Position numbers and translations under genes: made by a program. 64,000 bases of DNA, taken from contig JAFCMP010000091.1 of the NCBI GenBank assembly GCA_017506865.1, positions 124,001 to 188,000 on the forward strand. Direction: 5' to 3'. Below, one piece after another: positions 1 to 64,000 of this stretch. How positions within the stretch are numbered: the first letter of the stretch is position 1; each line of letters starts with the position of its first letter. Below the pieces are notes generated by a model. It had not been told where the DNA came from. It made no database searches and saw only the letters and a program-made list of their open reading frames with translations. The DNA is from Tribonema minus. Its lineage: Eukaryota > Sar > Xanthophyceae > Tribonematales > Tribonemataceae.

Positions 1-772
1 GGGTGATGACTTCACCACAATGGAGCACACCTCCATTTAGCTCCACATACACAGCAGGAGCTACAACTGCATCAACAGCGGCAACGCCAGCTTACAGCAG
101 AAGCAGGCATCAAATGCCTTGGAGCATCAACGCCTTCTTCAGCAGCATCGAGACCACCGCCTGAGGGGCCCGCATCACGGCTCACATCAACGGCCAACAT
201 CAGCCAATCGAGCCTTCCCACAGCTGTCTACACCTGTATACACTGGTGCCTAATCCAGTTACAGAGTACGCTGGGGATCCATACCAGCTCGCATGAAACA
301 CCACAGCATAGTATCAGGAAGTGCACCCGGCTCACACCTGAGAGCATTCACCGTGGGAGGAAGCACACTTGCACATACAGTGTTCCACACCAGTTAGCAC
401 ACACACCATTGCACTTCAACAAGGAGCACACCCGGCTCATACCTGCACATGTTTGCTTTCCAGTACTACAGCACACGGCTTCGTACTGAGGGAGGGTGAC
501 GGAGTATGAAACTTACATACCCTACTTGCATGTGCCTACATACCTGCACAGGTTCTCACCACAGTGGAGTTACTGTTGTTAGTCCACCATGTACTGGTCC
601 AGCACCAGTTCAGCACCATTCCGACCCTGCGTCAGGATTGTTTCTCCACTTGCACAAGCATCTACATAATATCACTTCTTTGCAATACCAGCCTGCCCTG
701 GTCTAGTGCTGTTCTGCACTTTGCATTGGGTCCACCTTGGGTGTCCTACTCTGCCACGGTGTTATAGTTCCG
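1..772. other. no gene recognised; short degenerate repeats
   Basis: No open frame with recognisable content was found. An 18-base motif of the form acccggctca-acctg recurs at about 323-340 and 429-446, and related CA-rich words fill the stretch. This is where sequence downstream of the neighbouring minus-strand retroelement pol frame would lie, but no integrase was recognised here. Confidence 0.5.
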
Positions 773-3700
773 TCACATATAATAACCTGCACGTTCAAAA
801 GCACGCGCCTCTTCAACTTCAACTGGGGTTAGACCATGAGCCCTACTACTGGCTTTTGCTTGGAGGTATTTCACAACCTTGCCAAGCACTGGATCGCTGC
901 CCAAAGAATCTGCTAAGTCACTCGACTGAAAAACTGGACGCTGCCGCTTCTTAAACTTTAATGAACCACCTGTTTCTTCGTCCCTGTCAAACTCGTCTCC
1001 ATCGTCCAGCGTTGGTTCTCCTAGGTGATCATCTTCGCCCTCTGGCCACAATTGCGCCACCGCTGTCATGCTGACCTGCACTCTCGAGCACTGCACTCCA
1101 CCTGTCTTCTCAACGTCGCTAAAAGCAAGAACAGGCACTGCAATTCTTTCTTTGGTGTCAGGTGTGGGTCTCTGCACGCCCCCATGCAGCGAGGTCTGCG
1201 CTGCATTCACAGAGAGGTCAACACCTGCAGACATCATGACAAAAGCACCGTCCCTGATACGAGAGAGAGCATCTGCATTACCATTCTCTTTACCAGGCCT
1301 ATGTACTATATCCATGTTGTATTCTTGCAGTTCTGATATGTAACGTTCTTGCCGCTTAGTTCGCGGTTCTGAGCCACCCATGAGATGCGCTAGCGCAGAG
1401 TGATCAGTTTGTAGAGTGAACGTGTTGCCATTATGCAAAAACTGCCTGAAGTAGTGAACCCCTTCCACGGCCGCTAGCGCTTCCCTATCATAGGTGCCGT
1501 AGTTGCGCTCGGCAGTTTTTAAAGTCCTACTATAATATCCTATGGGATTCTCACCATTGACAGGACAAATTTGCGTCAGCACTGCTCCAACTCCATAGTC
1601 TGAAGCATCTGTTTGCAATACCAGCTTGACTGTACCATTAAGGATCCCTTTCAAGTCTGGATGAGCTAGCACAGGGGACGTTTTTAGCGCCTCCTTCAAA
1701 ACCTGCCAAGTTGCTACACAATCATCAGAAAGCTCAAACGGCACACCTTTGCGCGTGAGGTTTACCAGGGGCTCCGTGATTGTAGAAAAATTGGAAATGT
1801 ACTGCCTATAATATGCTGCCATACACAAAAAGGAACGCACATCATGGAGGTCAGTGGGAAGTGGTATTTTGTCGATGGCTGCCACTTTTGATGGGTCCAC
1901 ACGTTTACCTCGCGCATCCACTATGTGGCCCAGAAACTTGACCTCTTTCATTGCGAAATGACACTTTGATGGCTTCAGCTTGATACCAACTGAGAGCAAG
2001 CGGCTCAGCACTACCTTCAAATGCTTCATGTGTTCCTCGAAAGTCTTGCTGAAAACCAAAATATCGTCCACATACACTAATGCATACACCCACAACGCAT
2101 CATGTCCCATGGCCAACTGCATCAGACGCTGAAAAGTAGATGGCATATTCATGAGCCCCATGGGTCCAACCTTCCATTGGTAGCACCCCCATTTGGTCTG
2201 AAATGCTGTTAGCGGCCTGGATTCTCTATCAAGTTCAACATGCCAGAATCCAGCTACCGCGTCCATAGAGCTGAACCACTCAGAGCCACTCAACGCTGAA
2301 TGCACCTCATCAATGCGTGGCAACGGAAAACCATCCTGGCCGCTGCCCTTTTCTTTGACCGCTTGATTAACCGCCCTCAAGTCTTGCACTACTCGCAGTC
2401 CCCCATCCGGCTTGGGTATTATCATCAAAGGGGAGTTCCAAGGCGAATTTGACGGTTCAATCACACCTTTCTTAATCAAAAAATCTATCTCCTTCCACAG
2501 CACTTCAAGCTCCTTCAAGCTGTACTTGCGCAATCTTGCACGTACTGGTCTAGCATCCCCTACATCAATATGGTGACGGACCAACGACGTCTTTCCGGGC
2601 CTGCCATCAAATGAGAAGATACCTTTCCTAGCCATGCTACGCAGCAAATCCGTTAAAATTTCTTTCTGCTTGTTTGTAAGGTGATCCAATTCCCCTATTT
2701 TGAACGCGGCAAACCACTCCAACTCCCGCGCTCGCTGCACTGCTTCTTCGTCCGTACACTCATTGACAGGTTCTGTACCTGCGCCAGTGTCAACACCAGG
2801 TTGCGATTCTACATCAATCTTTGCTTCCTGTTTAGTTCCAGCGTGAGTTTCTGAGACTGCAGTGCAAGAAGTTTTCGCTGGTGGGGGCTCTGCAGGCGGT
2901 CGTACCCCCGGTACCGTGCCTGCTACAGGGATTGTTCTGTCATCAGCATTGCTCATCCCCTCAACTTCAACTTGGCGCCCCCAACCATGCGCACTACTCT
3001 GCGCAAACAAATTCTCCGCAGCTGTTCCATTTATGGCCCCTTCAGACTGTGCACGTGCTTCCGCAGGCGTGACACACCCCATCGCTACCATGAAGCAGGC
3101 TGTGGCCAAACGATCATTGCGTTCAACACTCGCTATCCTGGCTTTGACCGCTGCCAATTTACTGTCACGCGCAGGTGTATCAGACTGTCTCAACGACTCC
3201 GCGGACAGCTTCAGCAAACTGCGTGTAATGCCTACTTCATGTTGGTGTACCTCCTTCTTCCACATCCGCTCATCCAACAAGTGTAGATGCCCCACTTTAA
3301 CACCCGGTTTCAGCTTACCGGTACGCTTCACAATAGTGATGTTTATAGTGCTGGTTTGATTACCTTCTTCCACCAACACTCGCTGGCGCCGCACTGCCCA
3401 GTGCCCCTTTGGGTCTACTACCCCTTCTAGCACATAGTTGCCCGGCGGCACCCACCCTGTCCACGTCACCAACACTGCAACTCCTGCTGTTGTAGGTTCA
3501 GTTACTGGGTATTGTTTGGCAACGCGTACTGTAGCTTGCTTGTGCGCCGATGCGCCTTGCTCAGCAACTAGCAGAATATCGTCCCACCCTGGCAATTTAG
3601 CATTGGCGGTAGCGGCTACGCCTGGGTCTTCTGACATGTGATTCTTGCCCAAGCGCTCATCAAGCTCATCCATCACTTGGTTGTATGCTTCCAACATTGT

Positions 3701-6700
3701 CATCTTACCTGGCGTGCGCGCCCCGCCGCTGCGATGGCCTTCAGCGTCTTCACCGCTGGCGTCGCCGTCGCCGTTGCTTGCGTCTTCACCGCTGTCCGCG
3801 TCGGTGCTTCTTGCCGTGGTGCTGGTGCTTGAAGTTGAAGCTGAGGTAGAGGTCGGCTGTGGTCCTGGCTCGCGGTTGTTGTTGCCAGCGCTCTTGACCG
3901 AGCCCTGCATGTGCCGTAGCTTGCGCAAAAATGGCGTGCTAGGCAGAGAGGAGGCAATGAGTACAGGCCCCACGAGAGTGCCGCCCTGAGGGTGATCCTC
4001 AGGCAGTGCATACGGGCCAAGTGTCTGCACAAAAATGCCATCCTCAATGAGACGCGACGCCGCTGGGTGCAGGCGATGCTGCGTGTCAAACAACACAGGC
4101 TCAGTGCGCAAGATGCGCACAATAAATGACATGACTGGTGCCAGCACGATCTGGCCACAACCTTTTGCCAGGGCAGTCTGACTGACCCCCGGCGGCACCT
4201 TGATCCACCACAAGCCGTTGGCTCGCATCACGTCAGCCTGCGAGGGGACATACCGCTGTGAGAGCGAGAACTCAATGTCACCTCGACGCATGTGGTCGTC
4301 TGCAGGCTGGCGAAACACATGGAAGTGGCGTGAAACGAGAGTGGGAGCACTGCGCTTGGCGTCATGTGTCCAGCGAGCTGTGGCATTGCGCGGCGGCAGC
4401 ACATACACAGGGTTAGACACGCCCCACATTTCACCAGGGTTAATCTGCACTCTCTCCTGCTTGTGACCGCCATACTTAGCCTCCTCAATCCTGCCTGCCA
4501 CTGTACGCAAGGTGTCTACAACAGTTTGGTCTCCCCTGGTGATGAGGAAGAACACGCGATTGCGCAGGTTAGGGAACCCTAGGTCTGCACCTGAGAGCTC
4601 AAATGACAACACATGGTATCCTGCCTGGTGCGCATGCGCAATCGCCAACTGCCCGCTGATTGTCTCGCTGATCTCTGGCACATTCTCAATCATCAGGCAT
4701 TTCACGCCTCGCTGAATGGCTTTGTCCACCAACTTTGGGGTTACCTGATTTGCTTCTGCATCAACTCTGATCTCCCCAGCTGGCTTGAAGCGCTGTCTGC
4801 TGGCGCCTTCACAATGGGTGCTGGCAGTTACTAGGTCAGGGTCTATCTCCATAATCCTGTCCCACACCTCATCAGATGTGTAGTCTGCCACCAGCAAGGG
4901 CACGTTGGGGTGAGATGCGCGAAAGATGGCAGCATATGTATCAGCTATCTCCACTGCCAATGCTACCTGCGCCCCTCCCATAATCGCACCTTTCACGGAG
5001 CTGCCAATGCCCGCCCCCAAGTCTACCACTGTGAGGCTTGACACGGTCATGTGCTCAACGTTTGGGTACTCACCGCGCTCCACTGGTGAAATTGCTGCCC
5101 ACCTGTCTGGGTGGCAATCCTGCACTGCCCAAGTTGACCCCCCCTTTTTGTCGTAGCACCCTGAGCGCCTATCTGCATCAAGCTCAGCAAGCGCCACGTC
5201 AACTTCAACTTCAACTGTCTCATCACAAGACTGAGTGCGCGCAGCATCGAGCTCCATGTCACTGTCGTCTGCTGAATCTTCACCTGACATCTTTGTCCAG
5301 TCTGTCTCCTCCACATACCTGTCAGCCGGCTCTCCGTCCTCTGAGGCACTGTCAATCGACTCTGAGCTGACCGACATTACCTCACTCAACTCACCGTTGT
5401 GCCAGCGTCTGTGCTGCACGTCTACCTCCCATCCCGCTTTCGGCAGATCATCCACCCTGATTACCCTCTCATCATCAACACTGTCAAGGTCAATAGGTGG
5501 TTGCATTCGCTGCGTGCCCTTGCTCAACACAAACTTCGGGCCAGGCTCACCATTCTCCGCACGCTCCTCCAACAGCTCCGCGGGCAGCGACCCATACTCA
5601 AACTTCAACACCGAGCCTAGGTCAACTGCAACTTCGGCCGACTGTACTCCCTGTTGGTTGCCAGCATTGCGCGCGCTACGCCATTGGTCACGCTTGGCTG
5701 CTACCTCATCAGGGGTCAGCGACTTGACTGCTTTGTTAGGGAAGTCAGGATGCTGTACCATAGCAGGCGAGCGACTCGTGAGCATGTCCAACCGCATACG
5801 CGCAATGGTGCTGTAGCTGAGCAGGAACTGAGGGTCGATTTGGTTGCTCACATGAAAGTCAACTTGAGCTGAGACGCCCGCAATCTCCACCTGCACAGTC
5901 ACCATAAACATCACTGCTACCAGGTGCCTGCCAACCCCACGAATCGCCTTAAATGTGGGCTGGCGCTGGGATTGCTCCAAACGCACTGCCTGCTGCGCCG
6001 TCTCTGCCCTGTCTCTCAGCTTACGCAACAGAAGGCAGTATGCCCTGAACTGCATCACATCGCAGCCTGCGCACGAATCCAGATAAACCACTGCAGGCAT
6101 GACATTGTGAATCTGCGCCTCTACCATGAGCACCACTGGGGCCATCCTGCCAATTTGGCCACCAGCATCAGCACCTGCCACGCAGACCAGACTACTCACC
6201 TCTGCTACCTCATCATCTGCCACGAAGCAGCAGCACTCAGCGAACTTGTCGGGGTCGCAGCTCAGACACACCCGGCCTGCCGAGGGATCCCACGCGAAGT
6301 AGGTGCGCGCCGAGAAGAAGTACTCTGCCTCGTTGTCCGCCCCCACGCCAAACGCAGTGGACCACGTGGGCGCAGTGGGGCCTACTGCTGGCCTCTCGCC
6401 GTGTACAATTGCCAGCACAGCCTGCACCAACTCAGGGGAGAGACTGGAGGGATCAAGGGGGAAGTTGTTAGCGACACGGAGCCCCCCCCCGGTGTTGGAG
6501 ATCAAACCCCCGTTTGGCCTGGAGTTGATGTTGCCCCCGATGTTGGGCGCGGCGCCCCAGCCCTGCCTGCCGTAATTGGGCGGGCCCTGGCGGTTGCCAG
6601 CAGGGTAGTATAGCTGCCTGTGAGGAGCGGTTTGCAGAGGAGCACCGTGACGTTGACTCATTGCGCGGATAAGTGAGTCAAAACGCTGGTTCATGTCACT

Positions 6701-6790
6701 GGCATGCTGTTGAAGATGGGAGCTGAACCTGTCCAGCGCTGCATTCCACGAAGTTTCAGCGTTAGTGTCAGTAGCCCGGGTGTTAGGCAC
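773..6790 (-). CDS. retrotransposon Pol: protease, C5-methyltransferase-like, reverse transcriptase, RNase H
   Basis: A frame of 2005 codons. Around residues 232-245 is an aspartic protease motif (VVYLDSCAG). Residues about 585-895 resemble a C5-cytosine DNA methyltransferase: motif I VVDLGAGIGSS near 587 (SAM binding), a Cys-bearing motif IV-like segment near 654, an ENVPE motif VI near 700, an LRNRVFFLI segment like motif VIII near 745, and a motif X-like segment near 875-890. Residues about 1447-1700 are a Ty3/gypsy reverse transcriptase (IIPKPDGGLRVVQDLR; catalytic YVDD near 1575), followed by RNase H (LQTDASDYGVGAVL near 1723) and its usual tail (NADALSR). An acidic and Ser-rich linker separates protease and methyltransferase. 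Fusion of a methyltransferase to an LTR-element Pol is rare. Identification of RT and RNase H is firm; the methyltransferase call rests on motif order. Confidence 0.88.
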   Translation of the reverse strand: MPNTRATDTNAETSWNAALDRFSSHLQQHASDMNQRFDSLIRAMSQRHGAPLQTAPHRQLYYPAGNRQGPPNYGRQGWGAAPNIGGNINSRPNGGLISNTGGGLRVANNFPLDPSSLSPELVQAVLAIVHGERPAVGPTAPTWSTAFGVGADNEAEYFFSARTYFAWDPSAGRVCLSCDPDKFAECCCFVADDEVAEVSSLVCVAGADAGGQIGRMAPVVLMVEAQIHNVMPAVVYLDSCAGCDVMQFRAYCLLLRKLRDRAETAQQAVRLEQSQRQPTFKAIRGVGRHLVAVMFMVTVQVEIAGVSAQVDFHVSNQIDPQFLLSYSTIARMRLDMLTSRSPAMVQHPDFPNKAVKSLTPDEVAAKRDQWRSARNAGNQQGVQSAEVAVDLGSVLKFEYGSLPAELLEERAENGEPGPKFVLSKGTQRMQPPIDLDSVDDERVIRVDDLPKAGWEVDVQHRRWHNGELSEVMSVSSESIDSASEDGEPADRYVEETDWTKMSGEDSADDSDMELDAARTQSCDETVEVEVDVALAELDADRRSGCYDKKGGSTWAVQDCHPDRWAAISPVERGEYPNVEHMTVSSLTVVDLGAGIGSSVKGAIMGGAQVALAVEIADTYAAIFRASHPNVPLLVADYTSDEVWDRIMEIDPDLVTASTHCEGASRQRFKPAGEIRVDAEANQVTPKLVDKAIQRGVKCLMIENVPEISETISGQLAIAHAHQAGYHVLSFELSGADLGFPNLRNRVFFLITRGDQTVVDTLRTVAGRIEEAKYGGHKQERVQINPGEMWGVSNPVYVLPPRNATARWTHDAKRSAPTLVSRHFHVFRQPADDHMRRGDIEFSLSQRYVPSQADVMRANGLWWIKVPPGVSQTALAKGCGQIVLAPVMSFIVRILRTEPVLFDTQHRLHPAASRLIEDGIFVQTLGPYALPEDHPQGGTLVGPVLIASSLPSTPFLRKLRHMQGSVKSAGNNNREPGPQPTSTSASTSSTSTTARSTDADSGEDASNGDGDASGEDAEGHRSGGARTPGKMTMLEAYNQVMDELDERLGKNHMSEDPGVAATANAKLPGWDDILLVAEQGASAHKQATVRVAKQYPVTEPTTAGVAVLVTWTGWVPPGNYVLEGVVDPKGHWAVRRQRVLVEEGNQTSTINITIVKRTGKLKPGVKVGHLHLLDERMWKKEVHQHEVGITRSLLKLSAESLRQSDTPARDSKLAAVKARIASVERNDRLATACFMVAMGCVTPAEARAQSEGAINGTAAENLFAQSSAHGWGRQVEVEGMSNADDRTIPVAGTVPGVRPPAEPPPAKTSCTAVSETHAGTKQEAKIDVESQPGVDTGAGTEPVNECTDEEAVQRARELEWFAAFKIGELDHLTNKQKEILTDLLRSMARKGIFSFDGRPGKTSLVRHHIDVGDARPVRARLRKYSLKELEVLWKEIDFLIKKGVIEPSNSPWNSPLMIIPKPDGGLRVVQDLRAVNQAVKEKGSGQDGFPLPRIDEVHSALSGSEWFSSMDAVAGFWHVELDRESRPLTAFQTKWGCYQWKVGPMGLMNMPSTFQRLMQLAMGHDALWVYALVYVDDILVFSKTFEEHMKHLKVVLSRLLSVGIKLKPSKCHFAMKEVKFLGHIVDARGKRVDPSKVAAIDKIPLPTDLHDVRSFLCMAAYYRQYISNFSTITEPLVNLTRKGVPFELSDDCVATWQVLKEALKTSPVLAHPDLKGILNGTVKLVLQTDASDYGVGAVLTQICPVNGENPIGYYSRTLKTAERNYGTYDREALAAVEGVHYFRQFLHNGNTFTLQTDHSALAHLMGGSEPRTKRQERYISELQEYNMDIVHRPGKENGNADALSRIRDGAFVMMSAGVDLSVNAAQTSLHGGVQRPTPDTKERIAVPVLAFSDVEKTGGVQCSRVQVSMTAVAQLWPEGEDDHLGEPTLDDGDEFDRDEETGGSLKFKKRQRPVFQSSDLADSLGSDPVLGKVVKYLQAKASSRAHGLTPVEVEEARAFERAGYYM

Positions 6791-9108
6791 AGCGCCGCTG
6801 CCGCCCTGCGTGGCAAGAACGTCAGCCCCAGAAGCGCCGCCCTCAGAGTTTTCCGACTCAGATTCTGACCCGCCACCACTAAATGCATATGTCGAGCCCC
6901 CCGCTTCTCAGACTTCTTACTCACCTCTGCCGCCAAGTATGCGCGCACTGACATGCCCTTCGTTGCAGCCACTACACTCTCTGCCTGCTGCAGTTTCAGC
7001 CTTACCGACGCCATGTCCACTTGATCCGTCCCTTGGCGCTCGAGCACCACCCTGAACTCTACCAGTGCCTCCAAGAACTTTTCAACTCGGGCCTTCACAT
7101 CTTTGGATCTTGCCAGAGTGTCAATGAGCCTTCTGACAAACCTGTCTCTGAACACCTTCTCTCCCAACTCCAATCCGTGCAATGTGTATCGCAGCACTTT
7201 CTCAAAGTCCAATAAAAATACCTGGATGCTCACTCCCGGCTCCAGGCGCAGCTGCTCCAACCTTGTGTCTGCCTTGCTACGCTGCATTGACTCACTATAC
7301 TCGCGGTCGAGGTGAGCATGCAACGCACTGATTTGCCTGCCTGACAGGTCGCCATTAGCGCCCCTATGTTCGTGCAGGAACGCCTTAATGCTCCTACGCA
7401 GCTCGGCGGACAAGCAGTATTGCAGCATCAAAGCAACATATGACGGACAAGTGCGCAGGTCCGAGTTGGGATCGGGGATCGACTGCACCCCTTCAAACGA
7501 CACACGCGCTGCAAGCGAGTCCAACCACTCCTGCATCATGCACGTAATGACCTCATGGCTGATGGCCTTGTTGTCCACCCCTCGGTACTCTAAACCTGCC
7601 TCCGGGGGGTCATCCAAAAAATAGAGCGTTTCATGTGACACACCTTTGAGCGCCCGAGGAGCCATCGCGCGCAAGGCAGCCGTGCGTTGCTGGGCTGCCT
7701 CTTGCCTGGTGATCACTTGCGGGTCGTCATCCTCCGTCAGCTGCTGCGGCGGAGGAGGCGGCGGCGGCGGTTGCTGCTGCTGCTGCTGCGGCGGCGACGG
7801 CGCCACTGGCAGCTGCTGCGGCGGCGACGGCGCCACTGGCAGCTGCTGCAGCGGCGGCGGCGATGGCGCCAGCTGCTGCTGCTGCTGCTGCGGCGGCGGC
7901 TGTGCGTCCTCCGTCTGCTGCTGCCGGTGTTGTTGCCACCGCTCTGACAACTGCCATTGACCCTGAGGCTCAGCCTGCTGCTGCTGCTGCGGCGGCGGCG
8001 GCTGCTGCTGCTGCTGCTGCTGCTGCTGCGGCTGCTGCTGTTGCTGCTGCTGCGGCTGTTGCTGCGGCTGCTGCTGCTGCTGCTGCAGCGGCAAACCCTG
8101 TTGCTGCAGCTGCAACTGGTGAGCCTGCTCGCGCCACGTATGCAGCTCGTTCACAGCTATGGGGTCATTGAGGTTACCCCTCATTTGGTGTACGAGCTGA
8201 GCAAGAGTGCGGTCTACACAGCGGTCAGTTATGGCATCTCTTGGCATAGTGAACTCAAGGCCTGCGATTGGCACCGAGGGAGGCACTGTCAGTACAGGGC
8301 CCTTGTCAGGATCAAGGCAGTCAGCAGCCAATGGGCCCTCTACGCGCGCCCAGTTGGCAGCGTCAGCCAGCGGCTCCGCAGGGGCCAACGGCTGCACCCA
8401 GTAGGGTCTAGCAACTTGCAATCTGGTGCACGACGCAGGCAAATAAAAGTCTTCTCCCGTGTCATCGCCCCGCACAAGCAACAAGGGGTCAAACACATTC
8501 CTGTCAAGCACATGAGTGTCAGTGCCCACAAAATCCTGCACCATGACACATGTGCGCCATGCCCTGCCTATTTTGGCCCTCATAGGGGTACCCTGTGGGA
8601 GAATGCAAGGAGTCAGAGTGTGCGCCGCGACCTGCATCGCTGTAGGGTTCACCAGTGTCCGTACAACAATGTGGTCAGTGATGGCATGAGCTCTAGGGAA
8701 ACGGCCCAACGGCTGGCACCAGGCCGGCGCAACCTGCACAATCACGGCTTGGTCCGGTCGTCCTTCCCTATTCACACCTGCACCCTTCGGATTCACTGGG
8801 TGTAGAATGGCCAACTCATACCCAGACGGCCTCCACCTCACATAGTTTGGCTCTATACCCCCCACCAACTCAACTTCCCATTGCGCGGGCTCATCATCTC
8901 CGCGCGCATAGTCACGCTGCAGCCGCGTCGCAAACGTTTTGTCATCATGCTTGACCACCACCCCTACTACACGGGCAATGCGTTTTTCATCACGCTCCAA
9001 CCACACCAAAACTAGCTCACCGGTGTGGGGCTCCTCATCTGCCCGGACTTCGGATCTCTGGTTAACCAGCCAGACATCTTCCTCGCATTGTGGTGGTGTG
9101 CCAACCAC
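6691..9108 (-). CDS. retrotransposon Gag-like protein with poly-Gln/Pro hinge
   Basis: A frame of 805 codons immediately upstream of, and overlapping, the pol frame. Residues 1-330 form a mixed globular region of unknown fold (GELVLVWLERDEKRI near the start). Residues about 336-460 are a Gln/Pro hinge encoded by CTG/CAG-type triplets. Residues about 500-700 resemble a retrotransposon capsid: helical, with ISALHAHLDREYSESM, a leader before FLLDFEKVLRY, and an FRDRFVRRLID block. No CCHC zinc knuckle was seen. The first codons of this frame lie inside a 295-base repeat shared with 13370-13966; another copy of a gag N-terminus, beginning MSDSGTSS, is found at 12203-12637. Position before pol and the capsid-like pattern support the call; the N-terminal region has no recognised homologue. 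Confidence 0.75.
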   Translation of the reverse strand: MVGTPPQCEEDVWLVNQRSEVRADEEPHTGELVLVWLERDEKRIARVVGVVVKHDDKTFATRLQRDYARGDDEPAQWEVELVGGIEPNYVRWRPSGYELAILHPVNPKGAGVNREGRPDQAVIVQVAPAWCQPLGRFPRAHAITDHIVVRTLVNPTAMQVAAHTLTPCILPQGTPMRAKIGRAWRTCVMVQDFVGTDTHVLDRNVFDPLLLVRGDDTGEDFYLPASCTRLQVARPYWVQPLAPAEPLADAANWARVEGPLAADCLDPDKGPVLTVPPSVPIAGLEFTMPRDAITDRCVDRTLAQLVHQMRGNLNDPIAVNELHTWREQAHQLQLQQQGLPLQQQQQQPQQQPQQQQQQQPQQQQQQQQQPPPPQQQQQAEPQGQWQLSERWQQHRQQQTEDAQPPPQQQQQQLAPSPPPLQQLPVAPSPPQQLPVAPSPPQQQQQQPPPPPPPPQQLTEDDDPQVITRQEAAQQRTAALRAMAPRALKGVSHETLYFLDDPPEAGLEYRGVDNKAISHEVITCMMQEWLDSLAARVSFEGVQSIPDPNSDLRTCPSYVALMLQYCLSAELRRSIKAFLHEHRGANGDLSGRQISALHAHLDREYSESMQRSKADTRLEQLRLEPGVSIQVFLLDFEKVLRYTLHGLELGEKVFRDRFVRRLIDTLARSKDVKARVEKFLEALVEFRVVLERQGTDQVDMASVRLKLQQAESVVAATKGMSVRAYLAAEVSKKSEKRGARHMHLVVAGQNLSRKTLRAALLGLTFLPRRAAAALCLTPGLLTLTLKLRGMQRWTGSAPIFNSMPVT
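7736..8100. repeat. CTG/CAG and GGC triplet-rich tract
   Basis: Imperfect runs of CTG, CGG and TTG triplets interspersed with two near-identical 36-base blocks (around 7793-7850). On the minus strand they encode the Gln/Pro hinge of the gag frame; on the plus strand they give Leu, Cys or Ala runs that should not be taken as genes. Confidence 0.85.
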
Positions 9109-9303
9109 AGAGGGTGAAAGTGTGTGAGACCCAGTCTCAACCTTGACTTGAAACAGCCGGAAATGCCCACTGCCTGGTGCCGTGGGAGGTGGACCGGAGC
9201 GCCCTCCCCAAGTGCAATATCACCCTGATATGCAAGCGTGGCTAAACAGGTAGAAGCAGAAGAAGCTGTGCCATGTTGAAGGTTAAAGTCGTGTCTGATT
9301 ACT
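9089..9303. repeat. 295-base repeat family, copy 1 (left-end part)
   Basis: Starts TGTGGTGGTGTGCC and matches the copies at 13370 and 13673 almost base for base until about 9303, where it diverges. It abuts the start of the gag-like frame. It begins with a small inverted repeat (TGTGGTtgg with ccaACCACA). Its class (terminal repeat, SINE or other) cannot be told from these copies. Confidence 0.8.
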
Positions 9304-9971
9304 GCACAAAAGGCATTCGCAATGCAAGCCCTACTTCAACTACTGCTCCACCTAGGGTTGCCTCACTACAATCGCCCCCTGCATGGCTCTTCCACTCCAC
9401 AAGCCGAAAGCCATGCACTCATGTGAGGCGCCCTCGATACTACACATGCAATACTGCTACAAAATGCAATGCAAGCACGGCTGTCATCCACGACCGCCGA
9501 AACTCTCAAATAACACGGGCATATGGCATATACCAGCAACCCTCCGCCACCAACAAGTCTCAGAAAGACTGTGGCGCGTCTGGCTGGAGTGGCAACTACA
9601 TTATTGCAAAACAACACATGACCTAACGCTGTAACAGACAAACTAACGAGCAAGCAACTGGCTCTGCTGCTATATGCGCCCCCGACATGTTGGCACTGCG
9701 CAACCAACGCAAGCAAGCGCACCACCATTCTACAACTACTGTAGTATGTACGCCCCCGACATGTTGGCACTGCGCACTTATCCCCCCCCCAGCGTTTGTG
9801 TAACACACGCAAAAGAAGTGCGCATGTACAGCTGAAACAAAACTAAAGGGTGGGCGGGTGGGTTTGTGCGCCCAGGTGGTCAATGCAACGCATTTCGACC
9901 TGTACGACAATCGCCCCCAGACACTACACTGCTGATGGTATGTAAGCGGTGTGCTGTCTAAACGTACAGGC
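9304..9971. other. spacer with a 26-base direct repeat
   Basis: No gene recognised. A 26-base word beginning CGCCCCCGACATG occurs identically at 9677-9702 and 9751-9776. A C-rich run lies at about 9781-9792. Confidence 0.55.
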
Positions 9972-11459
9972 TTAACAGTGAACCTGCAAACAAGCGCCCC
10001 CATGAGCCAAACCGCTCAAGATGCACTGGTAAGACACATGGCGCATAAAAGAGCTGCTGCCGTCTGTCTCACAAATGTCAGCGCAATATGCGCTAAGCAC
10101 AGCCTGATTGCTGGTGGGAGACAATGCTGTGCTAGTGTAAGCACCGCCGCGCCTCCCCGCTGCTGCTGCATCTGGCGGCTGCGCGCCATCGCCACGCCTC
10201 TCCTTGCTCGCATGCCGCCTGTGCAGCGCCTTATGCCGCGCCTGCCAGTCGCGGAGGCGCTGCTGCTCCTCAGGCGTATGCGCCGACCAGTACTCCCGCC
10301 GCTTCTGCTGCCGCCGCGAGAGCAACCGTCCCAAGCTCCTGCCTGCGGCGCGCATGCTGCGCCGCGCAGCGCTGATGCCGGCGCGCTGTTGCATCGGCAC
10401 CGTCGCCGTCGCCGAGCTCGCCGCACCAGTGCCGCCACCCTGGTGGCGTGCGCCGCCGCCGCCGCCTTGATGGCGTGCGCCGCTGCCACCGCCTCGCGCG
10501 CCGCCGCTGCCGCCGCGGCGTGCACCGCTGCTGCCGCCGCTGCTGCCGCCGCCGCGCGCGCCGCCGCTGCTGCCAAGCGCGCCGCCTCGCGCGCCGCCGC
10601 TGCCGCCCCGTGCTCCGCCGCTACCGCCGTCGCGTGCGCCGCTGCAGCCGCCGCCGCTGCCGCCGCCGCGCGCGCCGCCGCTACTGTCGCCGCCGCCACT
10701 GCCGCGCGCTGGGAGCGGGGCCGCAGTGTCGCCACTGTCACACGCGCCACTGCGTGCGCGCAGCGGTGAAAGCGCCGCTGTCGCCGGGGCCAAAAGCGCA
10801 GCTGCGGTGCCGCCGCTGTTGTGCCCGCCGATGTCGCATGCAGGCACAGCTGCATGCGCCGCCGTTGTCGGCGCTGAGAGCACGACTGCAGTGCCGCTGC
10901 TGCCAAGCGCGCCACTGCTGCATGCTTGCGATGTTGGAAGCGCCTCCGTCGGCGCTGAGCGTGCGGCACATACGCCGCCGCTGTTGTTGGCGCAGCTGTT
11001 GGTGCCCGCGTTGCCATCGGCTGCGCGCGCCGACGCCAGCACTGTAGCCATTCTCGCAGCATCCTCCTCCAGCTCCGACACCCGACTCCGCAGCTGCAAC
11101 AGCGCTGCTGAATCAGCAGCGCATTGCCGCTCCAGCTCTCGCTGCGCTGCTGCCTCAGCCTTCTTGCTTTGCTGTAGCCGCTCTTGCAGGATGCTGACTC
11201 TCTGCTGCTCCTCAGCGACTCCCTGTGTGGCTTCTGCAAGGCACGTGCTGAGCCGGCGTCGCTCCTCCTGCAGTTTGACCTCCGCAGAGACAAAATAGGT
11301 CATTGCGCTGAGCACCTCACCAAGCTTTTCCCCCACGTCCCTGTCTCCGGTGCTGTAAAACCATTCCGAGGCTGAGCCCCAACGTCCCTTCTTGAGCAGC
11401 CGGGTGTACACGCTAAGCGCTTCAGCCCGACTCGCAACAGCACGTTTCCCCCCCACCAT
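9972..11459 (-). CDS. unknown protein: coiled coil, Gly/Ser/Ala-rich middle, basic tail
   Basis: A frame of 495 codons from ATG at 11459, not recognised. Residues about 60-155 are a strong coiled coil (SVLQ/SILQERLQQSKKAEA, RVSELEEDAARM). Residues 160-345 are low complexity, with Gly-Gly-Ala-Arg and Gly-Gly-Ser repeats encoded by GC-rich triplets. Residues about 350-425 are very basic (RRQQKRREYW, RHKALHRRHASK), which would suit nucleic-acid binding. A short N-terminal segment (YTRLLKKGRWGSASEWFY) looks globular. It sits between retroelement remains on both sides, so a structural protein (ORF1/Gag-like) of another mobile element is one reading; a host gene is another. The overlapping long frame at 10016-11293 is a GC-triplet shadow. 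Confidence 0.5.
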   Translation of the reverse strand: MVGGKRAVASRAEALSVYTRLLKKGRWGSASEWFYSTGDRDVGEKLGEVLSAMTYFVSAEVKLQEERRRLSTCLAEATQGVAEEQQRVSILQERLQQSKKAEAAAQRELERQCAADSAALLQLRSRVSELEEDAARMATVLASARAADGNAGTNSCANNSGGVCAARSAPTEALPTSQACSSGALGSSGTAVVLSAPTTAAHAAVPACDIGGHNSGGTAAALLAPATAALSPLRARSGACDSGDTAAPLPARGSGGGDSSGGARGGGSGGGCSGARDGGSGGARGGSGGARGGALGSSGGARGGGSSGGSSGARRGGSGGARGGGSGARHQGGGGGARHQGGGTGAASSATATVPMQQRAGISAARRSMRAAGRSLGRLLSRRQQKRREYWSAHTPEEQQRLRDWQARHKALHRRHASKERRGDGAQPPDAAAAGRRGGAYTSTALSPTSNQAVLSAYCADICETDGSSSFMRHVSYQCILSGLAHGGACLQVHC

Positions 11460-11631
11460 TTTGCTTCCAGTAAAAGGTGTTAAGGTGCTGCTGAATAGTA
11501 GATGAGCACGTGCTGCCAGGAAGGTGGCAGTATGCTGAAGCAGCAGCTGCTGCTGCTGCTAAGTAGTGAAGAGCCGAAGGGCGCCTTACGACGAGCACGC
11601 CCCCAGCTATAGAATTCCCGAAAACTCTGCT

Positions 11632-11881
11632 GTCGCCGTTTACAGCTGCTGCTGCTGACCGGAACTCCGTGTGTGGCTGGTTCTAAAGCCCCTGGATCCA
11701 CCGAGCGCTGTAAGTGGCCCCTTAAGGACGCCAGTAGACGGCACAGCTAATGGTGCAGAAGTTTGAACCCCAGCCACCTCAGGTTGCGTGCAGCAGAGGT
11801 GCCGACGGAAACAGCGAAAGCTGTGTGTTGGAGCACTATCCGAAATAGTACTGGACAGGTCAGCACCTGCCGAGATCAGCC
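11632..11881. repeat. direct repeat R, copy 1
   Basis: About 250 bases ending in GCCGAGATCAGCCAT that align at roughly 80 percent by eye with 13104-13369, same orientation. Copy 1 runs straight into the inverted gag repeat, copy 2 into the 295-base repeat. The pair may be the diverged ends or leader of an older related element. Confidence 0.7.
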
Positions 11882-12660
11882 ATGATTTTCATGAAGTAGT
11901 CAATATGTCAGACAGCGGAACTAGCTCTCAGACCAGCACGGCTCATGGAGTGCATAGGGCACCTGAGAGTGTGGGCTCGTTCACCACATCTGTGAATTCA
12001 AGCCGTAAGGCAAAAATTGAGGCGCTGGTGGAAACAGTACCTCTGCAAGGCAGGACCATTCATAAGGAAGGTGACCCACTGACGGTAGCACTGACGCAGG
12101 TTGAGAAGCGCAATGTGGCAGCTCTTTGGCACCGCTACCCAGAGGGGTTCTTGCAGGCGCGCAGCGCACTTAAGCGTATGCGCGAGGAAGATGTCTGGCT
12201 GGTTAACCAGAGATCCGAAGTCCGGGCAGATGAGGAGCCCCACACCGGTGAGCTAGTTTTTCATCACGCTCCAACCACACCAAAACTAGCTCACCGGTGT
12301 GGGGCTCCTCATCTGCCCGGACTTCGGATCTCTGGTTAACCAGCCAGACATCTTCCTCGCGCATACGCTTAAGTGCGCTGCGCGCCTGCAAGAACCCCTC
12401 TGGGTAGCGGTGCCAAAGAGCTGCCACATTGCGCTTCTCAACCTGCGTCAGTGCTACCGTCAGTGGGTCACCTTCCTTATGAATGGTCCTGCCTTGCAGA
12501 GGTACTGTTTCCACCAGCGCCTCAATTTTTGCCTTACGGCTTGAATTCACGGATGTGGTGAACGAGCCCACACTCTCAGGTGCCCTATGCACTCCATGAG
12601 CCGTGCTGGTCTGAGAGCTAGTTCCGCTGTCTGACATATTGACTACTTCATGAAAATCAT
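11882..12660. repeat. near-perfect inverted repeat, 379-base arms, 21-base spacer
   Basis: Left arm 11882-12260 and right arm 12282-12660 are reverse complements, with one mismatch noticed (near 11995/12547). The 21-base spacer is 12261-12281. Both arms carry the same gag N-terminal sequence. The right arm plus spacer is collinear with the intact gag of the neighbouring element (around 8990-9050), so the left arm is an inverted copy joined at a T-run, as expected of a fold-back template switch. Such a sequence could extrude a cruciform or form a long hairpin transcript. Confidence 0.92.
12203..12637 (-). pseudogene. Gag N-terminal fragment (retroelement fossil)
   Basis: Begins MSDSGTSSQTSTAHG and runs through SALKRMREEDVWLVNQ into the segment shared with the gag frame at 6691-9108. 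It is the N-terminal part of a related gag, isolated from the rest of its element, with a second copy inverted next to it at 11905-12260. It is broken and probably young, given the near identity of the copies. Confidence 0.75.
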
Positions 12661-13103
12661 TTGAAAAATTAATTGAGAAATATTCAGTATCACTCCTTAC
12701 TTGCTGAACCCTGCTTGTTCAGTGCCGACTGCTGTTCGAGTTCTCACCCCCAGCGTCAATGTAATTTGACGCTAGACGAAACAGCAGAAGTAGCACACCC
12801 AAACGAAGTGAACGAGCCCGTAGAGAGTAATGTAGCAAGAACGCAAAGCTACGCGAACGTAAAGAGCAGTATGTGTCAAACTTACGCAAATACGGAAAGA
12901 TTTGCTCCGCCCGCCGCGATAAAAAGATACGGTCACGGCGTGCAGTCTGACGCACGCACACGCCGTTCACCCGAGCCAGAGACTCGTGAACCAACACAGG
13001 CGATAGGTATCGCAAACAAAAGAGGTAAACAACTGCTGTGCCCTGCGCAGGCGCGGCAGCAACTTACCCAAGCAAAATATCCGCCCGAAAAACGGAGACG
13101 GCG
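12661..13103. other. spacer with a small perfect hairpin
   Basis: No gene recognised. AGCGTCAA at 12752-12759 pairs with TTGACGCT at 12766-12773 across a six-base loop. The stretch separates the inverted repeat from direct repeat R copy 2 and may be leader sequence of the related elements. Confidence 0.45.
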
Positions 13104-13369
13104 TTGTCGCCGCTTACAGCTGCTGTCTGCCCGGCACTCCGTGTGTGACTGGCCCCCAAGTCCTGGACTCACGAGTGCTGTAAGTGCCGCTCCCGAAAGA
13201 ACGCCAGTAGACAGCACAGCTTATGGTGCAGAAACCCGAACCCCAGCCGCCACCTCAGTTGCGTGCAGCAGAGGTGCCGACGGAAACAGCGAACACTCCC
13301 GTGCGTGCAGTGCCCCGAGCACTACGCGAACTTGTACGTGACAGGTCAGCACCTGCCGAGATCAGCCAT
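13104..13369. repeat. direct repeat R, copy 2
   Basis: Partner of 11632-11881: both contain TGTCGCCG, a block with CTCCGTGTGTG, the stretch around GTGCGTGCAGCAGAGG, and the end GATCAGCCAT. Copy 2 is followed directly by two 295-base repeats. Confidence 0.7.
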
Positions 13370-13664
13370 TGTGGTGGTGTGCCAACCACAGAGGGTGAAG
13401 TGTGTGAGACTCAGTCTCAACCTTGACTTGAAACAGCCGGAAATGCCCACTGCCTGGTGCCGTGGGAGGTGGACCGGAGCGCCCTCCCCAAGTGCAATAT
13501 CACCCTGATATGCAAGCGTGGCTAAACAGGTAGAAGCAGAAGAAGCTGTGCCATGTTGAAGGTTAAAGTCAGTGTCTGATTACTAAGCCCTACAGCGTTC
13601 CCGCACACAGTTGAAGTACGACCCAAGGGGAAACCCTCTTTTTAGGTTGAACTAGCCAGATAAG
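13370..13664. repeat. 295-base repeat family, copy 2
   Basis: Full-length copy from TGTGGTGGTGTGCC to GCCAGATAAG. Separated by only eight bases (ATCGCCAT) from copy 3 and differing from it, by eye, at a single indel. GCCAT precedes both copies 2 and 3, which could be a duplicated target or part of the repeated unit. Confidence 0.88.
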
Positions 13665-13672
13665 ATCGCCAT

Positions 13673-13966
13673 TGTGGTGGTGTGCCAACCACAGAGGGTG
13701 AAGTGTGTGAGACTCAGTCTCAACCTTGACTTGAAACAGCCGGAAATGCCCACTGCCTGGTGCCGTGGGAGGTGGACCGGAGCGCCCTCCCCAAGTGCAA
13801 TATCACCCTGATATGCAAGCGTGGCTAAACAGGTAGAAGCAGAAGAAGCTGTGCCATGTTGAAGGTTAAAGTCGTGTCTGATTACTAAGCCCTACAGCGT
13901 TCCCGCACACAGTTGAAGTACGACCCAAGGGGAAACCCTCTTTTTAGGTTGAACTAGCCAGATAAG
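13673..13966. repeat. 295-base repeat family, copy 3
   Basis: 294 bases, nearly identical to copy 2. Its right edge abuts the reverse-transcriptase frame of the neighbouring LINE, which stops at this border. Near identity of tandem copies points to a recent event. Confidence 0.88.
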
Positions 13967-16941
13967 GGGGCCGCTTTACGACAACTGCAAAGTACAGCGG
14001 CCCTAGAGGGTCCCCTTGCTGGCACCCTAGGTGGGAGCAGATAATGCGAGCTTCACCGTTCACCTCCACTCGCATCTCTGGGGCAGTGTCACCACAGTAT
14101 ATGGACTCGAAGTGCGGGAACAGCTCCGGACAGAAGAGCATAAGTCCCCGCACAATGGCGGCGCGATCCACACTGTTAAATGCGTTCTCACAGTCCAGCT
14201 GGATTGTGGTGCCATACAGCTCGTGCCACACGCGCGCGCGCGCTGCCACATGCTCGACGCCAGACCGGTATCCTACGCCAAACTGCGACATGGAGGCCAG
14301 CAGCCCCGATATTTTGCCCTTGACACTCCGTGCCGCTGTGGACCCGAGGAGTCTGCGCCAGCCTGAGTCTACACTGGAGCAGGCGATCGGACGCCGCTTC
14401 TGTCCTATGCCTGAGAGGGCCGCGGCGCGGAGAAGCCGTTGCGATTGCTCCGGCAGCAATTCGGGCTCAACAAGCAGCGTCGTGAACACCTTGGCCAGGT
14501 GATGGGCGAATGCCGGTTCCATCACATCCGATTCTGAATCACCAGCTAGTCCTGGCGAAGCACTGCCCACGGGGGGGGTGGCTGCTTTCACTGGTGCACC
14601 ACGCCCAGCGGCCATCAAGAGGTGTTCATAGCGTAGGCCGTCCAGCCCTCCTGCCTTAACCGCCCCTGCTGCGGACAAGGTCGACAGTATGTCTGTCGCC
14701 TCCACCTGGAGGCGCCGTCCGGCTGCGCTGGCAGCATCCTCAGGCCTATCGCTGCGATCATGCGCCTGACCCGATTCGAAGACGGGACTGCCGCTGCCAG
14801 CGGGCCCGGCGGTCGTTGCCACCCCTGCGCCGTGCAAGCAGTGCCGCCGGGCGTCGCGTACCAGGCCGCGCACTTGCTCCATTGGCGTATCGACTACCCC
14901 GGGCCGGATGCCAGTTTCACGGTGCTTTGCTGCCAGCACCTGTGCCTTGACCTCGTCTGCTGGGGCACATGCTTCACGCGCCTCTAGTCGTGCGGCAGCC
15001 AGGCCTACCCCCCGTCGCTTGCCTGAGAGGGCAGCGCATGCTGTTTGCTGCCTGGAGTCAGCCTCCGTCCAGTCGGCATCGAAGTTCGTTTGTGCCGACG
15101 CTGTAGCTGCGTTGTTTGGTTTGGGGGCCCGCAGCGCCGCTGCTGCTGACAGCGTCTTTCTCAGTGGCTCCGCAAAGTCGCCAGACAGCAACGCTGCCAG
15201 CCGGGCCGCAGGCGGCATACCGGTTTCCTCCGGTTGCCTACCAAAGGCCATTGCTGCTAGCAGGTGCAGCAGCCTGTAGCCGCGCTGCACTAGAGTCTGA
15301 GAAACCTGATGAGCAAACGCCCCGGCACCATGATGGAGGCGCACCCGTGCCGCCTCACGTGCACTGTCTGTGGCGTCCGCCAGTAGTCGTGTGGCGTGCT
15401 CCACTAGCCGTGCCCACTGGGTGCACTGCAGCTGAGTGCGGAAGGGGTTGGCAGTCGTGGTGAACCGCAGCAGCAGTAGATCCGCCTCATTGGTCTGGTC
15501 AAGTGCGTGGACGACCGAGGGCGTCGAGAGGTCCCAAGCCAGGGATGCTCGTGCCTGGGGCTTTGAGGGCCTGCCACTGGTGGTGGTGGTCGGGGGGGGC
15601 GGTGACGCGGCATCGTCCGGCGGGTCCAAGTCCATGTCCGCCCATCCCACGGCCGTCCCGTGGGGGGGGCTGCTGTCCTGCAGCCTCAGGCTGTTAGACT
15701 GAGTGCGGCTGCCGGCACTGCCAGGCGGTGCCGCAGCAGCTGCCGTTCGGCGCCGGCGTTGCGCGCCGGTTGCCGTGGCCGCCGGGCGTTTCATGCTGGA
15801 CTTTGAGTTGGCAGCGCCACTAGCCGACACCGCCGGTGGCTTTGGAGGTGTCGCTGCGGCAGCCCCCGCCGCCGCGGCCGCGCCGTCGCTACCCGCACCC
15901 CCGCCCTCGGACTGGCCCGGGGGTACTGCCGGGCGTGCGCGCGTGGGGGCGCTTCCATTCCGTCGACACGTGTGGCATGGCGAGGTCAGCGCGCATTGCC
16001 TCTGCCCCGCGCTGGCTGACATATGGACCAGACCGCAGGCACCTGTGCATGCACTCAGCTTCCTTACCGCCCGTAGGAAGTCTTCTGCCGTGCAACCATA
16101 CATGGTGCTCATCTCCTGCACACGCTTGGCATGGTGTGCCCCAGTGCTGCAGGTACTGCTGCCTGAAGGGGCACGGTCACCGGATGGGTCGTGATCAACC
16201 TGCTGCCGGATGCCCTTGGCGTATGCTGCCGCCGGATTTTGCTGACAGTGTGATGTGCTTGCCTCAGGGTTCAGCATCGACCTCGTGCAGCTACCACCGT
16301 TGAAGTGGGCCACTACCGGTGCCATGCGGCTAGCAGCTGACAGTTTGCCTCGCTGTTTGCTGTCCTCTTTCTGACTAAGCTGCCAAAATGCCAGTGTGCA
16401 TAGTGGACGCCTCAGTGGCTCAGGCTGCTGTGGCAACTGCAGCGCAGTACGGGGCTGTGTCCGACTCGGAGCCGTGATGTGGGTGCTGTCAGCTTGAGTG
16501 GTCGCCGACGCTGTCACAGTGGTTGGCAAGGGCGGAGCTGCCGCAGGGGCGACAAGCAGTTCAAAGTGTCCCGCATTTGTATATAGCCCAGGCGGCGTCC
16601 ACAGCACATCCAGACGGCAGTCAGGCTGAGCTGGAGTTGCCGGTGCGAATACCGCTGGCAGCCCCATCAGTTGTGCCAGCACCAGCCCTGTTGATTTTTG
16701 CGTGCTGCCAGTGGCCTGAGGCTCGGCCTGCCACACCGTCACCGAGACCGCGTAGACCGCTGCAACAATGGCCCACACAGACAAACCGAGGGGCCGTCCC
16801 CACACGCCCTCTCGGAGTACATACTTTGACAAAAAGCACACAACTAACGTTTCTTTGACCACGCTAGCTGTGGGTTTCGGCTTCGCCTCGTCAGGCCAGA
16901 GCAGTGTGGTCAAAACCGCTCTGACGACCCACCTGAAACTT
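13967..16941 (-). mobile_element. LINE (RandI/Dualen-like), truncated at both ends
   Basis: An open frame of about 980 codons, without a credible start Met, begins after a stop near 16941. Residues about 30-125 resemble an OTU-type cysteine protease without its N-terminal Cys box: LREGVWGRPLGL, and a His-box-like NAGHFELLV. OTU domains are known in RandI/Dualen LINEs of Chlamydomonas. The middle is Ala/Pro-rich with a Cys-rich patch (CALTSPCHTCRR). Reverse transcriptase starts near residue 765 (GGLDGLRYEHLL) and shows RPIACSSVDSGWRRLL, motif A QLDCENAFNSVDR with its catalytic Asp, and motif B GCQQGDPLGPLYFAV. The frame then ends at the 295-base repeat, so motif C (xxDD) and any C-terminal endonuclease are absent. 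5' truncation is usual for LINEs; the 3' loss is linked to the repeat. Confidence 0.82.
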
Positions 16942-17367
16942 CAAGCGCTGTCCGGTCCCGCCGCCGCCGCTGCTGCCGCCGTCGCCGCCATTGTTCGCTT
17001 ACATTATTACGTTCACGCAACCCTACAACAGCCCATTACAGTTACTGACATGCAAACTTCTCAATGCCACGTCAAATTTAACAACAAATGCTACTTTACA
17101 ATAGTACTTCTAACCAGTGAAAGCGCACAAACATGCAAACGCACACGCAGATGCATCATGCCATCGTCTTCGCCACGCATGCATTCTAGGAGCACTCAAA
17201 TACCTGAGCATGCAAGCAGAAAGTTGTAGCCAGCTACACCATATGCTAGGGCTTACTAGTAGCAGGTCTACCAATAACCAGGAACTCGATGTGCGCCCAA
17301 GTGTTGGACCTGGATTCCTATGCACCTGCAGACAAAACAGCAACTAGAAGCAGCAGCGAATCAGTAC
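16942..17367. other. spacer upstream of the satellite
   Basis: A short GCC/GTC triplet run lies at about 16960-16992. The rest is unique AC-rich sequence with no recognised gene. Confidence 0.5.
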
Positions 17368-19565
17368 CGTGGCCCCCCACCCACCCCGGAAACGGACACG
17401 CCAACACCGCAAGCGGCATTGCTGGTCGCAGCCTCTTCAAGGGGGTAGGGGGGAGTGGGGCTCAACATAACGTTGTGGTGGAGATGAATATTAAAGTAAA
17501 CCTGCAGACGAAACAACAGCAAACAACAGCAGCTCAGTAGCCCCCCCCCACCCCCCCACAACCCACCCCGGAAACGGACACGCCAACACCGCAAGCGGTA
17601 TTGCTGGTCGCAGACTCTCCAGGGGGGTAGGGGGGAGTGGGGTGAGACATGACGTTGTGGTGGAGATGAATATCAAAGTAAACCTGCAGACGAAACAACA
17701 ACAAACAACAGCAGCTCAGTAGCTCCCCCCCACCCCCCCACAACCCACCCCGGAAACGGACACGCCAACACCGCAAGCGGTATTGCTGGTCGCAGACTCT
17801 CTAAGGGGGTAGGGGGGGATGGGGCGCAACATAACGTTGTGGTGGACATGAATATCAGAGTGGATTCACAGTCAAACTGCAGACACAACAACAACAAACA
17901 ACAGCAGCAGCAGCAGCTGCTGCCAGTTAGTAGCCCCCCCCCACCCGCCCCGGAAACGGACACGCCAACACCGCAAGCGGCATTGCTGGTCGCAGACTCT
18001 CCGAGAGGATGGGGGGGAGTGGGGCGCGACATGACGTTGTGGTGGATATGAATATCAAAGTGAACTCAAGGTGAACCTGACAATTCAACAACAAACAACA
18101 GCAGCAGCAGCAGCAGCTGCCGGTGAGTAGCCCCCCCACCCACCCCGGACACGGACACGCCAACACCGCAAGCGGCATTGCTGGTCGCAGACTCTCCAAG
18201 GGGGTAGGGGGGAGTGGGGCTCAACATAACGTTGTGGTGGAGATGAATATCAAAGTAAACCTGCAGACGAAACAACAACAAACAACAGCAGCTCAGTAGC
18301 CCCCCCCACCCCCCCACAACCCACCCCGGAAACGGACACGCCAACACCGCAAGCGGTGTTGCTGGTCGCAGACTCTTCGAGGGGGTAGGGGGGAATGGGG
18401 CGCGGCATAACGTTGTGGTGGACATGAACATCAGAGTGAATTCACAGTCAACCTGCAGACACAACAACAACAAACAACAGCAGCAGCAGCAGCTGCTGCC
18501 AGTTAGTAGCCCCCCCCCACCCGCCCCGGAAACGGACACGCCAACACCGCAAGCGGCATTGCTGGTCGCAGATCCTCCGAGAGGATGGGGGGGAGTGGGG
18601 CGCGACATGATGTTGTGGTGGATATGAATATCAAAGTGAACTCAAGGTGAACCTGACAGTACAACAACAAACAACAGCAGCAGCAGCAGCAGCAGCTGCC
18701 GGTGAGTAGCCCCCCCACCCACCCCGGAAACGGACACGCCAACACCGCAAGCGGCATTGCTGGTCGCAGACTCTCCAAGGGGGTAGGGGGGAGTGGGGCT
18801 CAACATAACGTTGTGGTGGAGATGAATACCAAAGTAAACCTGCAGACGAAACAACAACAAACAACAGCAGCTCAGTAGCCCCCCCCCACCCCCCCACAAC
18901 CCACCCCGGAAACGGACACGCCAACACCGCAAGCGGTATTGCTGGTCGCAGACTCTCCAGGGGGGCAGGGGGGAGTGGGGCGAGACATGACGTTGTGGTG
19001 GAGATGAATGTCAAGTAAACCTGCAGACGAAACAACAACAAACAACAGCAGCTCAGTAGCCCCCCCCACCCCCCCACAACCCACCCCGGAAACGGACACG
19101 CCAACACCGCAAGCGGTGTTGCTGGTCGCAGACTCTTCGAGGGGGTAGGGGGGAATGGGGCGCGGCATAACGTTGTGGTGGACATGAACATCAGAGTGAA
19201 TTCACAGTCAACCTGCAGACACAACAACAACAACAACAGCAGCAGCAGCAGCTGCTGCCAGTTAGTAGCCCCCCCCCACCCGCCCCGGAAACTGACACGC
19301 CAACACCGCAAGCGGCATTCAATTTGCTGGTCGCAGGCTCTCCGAGAGGATGGGGGGGACTGGGGCGCGACACAATGTTGTGGTGGACATGAATATCAAA
19401 GTGAATTCAAGGTGAACCTGACAGTACAACAACAAACAACAGCAGCAGCAGCAGCAGCTGCCGGTGAATAGCCCCCCGACCCACCCCGGTAACGGACACG
19501 CCAACACCGCAAGCGGTATTGCTGGTCGCAGACTCTCCGAGAGGGGTAGGGGGGAGTGGGGCGCG
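17368..19565. repeat. satellite of 12 monomers with higher-order structure
   Basis: Monomers of 182-201 bases share CCCCGGAAACGGACACGCC, a GCTGGTCGCAGA block, a G-rich GGGGGGAGTGGGG block and GTTGTGGTGGA. The shared word starts near 17389, 17572, 17754, 17954, 18147, 18330, 18531, 18724, 18907, 19090, 19286 and 19487. Monomers fall into types S1, S2, L and M by length and variant bases. They follow S1-S2-L-M, S1-L-M, S1-S2-L-M and a last M-like piece, with steps near 758, 577 and 763 bases. CAG/CAA runs and C-runs vary in length. Repeated short frames on both strands are a by-product of the repeat. Confidence 0.93.
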
Positions 19566-19668
19566 ACATAACGTACTACGTAGTGTTGGAAATGGATTAC
19601 GTAAAAGCAGCATCGCAAAGGCGGGCAGGAAGAAGCAGGCCTGCAGACAACGGCGGGCATCACCCCAT

Positions 19669-19744
19669 ATGCGACAGCAAATGTAGCTAGCACGCTCGTG
19701 AGCCAAATGCGACAGCAATTGTAGCCAGCACGCTCGTGAGCCAA
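19669..19744. repeat. 38-base tandem duplication
   Basis: Two copies (19669-19706 and 19707-19744) of a unit beginning ATGCGACAGCAA and ending CGTGAGCCAA, differing at about two positions. Not related in sequence to the neighbouring satellite. Confidence 0.9.
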
Positions 19745-19829
19745 ATGCCTGGTGAAAGCGGGTGCAACAAGGGCTCACGTTTACCAGCATGCCGCCAGCT
19801 GCCGGCCCCGGTCGCTCGCTGGCCCTTCG

Positions 19830-19935
19830 TCACGCCATGTCCAGCCTGAGCCAGTACTCGTACATCTCCTGCTGCCGCGACGGGTGAGCAGTTTCAGCTC
19901 GGCGAGCTGTGGCCTGGCCTTGAACATGCATGGGC
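19830..19935 (-). CDS. possible terminal exon of an unknown gene
   Basis: Minus strand: a pyrimidine-rich tract and CCCAG acceptor at 19936, then an open segment ending QQEMYEYWLRLDMA and a TGA at 19830-19832. It needs one base to complete its first codon (phase 2 entry). The ending looks protein-like rather than random. A short candidate exon lies just upstream, with a GTGAGC donor near 19985, but no longer gene model could be built. The same interval also has a plus-strand ATG frame with a GTGAGC donor, so strand is not settled. Confidence 0.28.
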
Positions 19936-22900
19936 CTGGGAGACGAGAGCAAGGGGACGGACGTTGAGTGAGCAGCAGCTCACGGTGCTGGCGTGCGCAA
20001 AAGCCTTGAAAGAAGCAGCAACGTTGTCGTGTTGCAGCATCGTGCACAGATGGAGCCCGCGGCATATCAATCAGCACTCACACACGAGCGAATAAACACA
20101 AAGAGGGGAGGTGAGGCCCCCCTCGCTCTTTGATCAAGGTAACGGAAACAACGACGGCAGGTTGGGGGCCTGTCAAAAAAGCTAGTGTGTTAGGCACAAG
20201 CACACCCGTCGTTTGGTGCTGTGCTCACCTGTTTTGAGCTGAATGAGATGTCTGGTGTCCAGTGGTGTGGCGCAGAAACTTCAAGGTGCGAGCCCCTTGA
20301 ACGATGGACGTCACGTCGTACTCCGCTTGATGAGGCCAGCCCGCTCCCTGCTTGCTGGTGTGGCGGGTGTGTACGCTGGGTGTGTGAGAGTCTGAGCTGG
20401 CGAAGTGGCGAGATCCCCCTCACATTTCAAACTTAGAATGAGGCAGCAGTGATCCACATGTCCTGACTAACCCCTGTTTTTCCATGCTCGCATCTCTATC
20501 TCCATCTCGGATTAGGGCTGAGTGATTTCAACGTGCTAGAGTTTCTACCTTGTGATGGTGACAGTGTGATGAACAACAAGAAGTTTGGGACTACAGTACA
20601 GAAGATGACATCGCCATGGTGCCACTACATATTGCCGCTTGCAGCAGCAACAGTTTTCATGTCTACAAAACACAACACCGTTGCAATGATTGGGTCCGGT
20701 GTCCGTATGGACTTGTATTTGTAAAGTCCGGTGTCCGTTGATAGATTGCATTTCCAGGCACAAAGATCACACTGCACTTGTATGCAAACGGCAATGCCGA
20801 TCCGTTGAATATGTAAGCAACTGCAAAAGCACATATTCATGTTGCTCTGCAGACATGCCAAATCATTAACAATACTTCCACCTCTTGCCTCTGATCATGA
20901 TCAGGATGCCGTACATGCTGGCCTGATTCGCCCTGAAGAGCAAGCAATAAAAGTACGCGGCCACAATATGAGAATGAATTAATACAAGTTACGTGCCCAC
21001 ACGTGTGGAGTCGTCAATGAGAGGGAGTGGACAGGTGGACGAGCCTAGGCTGTTGTGACTGGGGGTCTCGGACGCCAAGTGAATGGCTATTGCTATGGTT
21101 GAGCGTTGTGCCATGTGATGACAGGACATTATTGCAGCCATTGCTTAAGCTTGACATCCAGTACTTTTTTGTTTGGGGTAGTCGGTTTGGCATGTGCACG
21201 ATGTTAGAACATGTTGCAGCAGATCGAAGTTGCGCGCTAATGCTGCATGTACGGTTACTGCAGCACGATGTCAAGTGACAATTGGATTTTGCAACAAGGC
21301 AGCCACAACCCAAAGCGCTGTGATCCCCTGTCCATGCAAGCTGCTGACAGTGGCAAAGTGCCTCCAGCCTGATTGGCATATGCGGGAAGCACATGGCTTC
21401 GTGATGGTGCGTCAAACGGCCACAGGCACACGGGACACGCAAAGAGCGTGCAGCATCAAACGACAAGCAAACAGTCTGCCGCCCTGTCGGCATCAGATGA
21501 GACCAAGTGCGAAGCTGCACACTAGTAGCTGACGAGACCAAATTGGCTTGCGTTGTCTCTGTTGACTACATATCAGCAACGCTCATCCTGACGGCTTTGC
21601 TGACGCAAACCTGTTACTGCATGCACGATGCATGCTACAGCAACACTGAAGGAACATGTGGCTTACAGAGCTAAAGTGTCAAAACAACGGCAGCGACAGC
21701 AGCAACTGCTGCTGCAGCCAAAATTTACAAGCAGACAAGGGATATCTTATGCATATGTCATTAGCAGCAGCTATGCTGAATGCCACCACAAGGTGCTGCT
21801 GCGCCATCGCTCGCTCTAGCCCCCCTGCACTCCCGTCCCCAGCACTGCTCCACATCATCACACATGGTTGTGGCTGGCAGCGGCGTCAGAGAAAGACCCG
21901 AAAATGACGTGCTACCGGAGTGTGTTTGGCAGATGCTTAAGCCGGTGATGATGCGCACATGACTATGGCCAGGGGCTGATTTTCGCACTGCTCCGTTGTG
22001 ATCGCAAGCCGCCTTGCATAAGGGCCTTGCAGTCCAAGCAAGTGTTTTTTGTAGGCAATAGAACTCCTGGACGACGGCATCGAACGTTCAAACATGGGCG
22101 TTGCAGGTTCTCTCAGACGTGCCTGCAGACAGCGGCGGAGAGCGGAGGGGGGGGAGGGGGTTGCAATGATGAACTGCGCATCAAGCAATCATGCATCACG
22201 GCACTCATGCTGTCCACACAGGGACTGCATTGTCATAAGTCTGCACCGCACTTCTGGCGTCAAGGTGGTGCTCAAGCGAACTGTCACAGAGTTGAGCCTC
22301 GTGCTGTCGGTATGCGATGGCGCATTCAATATGCATGACCTTGACCAACATCATCATGGCTTTTGTTCAAGTAGGTGCCGCTGAAACATGCATGAGGTGG
22401 CGAGAGCCACTCAGGTCACTGCTGATGCAGGGAGAAACTCAACCTCTGTGCTTCACCTGCATTTGCAAGATGCCTAGTGCTAGCGATGGCCAGAAATGCC
22501 TTGCACAACAAACTTTTCTGATGTGCCCTTTGTTTGCGACCATGTTGGTTGACGATGAGACCATTCGAATACATTGCAGGAAAAACAAAAACATTCAGAG
22601 CCACCCTGTACGGCCAAAAGTGGGGAAGTATCATGGTAGTACTGGCGTCAATCATGATGGGGCCGCTGACAGTAACGATGAGCTTTGGGGGTTGATGATG
22701 AAGGGAACATGGGGAATTAGCAAAGCGCGTGAGCACTTTCAGCAAATCAGATGGCGCGGCCAAACTTGTGCGCGTGCCGCGCGAACGATGGGAACGAATT
22801 GGGGCTTGCGCTGCGGTTGTGGCGCGTGTCATAGCCTGTGTGAATGCAGCGAGCGCATTAGCACCGCCATTTTGGCGCTGTGGCATGCGCTCCACCGTCA

Positions 22901-23029
22901 GCTTCCAAAATGATGTAGTGCGCAAGTGACATTGAACACTGTTGCAAGAGCAACCACGAACAAAAGCTGCACAGAGCCAACTTGAAATCGCCACATTGAC
23001 GTCACATGGTCAAAGCACATGATCAACAG
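19936..23029. other. no gene recognised
   Basis: Mixed-composition sequence with only short frames on both strands; none shows a known motif or a chain of splice sites. A 12-base word GTCCGGTGTCCG recurs near 20695 and 20728, and a G-rich run lies at about 22144-22162. Confidence 0.45.
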
Positions 23030-23194
23030 CTGTCACGCCTCATGCCACGAGCAATCATCTCATGCTAATTTGAGCCTCATCATCACATGCGGTGACACTC
23101 ATAGTGCTGACTCTCGGACTCTCGGGTGCATCGGATGCTTGTGCCGATCCTGGGGGCTCACACAATGCTCACAGAACTACCACAAGCCATAAGC

Positions 23195-23450
23195 CTCAAA
23201 GACTAGAAAATGAAATTAACCAGGCTAATCAATACCTCTAGAAGTATCCTTTCACAACGTTTTCATACTATCGTTATGGCTTTACGTTACAGCTAACAAC
23301 AAGGGCTTGATGATGTTATACAACAAGTGTTGGACTTAGCGTTAAATCAAGAAAAACCTTATGATTTTGTTTGTGTTTTGAATTTGAGGAAGTCAAAATA
23401 GGTATACAGTCGAACTTAGAGTTACTCCAAACTAACACAAGGCTGACCAC
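23195..23450 (+). other. AT-rich foreign insert in the first module
   Basis: AT-rich sequence interrupts a module between the CACAAGC word and the next block (compare 34700-34745, where they are almost adjacent). A plus-strand frame from ATG 23210 runs 28 codons to TAA, then continues in the same frame for 34 codons (containing LDDVIQQVLDLALNQEKPYD) to TAG at 23399-23401. Codon use is A/T-rich and unlike the surroundings. An organellar source is likely, but the protein was not recognised. Confidence 0.5.
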
Positions 23451-26400
23451 TAGATTGATTGCTGTTGTCGTGGCTCTTGACGGGTAGAGCCCTGCATGGA
23501 CCACTCATCAACAGAACATTGCCAGACCTGCTATGCTGCCATCCATCTTAGCGTGGAGCTATAATGGCGCGTGCGACCTTCTTCACTTAAATTTATGCTG
23601 CACGCATGCATGCGTCCTGCACAGCTGCCCTCCAGGGATAAGCTGGCAAGCACCGCATTATAAGTCAAGGGGCCTAACCTGAAGTGTGATGCTGGTGTTG
23701 CAGTCATCCGCATGGTTTGTAATGAATATCTCGCTATGTAGTTGCTTGGTGTGGGCCTTGACAACACAGGTCTTGTACTGTGGCAACCTGAAGAAACCAG
23801 ACAAAGAAGAGAGAGACGGGGACAAAGAGCGAGAACGGCAGCAGAGGCAGGAAGGCAAGGAGGGAGGCAAGGGCTGTGAGATTACTAACATCTCACGGCT
23901 CTTCACAGTGATTGCTGCTGCACCGGTGCGTATGCATGCGCGCACGTGGTACCTCTGCTAGAGCACGGCGCTGAGGTACCTGGTGTACAGACATGCCATA
24001 CTGAGTGCGCCATGAGAGTCAACTCTCCTATAGTTTTTACGGTGCTGCATAGTTGCCATACACTGGAAAAAAAGAAAAAAACACTAAATACAAGATGGCA
24101 AAAGGGAGCTGCCACTGATGCAATGCCCTTGGTGCGCTGCTGCTGTCAACGACTACCGGGCTACTGAAACGGAGGTTACTATGCAACTCAGTGCGCTGCT
24201 GCCAACTGATGCTGCACAAACGTCACATGTGTCTGCTGTACAGATGCACAGCGCGCAATGCTGCAAGGCTGCATGCCCGCCGCAGTGTACAAAACGAAAA
24301 AAACTATTGCGTAGAACGACCAGCACAAGTTTCAATGTGTGCCAGGACCAACTGTCATCGAAGTCTCAGCTACACCAGATGCGTGTTGCATGACCGAGAC
24401 TCCTCCCACGCTCGCAAATGTACCGCCTACACAGGCAACACAAAGTGCGGCCAAAGGCTGTGCAGCCACCGCAGCGCAAAGCCGAAACGCTGGCGCGATG
24501 GAACATGATGGGTTAGCCCCCACCTGGACCAGCCATACGCCACAACATTGCCGACCCGCTTGCAGGCAGTCACCCAGTACACTGTGCCTAAATGGCGAGC
24601 GCAATCTACTTGACTAAGGTTCTGCGCGCATGCACATGCCCTGAACAGCTACTCTCTATGGATGTGCAAGACAATCACTACATTACAACACTACATTACA
24701 AGGGCCTACGGACCTTGCCTGAAGCGATGCGGTTGCTCAGTGGTGCTCATGGTGTCTGGTGGCAGAGTCCAGCTGGATGAACTTTCAAACCGCCTTATCT
24801 TGTCTTGCTCATGTTGAGAAGTTTCCGAATGGCGCTGCAGACAAACACCACAGAGGAAAGGGGGGGGGCGGAGGGGGGCAGAATCTGAGCAAGCATGATA
24901 TTTCAATTAGAGACATGCGACAAGTTGAGCATGTGCGCAGGCGGGCATGGATGTTGACAGACTCTGCAGTGATTTGGGTAATGGCTCCATTACGACATCA
25001 CCCGCAATCTCATTGAGCCGACATGTCACACCATGTATCTGTTGCGAGCTGACAATGATTTCGGCGCCTACGCCTACAGCACCCAGCAGCGCATTGCAAA
25101 GGCTTGCATATAAGAAACCTGCAGGTATCTCCACGTACATGCGCACAGGATGCACAGTTTTCTTGTGTCTTGATCAGACCGCTTTTACCACGCCAAAGTG
25201 GAGCCAGTGATTGTGGTCGCATATCAAGCTCAATCAAGAGATGGGCATTGAGACAGCTTGCTGCGCCTGTTGCGTCTTCAGCTCGCAGGTCCACCGCTCG
25301 AGGCGCGTGTCCCTTGTCCACGAGTGTTGAATGACAAGAATCAAAATGCATGAGACTCAACTTGAATGTCTAAGACGGCGAGTACACACCGCAATGTTCT
25401 TTGCCTTTGCCTCGTGTTTGTCACGTGCTTTAAACACCTTGACGCCGCCGGCTTCTCCAATCAATGTGCTTGCAAATGCGCCCCGTGTCCTGCCGCTTTC
25501 GCAGATCATCGTTCGATGTCCAGCGCGCCGCTTATTTCGCTGTGATGACCTTCATGCATGCGTGTGCCTGCGACTCTGATGAATCTTGGAACCCTTGAAA
25601 CAAAGAAGCTGACATCTGCAGCATCAGAAAAATTCAGCAGCACCACGAGCACAAGAGGGCAGCAGAGAAGCGGAAATGCAAGGGCCGTGAGATATGTTTA
25701 TATCTCACGAACGATTGCGGTGATTGCCACTGCGCAGGGTGCACGCATGCGCACATGTGGAAGCTCTGTGAGACCACTGTGTCAAGCCTCCGGTGTACGA
25801 AGTGCACATCCTGTGCTCAACCCGAAGGCCAACGCCAAATCTACACCAATTACACAAACTGCACACGGTGGTAGCTCCGCATACATACTGCATCCCTTAC
25901 TGATTCAACGCATCCATGTACTCACCCTAGACCGTGATCACTTCATACACATAAGCGGAGCTGTTGCTTGCGTACATACTTACGCTCAGGTGCCAGAAAG
26001 TACTACTTGTAAAGTCACTGTAAGTGAACAAGTGCCTTTGCCAGCGTAACGTATGAACTTCAATCTACGATCGCACTATAGGTGTTGAGTGCAATTTAAT
26101 GCACGCAACAGTTTTTCATACGTGAATGACAAAAAATGTGAGCTGCTCATCTCCCAGCTGAGGCTGGAAAGGGAAGGAATTCACATTGTCGTACTGCCAA
26201 CAGCCATCACACACATGTTGATGCAGACAGTCGAACGCAAGTCTAGATTTTACTCCGTCAATACAAACTAGCAACGGCGGCATCGCCACATGCCACGATC
26301 AACCTTGTGCTTACTTCACAACTAGGTCAGACACGCTGAGAATAGACAATCGTGCTCACTCTCCCAGGTTTGACTCAGATGCTCGTGCCGTTGCCGGGGC

Positions 26401-29400
26401 AAGCACAATGCTCACAGAGCCGCCGCCTACGCAAGCAATTCCAACCACGGCCACAAGCTGCACCGGCGTCGCCACACGACATCGGTACGCTGCCGCGATG
26501 GGAAGATCCCGCCTGAGCCACTCGCACGACAGTACGTTTGCCGAGCCCATTTGCTTGCCTACCACTTGGCGCTTAACTAAAATGGCGCGTACCAGCTTTA
26601 GTTACATCTATATGTGCGCATGCATACGCCCTGCGCAGCTGCCCTCCCAGGATGAGCCAGCAACCGCCACATTATAAGGCAAGGGGCCTTACCTAAAGTG
26701 TGACACTGCTGCTGTTGGAGTTGCCAGCATGGCTTGCACGGGACGTCTCGCTCGACGCTTTGTAGTGCACTTGCGGTGGTCATTGGGCAACATGGTCCGC
26801 ACATGCCCCTCAGCTGCGCTGCACTGACATCATCAAGCTGATGCGCGTTGCTGCTTTGGAAGCACCGTGGCCTTGAATAATTTGCCAGCACGTGGTAACA
26901 TACTACATGCCATTGTGAACATGGCCGTTGCAACGCAGATCTTGTAGAGCTGCAACCTGTGGCAATGGACAAAGTGAGAGGAAAGAAAAGCAGCCAACAA
27001 CAAGAGGGGGGAAGGGGGGGGGCAGAGACGCAGGCAAGGGCCGTGAGATATGAATATCTCACGACACTTCGCAGTGGTTGCCCCTGTGCAGGTGTGCATG
27101 CATGCGCGCATGTGGTACCTCTGCTCAAGCGTGGCGCTGAGATACCCGATGTACGTACATGCACATTCTGAGTGCGCCATGAGAGTCCACACAATAGCCT
27201 GGCCTAGCACCTACAATGCTGCAGCAAAGTGGCCAAACAAACTGACCAACCACGCACTCACAAACTCCCATGAATTACTCAAACGGTATCACCTGAACCG
27301 TATACAATGTACTCAGTGGGCTGCTGCCAATGGATACCTGACTCCGCAGGCTGAACTACTTTTAAGTGAATGGAGCCCTAAGTGCGCTGCCGTTGATTCA
27401 TACTGCATTGATGCCAGATGTGTCTGCCGGGAGCCCTAAGTGCGCTGCCGTTGACTCATACTGCATTGATGCCAGATGTGTCTGCCGCACAGTTGCGCAG
27501 CGCACATGTGTCTGCCGCATGGATACGCAGCGCACAGTGTCTGCCGCACAAATGCGCAGCGCACAGTTCCGCAAGATCGTATGCCAGCAGCAGTAACTGT
27601 TACTTTACACATCATTGGGTTATGGCAGACCAGCACAAGTTTCAATATGCCAAGACCAACTGAGTGAACTCTCAGTCACACCAGAGGCTTGTGCCATCAT
27701 CGGGACTCAACGCCATGCTCACAAAGGACCTCCTACACAGGCAACACAACTTGCGGCCAAAAGCTGTGCAGACGTCGCACCACTTAAGCCGGTACGCTGG
27801 CGTGCTGGTGCATCATGAGTTAGCCCCCACCTGAACCAGTCATACGCCACGACGTTGCCGACCCGCTTGCAACAGTCATCTGAACACTTTGCTTTAAGTG
27901 GCGCGTGCAATTTCCAGGACTATACGCTGCGCACATGGACACCCTCCACACAGCTGCTCTCTGTGAATAAGCAAGGCACCTACTGCATTACAAGGACCTG
28001 GGGACCTTGCCTGAATTGGTGAGGCTGATAAGGCCAGTGTCAAGCTACGCTCACGGGCCATGGCTCCTGGTGACAGCGGCCGTTGCCTGTTACAGCTGTC
28101 TCTGGTCTTGCTCACATTTTGTAGAGCTGGCAGGTGGTGCTGCACACGGATGGCACAGGCGACAGGGGAAGCTAGATGTCAGATTGCGTCACAGCAACTG
28201 AAAGGTGTCAGATGAAGATGCCGGTGCGAGCTGAGGCCCTCTGGGGCATGCAGGCAGGCATTCAAACTGATGTAAATATACTACAGACAACCTTTCCGCT
28301 TCCTCATCAGCGCCATCTCACTACACTGAATCACACACAACACGTGCGCTGCTGCTTGCAAGCCTGCTGACGCCGGCTCTCGAATGCTCCAGCACGAGAG
28401 GCAATGGCCAGCAGCACATCGTGCAGATTTGTAGTTCGCCCGATATCAAGGGCCACAGAAGTCCTGCACTGCTGGCACAGTATGCAAAGCACGTACTGTG
28501 CACTCATGAAGCATAATGCCTGCTGCGCGGATGCTTCCTGCTCATCCCAGTGTCATCCGAAACCATTAACATACACTCCTTCCATAGCGTTCATTGAAGT
28601 GCCGACGAAGTGTTCCAACCAATATCGGACAGTTCAGCTGCACCATCGATTAGTGCTTGTTCTGTTGCCAGCACTTCCGCAATGCCAACAAAACTGCAAC
28701 AGGCGATGTGGTGTACGGCAGTATACAGCAGTTGCGCTGACGACTTACCACTGCATTGGCATGCTCTTGTGCTGGCAACTGGCTGATTGAGCTCCGCCTC
28801 GACCACTTAAACTACAAAATTTTGCCAAACTTAGCGGCCAACCATTTGAACGATGCTTTCACGGCACATGCCATCATGTGCACACACGCACGCCCTATGT
28901 GGCCATTATTCACATGTGAACAAAGCAGTCACTTGGGTTGCAGGAACCCGCGAGGCCTCACCTGCGTGTTGTTGCCGTTATGGTTGACGGTTTTGCAGGG
29001 TGCTCATGACAGCGCACATGTGGTACTGTCCGCATGGGGTTTCTGACGTGTGTCTGGTGCTGCAGCATGATCTTCAAATGAGCCTTCACCGTGCCTGGTA
29101 ACCAGTACACTGTGAGCGGCAACAAAGGACAAGGTGTCAGGATGTAAGCAGGATAGTCAGCTGAAAGGTGTGAAGACAGATAGGCTGAGCCTGCGGTATA
29201 CAGACACAATCCTGTTTGTTGTATACTTCGAAGTATGCCCGCACAATACTGGAGAACCTCCTTCAGTATCAAAACTCTGCAAGACAACAAAAATCAGAGC
29301 AGAAGCAATGCGAAGTACAGAGTTGTGCGGATTGGCGAAGCATCTCAACCATGCCTGCTTCAGAGTTTGCAGCAGAATAGCCAACTGACGCTCGACACTC

Positions 29401-32005
29401 GTGCATAAGTTGCAAAAACAACGAAGGAACACCCAACCCTCTGCAACGGCATCTGCTGCTCTTTCTGAATAGAAGTAGCCCAGAGGTTGGTACTGAGCAG
29501 ACGCTTCCTACGCCTCATTACTGCGCTGGCGTTCACAATAGAACGCCATGCCAGTCCGCCATGGAAGCAATAGAAAGAGCAGCGTTTTTTCTCAAAGATT
29601 GTGCGAAGGCAACTCGATCTCCATGATTGACATCGTACGTGCCTGGCGATGCCATTGTAGCCAGGCATTCTTCGTGTTACATCGCTGGCAGCTACCCTGC
29701 AGCTGCTTGTCTCGAGTTCTCGGTTCAACTCCCAAAACTTCAAGCTTGAAGTTGCCACCTTTGAAGTTCTGACGTGAGGAGGTTGAGTGCAAACAAAATA
29801 TCTGCAAAGGAAGAAGATTGTCTTAACAAGTATTGCGTCATTGCTTCAGGCGGAGTGCCGTCCGGCTGTGTCCTGAAAGGTACAGAGGTGCCTTGCATAT
29901 GTGCAGAGTACCTGCTTCAGATTGGCATCGCAGTGGCCCAAGCAGCATTCTAAGTTTTTGCAATGTTGCTGCTTAATGTCTGTGACTGTACATGCCTAGG
30001 TTTTGTGTTGCTAAAAGATGAAGCATTCAGTACAGTCTTATCATCGTGTGAAAAAGTAATCATCATGCAGGTTTGCTCGCATTGTGTAGCAAGTACGTTA
30101 CTGCTGTTGTGTCAAGACATACAGTCAAAAGTCATGCGATGCTTGGCCCCGGCTCAATAAGGATCGCTTGCCAACTATGTGCGAGCATCGTGAAGAGAGT
30201 TGTTGTAACTTCACATACAGCACGGGACAAGCTGTGGGGAGTCGCACACAGATCTCATAAACGCACATGAAAATAGACCAAATGGAAGCAGTATCCTGAC
30301 CTGCGGCACATGCTTCATGCTCAACAGAGGCAGAACAGTGTGGCGCAAGCAAAGCACGTGAATGACACGCCAGTCCGCAGTGCCCATTGCCCGCCAAATG
30401 TGGCCAAATTGCCGTGTTCATTTGAAGTGCTGCACCGATGAACAGTACTTGGGTGACCCCCCATATGTCACTCAACAGCTATATCTCTAAGGCCGCAGCC
30501 AAAAGGTGAAGCTAGCAGCTTCTAGCCATCCACACTTTTGCGTGCCCCCATGTCTTTGTCGCATAACTTGTGCATGTCTTGAAAGCTGACACCTGCAGCA
30601 ATGTAGAGTCAGACAACACGCAGCAGCACCAACAGCAGCGAGGGAGAACAGCAGAGGAGAGGAGATGCAAGGGGCCGTGAGATATGTTTATATCTCACGA
30701 CAATCGCAGCGGTTGCCACTGCGCAGGGTGCACGCATGCGCACATGTGGAAGCTCTGTGAAATCACTGTGTCACGCCTCCGGCGCACGGACTGCGCATGC
30801 AATGCTCAACCTGAGAGCCAACACCGAAAGCCCGATCTGCCACACACACCTGAGTGTGTGAAAGTTAAGCTAACAACGCGAACTGCACGCGGTGATCGTT
30901 ACAACCACAGCATCTCACGACCGATACTTGATTGAAAGCACCCAGGGAAGTCACCATTGACTGCGGGACACAACATAGCAGCAGCACGCGGTGCCTGCAT
31001 AGACTATACGCGACCCTGTTGCTGACATTGATACTTCAGCTGAAATAAACAAAAAACTTGAAGTGTTGTAAGATTTCAAAACTGTATTTGATGGACTTTT
31101 CAAGCCTCTGTAAGATAGATAGTTGTCATTCTCATGTAGCATCAAAAGTTCCTGCTAGCAGATAAACTGCTGTTTGGTGTCAACGCGTATTATCAACAAC
31201 AGTAATGCCTCATCCCAAGAGCAATCACGTCGCGCTACTTTCACACCTAGGGCAGATGCGTGGGGACAGGCCAGCTGTGCTGACTCCCAGGTGCACCGAA
31301 TGGATCAGCCGTATCCGTGGCGTGCACAGCGTTCACAAAGCCACCGCCTACACAAGCAATTCCAAACACGGCCACAAGCCGTACCGGCGACGCTTTACAA
31401 CTCGGTATGCTGCCGCGGTGGCGCTTGACGGGTAAGATTCCGTCTGAACCACTCGCACAACAGTACATGTACCGAACCGATCTGCAGCCAACACCTTAGC
31501 ACATTGCTTTAATTCATTCTACTGTACTAAACGCTAGTGCGCATGCATTCGCCCTACGCAGCTGCTCTCCAAGCATGAGCCGGCAACCACTGCGTTGCAA
31601 GGCAAGGGCCTTGCCTGAAGCGTGGTGCTGTTGTGTCCGCCAGCATGCTTCGCTCCGCACGTGTCACAGGACACTTGATTACAGCATCGCTTCCCAGCAT
31701 GATGCTCCTTAGGTGATCCTGATGACCCATGTAAGACTCGTAGAAGCCAATATCTGCAGTGACGAAGCATCGAGACAAATCCAGCAGCACAAACGGCAAC
31801 AAGGGAGAACAGCAGAGAAGAAATGCAAGGGCCGTGAGATATGTTGATATCTCACGAACAATTGCGGCGATTGCCACTGCGCAGGGTGCGCGCATGCGCA
31901 CATGTGGAAGCTCTGTGAGATCACTGTGTCAAGCCACCGGTCTACAGAGTGCACATCCTGTGCTCAACCTGAAGGCCAACGCCAATAGGATCATATTCCA
32001 GGGAC

Positions 32006-32176
32006 ATGATCAACCACGGATATTCAACATTCAGACTCACTATTAAGCTCAGAAACTTTAGCAAGAGGTATGCCAAAGTACACAACAGACATCATGTCAA
32101 TCATTCAACAGAACGATTAGCCAAAAAGTATTTCAGAATCATCATTCGTCAATTGACAGCCAACAAGCAGAAATAA
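32006..32176 (+). CDS. small basic frame in the foreign insert
   Basis: 56 codons from ATG 32006 to TAA 32174-32176. The product is very basic, with RLAKKYFRIIIRQLTANKQK at its end, and lies just before the hairpin series. An organellar intron or maturase remnant, or a ribosomal-protein-like remnant, would fit the composition, but there is no specific match. It may be fortuitous. Confidence 0.3.
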   Translation: MINHGYSTFRLTIKLRNFSKRYAKVHNRHHVNHSTERLAKKYFRIIIRQLTANKQK

Positions 32177-32743
32177 ATACGAGTAGCGTATTTATTCTGT
32201 ATTCTGTATTCATAGCTATGATCACCACAACCTAAGCTAAGTGGTGTGGCTCAAAGCTCTGAATATGGTGCGTACGGGGAACCTCCCTGCAAATGCAAAT
32301 GGGACTTTTCACCCCCACTATGGGGTGATCTGACCGTACGTACGACTCTTTTTCTTCAACTTCAACTTGAACTTTGATGCAACGGTTGAATCAGATGTAA
32401 CGGGAAGTTACATCATGTGAATCATTGGATATGATTCGCTTATGCAGGGGAGCACATATCGGTGCCCTGCATAATCAATAAGTCGAGGAAAAGGAAGCTA
32501 TTACGTACCACATACGTTGCCTTTTTTTAACACTGCTGACGGACAACCCGAGACGGAGTGGAAACTGGGTAGATGGAGCTAGAACAGGTGGTTTACACCT
32601 CTAGCGCGGCGAAGCTACGGGATCAGACAAGGCTCCTGACACGCGCTCCGCTGCTACGCTACTGCTCGTAGGTGAGGAAAGGAGAACGCTACGGATAGCT
32701 CGTGCTAAAAAACCTGGAGCCTTCGTGTCGCCGCACGTTTGGT

Positions 32744-33013
32744 TCAAAAACCCCGCACACCACCTTCTACACTACGCGCATTCAAGAGCGCTGTCAATAG
32801 CTGCTGCACCTCCTGTGTTTGGGCTACCAGCTGGAGCTGGCCTACCGAACACGTGAGACCTTTCCATACTGGACACCCATGCCCTCGAACGCTACAAAGC
32901 TCGCACACAGAAGTCTTTTGACCTGTGGATATGATGGCACTGTTTGACTCGTGGCCAATGACTGCAATAGCGGCGACCACGGTTATTGGTGGAAGGCACT
33001 TGCGGCTAACCAC
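32744..33013 (-). CDS. unknown 89-codon frame with a Cys/His cluster
   Basis: Runs from ATG 33013 to stop 32744 in the right part of the insert. It contains CELCSVRGHGCPVWKGLTC, a Cys-x2-Cys-x3-Gly-His-x-Cys arrangement reminiscent of a zinc knuckle, and a helical QEVQQLLTALLN. It could be part of a mobile-element protein or chance. Composition here is GC-richer than in the hairpin part, so the insert may be composite. Confidence 0.25.
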   Translation of the reverse strand: MVSRKCLPPITVVAAIAVIGHESNSAIISTGQKTSVCELCSVRGHGCPVWKGLTCSVGQLQLVAQTQEVQQLLTALLNARSVEGGVRGF

Positions 33014-34640
33014 CCTTTGTCACCTAGAGCTCTACGATCTTTTGATTCGTTTCCATGAACAATTTCACAAAACGCACACATTGGAAGCTCCGCCTACATA
33101 ATGCAACTCTTACTCTTTAGCTCAGGTGCCAGAAATGACTACTTGTTGAAGTACGCTGGTGAGTGAATGAACACAATTACAACGGCACAAGAACTTCAAT
33201 CACAAACATACCATTATATGTTCAGTGCAGTCAAATGCGCGTAGCAGTCTTCCATGCGCGTATGACAAATCTGAGCTGCTTGTCATCCAGCCAAGGCTCG
33301 ACAGGAAAAAAATCACGTTTTCGTAGTGCCAACAGCCAGCATAGATGTATGGCAGACAGTTTGAACGCAATACATTTCCACACCCCGTCAATACGAACCA
33401 GCAACGGCGGCCTGGCCGCATGCTACAATCAACCTTATGCTCATTCCGCAGCCAGGTCAGACATGCTGAGACAAGGCAATCGCGCTGATACTCAGGTTTC
33501 ACCAGATGCTCTTGCCGTTGCCGGGGCAAGCACAGTGCTCACAGAGCCGCCGCCCACACAAGCAATGCCAACCACGGCCACAAGCTGCACCGGCGCCGCC
33601 ACACGACATCGGTACGCTGCCGTGATGGCGCTGAACGGGTAATGTCCCGCCTGAGCCACTCGCACAACAGTACGTTTGTCGAGCCGATTTGCTTGCCTAC
33701 CACTTGGCGCATCACTAAAATGGCGCGTACGACCTTACATCTATCACGTGCGCATGCATACGCCCTACGCAGCTGCCCTCCGAGGATGAGCCAGCAGCCA
33801 CCACATTATAAGGCAAGGGGCCTTACCTGAAGTGTGATTTTGATCTTGTTGGAATTGCCAGCATGGCTTGCACTGGATGCCTAGCTGGACGCTTGGTATG
33901 TCACATAAGCTTTGCAGGTCTTGAAGCTGACACCTGCAGCAATGTAGCATCAGGCAAGATGCAGCAGCACCAACAGCAACGATGGAGAACAACAGAGAAG
34001 AGGAGATGCAAGGGCCGTGATATATGTTTATATCGCACGACAATCGCAGCGGTCGCCACTGCGCAGGGTGCACGCATGCGCACATGTGGAAGCTCTGTGA
34101 AATCACTGTGTCACGCCTCCGTCGCACGGACTGCGCATACAATGCTCAACCTGAGAGCCAACACCGAAAGCCCAATCTGCCACACACAGCTGAGCGCGTG
34201 AAAGTGAAGCCAATGACGCGAACTGCACACGGGTGATCGTTACACCTACTGCATCTTGACGACCAATACATGATCTAAGCACCACATTTAAGTCACCATA
34301 GACTGCGGGATACGGCATAGCGTGTGGTGCCTGCATAGACTTTACGCGACCCTGTTGCTGAAATTGATATTTCAGCTGAAAGAAACAATAAAATTCAGAG
34401 TAACTGTAACATTTCAAAACTGTACTTGATGGACTTCTGAAGCCTCTGTCAGTTACATGTCATTTCACGTAGCGTCAGAAGTTCCTGCTAGCAAACAAAA
34501 TGGCCATTTGTTGTCAACGCAGATTATCAACAACAGTAATGCATCATCCCATGAGCAATCACGCCACGCTGCTTTCACACCCAGGGCAAATGCGTGGGGA
34601 CAAGGCAGCTGTGCTGACTCCCAGGTGCACCGGATGGATC

Positions 34641-37600
34641 AGCCGTTCCCGTGGCATACACAAAGTTCACAGAGCGACCGCCTACACAATCAATTCCAAA
34701 TACGGCCACAAGCTATACTGACGGCGCACCACTAAATCGATATGCTGTTGTGGTGGCCCTTGACGGGTAAAGCCCCGCCTGGACCACTCAACAACAGTAC
34801 GTTGCCAGATTTGCTATGCTGCCATCCATCTGAGTAGGGAGCTATGATGGCGCGTGCAACCCACTTCACTATATGCTGTGCGCATGCATGCCACCTGCGA
34901 GCTGCCGCCCGAAGACGATCCAACAACCACTGCGTTACAAAGGCAGGAAGATGGCCTTACCTGAAGTGTCGTGCTGCTGTTGTAGTCGCAAGCATGGCTC
35001 GCACTGAATGTCTCGCTGGATGCTTGGTAGTGCGGTTGCGGCGCTCGTCAGACAACATGTAGTGCCCATGCCCCTCTGCTGCGCTGCACTGACACCATGA
35101 CATTGCTGAGCGTTGTTGCTCTGGAGGCACGCTGGGATTTGCTGGCACTTGGAATTTTCTACATGCCCTCGTGACCATCGCACATTGCAAAGCAGATCTT
35201 GTAGAACAACCTGTGGCAATGAAGAGGGCGGAACAAGGAGAGACACAGGCAACAACACCACGAGCAGCAGGGGGGAGGGGGAGGCAAAGACGCAGGCAAG
35301 GGCCGTGAGATCCAAACATCTCACGACACTCTTGCAGTAGTCGCTGCTGTGCAGGCGCATGCATACGCGCATGTGATACCTTTGTTCAAGCACGGCGCTC
35401 AAGTACCCGGTGAACGGACGTGCAAATCCCGTGTGCGTCACGAGAGTCCACACTCAGGTCTGGCCTAAAATCCTACAACGCTGCAAAGTGGACATGGGAA
35501 CACTCAGCCACGGCATCTATAGCAAGCCAATGAAGTACACAGTCAACTTAGATGATGCACTCAGCGCCCGAGGTATGTACTGTACCTCTAGTACAAAGAG
35601 GTGCGGGTGTTGCTGACTGAATCAGATACTGCGTTGAAGCCATATGTGTCTGTCGCATAATTGTGCAGCGCACATGCATCTGCCACTTAGACGTGCAGCG
35701 CACATATGTCTGCCGCACAGATGCGCAGCGCACAACCCCGCAACCTCGCATGGCAGCAGCAGCGTACTTGAGGTATTATTCAGTTACGGCAAACAAGCAG
35801 ACTTACCTCAAGTTCATGCCAAGACCAACTGAGTGATCTCGCAGCTACAGCAGATGCTCATACCATAACCGGGACTCAGCGCCGTGGTCACAAAGGTACC
35901 GCCTACCCAGGCAACACAAATTGCGGCCAAAAGCTGTCCAGACGTCGCACCACTTAAGCCGGTACGCTGGCGCGTCAGCGCATGATGGGTTAGCCCCAAC
36001 CTGGACCAGCCATACGCCATAATGTTGCCGACCCGCTTGCAACAGTCATCTAAACACTTCGCTTAAATGGCGTGCGCAATCTACATGGCTATATGCTGCG
36101 CGCATGGACACTCTCCACACAGCTGCTCTCTGTGACAGCACCGCAAACACTGTGTTACAAGGACCTGCAGGGACCTTGCCTGAAGTGGTGAGGCTGATGA
36201 GGCCAGCGTCAGGCTACGCTCATGGGAATGGCTCCTGCTGACATCATTTTTTGCCTTTATCAGCTGTCTCTTGCATTGCGCGCATTTTGAAGAGCTGGTA
36301 GGTGGTGCTGCACACTGATGGTACAGGCGACAGGGGAAGCGAGATGTTAATTTAAGTCACAGCAAGTGCAATGTGTCGGATGAAGGTGCTGGTGCTAGGC
36401 GAGGCCCTCGGGGTATGCAGGCAAGCATTTGAACTGAATCAGATGTGAATACAGCACATACAAGGTTTGTCTGTCCTTATCGACGCATCTCACCACACTG
36501 ACATCATGCAAAACGCGTCCGCTGCTGGTTGTGGACCTGCTGACGCCGCCTCCAGCACGAAAGGCCACAGCACCAACAGCACATTTGTGCATGTAATTCA
36601 CCCGATAGCAACGGCTTCATATAGCTGCACCACTGGCGCAGTACCCAAGGGAAGTACAGTGCACTCATGACGCAGACCGTGCCTGCATTGCGAGTGCTTT
36701 CTTCTCAATCCAGGGTCTCCCCAAACCATGAATGTACAATCCTGCCATGTCGTTCATTCAAACGACGGCGGAGTGTGCCAAACCATCCTTGGACGACTGT
36801 TTGCAGCCATGGTTAACGATTCTGCTGCCAGCACTTCCGCAATGCCAACAAAGCTAACAACAAACTTTGTGTACGGCATTATCTATACTTCAGTTGCGCG
36901 CTGTCGACGCACCACTGCATCGGCATGCTCTTGTGATGGAAACTGGCTGGTTGAGTTCTACCTGAACCATTCGGATGACAGAAAGTGTGCCAAACATTTA
37001 CGCGGCCAATCATTCGAGCGATGCTTTCACGGCACATGCCATCATGTGCACACACGCACGCCCTATGTGGCCATCGTTCACTTGTGAACAAAGCAGTCAC
37101 TTGGGGTTGCAGGAACCCGCGAGGCCTCACCTGAGTGTTGTTGCCATTATGGTTGACGGGTTTTGCACGGTGCCCATGACAGCGCAAATGGGGTACTGTC
37201 CACATGGGGTTTCTGATGTGTGTTTGATGCTGCAGCATGATCTTCAAATGAGTCTGCACCGTGCCTGGTGACCAGTACACTGTGAGTGACGACAAAGGAG
37301 AAGGTGTCAAGATGTAAGCACGATAATCACCGGGAAGGTGTGAAGACAATAGGTTGAGCCTGCGATACGCAGACATGATCTACTTTGTTATATACTTCGA
37401 AAGTATGCCTGCACAATACTGGAGGACCTCCTTCAATTTCAAAACTCTGCAAGACAACACAGATTAGTGCAGGAGCAATGCGAAGTACAGAGTTGCGCAG
37501 ATTGGCGAAGCATCTCAACCATGCCTGCTTCAGAGTGGCAGCAGATTCGCCAATTGACGCTCGACCCTCGTGCATGAGTTGCAAACACAGCGAAGGAACA

Positions 37601-39700
37601 CCCTAGCAGCAACCCTCTGCAACGGCATCTGCTGCTCTTTGTAGAATGCAGTAGCCCATAGATTGGCACTGAGCAAACGCTTCCAATGCCTCGCTACTGC
37701 GTTGTAATGATAGAACGCCATGCCAGTCCGCCATGCCATGGAATTGCCAAGAGAGCGCTCATCATCGCAAAGATTGTGCGAAGGCAACTCCATCTCCATC
37801 ATTGAGATCGTACGTGCCTGGCGATGCCATCATAGCCAGGCATCCTTCGTGTTACACCGCTGGCAGCTACCCCTGCTGCTGCTCGTGCTCCTGGCTTTTC
37901 CTTCTGATCTCGGTTCAACTCCTAAAACTTCAAGCATGAAGTTGTTACTTGAACTTCTGTCGTTGAGCGGGGGGAAGTTGACGCACACGCCTGTTTTTCA
38001 AGGGGAAGAAACTAGTTATACATATGCATCATTGTCATTGCTTTTGTCTGGTTCAAAAAGTTCAACTAGACGTCCCAGAGGCATGCAAACGCAGACCGTT
38101 TGACGACTGCAAGTACTGCTGGGTGCTGTGCTGTTGCAATGGTTGACACTCATGCACCAAGGAAAACCAGAGACTGCGTCACACTGAACAAGCTTTGCTT
38201 TGCAAAGAATTAAAGTGCAGCCTGCACCCACAAACTTCCGAGGTCCATCATGATTGATGTGACCATGAGTAAAACCCATTCAATGAGGGCTTCACATGCT
38301 GCGTAGCATTATCCCAACTGCTGGGTCAGCACCAACAGCAATATAGACAGAGCGCAAGGATCCCATGCGTGCACTGATATCAGCATCGTGATCGGCATGT
38401 GCCGCATGACCAGTACAGGCACAGGAGTATGAAACGCGCAAACACCATAAACGAGATGACTTGGCAGTGCTCATTTAAAGATGACCAGCAAGTGTGCCTC
38501 CTGGGTGCTGCACCAATGTTGTTGTCGAGACGTGTCTCTGGGGCGGCTTGAGCTACATCCCAAGGGGATCTGGCCGGAAAGGAACAGCATCCAGCTTCCA
38601 TTCTCGTCATGTGCCCGTTTGCAGATGGCACGTAACCCATGCAAGTCTCGAAGAAGCCAACATCTGCAGTGACGCAGCATCAAGAGAAATCCAGCAGCAC
38701 AAACGGCAACAAGGAAGAACAGCAGAGAAGAAATGCAAGGGCCGTGAGATATGTATATATCTCACGACAATCGCAGCGGTCGCCACTGCGCAGGGAGCAC
38801 GCATGCGCACATGTGGAAGCTCTGTGAAATCACTGTGTCACGCCTCCGGCGCACGGACTGCGCATGCAACGCTGAACCTAAGAGCCAACACCGAAAGCCC
38901 GATCTGCCACACGCACCTGAGTGCGTGAAAGTTAAGCCAACAACGTGAACTGCACGCAGGTGATCGTTACACCTACTACCACCTTTACAAATCAACACTT
39001 AACTCAAGGCACCCATGCACGTGATCATGAACTGCGGAACACAGCGTAGCAGGAACATGTGATGCCAGCATAGACTATACGCGACCCTGTTGCTGACATT
39101 GATACTTCAGCTGATACAAACAATGAAAATTCAAAGAAGTTGTAAAATTCCAAGAAAGTATTTGAAGGACTTTACAAGCTTAAAAGTTCCTGCTAGCAAA
39201 CAAACTGGCCATTTCTTGTCAACGCATATTGTTAACAACAGTAACGCCTCAACCCATGAGCAATCACGTCGCGCTACTTTCACACCCAGGACAGATGCGA
39301 GGGGACAGGCCAGCTGTGCTGACTCCCAGGTGCAGCGGATGGATCAGCCGTTGCCGTGGCATGCACAATGTTCAGAGAGCGACCGCCTACACAAGCAATA
39401 ACACCTACGGCCATAAGCTATGCTGAATGACGCACCACTGAGTTGGTATGCTGTTGTGGTAGCACTTGTCGGGTAGAGCCCCTCCTGGACCACTCAACAA
39501 CAGTACATTTGCCAATCCAGCTTGCAGCCAAACATCTTAGCATGGAGCTATCATGGCGCGTGTAATCTACTTTACTATATGCTGTGCACATGCATGCCAC
39601 CTGCGAGCTGCCGTCCAAGACGAGCCGGCAACCACAGCGTTACAAAACCAAGAAGGCCCCTTGCCTGAGGTGCCGTTGCTGCTGTCGAAGTGACTGTTGC
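34641..39700. repeat. 8.2-kb tandem duplication, copy 2 (partial)
   Basis: Matches the first 5 kb of copy 1, including the two-part pattern type A palindrome, long segment, type B palindrome. It stops near 39.7 kb, where module similarity ends. Confidence 0.75.
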
Positions 39701-40320
39701 TGTTGTGAGATTGCTGGTGCCAATGGCAGCCTTTGAAGGGGACTTGAATTATCAATTCCTTGAGACACTGTCGCTGGGTGCGCCTGCAGCAGCATGTGAA
39801 CAATAGCATTATCATTTCAACACTTCATGACTGCACAACAGGCAACCTGTTGTGTTGGTCGCAGTGAGATATGGCCGACAAGAATGCATCGCTTCTCACC
39901 TACGCAACTTACTATAACGAAAGTGCAGAGTTGACCATCACGTAAACTCTCGCAGCGATGCCTCGAGTCGTCGAAACACCTCAGAAAATAAAATAACCGA
40001 TCCAACGCAATTGCGACATAAGCGGATGCGGGTGCCCTGATGCGTAAATACTGTACAGGCGATATAAACTACGTGCTAGCACATACAGACTACGTACTAG
40101 CACCTCACCTCCGCGGAAACGACCTCCGACGTGCTCTTGTGCACTCCATCTTGTGTCCATATCAAGAAGAGTCATTGACAAGCCCCGTTGCCACGCCGGT
40201 GCCGCATGCTGTGGCTATAGACACACGCGCTTTGCATCGTGACTCTCGTTTGCTTCACATCGGCCAGGAACGCAAGGCTTCTAGTCTGCAAGTGTGTATT
40301 CATACATACTGTAGGGGTAT
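39700..40320. other. spacer before the second retroelement fragment
   Basis: No gene recognised. GACTACGTACTAGCAC-like words occur twice in tandem at about 40067-40107. It may include leader sequence of the following element. Confidence 0.4.
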
Positions 40321-43300
40321 ATGAATCATCGACTCGCGATTCCGGTAGTGTGTGTTTGTGTTTTCTGCAGCCTAACGGGCGGCAGCCTCAACGGCGGCAC
40401 TATCGGCAGCGGGAGTGCGGAGTATCGCGGCGCAGCGGGCGCCGCGGCGGGGAACGGCGACTCGCTAAGCGCAGAGTACCATTACGGGGCAAGCATGGGC
40501 GGGCGGAACGGCGCTGCTGGGGCAGTACTGCACGTGCCGCCGCCCGTCACTGATACGGCAGCGGTTGCGGGGGCGGAGCACCACTACGGGGCAAGCATGG
40601 GCGGGCGGAACGGCGCTTCCGGGGCAGTGCCGTTGCCCGTCACTGATAGAACAGCGGTTGTGGGGGCGGAGCTCAATCCCAGGGGCGCGGGCGCTGCTGG
40701 ACTGAGTGACGCCGCCGCTGGGGTGGAGCGCGGCGGCGCGTGCGACGCGCGCACGGGTGCGCGCGGCGCTGCTGCTGCCGCTGCTGCCGCAGCGGAGCGG
40801 CGCGGCGGCGACACGAGTGCTGCCGCAGCTGCTAAGGCGGAAGGGCGCGGCGGCGGCGCGAGCGCTGCCGCTGGGCTGAGCGGCGGCGGCGCGCGCGACG
40901 CGCGCACGGGCGCGCGGCGCCGCTGCCACCGCCGCTGCGGCAGAAGGGCGCGGCGGCGGCGCAAGCGCTGCCGCTGGGCTGAGCGGTGGCGGCACGCGCG
41001 ACGCGCGCACGGGTGCGCACAGCGCCGCTGCTGCCGCGAGAGGTGCGCGCGGCGTGGAGAACGCAACTTCTTCTCCGCCGCCGCAGGGGGGTTTGCGGGG
41101 GCGCAGGGCGCGGAGGAGATGGCTCCTTCTCTGCCACGTCAGCCACGCACACCAGAACCATCGGGCTTGAGCGCTGGCGGCGCTGCCGCGGCCAAGGTGG
41201 CTGCGGCGGGGGCCGCGGCCGCGCACCGGCGCGCCGCTGATCTGTCAACAGGCGCCGACGCGGCGCTGAGCGCTGACTGGCGCACGCTCGGCGCTATGAC
41301 GGCGGCGGACTGGCGCGCAGCCCAAGATGCAGATCCCTTCTGCAGTGCCATGATCTCCAACTGCGGCGACCCTGCTGCCTTCCCCAGCGACAAGGAGCTG
41401 CTGGCTCTTGTCAGGAAACATAGGGAAGCGTGCAGCTTGGAGTGGGCTGCGGGGGTGAAGCTGTTGTGCCGGCGCGATTGCGGATTTGACGGCGAGCTCG
41501 GCAACGATGTGCTTGTCATACCGCTCGTGCTGCGCGACAAGGTGCTACACTCAGTCTGCTTACACGGAGAGGTGTGGGCGGGGCATCAGGGGGTAAGGAG
41601 GACCATGGAGCTTGTGCAGCGCTATGGGTGGTGGCCGGCATGGAGCGTCTCAGTCACTCACTGGGTGGAGCACTGCTGGCCGTGCCAGGCGCGCAAGGGC
41701 AGCGGCCAGCGCGCGCGCATGCCCACCATCTACAGGGAGCTACCACCGCACCCATTTCACAGCTATACACCACGGCGTACCACCCGCAGGCGAACGGCCA
41801 GGCGGAGCGCTTCATGAAGTCGCTCGCGCAGATGCTGGCGATGGCGGTGAGCAGCGCTCAGAGCGACTGGAATCGGTGGATCAACCACGTCGCCTTCGCG
41901 CACAACTCACACACGAACCGCGAGCGCAGCTGCTCACCGTTCTTGCTGGTGATGGGGAGGGAGCTGCGGGTAGCGCTCCAAACCATTCTGGGGCAGGTTG
42001 CAGAGCGGAGCGAGCGGCGCGCCAGCGACAGCACCTGCGCAATTCTTGCGGAGATGCGGGAGCGCAGACATCTGCCATGGCGATGCTGCGCAGGCGCGCG
42101 AAGCTCAAGCGCGAGCGCATCATGTGCGGCAACGCGGCGCTTGCGCGCGCTTTCAACTTGCGCAGCGAGCCGGAGCGGGGCGATCTTGTGTGGGTGCACT
42201 CAAAGCCCATCACGCACACAGCAACTTCCAGCACAGAGCACGGCGCCACGTCACGGTCGCGCGCAGTGCTCAGCAGGACAATGCTAGATCAGTGGGTGGG
42301 GCCTTGCAAGGTCATAGCGGTGGGGCCGGTGTATCACGGGGATATGCTGGTGCAATCAAACGTGGTGCTGCTGGAAATGGACGGCGGTCCTACTCGGGTC
42401 ACGATGTGGCGCGTCAAGCTGTGTCGTGACCCTAGCTGAGTGAGCGGCAAGCACGTGGGGCTGCCCGAGGGCTACGCGCGCTACTTGCTCAGCAGGAATC
42501 CGCTCGCGGCGCCAGCGCCGCGATCGGTCACGGAGGACGACGTTATGTGGGCGTCGGATCAGCACAGAGTGGAAGCGGTCGTGGGGCACAGGGTTGTGCG
42601 CGATCGCAGGGGGAGGCCGGGGGAGTTACAGTATCTGGTGCGCTGGGAGGCGCGCACGTGGCGGAGGCGGCCAGTCTCCTTGACGCGTGCGAGCACGCAA
42701 CGACGGAGTACTGGAACACCGCGAACGCTGCGGGCGTGGCACTTGCCGACGGCGGCACATCAGTTGTGCAGGGGCGCTGACGGCAGGCGCGGCAGCGCGC
42801 CAATGGCGGGGGGGCTACGGTTAGGCTTGCGGGGGGCAAATACAAGTTGCCACAGGGGGTTCGGCGGTTTAGGGGGGTACCCACTGCAGAGTTGCTTGCT
42901 GGCCCAGAAATAATGGGGGCTAGGGTATTAATGCGGTGGCACTTCCCGGAGCTACCAGAGGAGGAGCGGCTGCAGTGGTGCGAGGGAGTCATGCGCCGGG
43001 GCGTACCTACTCTACGCAAGAGCAGCGGCGTTCAGTCAAGGCGTGCACGGGGTAGCACGCTGAACATTTACTGGTTCGGCGACCCGCGCGCGCGCGAAAC
43101 GCCGTTGTTGCTAGACAATTACTTGGACAGCAATGACTTCGCCGCACCCAAAGGACTGGTGGTTTCTCTTCGGGGACGAGAAACAGTTGAGGGTTTGGGA
43201 CAAGGTGGTCACTGGGGGGGGGGTAGTAAGAGCCTCTATAGTGTTTTCCCTCAAACACTCTCAACGCATGATTTGGGGCAAGGTCGTCACAGAGGGGGGG

Positions 43301-43325
43301 GTAGTGCGCGCGGCATATACATGAC
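40321..43325 (+). mobile_element. Ty3/gypsy fragment: integrase and chromodomain-like parts (broken)
   Basis: Plus-strand remains of a second LTR element. 40321-41270 encodes Ala/Gly/Arg-rich low complexity, with two near-identical Tyr-Gly-Ala-Ser-Met-Gly-Gly blocks. 41270-41730 encodes an integrase zinc-binding region (GHQGVRRTMELVQRYGWWPA, then CWPCQARKG). 41770-42000 encodes the end of an integrase core (AYHPQANGQAER). 42260-42440 has the GP-x-KV-like C-terminal domain (WVGPCKVIAVGPVYHGDM), and 42590-42660 a chromodomain-like QYLVRWE. Two G-runs (about 43207-43214, 43294-43302) look like polypurine tracts. The copy is broken, with at least two or three breaks, and older-looking than the element at 0.8-9.3 kb. 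Whether both belong to one family cannot be told. Confidence 0.75.
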
Positions 43326-45863
43326 CGCCTTGTACAGGTGTGTGGGGGGGGTGTTGCATGTATGCGCAGGCTCCGTTGCGGACAGCTTGGAGTGTCAGCA
43401 TAGCTCAGCTCAGCAGTAGTAGCTTGATCAAAGCAGTAGTAGCTTGATCAACCTGACCCGACTGCTGCTGCTGCAGAATCACAGGAGAATGGACCAGCCT
43501 TCAGTAAACATAAATGTTGTTCTATGTTGTTCACAACGATGGTACAGTACATACCCATTGCATGTCACTGCCGTCTCTGCAGGAAAGTGCCGGAAGGCAG
43601 ATAGCGTGCACGCGCGTCTCTGTCAAGCATCATGCGTCACGGCGCATCATTGGGCACACCAGGGTCAAGCGGGCTACCCGGCGCATCCTGCGGAGATACC
43701 TTCAACAAGGGCTAGATGCACACAATCCAGACGGAAAATCGCAGTATGGACATAGAGCCGCCTGCCGGTGCCCTTTTGCTCCAAGTGACGGGCTGGGTAC
43801 GACTATGTAAAGCATCACCTAGTAGGTCGATGTACCATTACGGTGTACCAGTATTACTGCGGCTCATGGTGGCGCGTCTACCTGCTGTGACGCACAGGCG
43901 CAGTCGCGGGCGGCGAAGACTGCAGCAGACCCCAGGCGATCAGAAGTTGCCTGAGGCCTTCGCCTTGAGTACCAACTGCATCGTCAAGCAGAATCATGAT
44001 TTCAGCCTGTTGAGTGCCTAGGCTGCAGCAGCCAGTTCTTAGCTCATGAAGGCATAGCTGGTGCGCATACGCTCAGCCCTCTCGGCAGCGCTCCACATTA
44101 CATTCTGTTTTACGAGTTATGACGCACATGGTGGGCTCCAAAGCCCTACTAGTAGGGGGGGCGAATGAACGAGCACTAGGATGTATCGGGGGAAGACGCT
44201 ACTGAAGTTGGCGGTGTGGTTTACAGTGATAGATGCCATCATGTCTAGACAGTTTCAGGTTGTCACCTCCTTGGTAGCTGCTCAGCTAAGGCTTAAGCTT
44301 GACACCCACCATCTGGGCTTTTCTGCACCCTAAGCATGACAAGTACATCATCAGACTTGTCATTGATTGTCATTGAGACACATTAGACAATGACGTGACA
44401 TGTAGATTTCGAACAGCAAGCTTACTGTTAGATACCAGCATCTTACTTTTAGAAAGAAGGCAGGAACTTACATATGCATGCGAACAGGACATCATTGCAA
44501 AAACTACCACTGGCAATCAACGCGTCTCGGGCTGCTGCCCACATGCATGATGATAACACAAACAGCACGCCAAGGCTCGCAGGGAGCCTGAGGAGGTCCT
44601 ACTGCAACCACGCAAACAGAACACCAACAAATATTCACAGGCTGTCATGAAATCAGGTCGGGTGAACACGCATCTCAAGTCAAAGCCTCCAGAATCCAGG
44701 TCAAGGCGTCGTCCAGGTTCGCACTGCATGTGCAGGGCCTGCTGATCCCCTCACATATACTTCGGAGTACACCTAAGCCATAGCGCAAGGGTACACCAGT
44801 TGCTGCGGCAGTGGTGCACAGATTCAATGCCACACCACTCCAGGTGGTGCGCTGCACTTGATGCGTGAATAGGACTGGCTAATAGTAATTGCCGACAATG
44901 GACCGCATGGCATATCTCAGGCTGTTGCCGCTGGTGCGATGGGTGCCCAGATGTTGACATTCATGCAATGCTGGTTCCACTCATACGCCAGAACCGCTCC
45001 TTTCTAGCACTGCTCACGCTGGGCGCCTCTTCCTGCGGTAATCCGTGCGGTCACCGCCACGGCGGAACTCGTCGCTGCCCGCCACTGGAGGAGAGCCGAT
45101 GCCCGGCATTGCTGCTGAAGACTCAGGTGTTGCTTCGCTTGTTGCTCCGCTTGGCTTGCATGCTGCAGAGACATGCACGAGTACCAGCAGGAACAGAGCT
45201 CATGTTGGTGTGCAGTGTTACACAATGTGACCCCCAACAAGCAAGTGGCACACGCTTGCCATTAAGATGGCAAGCATGTCAAATCACCACATGTCATGTG
45301 CATCAAACTTCAACGCGCCAGAGAAGCAGCACGTGCTGTAACATGCTGCAGTACTTAGTACTGATGTCAATGCTCTACCTCAGCTTTGCTTGTCACTGTG
45401 CGCCCAGGTGTTGTCGATACAACGCAGCTCGGTACCTGTACGACACTTGTGTTTGTGAGGCGACCCTAGGGTTAGAGGGGGCTATTTAGTCATTTTCTGC
45501 CACTGTGACACTGGCTTCATGCCATATTCTTGGCCCAGATGCTTCTGAATCATGCTAAATCATTAGACAAGTTCACTTGGACAGTTTTGCAATGGTCTCG
45601 GACACATGTGTGCACGACAGCATGGACAGCATAGCATGGCATGTTGCATGCACCAGTGTGTGCAGCCTGCAGCATGCACGCCACGCCCTGAGCACATTCA
45701 CGCAGCATGCCACAAAATCGATGCCATAAGAAGTGTGCACACCTGTTGGCAGAGGGTAAGAAATGAACAAATGCCAGCCAAAATGCACTGTGCTGGATGC
45801 AATTGTTTAAGTACACTGTGCTGATTGCAATTGTCTGTGGGCTCATGACATGGCTCTTTCATG
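43326..45863. other. no gene recognised; region downstream of the PAP gene
   Basis: Contains a 20-base tandem duplication (GCAGTAGTAGCTTGATCAA at 43413 and 43433) and only short frames. On the minus strand a TGTAA word, the usual green-algal polyadenylation signal, lies at 45218-45222, about 640 bases after the PAP stop; it is the nearest one noticed, and weak evidence. Confidence 0.45.
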
Positions 45864-46095
45864 TCACAACACACCTGCTGGTACGGTAATCAGCTGCGCA
45901 CTGCTGACTGGCTCTGTCACACTCTCAGCAGAACCAGCGGCGACCGCGAGTCCCTGTTCGGGCGTAGTGCTTCCTTCCTGTTGCTTGCCAGCTTGTGCAG
46001 AAACGACATCATCAGCGAGCAGTACGGCGCATTCGGTAAACTTTTTCGGCGTGGAGGCTTTGTCATGGAGGGTTGCCCCCCCCCCCCCCCCCCTC
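45864..46095 (-). CDS. PAP: PAP terminal exon (start uncertain)
   Basis: An open stretch from about 46100 to TGA at 45864-45866. Encodes [20 protein letters not shown], then Gln/Glu/Ser-rich sequence with [12 protein letters not shown], similar in style to the tail exons. A CAG acceptor at 46096-46098 precedes a run of 18 G and leaves the frame one base out of phase with Z1; a different acceptor, or an error in the homopolymer length, would account for this. Confidence 0.5.
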
Positions 46096-49000
46096 CTGAC
46101 TCACTAGCATCGGGCTTTGTGATGAGCTCAGCTGAAAGGTCTGCAGTGGGCCTCTGCAGACCCCGTTAACTAAGCATAGGTTCAGGGCTCAAGGTTGGGT
46201 TGCAAGTACATCCTTCAACTTAAATACTTCGAAGCATATACGAATGGCAACAGGCTACATCAACAAATGCATGAATGTACATGCTCCAAATTTGTAAAAA
46301 TTACAGTTTTCCGCACCTCAGTAAATGGTTCCGCCGTTGGCTTGGCGGGAGGCTCAGATGCGGGCTCATCAGTCGACTCTGTGGTCGGCTTTGCGGTGGG
46401 CTCAGCAGCAGGCTCTGCAGTTGCCTTGGCAGTGAGTTCTGAGGCAGACTCAGCTGTTGGCTCTGACGCCGGCTTGGCGGTGGGCTGCATACAAAGGGGG
46501 GCAAGGGGGGGGGGGGGGGGGGGGGGGTTGAGGGCTGAACTTGAAGCTGTCAAGTGTAGCTCAGGCGAGCTTCAGACATAATAAGCAACTTCAAAATGTT
46601 GTCTTGGTGCGTAGAGAACCCCGGTCTGCAAAACCGTTGCTGCACTGCGGGTCCGTCCAGGGTGGGGCAGGCAAAGATCACCTGAATACAAGATTTTTGT
46701 CGTATAACAACAGGTGCAGTCAACGAGGATCTCATTGTGCCGCCTGTGGGCAAGATGCTGGCGCTCGCGAAGCGTGGCGTGCAGGCGTTTTAGTGATCGC
46801 ACGCATGTACATGCATACGTCAGATGTGAAAATAATACTAATGTACTTGAACGGCGACGTGTGAGGTGAGTGTCATGCGCAGGGTGCAGGTTGCTCCCTC
46901 ATGATGCTATCATGCTGCTGAGTTGCGTCAACGTCTTAAGCAAGGCACCCGAGTTGCGTCAACGTCTCAAGCAAGGCACGCAGTTAATGTTTGACATCTA
47001 CAATAGCTCGAGCATGTCTCAACATGGCGCTCATCGGCATTGCATTCAAGTCGGCTATCAGGAGAGCTTACGAAACAGCAAGTGACTCACTAGATGGGCT
47101 GAACCTACAGAGCAAGCGCATGATTCTTCGGGTGCTTGAGGCGCCCACAGCAGCTTGGTGAGTGGGACATGCGCATTGCAACCCTATATTCGACAAAGAC
47201 ACCGACACAAAGCGGAAATGCGCACACCGTGGCATTATGCCTGGTGTGCCGCGTTCAACCTACGCCGCCTTTGCACCTACCAGTCAACTTCAACTCACCT
47301 TTGAAGTAGGCTCAGCAGTGGGCTTGGCGGTGGGCTCAGGAGTCGGCTCAGCAGTTGGCTCTGAAGTCGGTTTGGCGGTGGGCTCAGCTGTGGGCTCCGC
47401 AGTTGGCTCTGACGCTGGCTGCGTCAGGCGGGCAATCCAAGTGTTGCATTGTGTTAATGGTGTGCAATGCAGTCCCACATACTGAAGTACATGAGAGCCG
47501 ATCATGAGCGTTGATTGGTCATGGCCAATCATTAGTGTGCCTCTCATGTGGAGAGCAGAGCTATACAACACACGAACACTATACTTAGTAATACGACTGT
47601 GCCTGGTGATTGGTACTTTGATGAAGTATGAGCACTAGTGCACAACGCTTACTTTGGCATGTGCCTATCAATTGCAACATGCGCGCACAATGCAAGCTTG
47701 CATCATGTCAGTGCCCTGCACGCACACCTCAAGTGAGTGTCAGGCTCGGGGTAATTTGTACTGCGCTTGCACGCCAGCCTCAGACATTGCACCTACTACT
47801 GCTGTGCACTGCAGACATGGTCACTGCTGCTCAATACATACTCAAGGCTGCCAGCACCATGCAGTCTGATGCGGCCCTTTAAGCCACCTACCGGTACCTA
47901 CCTCAGCAGCTGACTCTATGGTGGGCTTGTCGGTGGGCTCAGCAGTGGGCTCAGCGGTAGGCTCCGCAGTTGGCTTGGCCGTGAGGTCTGAGGTAGGCTC
48001 AGTCGTTGGCTCTGGCGTTGGCTTGACGGTTGACTGCATACAAGGAGGGGGGGGCGTGGAATTGAATTGAAACTGCCAAGTGTAGCTTAGGCTAGCTTTA
48101 ATCTTAGTAAGCAACTTCAAATTGTTGTCTTGGAGTGCGGAACACCCCGGCCTGCAGAACCAATGGTGCACTGCGGGTCCGTCCATAATGGAGCCCAAAA
48201 ATTCACGTGAAAACGTGGTTTTCGTCGTACAACAACAGGTGCGGTCAACGAGGGTCTCATTGTGCCGCCTGCGGACACTATGCTGGCGCTCGCAGGGCGT
48301 GGCGCGTAGGCCTTTCAGTGATCGCACGCATGCATATTTATACTTCAGATGTGCAAATAGTACTACTGCGCTTGCACGGCGATGTGTGAGGCGCATGTCA
48401 TGTGATGTGGAGGTTTTCGGAGGTGGTGATTCCATCATGCTGCTGAGTTGCGTCGATGTTCCATTCAAGGCAGCCACTTGGCCCTTTGGGCCACCTACAG
48501 GCACCTACCTCAGCAGATGACTCTGCGGAGGGCTTGTCGGTGGGCTCAGCAGTGGGCTCAGCGGTAGGCTCCACAGTTGGCATGGCGGTGGGTTCTGAGT
48601 CAGGCTCAGCCGCCTGCTCTGACGTCGGCTTGGCAGTGGGCTGCGCGAGGCAAGCAACGCATGTAATGCATTGTGACGATTAAGTGAAATGCAGCAATAT
48701 GCTCCACATGTTCATTGCCGCCGTAGGCTTCTCATAATCTTGCCGATTTCATACATGTGTCCGTTCATGTGAACCCCACTAGCTAGCAATACTGCGCATC
48801 AGATCCGCAATCGCAAATGTGGGTCGTTAAGACATACTCCCTGTTGTCATGTCAATGCCCTTCGCACACACCCAACGTGGGTGTCAGGTTTGGGGTAAGG
48901 CGTACTCCGCTTGCACGCCAGCCTCAGACATTGCACCTACTACTGCTGCGCACTGCTGTCATGGTCACTGCTGCGCAATACAAACCCAAGGCTGCTAGTA

Positions 49001-52000
49001 CCATGCAGTCTGATGCGGCCCTTTGCGCCACCTACCGGCACCTACCTCAGCAGTTGGCTCTGCGGTGGGCTTGTCGGTGGGCTCAGCAGTGGACTCAGCG
49101 GTAGGCTCCGTAGTTGGCTTGGCGGAGGATTGTGAGTTAGGCTCAGCCTCAGCCGTCGGCTCTGAAGTCTGCTTGGCAGAGGGCTGCGCGATGCACTCAG
49201 CGGTGGACTGCGCAGGCGGCATGTCGGCAAGCTTGGCAGAGGGCTCTGACGCTGCGGCAGGTGGCTTGCCCCCAGGCGCCTCAGTGCACTCAGCCACCGC
49301 CTCTGCAGGTGATCCAGCAGTTGACGAGGTAGTGGACTCGCCGCCAAACCGTGCTGCCGGCACAGCCGTTGAGTCCGTGATGGCACTGTCTCTAGGCTGC
49401 AAAACGAAGTCAACGCGGTGAACACCGTGAGCATGTTGCAAACTTCAGCTGGGTGCATCATCATGACACTGTGAATCGTATGAGGCCAGCTCGGGTAAGT
49501 GGCACATGTTTGCCCAGCACTTCATCACATGGTGCACGCCTGCAATTGCCTTCTGCTGAGGTTTCTACATCGTGCACCATAGCTGCGATAAGAGATGCAG
49601 CTAAAGGGGAGGGAGGGAACCACAGGTGTCCAGATGAGCAATGAGCCTGACTACATGCGTAATTTGCAACAGAACATCAATGGCGCAACAGGTGACATGA
49701 GATGATCAGAATGCTAAGAAGGCTTATGATGTAGCCGGGCTTCGTGGTCATGTTGTTGCAATGATGTGGTGTGAAATCGGCCATGTTAGTAAGGCTTGAG
49801 ACGCGATACTTCAGCACAAAGTTCCGACAACAACAAGAGTTTACTGAAATGTGCTGCTCTGCCTGAGCTGATTCTGGTGCAATGCAACTGGCGCTACCAG
49901 CGTTGCACAGTATGGATTTGCATAAGCAGGTAATGCCATGCCGCTGCCAGCTTGTGTACATGACGCTCTCATGAAGTTATCTTGTGGCTTATAGCTCATA
50001 AGCCACATAGCTCAAAAACAGGCTTTTGTCAAAGGAAATGCTTCAGGTACTGTCATGGAGAGTGTCTGCTCCACGCCTGACATCTGCAGTGTAATGAAAT
50101 GTGTACAGTGTACTGACAGGGGGTTTAATGTGTGTAGTTGCTTACTGCACATACACCAATGAGGCTTTCTGTGGGAACTGCGCCCATATGCTGTCCATAC
50201 AGCCCATCTCGGTGCCTGTACAATACTTGCACGAGTTTAGAGGCTAGTATTTGTACTGATGTAAATATCCAGTTGTTGTATTGACAACACCGGCGTGCAC
50301 AAAACGCTGACACAAGCAGGCAAACCATGTTGCTATGATCACGCTCACAACAGCGTGTGCCCCCGCTTACTACTCCTCGCTTTGAGCACTGCTTCAACTG
50401 CCATGAAGTCTGAGCACCCATGCACCACAGCGCTCAGCTCACCTCAAGGGCGGGAGCCTTCTCCTTTGTACTGGCTGCATCGCTTTGATCGTCATTTAGA
50501 ACCTCCACTGCAGCCTCTGTCGCTCCTGCCGTCAAGTCGGCCTCAGCTGATGCAGCCACCTCTGATGTCCCCTCAGCTGCCTTGCCAGCCTCGTTGGTTG
50601 GCTCTGCAGATGGCTTAGCGCCCCCAGTGTCCATCTTCCGCTTCTTGGGCAACGCCTGAAGAGAAACGACAGGTATGGAATAAGCCATGGGTCAAGTGCC
50701 AGTCACGTGGTCATTGAAGTAACATTGCTGTGGGCAGTGTCAAATCATAAAGAGCAGTCATGAGCTAGCAGTGTTGAGCCATCAGCACACATCAGTGGGT
50801 AGCTGTGCTGCGTGGTTCGTTGATGCCAACGGCAGCACCAGTGTGATACAACGACCAAGCGCCACCCGCAAGTCTCCTGACGCCTGCATCAAGTGCGTGC
50901 CAGACGCACAGGTGCTTGTACACTGCTGAGGAGCACAGCTTTCTGACAATTAAGACATGGTCTGCTGTCAGCAGCTTTGTCATGAGATGCCATACTGCCT
51001 TGAACTTCAACCAATACCTGGTCATCATGATCGCCAGCTTCGCTGTGGTCGCTGTCGTAGTGTGAAGCTCCGTCAGCAGCAGCAGCCCCCATGCTGCCGC
51101 TCCGCACCCTGAGATGCAAGAGTGGTGGACTTCGTCATGCCCCCGCCATCCTTTGGGATAAGGGCGCTGTCAGTTCCAGTGGCGTTGGAGACTGCAAGCT
51201 CCTGCTGCGGCGGAGGCGTTGGGGCATGGGACTCCTGTACGGCAAGCATATGCAAACAAAGTTGCATTCATCTTTGTGCATGTCAAGAGCACTGGCACCT
51301 AATGTAAATGTTGCTGGTGACCATGGACGCTGCGCCCATGACCGCAAGCGGTGACACAATGCAGGTCGAGTCATGAGTTGTTGAGTTTTTCACATGATGG
51401 CAAACGTGCGCGATGACTAATTAAATGGTGCAACAAACTGGTATCGGGTGAGCTGTGCAAGCGATTGCAACATTTGTGATCATGCAGTTTAAAACTGAGA
51501 CTACCGAGAAGGAGAAAGCTTGGGGGAGTATACCAGCATGGATATTGCTCTGCCTGAGCTAATTTGCCCAGTGACACTGCGATAGGCGCACCACAAGCAG
51601 TTTAGAGTACAGTTTTAAATAAGCGGGCATCTCCATGGACCAATGCATGCCGCTCCTTTCTCCCATGACGTCACGTGCTGTTCGCCGATAACATGCTTCA
51701 AGTACTCTGGTGTCGCATAGCCTCAACTTGACATTGAGAGTGTAGTGGTATTCTGTCAGCACCTGACTCTTCTCTGCAGGTGCTTTATGACCGCAGATAC
51801 CATTGTGGCGCACAAGCGACGCCTCTTGCAAATTATGCAGCCCTCAGCCAACAGCTCCTGGACCACTGCTCGCGTCAAACATTTCTTTAACGCATTTTGA
51901 GAACTTCTATAGCTGTTGCCAAGGTCAGCATAGTAATACACACACGCAACACAGAGCTCAGCTCACCTTGGATGAAGCCTTCTCCTCGGTGCAGGCTTCA

Positions 52001-55000
52001 GTGATGGTACTGTCGCCGGGCGTCTCCACTGCAGCCTCGGGCAGCCCTGCTTTTGAATTGACTTGTGCCACTGGAGCCGCTGCTGCTGGCCCTTGCGTCA
52101 CGTCATCAGCCTCGCCGAATGGCTTGGCAGATGTTGTGCTCGTCTTCTGCTTCTTGTACGACGCCTGATTGATGAACAATACACACCAGTCAAATGCATG
52201 TCAGGTGTCAATCAGCCGCTTCAATCACGTGGTTTATGCCGGCAGCGTCAGTACAACAATTGCTGCTATGAGCGGGCAGCGTCAGCAATCAACATTGGCA
52301 GCAGTGGTGTGTGATGCGCAATTGTCAATGGCAGCACCGGTGTGAGATCGCTGATGTGGGTCGCTTGGCTGAGTGGAGCCACAGTGACTTGTAAGCATCT
52401 TACAGGCGATGCTGCCTTCGTCGCTGCCTGTCGCAATAGGAAGGCGAGTCAAGTTGTACTCATAGATCAATATCCAGCTGTGCTCAAAGCAATTAATGTC
52501 ACAGGTGCACAGGAATTGCGGGTTGAGCACTGTGACAGTGGACACACAGCACACAGAGGCCATGACAAGACCTGCTGCCCTGTGCCAGTAATGTCAGGTC
52601 CCATGCTGCTGCTGTATGCAACAGTAGCAGCCTGCTGAAGGGCTGTGCTTGCACTGGTTGCTTGCCGTGCACTAATTCCTGGTGATGCAAGTGACGTTGT
52701 CGCGCAGTTGAAACTGCTGCAGCCGCAGAGAAGCACAGTACCGCATGCGACTTTCCGTTCACGCCAAGATGTGCAGCGCAAAAGTGGCTGCAAAGAACAG
52801 GTTAGAGATCTAGCTTCAGAGCTAGTCAGGGTTTGAAGCTGGGGGGGCGTGTGCTTGCTATTCAAGGGCCCCGTGCAAACATGATGACTTATGCTGCATT
52901 GGGTTCACAATTCCGAACCATAATACAGGATCAGCAAACTCGGCAAACATCACTTCATGATGAGGTGATCAGCAGCTGGCCAACACCACCAGCGTTGCCT
53001 GGCACAAGCTCTGCACGTCTGTAGCTGCCATTGTGCTAGCTCGCTTAGGCGCCGCAGACCAAAGAGCCAACCCTAACCCTATTACAAAATGCCACGCCTG
53101 CCTCACGTGTACCACCAGCCGCTACACATGCCATCAGTGCTCGCAATTGGCAAAAGTACCTTAGCGCTGCCTCCATTGGCATCATCGTCGCCTGCACTGC
53201 CGCCGGTGGCAGGCCCAAACTGCCTCTTCGCATGCTCAATTGCTGGAGTCTGGGCGTCGGGTGCGGGCGTGGCACGGGATATCGTGGTGGCAGCGACGCT
53301 GGCATCGTACACCCCAGGCTCGGCGGGCAGGGACGGCACAGTGTGGGAGACCTGGCACGGTCAACACAGTGTCACGAAAAAGGGTCGCGTCAGGATTAGA
53401 ATTGAGGTGATTGAGGTGCACTGGTAGAGGCGGCAATCGCAACATCAGTGCGTGTGCCGCAAGGGGGGGGGGGGGAGACTGCGTCAAGCACGTGCCGAGA
53501 GCTGCGACAGGTGATCTTGACATCAGGTGTGGTGACAAGCACACAGACTGAGTGTGGCAAGAATGTGCGCCAGAATATGACCTACAAATCACCGTAACCA
53601 ACAGACCTCGTACTGCACACTGCAGTCACGCTGATCTTGTACTGAGGGACACATGTGATGGTACATGAACGTCATGCATCAAGCGCTACACAGCGTTTGC
53701 TGAGCGTCGCAATGCGCATCCCTGGGGAATCGGCACATCAACGTGTATCACGGCGACCTTATTGATACATTTGTTCAAATGCCACATCTAGTTCGACGAG
53801 ACTTCAAGGTCGCCTGCAAAGGCTGGGCGGCACCCACAGCTCAAGCCCTGCGCATCAGTACGCACTTTTTTGCTAGTTTGCTCAGGCTCGCATCATGATG
53901 TACTTGCCGTTATTTGTAGTCACCAAATGCTATGCCTACCATCTAGCCTGCTACACAGTCATCTAGCCTGCTACACACGCCATCCGTGCTCGCGATCAAA
54001 AAGGTACCTGAGCGCTGCGTTCTTCATTCGCATCGTCGCTTGCGCTGCCGATGGTAGCAGACCCAGGCTGCCCCTCTTCGCTTGCAGATCCCAGAGTCTG
54101 GGCTTCGGCCATAGGTAAGGCATCGGCCGGCGCAGTGGCAGCGACACCAGCATCATGCGCTGCAGTCTCGGTCCGCAGGGGCGCCGCAGCGTGGGGGACC
54201 TGGCATGGGCAACACGCATGCAGGAAGTGTTTGATTGGTGCGGCATCATTGGCAGCGGCGCCTCTGTGTGGTGACAGTCAGAGTCAGAATTGAGGTCTTC
54301 CTGGGTGCCTGTCATTGCGCTCAAGACAGTCAACATCAGAGACTGTGCGGCAAAGGGAGCTGGGAGTGTGCAGAGCGTGTGCAGAGCGCTGCAACAGGTG
54401 CAGTCAACAAGCGGTAGGATTGCGGGCGGCAAAATCAACGAGTGTGTGCAGGCATGCAGTTCTTGCAAGATACCTCAAGTAAGCTGGCCTTCCCAAATTG
54501 ATGGTCACCCTCCCTTTCTACTGCACACCGCATTTGTCGGACAGTGTCCTTAAATTCAAACAAGACGGTAAGTGTTGCTGGTGACCATGGATGCTGCGCC
54601 CATGATTGCAAGCGGTGACACGATGCACTGCCAGGTAGAGTCATGACTTGTTGAGCTTCACACATGGCAATCGCGCTGGATAAGCAAGTAATGCGTTGGA
54701 GTGACGCAGGAACGCCATCCGCGTAAACGTCGAATTTGTAGCCACAAGCGCCGAGTACACGAAGCGCTGCCACTGCGCGTACAATAGAAAGGCGCGTGCG
54801 CAAGGGTGCGTTGCACAAAACGCGCGGGCCCTCTGCTGCTGAATGGCAGACGGATGAGGACCTATCTGCAAGGCACACTCGCAGAATAATTGATGCACAT
54901 TTGGTGCGGTTGACAGATGCAGATGTTGCTGCACACGCGTCGCGTCCGAGCCAGAGCGTCCTTGAACGTGCGCTGTGTAGTGTGTAGCACTTTCCTGATG

Positions 55001-58000
55001 CGTCAAAGGTGCCCATCACAACGTGCAATGGTGCAACAAACTGGTGTCGTGTGGGCTGTGCAAGCAATTGCAAAATATGTTATCACTCGCTCATAATCAC
55101 GACCATCAAAAGGAGAAAGCTTGGAGGAGTGTATAAGCCTGGATGTGAGTGGCTTGCTCTGCCTGAGCTAGTGTGCCCAATGACACTGCAAGCAGCGCAC
55201 CACAAATAGGTCAGGAAATAATATTGTATGAGCGGGCATCCCCATGGACCATGCATGCCGTTCATGCACTGCTCCCATGACGTCATTGCTGGTCGCCGAT
55301 AACAGGCTCTGTCATCATAAATGCTTCAAGTGTCCACATATCGCATAGCCTGCGGTGTACTGGCATTCTGTCGGCATCTGACTTGTGTCTACAAGTGCTT
55401 CATGACAGCAGATACCGCTGTGGCACACAAGCGACGCCTCTTGCACATGATGCAGCCCTCACCTAACAGCTCATCAAATGGATGACACTGTAATTGACAA
55501 TGCTGACTGCAGCGCATGTACAATGCAGGGCTTGAGCTCACCTGAAGCTTGGCGTCGAAACCCACAGACTCCGTCCTCGGCTTCTTGTGAGGAGAAGCCT
55601 GACAGACGCACAACGCACATGGCAGACGTGGCAATGATGTTAACAAATCATGTCGTGAGCAGCACGCATGAGCACCAGCAATATTGTGCAGTGGAAGGGC
55701 AGGAAGTCCTATCATGTGCAGTCGCGAAACGCTATGCGCCTGCCATCTGAGTAGCCTGCCACAAATGCCATCAGTCTCGCGATGAACAAGGTACCTGAGT
55801 GCTGCCGTCCTCAATGACATCGGCACCGCGGCCGCCTGCCTTGTTTATGGTGGCGGGCCCAGGCTGCACCTCTGCGCGTGCAGGTCCTGGAGCCTGGGTG
55901 TCGGGTGTGGGCGCAGCCTGGGCCAGCGCAGTGGCAGCAATACCAGCGTCATGCACTGCCAGCTCGCTCCGCAGGGGCGCCGCAGCGTCGGACACCTGAT
56001 ATAATGGGCAACACGCATGCGAGAAGTGTTTGATTGGTGCGGCATCATTGGCAGAGGCGCATCTGTGAGGTGACAGTTAGAGTCGGAATTGAAATGCTTA
56101 ATGGATGCCTGGCAGTGCGCTCAAGATTCTCAATGTCAGAGACTGCACAGGGAGGCTGGAGCGTGCGGAGGGTGTGCTGACCGCTGCAACAGGTGCAGTC
56201 AACAAGCGGTAGGATTGCGGGCGGCGAAAACCAACCAGTGTGTGCAGGCATGAAGTCCTTACAAGATACCTCAAGTACTTCAAGAAGTATTTGAAGTACA
56301 CCGCCAGTGGCGCCATTGCTGCTGTCATTGCCAATGCCCCCACTGGCACCATTGGCGCGGACATGTCAGCCGTTACCGTTCGGTCGCGGCAACCGTCACT
56401 GCCGTGATAGAAACCACCGTATCGCTCAGAACCGCCATCTTTACAACCATTGTTGATGCTATCAACGCCATGGAGGTGAAGTCATTTGGCACGTCAGATC
56501 TGCTCGACACTGTGTGTCTCAGCGATACATTTATTGCCATCAGCCACGCAACTTCATTTCAACCTGATTTTGGAACGTGTGTGCAGCAGCAGAAACACGG
56601 CTGCCCAGCTGTTTAACAATGTTTGCCGTTGATTGCGGCACCGGCACCGAAACTTACAGTCTTACGAGATGTGCTCTGTTTCACGGCACGAAATACGGCA
56701 CGAAAATGCGTGTGACTTCACGACACTTTGAGATCGCAACAACCCTAGGCAGCGCTCATCAAGCAATCCAGTACCTATACCTTATAAGCGCTGTTCCTCT
56801 CTGCAGGCGGAACGAACTATTGCGCAGAACATATGGCTTTGAGAGGTACCTCCATCTCCAAGTCATCGGCGGCGTTGCCTGCAGCTGTAGTGCTGGCAGC
56901 AGCTGGCTCCTCCACAAGCATAAGGGTGGCGGCGGGGGCGGCAGCGGCGCCACTGGTACTACCTCGCTCCGCCGTCACCTGGTGGTATGCGGCAACGATG
57001 GCGGCGGCGATGGCTGCTGGGTCTGTCACCTTTGCAGCAGGTCCATCAAGCTGCAGTCGGCAAAGAATCTAACAGAGAGCAGCAGTGAGACTCAGTCTTA
57101 GCCGTTGCTGGTGTGTTCGAGAAAAGCAACGACACAACACATCCATTGTCAGCATGTTCAGCATGTTGCATACGGGAAATCTGACACGTGGTCCAAGTAG
57201 TCAGTGTGGCTGGTCTGACTGGATCATTGGCCGAACCTGCTCTGTCAGCACAATCCTTGGCCCAACACAAACGTTGCCAAGATTTGGCCTGCAGCTAGGC
57301 ATGCAGCACTACAAATGTGCCCCATGGCAATTGCATGCTTGTGTGCATGTCCGTGAGCGTGGCTTTCCTACCCTGTGGTGACTCTGACTCTGCGATTGAG
57401 CTGACAGGCTTGTGAAGCCAGGGACAACACAATCTAAGCGTGGAAGGTGCAAGTTGGTCTTGGGGTTGAATAACTTCATGTTTATCATATGCTGCTATCA
57501 CATAGTACGCATTATTCTTAGGTTTCCACACTTTAGGTCTTTATATCCACAACGATACAGTTGTTGCTTTTGGTCAACCTGAAAAACAAATCTTAGTAGA
57601 ACCTAGTTTTTAGGGAATGAGAAACAGTTAAAGATATGCAATTATTGAAGCAGACGTTGATAGAGAATTATTGCAAAAATCCAAGCACTGAAAAGAAAAC
57701 AATAACTATCATAACAATCTCGTTTTGGACCACTTGCTGGAACTTCAAATTTTATAGACGAATAATAGTCTACACCACATTAACTAAATACTTGTCCCTT
57801 CGTTCCTTGCCATTTATTTTTGTTTCAAATTAAAGTTTTTTAAAAATAATAGAATCAACTGAATTAAAATAGAAAAGCGACCTAAAATCAAAAATTATCA
57901 CTTTTATAATCGGAAGTGTAATTATTACGTGAGTTTAGTCCTCAACATTTAGATTTTGAGAATTATATCAACTCTTTTGGTATATATATATTTTACATAT

Positions 58001-61000
58001 ATCTTGAGGTGTTAAAGTTCTTACAAGTATATGAAGGAATATCAAAATCTATTTTTTATTATGATTTTTATTATGATTTTAACTCTTCTATTTTTATTAT
58101 AATTTTAACTCTTCCCACTTCACCTAATAATAAAAATTGTGCCAGTACTTGATGTTGGATTCGTACCTGCGTGCTCATCAGTATGTGCGCGTAGCACGGC
58201 GTGTGCCTTGCTCGTTATGAAAACAAGCACATGGCAGCACTCTCTGCTTGCGTGTGACGTCTGGTTGGAATTTGCTACAACATCATAAATCACCATACTC
58301 CAGACTGGGTCATTTGCGGCTTTTTGAGCCAACGCTAGCGCTTCATGATTGCATATGTTGCAGCACATAGTGTCTACTACACCGTTTGCTCATTGAGGCA
58401 AACAGCAACGTTAACGAAATTGTTTTGTCAAGCGGTCAGCGCTCACAACTCACAAGCAAATGGGCGTGAACGCCCACGCGAACTGTTTTGCACCGTGAAG
58501 TAGAGTGTTGTGCAGACTGCACGCGTGTAATGACTACACCTCCAAATGTCAGAAATGGCAGCAGCGATAGCGGTGAAAGTAGCTGTTAGAGGTACGTACC
58601 TCCATCTCCATGGCCTCGACGCCACCGCCTGCAGCGGCAATGCCGGCACCACCTGGCAGCTCCACTGCCATAGGGCGGGCGTCGGGCATGGCAGCACCAC
58701 TATTTGCTCGCCTCGCGATCATCTGACGGTAAGCGGCGTCGATGGCGGCGGTAAAGGTTGCTGGCTCGATCTCCATCGCCGCAGGTCCGTCATGCTGCAG
58801 TCGGTAACGGGAAGCAGCAGTGAGCATAGCGCATTGCGTGGTGATTTGGGAAAGCAGCAGCACGGCACCTCTATCGTCAGCAGGTTCAGCATACAGGAAA
58901 TCTGACACATGCCAGTGGTTTGAATTGTCAGCATGTCTGGGTTGACGGAACCAACAGCCACGCCTGCTTTGACGGCACAATCCTTGGCTCAGCACCACGG
59001 AGTCTTGCCAGGATTTGGTCTGCAACTGGGAATGCGGTAGTGGACTGCATGCGGCCCAGGGCAGTTGCACGCATTGTATGTATGGCCCGAGCATCACTCC
59101 CATACCCTGTGAAGACTCTGGCTTGGCCACCGAGCTCAAAGGCTGGTAAAGCCAAGCGACAACCAGGCGTGAAGTGTTGCCTGAGGTTGACCATGATGAT
59201 GTCAAGATGATTAATGCCACTGTCACACGGCATGCATTACATGTGGCCGCAATTGCCTTACAGCAGGCATGCTATGTTCAACCTGCAGAATGCATGCGCA
59301 TGCATTCAAGCACTTGGCCTTAGTATCTACACGTGCGCACTCATCAATGTGTATGCGTTGCACGGAGGCATCAACCAGCTGCCTTGCTCGATGTGATGAG
59401 AAAAACAAATTGCACTCTCTGTGCAATTGATGTGTTGCTGAAATTTGCAACTGCATTATACATCAACATGCTCCAGACTCCTATGTCTGTCATTTGCGGC
59501 GCATCTGATAGACCGCCAGCACTTTATATTTGCCCATATTATCAATTGTTCTGTCTACTACACCTTTGCTTGTGGCAAACAGAGAGTGACAAGTGTGTCA
59601 CAAACTCACTAGCAAATGGGGATGAACGCCTCACGTGAACTTTTTGCAGGTTGACATTGCAGCACAATATTGCACAGATGAGACATACGTAGTGACTCCA
59701 CCTTGGCAATATCAGTGGTGGCGGCCTCAACAGCAGTAACAACAGCTTTTAGAGGTACCTCTGTATCCATGTTGTCGACGCCATCCCCTGCAGCAGCAAT
59801 GCCGCCACCACCTGGCAGCTCTGCTGCCATAGGGGGGACGGCGGGGGCGGCAGCGCCACTCTCTGCTTCCTCCACCGCCATCCCATGGTCAGCCGCGATG
59901 GCGGCGGCGGCGATGGCTGCTGCCTCCATCTCCATTGCAGCAGATTCATCATGCTGCAGTTGGTGAAGAATACAGAAAGGGAGCGTCACTGCTTGCTCAC
60001 CCGGCACACCTATTGCCAGCATAGTTCCAGCATACAGGAAATCTAAAACATGATTCAATGTGTACGCTTCTCTGACTGGACTTGCAGCCGCACCTGCTTT
60101 GACGGCACGATCCTTGGCTCAGCACATCGATTCTTTTGCCAAATTTTGGCCTGCAACTGGGAATGCGGTACGGGACTGCATGCCACCCAGGGCAGTTGCA
60201 TGAATTGCGTGCATGTCCCTGAGTGAGGCTGCTGATCCCTGTGATGACTCTGGCCTTGCCACTGACCTGAAGGGCTTGTGCAGCTGGAGACTCCGCAGTC
60301 TACAAGTGATGTGTTGGTCGGAGGTTGAATGGTCTTGACGATGCTCAACTACCACTGCCGCCGCACACTATGCATCCCTGTTTATTTTTCAACTGCGTCA
60401 CAAGGGTCGTGCCATGTCCTGTCCTCAGAATGCGTGTACATGCATTTGCAGTACTCGACTCTCAATATACTTGCGTACTAGTATAGCGGGTGCACGCACT
60501 GGGCGGATGTACCTGTGTTGCTCAATATGATAAGCGGCACAAAGCGGCACTTCTGGCTTTCGTGTTGTGACGTCTTGCTGAGATTGGTATGGCCATGTAC
60601 CAGTCCTTAAGCCAGGCGTGTACGAGAAGCGCTGCTGGTCAGATAAGGGTCTCGCCGGTTGCAATTGTTGTGGCGTTGTTAGTCAGTGAACAAGGTGTTA
60701 CACAACATGGCACACCATATGGAGGCGCTGACCCGAAACGCTAACTAACATGCGCTTCTGCGCCCATCCTTCTTTGACTGTAGGCGCAGTCGCTCACATC
60801 CTCACAGCTTTGCTACTTCAAATGTGAACATTAATGCACGCTGTCGCTCCCAGTTGCCTGCGCTCACCTGCGGAGCCGCGGCAGGGGCGTTGGCAGCGGC
60901 GGCAGCGGGCGGATTGTAGGCGTCGTCCACTGCGCGCGGAATGTGCTCGTAGATGAAGGCCGGCAGCTCGTCGCAACGGCGGTACCACAGCCGCAGGTCC

Positions 61001-63777
61001 ATAGTGGGTGTGCGACGTTCCCACAGGTTCAACTGGGGGACAGGGGAGCGCGGCGCGCGCGGCGTGATAGCATGAGCGCCTACACGCCAGAAGCGCAGAC
61101 GCGCGGTTCAGCGCGCAGCCTGCGTACATGTCGACAGCCCGGTACCCGTGATGATGTGACGCACACATGCCTGGCGGATGTGCGGATGACTTGGTCTGTA
61201 ATGGAACGATCAAGTTCTGCACAGCAATCATGTTGCAGAAGGGTCTGGACAAAGCTGCGCCGCAGCGCGCAATGCCACGATTGCCTGAAAGTCAAACTGC
61301 GGACAGTGGCTTCAGCTGCGCGTGTGTGACCATGCTCATGAGGGCACTGGAGACGCAGTGTACTTAAGTGGAGGCCGCGCATGCCACCCATTCTTGAGGT
61401 ACGCCAGGAATGCCGTGACAGGGGGCATTCGTGATAAGAGCGTCAAGAACATTGGCACGGACAACCGCAGTATGCACATGTCTCAGAGGCTGTGGCTTCT
61501 ATGTTGTCATCCAAAATTTCCTTCGTCCGTGAGTTCGCTGAAACAGCGCTCACATGCAGCGCGGCATCTATGTCAACGCAGAAGGCTTAGGGTGTTTCAA
61601 AACCATTCAAGCGATATGGCTCGCAGTGCAGCATCGCTAGCACCCAAACGTATGTGCACTCTTGCGGGGCTATGGCACATACTTGGGCACTGACGCCACC
61701 GGCGACAGTTTTGCAAGCAAGGCGCGGTCAAAAGTGACCGCACAAACTGACGCACCTCGTAAACAAAGTCTCGCGTAGCCGCTGTAAGGTCAACGTTGCC
61801 GGCAGGGGCAGCTGGCACAGTTTGACAAGCACACAAACGTCATCGCAGGGGTGAGGGCTTGCACCGCTTAGGCCGCGAGCGCAACACGGGCAGCATGGGG
61901 TTATTGTCATGAACAGGTGCCGCACATGATTGGTGGCGTGTGGAAGTGCTGGATGCGGCACAGGTGGTCCACGTAACTATCATCGCATGGCGATTGCAGT
62001 GTAGAGCAGGATGGTGCATTCACGCCAGTCAGGGCCATTTTAGGGGTTCAGAACAGCCTCACACACGACATTTGCCCCCCCTTCAAACATGAGCCGCCGC
62101 TGTCACTACAAATCTGCCCGCAGCAAGCACCAAGCCGCGCACGGTAAAGCTGTTGCTGGACTCATATGGGATGAGCTCATTGCAAGAAGTGCCCAACGAC
62201 AATGGCTGTTGCACGGCTACGGCAGCCTGTGCTGCCTCGGAGCAGCGCTGACCCACTGTGGTGGTCCGACGGCATACAGGCGCAGGTTCATCAGTACTCA
62301 GCAGGTCTGGCAACAGCAAGTCGCGTTCTGGCGTTGCTGCATTCGTCGGCTTGAGAACACTCAGAAACGCAGGATGGGCCTGCAATTGGCAGCGGGCTCT
62401 CGACTCATGACTGCATTCAGCAAGGCAAGCTTGCGCGTGGCAGGCGACTCGGAAGTGTTGCCGCGCCTCTGTGAGGTGTGAGGCATGTGCAGCAACTCCT
62501 AGGGGGCTCAAACTGAGAGCGCCGTCCTCAAAGTCACAAACACGCAGCACACAAACGCAGTAGTCATAGCAAGTGCCAGCTCACAAAAGGCTGGCGGCTG
62601 CCATCCAATCTGTCGTCGCACAGGGCAGCGCCATGTCAACCGCTCAGCAGCAGCAGCGCTCAGTGCTGAACGTGCTGGGACAAACATCGTGGAGGCCAGA
62701 CGCCGAGACAAAAATCGCGGATCACGCTTGACATGCGCGTGCACGTACACGCGCGCGCTCACGACATGCACGCTGGCATGGGAATGGCAACCCGCTGTAC
62801 GCTTTGCAGGCAGGCCACAACAAAACAAAGCCGCTGGTGTCTTTCGCGTACACCTTCTGGCGCGCTCACGCTCAGCACGCAAGCTCGCCGCCGTGTGCAC
62901 TCACTCACTTTTGATCGACAGCCCGATGAAGAAGCTCGTGCAAAGCTGCGGCGGTCCCGGGGCGTCGGCGACGCGCCGGGAGATGATGTTGGCGTACGGG
63001 TGAGCGAGCACAGGGGGGCGCTCAAGCGCGAGCGTCATGCGGCGCATGCGGCTCTCCACGAAGCCGAGCCAGCAGCGGTGGTCCTCAGGGTTGGCCAAAA
63101 GGACGTCCACCTTGACGGCAGTTTGAGGATGGGGAGAGGCGAGGGTAAGTAGGAAGAACGTGCCGTACCAGAGACACCAAGCCGGCAAGGCGTGCCATTC
63201 AAGGGCAGAATTGCGCGTTGTGGGTTGTCGCTTGCAAACACGTCCGCTGTGACGCAGTCCGTTGCAACGTTGGGCATTGATCGCCAATCCAAGTGCACGT
63301 GCTCTAATGATGAATCCTGCTTGATGGCGCACGGTTCCATACCTTGCCATGTCTGTTCACACCACGCATACTCTCTGCTTTGGCTCAGGCGTGAGGTTGC
63401 TCAGGCGCAAGCACTCTCCGCAGGAAGCGTGCGCCGATACCAGCAAGAACTGTTCAGAACATGTACTGAGCAGTGCTGCAGCGGTGCGGCGTGCACGACG
63501 CATCGCAACGCGCGCAGCAGTGTCAGCCGCTCTGCGGCGCATGCACACGCGCAGGAGCGCTGCTGCAGCTCACGCATGAGAGCTGCCGCCGCGATGCGCA
63601 GTGCGCGCACGCACCTGGATGTAGTGGAGGAAGCGGTAGAAGAAGTCGCTTTTCTCGAAGAACAGCCTCCAGTGGCCGTGCTGAGGCTGATCGTCCAAGA
63701 GTTCCGTCACCTCCAATCCGCGCGCAAACTCCTCTTTCAGCAGCCTGTCCATGCACACAGAGGGGTTGGGGTGGTAT
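45864..63777 (-). CDS. PAP: nuclear poly(A) polymerase, 3' part, with long exon-repeat tail
   Basis: Multi-exon minus-strand gene; the 5' exons with the nucleotidyltransferase catalytic core lie beyond the right edge. Exons A-D encode the RNA-binding C-terminal half of canonical poly(A) polymerase, which adds poly(A) tails to nuclear pre-mRNA after cleavage: a helix [14 protein letters not shown], the [16 protein letters not shown] join matching the family's YLQVDI, and [18 protein letters not shown] matching its W-x-G-W-V-E-S-R signature. After exon D the gene continues into a Ser/Thr/Pro/Ala-rich tail built of repeated exons (V, X, Y, T, Q, Z types) ending at TGA 45864-45866. Almost all joins are phase 0, so exons can be gained or skipped without a frame change. 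Plant PAPs also have long tails with nuclear localisation signals; Y exons carry similar Lys clusters. PAP identity is firm. That all tail exons belong to one transcript is inferred. Confidence 0.78.
46076..46093. repeat. C18 homopolymer (G18 on the gene strand)
   Basis: At the predicted start of the last PAP exon. Its length decides the reading frame of the terminal exon if it is exonic. Confidence 0.85.
46317..46484 (-). CDS. PAP: PAP tail exon Z1 (PT-repeat)
   Basis: 168 bases, phase 0-0. Acceptor TATGCAG|CCC preceded by an extreme C-tract (23 C on the minus strand), donor [29 protein letters not shown], then [15 protein letters not shown], ending EPFTE. Confidence 0.68.
46505..46527. repeat. 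G23 homopolymer (C23 on the gene strand)
   Basis: Uninterrupted G-run on the plus strand, about 20 bases upstream of the Z1 acceptor on the gene strand, where the polypyrimidine tract belongs. The length is prone to sequencing error. Confidence 0.85.
46560..46870. repeat. duplicated intron a (before Z1), partner 48083-48390
   Basis: Shares long blocks with 48083-48390 (GCACTGCGGGTCCGTCCA, TCATTGTGCCGCCTG, AGTGATCGCACGCATG). In gene order one copy precedes Z1, the other Z3. Confidence 0.85.
47299..47418 (-). CDS. PAP: PAP tail exon Z2 (PT-repeat)
   Basis: 120 bases, phase 0-0. Acceptor ACGCAG|CCA, donor AAG|GTGAGT, a textbook site. [20 protein letters not shown], then [11 protein letters not shown], ending TSK. 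Confidence 0.7.
47740..47901. repeat. duplicated intron b (after Z3), partner 48870-49045
   Basis: Nearly identical to 48870-49045, including GCACGCCAGCCTCAGACATT and ACCATGCAGTCTGATGCGG, right up to the donor sites of Z3 and Z5. Introns a and b alternate between Z exons, so the duplicated unit held two exons. Confidence 0.85.
47902..48033 (-). CDS. PAP: PAP tail exon Z3 (PT-repeat)
   Basis: 132 bases, phase 0-0. Acceptor TATGCAG|TCA preceded by a C-rich tract, donor [29 protein letters not shown], then [15 protein letters not shown]. Confidence 0.7.
48509..48640 (-). CDS. PAP: PAP tail exon Z4 (PT-repeat)
   Basis: 132 bases, phase 0-0. Acceptor GCGCAG|CCC, donor GAG|GTAGGT. Encodes [20 protein letters not shown], then further EPTAEPT words to SSAE. 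Same length as Z3. Confidence 0.7.
49046..49396 (-). CDS. PAP: PAP tail exon Z5 (PT-repeat)
   Basis: 351 bases, phase 0-0. Acceptor TTTTGCAG|CCT, donor GAG|GTAGGT. Starts [19 protein letters not shown] and passes into Glu-Pro-Thr-Ala repeats ([20 protein letters not shown]). Largest Z exon. Confidence 0.7.
50443..50655 (-). CDS. PAP: PAP tail exon Y1 (PKKRK motif)
   Basis: 213 bases, phase 0-0. Acceptor CTCTTCAG|GCG, donor GAG|GTGAGC. Starts [25 protein letters not shown] is an SV40-type nuclear localisation signal. The rest is acidic and Ala-rich, ending KEKAPALE. The AEPT words foreshadow the Z exons. Confidence 0.7.
51018..51234 (-). CDS. PAP: PAP tail exon Q (borders uncertain)
   Basis: Acceptor GTACAG|GAG is strong. 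The first part reads [17 protein letters not shown] through [10 protein letters not shown] to about 51109. A second open part in another frame, [20 protein letters not shown], ends DHDDQ at a GTATTG donor after 51018. The whole is 217 bases, one more than a multiple of three, unlike its neighbours. Either a one-base indel in the copy or assembly, or an unrecognised splice within it (a GTGCGG donor lies at 51107), would explain this. Confidence 0.45.
51430..51710. repeat. duplicated intron segment, partner 55030-55320
   Basis: Matches 55030-55320 (GGAGAAAGCTTGG, TTGCTCTGCCTGAGCTA, AGCGGGCATC-CCATGGACCA, CCCATGACGTCA). It follows exon Y2 on the right-hand side of Q, as the partner lies between Y3 and T, giving a repeat step of about 3.6 kb. 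Confidence 0.8.
51967..52164 (-). CDS. PAP: PAP tail exon Y2 (Lys-rich)
   Basis: 198 bases, phase 0-0. Acceptor AATCAG|GCG, donor AAG|GTGAGC. Starts [19 protein letters not shown] and ends EEKASSK. The N-terminal Lys cluster parallels Y1 and Y3. Confidence 0.68.
53160..53351 (-). CDS. PAP: PAP tail exon X1
   Basis: 192 bases, phase 0-0. Acceptor TGCCAG|GTC, donor AAG|GTACTT. Encodes [20 protein letters not shown], then [19 protein letters not shown] and a [10 protein letters not shown] end. Same length as X2. Confidence 0.68.
53463..53475. repeat. G13 homopolymer in a PAP intron
   Basis: About 110 bases before the X1 acceptor in gene order, reading as C13 on the gene strand. Confidence 0.7.
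54008..54199 (-). CDS. PAP: PAP tail exon X2
   Basis: 192 bases, phase 0-0. Acceptor TGCCAG|GTC, donor CAG|GTACCT. Encodes [20 protein letters not shown], ending [11 protein letters not shown]; aligned with X3 and X1 throughout. Confidence 0.68.
54474..54548 (-). CDS. PAP: PAP tail exon T
   Basis: 75 bases, phase 0-0. Acceptor TTTAAG|GAC, donor GAG|GTATCT. Encodes [20 protein letters not shown], then ASLLE. The intron before it resembles the intron before exon Q, so T and Q may be counterparts. A similar GAG|GTATCT donor at 56270 lies in matching sequence, but no in-phase exon could be defined there. Confidence 0.45.
55542..55598 (-). CDS. PAP: PAP tail exon Y3 (Lys-rich)
   Basis: 57 bases, phase 0-0. 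Acceptor TGTCAG|GCT, donor CAG|GTGAGC. Encodes [19 protein letters not shown]. The HKKPR cluster aligns with the start of exons Y2 and Y1 and looks like part of a nuclear localisation signal. Shortest of the Y exons. Confidence 0.65.
55795..55995 (-). CDS. PAP: PAP tail exon X3
   Basis: 201 bases, phase 0-0. Acceptor ATATCAG|GTG, donor CAG|GTACCT. Encodes [20 protein letters not shown], then [20 protein letters not shown], ending EDGSTQ. First of three homologous X exons. Confidence 0.68.
56850..57050 (-). CDS. PAP: PAP tail exon V1
   Basis: 201 bases, phase 0-0 (CTGCAG|CTTGAT; GAG|GTACCT). Encodes [30 protein letters not shown] and an AADDLEME end. Two codons longer than V2 and V3, but clearly the same module. 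Confidence 0.68.
57230..57415. repeat. intron block before V1; homologues at 58960-59150 and 60093-60285
   Basis: Three blocks share ATCCTTGG, TTTGG-CTGCA, GGGCAGTTGCA-like and TGTGATGACTCTG-like words, and each lies 160-180 bases before a V exon in gene order. The step from the first to the second copy is about 1130 bases. The second step is about 1730, the excess being explained by the AT-rich insert at 57.5-58.1 kb. Confidence 0.82.
57491..57606 (+). pseudogene. psaB: plastid psaB fragment (nuclear insert of plastid DNA)
   Basis: The plus-strand reading contains [15 protein letters not shown] and PEKQILVEP, the conserved segment of photosystem I P700 apoprotein A2 (PsaB family; PEKQIL distinguishes it from PsaA). 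Just before it, AAI then a stop suggest decay of the usual AIISHLS stretch, including lost codons. Homology ends near 57606, followed by a stop. It lies antisense inside a PAP intron between V2 and V1. It is a non-functional fragment, not a plastid gene. Confidence 0.85.
57607..58135. other. AT-rich sequence, probably the rest of the organellar insert
   Basis: About 75-80 percent A+T, in sharp contrast to the flanks, with TTATTATGATTTT repeats at 58054-58100 and TATATATATA near 57982. Contiguous with the psaB fragment, so plastid origin is likely. No gene recognised in it. Confidence 0.65.
58600..58794 (-). CDS. PAP: PAP tail exon V2
   Basis: 195 bases, same length and borders as V3 (CTGCAG|CATGAC; GAG|GTACGT). 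Encodes [20 protein letters not shown], an [11 protein letters not shown] helix-like part and a VEAMEME end. The alignment with V3 is gap-poor. Confidence 0.68.
59759..59953 (-). CDS. PAP: PAP tail exon V3
   Basis: 195 bases, phase 0-0. Acceptor CTGCAG|CATGAT, donor GAG|GTACCT. Encodes [16 protein letters not shown], then an Ala/Gly/Pro-rich stretch and a VDNMDTE end. First of three homologous V exons. Confidence 0.68.
60868..61032 (-). CDS. PAP: PAP exon D
   Basis: 165 bases, phase 0-0. Acceptor CCCCCAG|TTG, donor [28 protein letters not shown] and DELPAFIYE match the PAP stretch with a W...MD-x-x-x-x-H-x-RR-x-x-LP-x-x-V pattern, the end of the conserved PAP body. It then turns Ala/Pro-rich, where the variable tail starts. 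Confidence 0.8.
61050..61755. other. intron between PAP exons C and D
   Basis: No further exon recognised; the phase fit of C to D (0-0) does not need one. Confidence 0.55.
61756..61811 (-). CDS. PAP: PAP exon C
   Basis: 56 bases. Acceptor TGCCAG|CT, donor GAG|GTGCGT. Its first two bases complete the phase-1 codon of exon B. Encodes [18 protein letters not shown], matching the PAP segment FDIR-T-VDEF-x-x-E. The exact phase fit across a 1.1-kb intron supports both borders. Confidence 0.8.
61812..62908. other. intron between PAP exons B and C
   Basis: 1.1 kb with only chance frames; exons B and C join in phase without an intermediate. Confidence 0.6.
62909..63110 (-). CDS. PAP: PAP exon B (RNA-binding domain)
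   Basis: 202 bases. Acceptor GTCAAG|GTG, donor A|GTGAGT. Begins [13 protein letters not shown], directly continuing exon A as in PAPs (YLQ-VDI), then [24 protein letters not shown] and FFIGLSIK, the conserved strand near the end of the domain. Ends in phase 1. Confidence 0.85.
63111..63614. other. intron between PAP exons A and B
   Basis: Contains only shadow frames. The A-B join reproduces the family's YLQ-VDI sequence exactly. Confidence 0.65.
63615..63777 (-). CDS. PAP: PAP exon A
   Basis: First PAP exon in the window. The AAG acceptor at 63778-63780 is tentative; the donor is CAG|GTGCGT after 63615. It encodes [17 protein letters not shown], then [18 protein letters not shown], matching the helix and FF-x-x-Y-x-x-YLQ of PAPs just before the RNA-binding domain. 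It ends in phase 0. Confidence 0.8.
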
Positions 63778-63948
63778 CTTGATCATCCTAACAACCTGAG
63801 GCAGCAATGTGGCAGTGCGCGTCGGTTATTGGAAGAACAGGGTGTTTGCTGTGGTATGCTATGTGCACTGTCCGTCAGCTCCGGGCCGCCGCATCTCCTC
63901 CCGTAAAAGCGCGAGACATGGCAGTGCACAACATAGCAGCTATTGTCA

Positions 63949-63980
63949 GGGGCGGGGGGGGGGGGAGGGGGGGGGGTGGT
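63949..63980. repeat. G-rich homopolymer tract near the right edge
   Basis: A G-run interrupted by one C and one A, within the intron upstream of PAP exon A. It reads as a long pyrimidine tract on the gene strand. Confidence 0.75.
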
Positions 63981-64000
63981 ATGCAGTATCCTCTGCCAGG

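Follow-up and report, generated by a model that had tools for sequence, protein, structure and literature searches.

An exon-amplified, mainly flexible candidate tail on a nuclear poly(A) polymerase gene of the alga Tribonema minus

Nuclear poly(A) polymerases (PAPs) of plants and animals (PAPS1/2/4 and PAPOLA) carry an RNA-binding domain (PF04926) followed by a low-complexity C-terminal extension. To our knowledge, these tails measure a few hundred residues at most and are not built from families of repeated exons. The 64-kb window analysed here, by which we mean the whole stretch of Tribonema minus DNA under study, contains a PAP gene on its minus strand that runs in from beyond base 64000 and has the same domain arrangement, and the locus raises the question of whether the long series of related exons behind the conserved domain encodes a protein tail and, if so, how such a tail could have grown. 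The reading that we favour, to which we assign a probability of roughly 60%, is that the window holds the 3' half of a canonical nuclear PAP gene with a mainly flexible tail of ~850-1,000 residues, that this tail grew by unequal duplication of exons together with their introns, and that its Y exons carry motifs resembling nuclear localisation signals.

We began with the identity of the enzyme. Exon A (63615..63743, minus strand, as for all exons below; LLKEEFARG...HYIQ) ends in phase 0, and its 5' border is provisional, the closest AG stopping one base upstream. Exon B (62909..63110, ending ...GLSIK) has a phase 1 donor and an acceptor that reads AAG rather than CAG, exon C (61756..61811) is phase-compatible with both B and D, and exon D (60868..61032) contains the end of the PAP body and the start of an Ala/Pro linker, with a phase 0 donor (GTGAGC) that allows it to join the first tail exon, V1, in frame. 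Joined together, A, B, C and D form a single open frame. The corresponding peptide, in which the exon junctions are provisional, matched the PAP RNA-binding family in Pfam (PAP_RNA-bind, PF04926; E = 1.1e-15, 58.3 bits against a cut-off of 24) as well as nine distinct poly(A) polymerase chains in the PDB (best 1.8e-9), with A and B both contributing to the two matches. This bears out the original prediction that A-D represent the end of a canonical nuclear PAP, an assignment that rests on the C-terminal domain because the catalytic domain falls outside the window, beyond base 64000.

Downstream of D, the gene order is V1, V2, V3, X1, Y1, X2, X3, Y2, W, Y3, Z5, Z4, Z3, Z2, Z1 and a terminal region, END. 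The V exons (V1, 59759..59953, 65 aa; V2, 58600..58794, 65 aa; V3, 56850..57050, 67 aa) and the X exons (X1, 55795..55995, 67 aa; X2, 54008..54199, 64 aa; X3, 53160..53351, 64 aa) were delimited by splice borders, a coding scan and a leave-one-family-out coding score, and the acceptor CTGCAG is common to V1, V2 and V3. For Y2 (51967..52164, 66 aa) and Y3 (50443..50655, 71 aa) a shared basic motif adds to these three lines of evidence, and the short Y1 (55542..55598, 57 nt, 19 aa) is weakly supported: it was reached by a model of Y2 and Y3 only at E = 0.046, and the intron downstream of it is duplicated with that of Y2. Z4 (48509..48640, 44 aa), Z3 (47902..48033, 44 aa), Z2 (47299..47418, 40 aa) and Z1 (46317..46484, 56 aa) encode PT-type repeats identified by borders, Pfam and coding scores; in the longer Z5 (49046..49396, 117 aa) the 3' part is of Z type and the 5' part contains degenerate Z-like stretches (Z profile, E = 5e-4 and 8e-4). 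All 14 V, X, Y and Z exons follow a CAG, precede a GT, are exact multiples of three in length and are phase 0-0, in agreement with the expectation for the well-bounded exons. The tail had been put at about 1,000 residues; the 14 exons encode 849, and a length near 1,000 is reached by adding W, END and a possible further exon, T.

The duplications extend beyond the exons, and the earlier suggestion that introns were copied too held throughout. Matches span exon and intron in the V1/V2 units (68% over 972 columns), X1/X2 (80% over 532), Z3/Z5 (87% over 300) and Z1/Z3 (76% over 572), and the introns 3' of Y1 and Y2 match at 75% over 456 columns. Further copies of the tail region were absent from the remainder of the 64-kb window at E ≤ 1e-6, and on this evidence from the window a mobile-element origin of the repeats was rejected; an assembly artefact was rejected on the divergence of the exon copies, which are 15.9-37.4% different under both gap costs. 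The introns flanking X1 and X2 (55714-56277 and 53912-54481) are 14% different compared with 25% for the exons between them. This higher exon divergence was significant (48/192 versus 50/356, p = 0.002). The V2-V3 intron contains an AT-rich stretch (57500-58160, 28% GC) that may resemble organelle DNA. The V2-V3 spacing (1744) exceeds that of V1-V2 (1159) by about the length of this stretch, which probably entered the intron once the V exons had already been duplicated.

The families of three V, three X, three Y and five Z exons were recovered as predicted, and the one assignment that changed was that of W (51018..51234), previously listed as a singleton. An nhmmer profile of X1-X3 gave one extra match, confined to 51268-51081 (E = 5.2e-5; next best 0.067). 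Pairwise scores of W against X1, X2 and X3 (37.5, 46.0 and 36.5) fell short of the highest among 200 shuffles (41.5, 47.5 and 41.0), and BLASTP of the peptides gave no alignment. In a global alignment with X, the gaps in W were all divisible by three (3, 6 and larger), apart from one single base beside a G run. The frame of W is disturbed: its 217 nt are not a multiple of three, its coding score is positive in one frame over the early part and in another over the later part, and in its first frame a stop lies just below 51076. W probably represents a fourth X exon that has either decayed or been sequenced incorrectly, in which case X and Y would form repeated units in the order X1-Y1, X2, X3-Y2 and W-Y3.

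To assess whether the tail exons are coding, we compared insertions and deletions between 10 non-overlapping pairs of copies under two gap costs (the pairs share copies, so that p-values are nominal, and Y1/Y2 contributed intron columns only). The copies have diverged at 25.0% of 1468 exon columns and 21.1% of 3125 intron columns. Gaps that are not multiples of three were nevertheless about tenfold rarer in exons (4 in 1468 columns) than in introns (85 in 3125 columns; p = 2e-10), and the difference persisted under the stricter costs (2/1474 versus 43/2767; p = 2e-6). The four frame-breaking exon gaps measure 2 and 2 (X2/X3) and 10 and 2 (Y2/Y3), and under the stricter costs only the two in X2/X3 are left. 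Seven of nine exon pairs lack such gaps altogether compared with one of 11 intron windows (190 columns each). Net length alone provides no evidence here, because intron windows have a net difference divisible by three in 6 of 11 cases, above one third.

Codon usage points in the same direction. When each family was left out of training in turn, the proposed frame beat the other five in 13 of the 14 exons, and its score was reached by none of 300 dinucleotide shuffles in 12 exons and by one in X2; for the 19 codons of Y1, 99 of 300 shuffles were equally good and another frame was slightly better. In frame, Glu and Lys codons favour a final G over A by 118:12, compared with 282:214 in the introns, and GC content is 64% in exons versus 50% in introns; these intron values include W and the AT-rich insert, without which they become 252:175 and 51%. 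In an open coding scan of the whole region the exons led, although some antisense segments lying on exons rivalled the weakest exons when these were left out (17.3, on Y3, versus 17.0 for V2; 18.1, 17.2 and 17.2 versus 16.7 for X2; 19.5 and 17.7 versus 17.5 for Y2; 21.1 versus 16.0 for D). Cys, Trp, Phe and Tyr together account for 13 of the 849 residues, with no Trp, compared with a neutral expectation of 25.8 at the intron rate, and a count this small arose in 3 of 4000 simulations. The frames were all open in 0 of 4000 neutral simulations, a figure inflated by the selection of exons as open, and another frame across the same exons has just eight stops in 835 codons; the stop simulations, and partly the gap test, are biased in favour of coding because the exons were picked as open and as multiples of three.

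We then turned to the 3' end of the gene, which had been placed at 45864. The END region (45864..46153) has a short Z-like start (46156-46111; Z profile, E = 0.01) and, past a run of 18 G, an open frame; its borders and frame are uncertain and no single reading of it is convincing. Long G runs are the sort of site that assemblies can get wrong, and the length of this one (C at 46076-46093 on the plus strand) sets the frame of END. Other C/G runs on the plus strand of the window lie at 46505-46527 (23), 53463-53475 (13) and 63954-63976 (12+10), and these long runs are likely places of assembly length error. A GTGTGT donor at 45875, within END, is phase-compatible with a CTGCAG acceptor before 45162, and the putative last exon so defined, T (45014..45162), has a weak coding score and would end in ...DRTDYRRKRRPA with a basic C-terminus and a stop at 45014. 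As far as can be judged from such signals, the gene may end near 45014 instead of 45864.

An earlier end is conceivable as well. The locus may make two overlapping products, in which the PAP ends past D by intronic polyadenylation and the tail belongs to an optional long isoform whose length is modulated by W. Vertebrate PAP genes are known to produce truncated forms by intronic polyadenylation. Reading through the D donor leads to a stop near 60804, and some 100 nt past that stop, at 60702, the minus strand carries TGTAA, the chlorophyte polyadenylation word, which makes such a short form possible. However, TGTAA is present at chance density (15 seen versus 15.7 expected), so that one within 100 nt is unremarkable, and the D donor is a good one. 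The behaviour of W fits this alternative: as sequenced, its inclusion would terminate translation early and splicing from Y2 to Y3 would preserve the frame. Altogether, we regard the two-product reading as unlikely but credible.

Splice variety is also possible among the other tail exons, since as far as their phases indicate skipping is frame-neutral for each of the 14, though not for W as sequenced. The 849 residues contain three K[KR]x[KR] motifs (KKPR in Y1, KKQK in Y2 and KKRK, within PKKRKMD, in Y3), one per Y exon at residues 4-8, where composition predicts ~0.16, although the three Y exons are relatives and do not count independently. We take these motifs to resemble monopartite nuclear localisation signals by their consensus. 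The C-terminal extension of plant PAPs has been linked to nuclear localisation, and plant PAPs without an extended C-terminal domain are reported to reside in the cytoplasm, with no nuclear localisation information predicted for them (PMC2778134). Since the Y exons carry such basic motifs, a likely role of the tail would be nuclear retention combined with generic tethering or spacing, as has been proposed for other PAP tails. A more elaborate possibility is a length-variable scaffold of interchangeable phase-0 exons and repeated localisation modules, in which exon count and the frame-breaking W tune the nuclear dose or recruitment of PAP and selection would be confined to frame and chemistry; we rate this as improbable.

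Composition changes sharply behind the PAP body. Ala, Pro, Thr, Glu, Ser and Gly make up 72% of the tail versus 38% of the body, the tally of Cys, Trp, Phe and Tyr in the body is 25 of 184 residues versus the low count in the tail, and the tail has a net charge of -82. This break is what would be expected if the V, X, Y and Z exons belonged to a gene of their own, encoding a disordered protein of repeats, with the PAP ending at or just after D, and in-frame ATGs in V1 as well as an ATG in W (reading MGAAAADG...) would provide it with starts. Nevertheless, V1 has the same acceptor as V2 and V3 and joins D in phase, the D-V1 interval is absent from the 26 best segments of each of five coding scans, and plant PAPs likewise have an extended C-terminal domain (PMC2778134). 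A separate gene is accordingly, in our estimate, distinctly improbable, and the favoured reading is that all exons would be joined in one mRNA to encode a long, acidic, Ala/Pro/Thr/Glu-rich flexible extension of the enzyme.

When searched against Pfam, the joined tail matched the PT disordered repeat (PF04886; E = 4e-31, 106.6 bits against a cut-off of 26.2) in six stretches, the best of them in Z. PF04886 is a family defined by composition, and membership does not imply common descent. No family besides PF04886 was found at E ≤ 10, which leaves V, X and Y as unfamiliar sequences. The charge-hydropathy score of the whole tail (-0.008) lies on the border between disordered and folded; single exons score towards disorder (Z1-Z5, Y1 and Y3), at zero (X2) or towards the folded state (V1-V3, X1, X3 and Y2). 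AlphaFold, given alignments of three sequences each, placed a single helix of modest confidence in every V or X unit and low-confidence coil after it (mean pLDDT 63 for V and 59 for X). Together, the folded-side scores of V1-V3, X1, X3 and Y2 and the helices predicted in V and X indicate that the description of the tail as disordered does not apply uniformly.

Regularly spaced helices could serve as stickers. Repeated V and X units of 64-67 residues with one predicted helix each would suit a functional sticker-and-spacer scaffold that concentrates 3'-end-processing factors and whose length is tuned by exon skipping, and algal pyrenoid linkers are likewise disordered, repeated and poorly conserved (PMC11570498). 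Over the three copies of each family, helix columns were somewhat more often invariant than others in X (8/22 versus 10/45, p = 0.25), but no better conserved in V (5/21 versus 13/46, p = 0.77), and the hydrophobic moments of all six V and X helices were unexceptional compared with shuffles. The helices are neither significantly conserved nor amphipathic, which makes specific binding helices less likely, and the models have modest mean confidence and three sequences each behind them. Conserved amphipathic binding stickers were accordingly not supported, and the scaffold is distinctly improbable in our view.

To examine constraint on individual residues, we compared the number of identical residues in 17 pairs of copies with 1000 neutral placements of the same substitutions. 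None of the seven V, X and Y pairs showed residue-level purifying selection (dN/dS 0.71-1.31). Among the Z pairs, dN/dS was 0.12-0.46 in 7 of 10, and Z1-Z2 (0/1000), Z2-Z4 (22/1000) and Z2-Z5 (35/1000) were the only pairs in which the number of identical residues surpassed that of almost every neutral placement. Z3-Z4 and Z3-Z5 gave dN/dS values near 1, and Z4-Z5 showed the reverse pattern (1000/1000), with 15 non-synonymous changes and one synonymous change (dN/dS of 5.8 on 16 differences). The lack of residue conservation in V, X and Y, together with an X1-X2 exon that changes faster than its introns, indicates that most of the tail keeps its frame and composition but not its sequence. A flexible extension defined by its chemistry would be expected to behave in this way, with frame and composition kept and sequence free. 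One disordered region has been described in which overall chemistry contributes to function alongside motifs (PMC12904797). The modular growth through symmetric exons that had been predicted finds good support in the sequence, with phase 0-0 in all 14 exons; the scaffold or regulatory role suggested along with it is not supported by the selection and helix results. A further reading is that the duplicated region does not code, or is the remnant of a tail now in decay, and that its open frames merely result from GC-rich repeats. The dN/dS values close to 1 for the V, X and Y families, the disturbed frame of W, the fast X1-X2 exon and the nearly open alternative frame would allow this. We nevertheless consider it very improbable, given the tenfold scarcity of frame-breaking gaps, the in-frame codon bias, the leave-one-family-out score and the depletion of Cys and aromatic residues.

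The closest process described to the growth of the PAP tail, by analogy, is that of the titin PEVK region, where composition-biased segments likewise multiplied through tandem duplication of exons and introns. The two sequences are unrelated, and PEVK is a spring with many isoforms, whereas the present tail belongs to an enzyme known from genomic sequence. For PEVK-C, exon duplication and length change are reported to outweigh selection on single exons (PMC6469411). The algal pyrenoid linkers EPYC1 and CsLinker resemble the tail in being repeated and disordered with short helices (PMC11570498), but these are Rubisco linkers without an enzyme domain, and the helices of the PAP tail show neither significant conservation nor amphipathic character. 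Chlamydomonas is reported to have a single PAP gene, whose introns do not sit where those of plant PAP genes do (PMC2778134). Among the matches listed from open-licence papers, covered by title and start of abstract, no PAP with exon amplification or a long algal tail was found. Searches of other collections yielded no match in Rfam at the gathering threshold, no plasmid match by megablast, and 4 and 110 pattern matches in viral and prokaryote contigs, respectively, none of which was confirmed; an alga is not expected in either.

The window also contains retroelements. A 2044-codon open frame at 776-6907 (minus strand) encodes reverse transcriptase, RNase H and C-5 cytosine DNA methylase domains, and retrotransposons with such methylases have been reported from dinoflagellates and charophytes (PMC5890265). 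A short distance downstream of the PAP gene, an Integrase zinc-binding domain (40315-41817, plus strand; E = 5e-13) marks a portion of a second retroelement, and a 998-codon open frame at 13947-16940 (minus strand) has a weak reverse-transcriptase match below the Pfam cut-off. A tandem array of a 182-base unit, with ~11.6 copies, occupies 17373-19574.

Algal proteins commonly carry long extensions of low complexity, and the route by which this one may have arisen can be outlined. Unequal recombination between similar introns would have multiplied exon units, giving three V units, four X-Y units (one without Y) and five Z units; gain or loss of such a unit would be tolerated because phase-0 introns flank each of the 14 well-bounded ones. 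Selection would then keep the tail open and its frame intact and hold down its content of Cys and aromatic residues, with the order of residues hardly constrained, and a longer disordered tail may be harmless or may be useful through its generic properties. The locus thus offers a natural case in which constraints can be separated: that on frame is strong, that on composition is present, and that on residue order is undetectable in V, X and Y. If transcripts confirm the gene structure, the locus would show how symmetric exons allow an essential enzyme to multiply its tail, and would make it testable whether such tails are useful, in localisation, recruitment or condensates, or merely tolerated.
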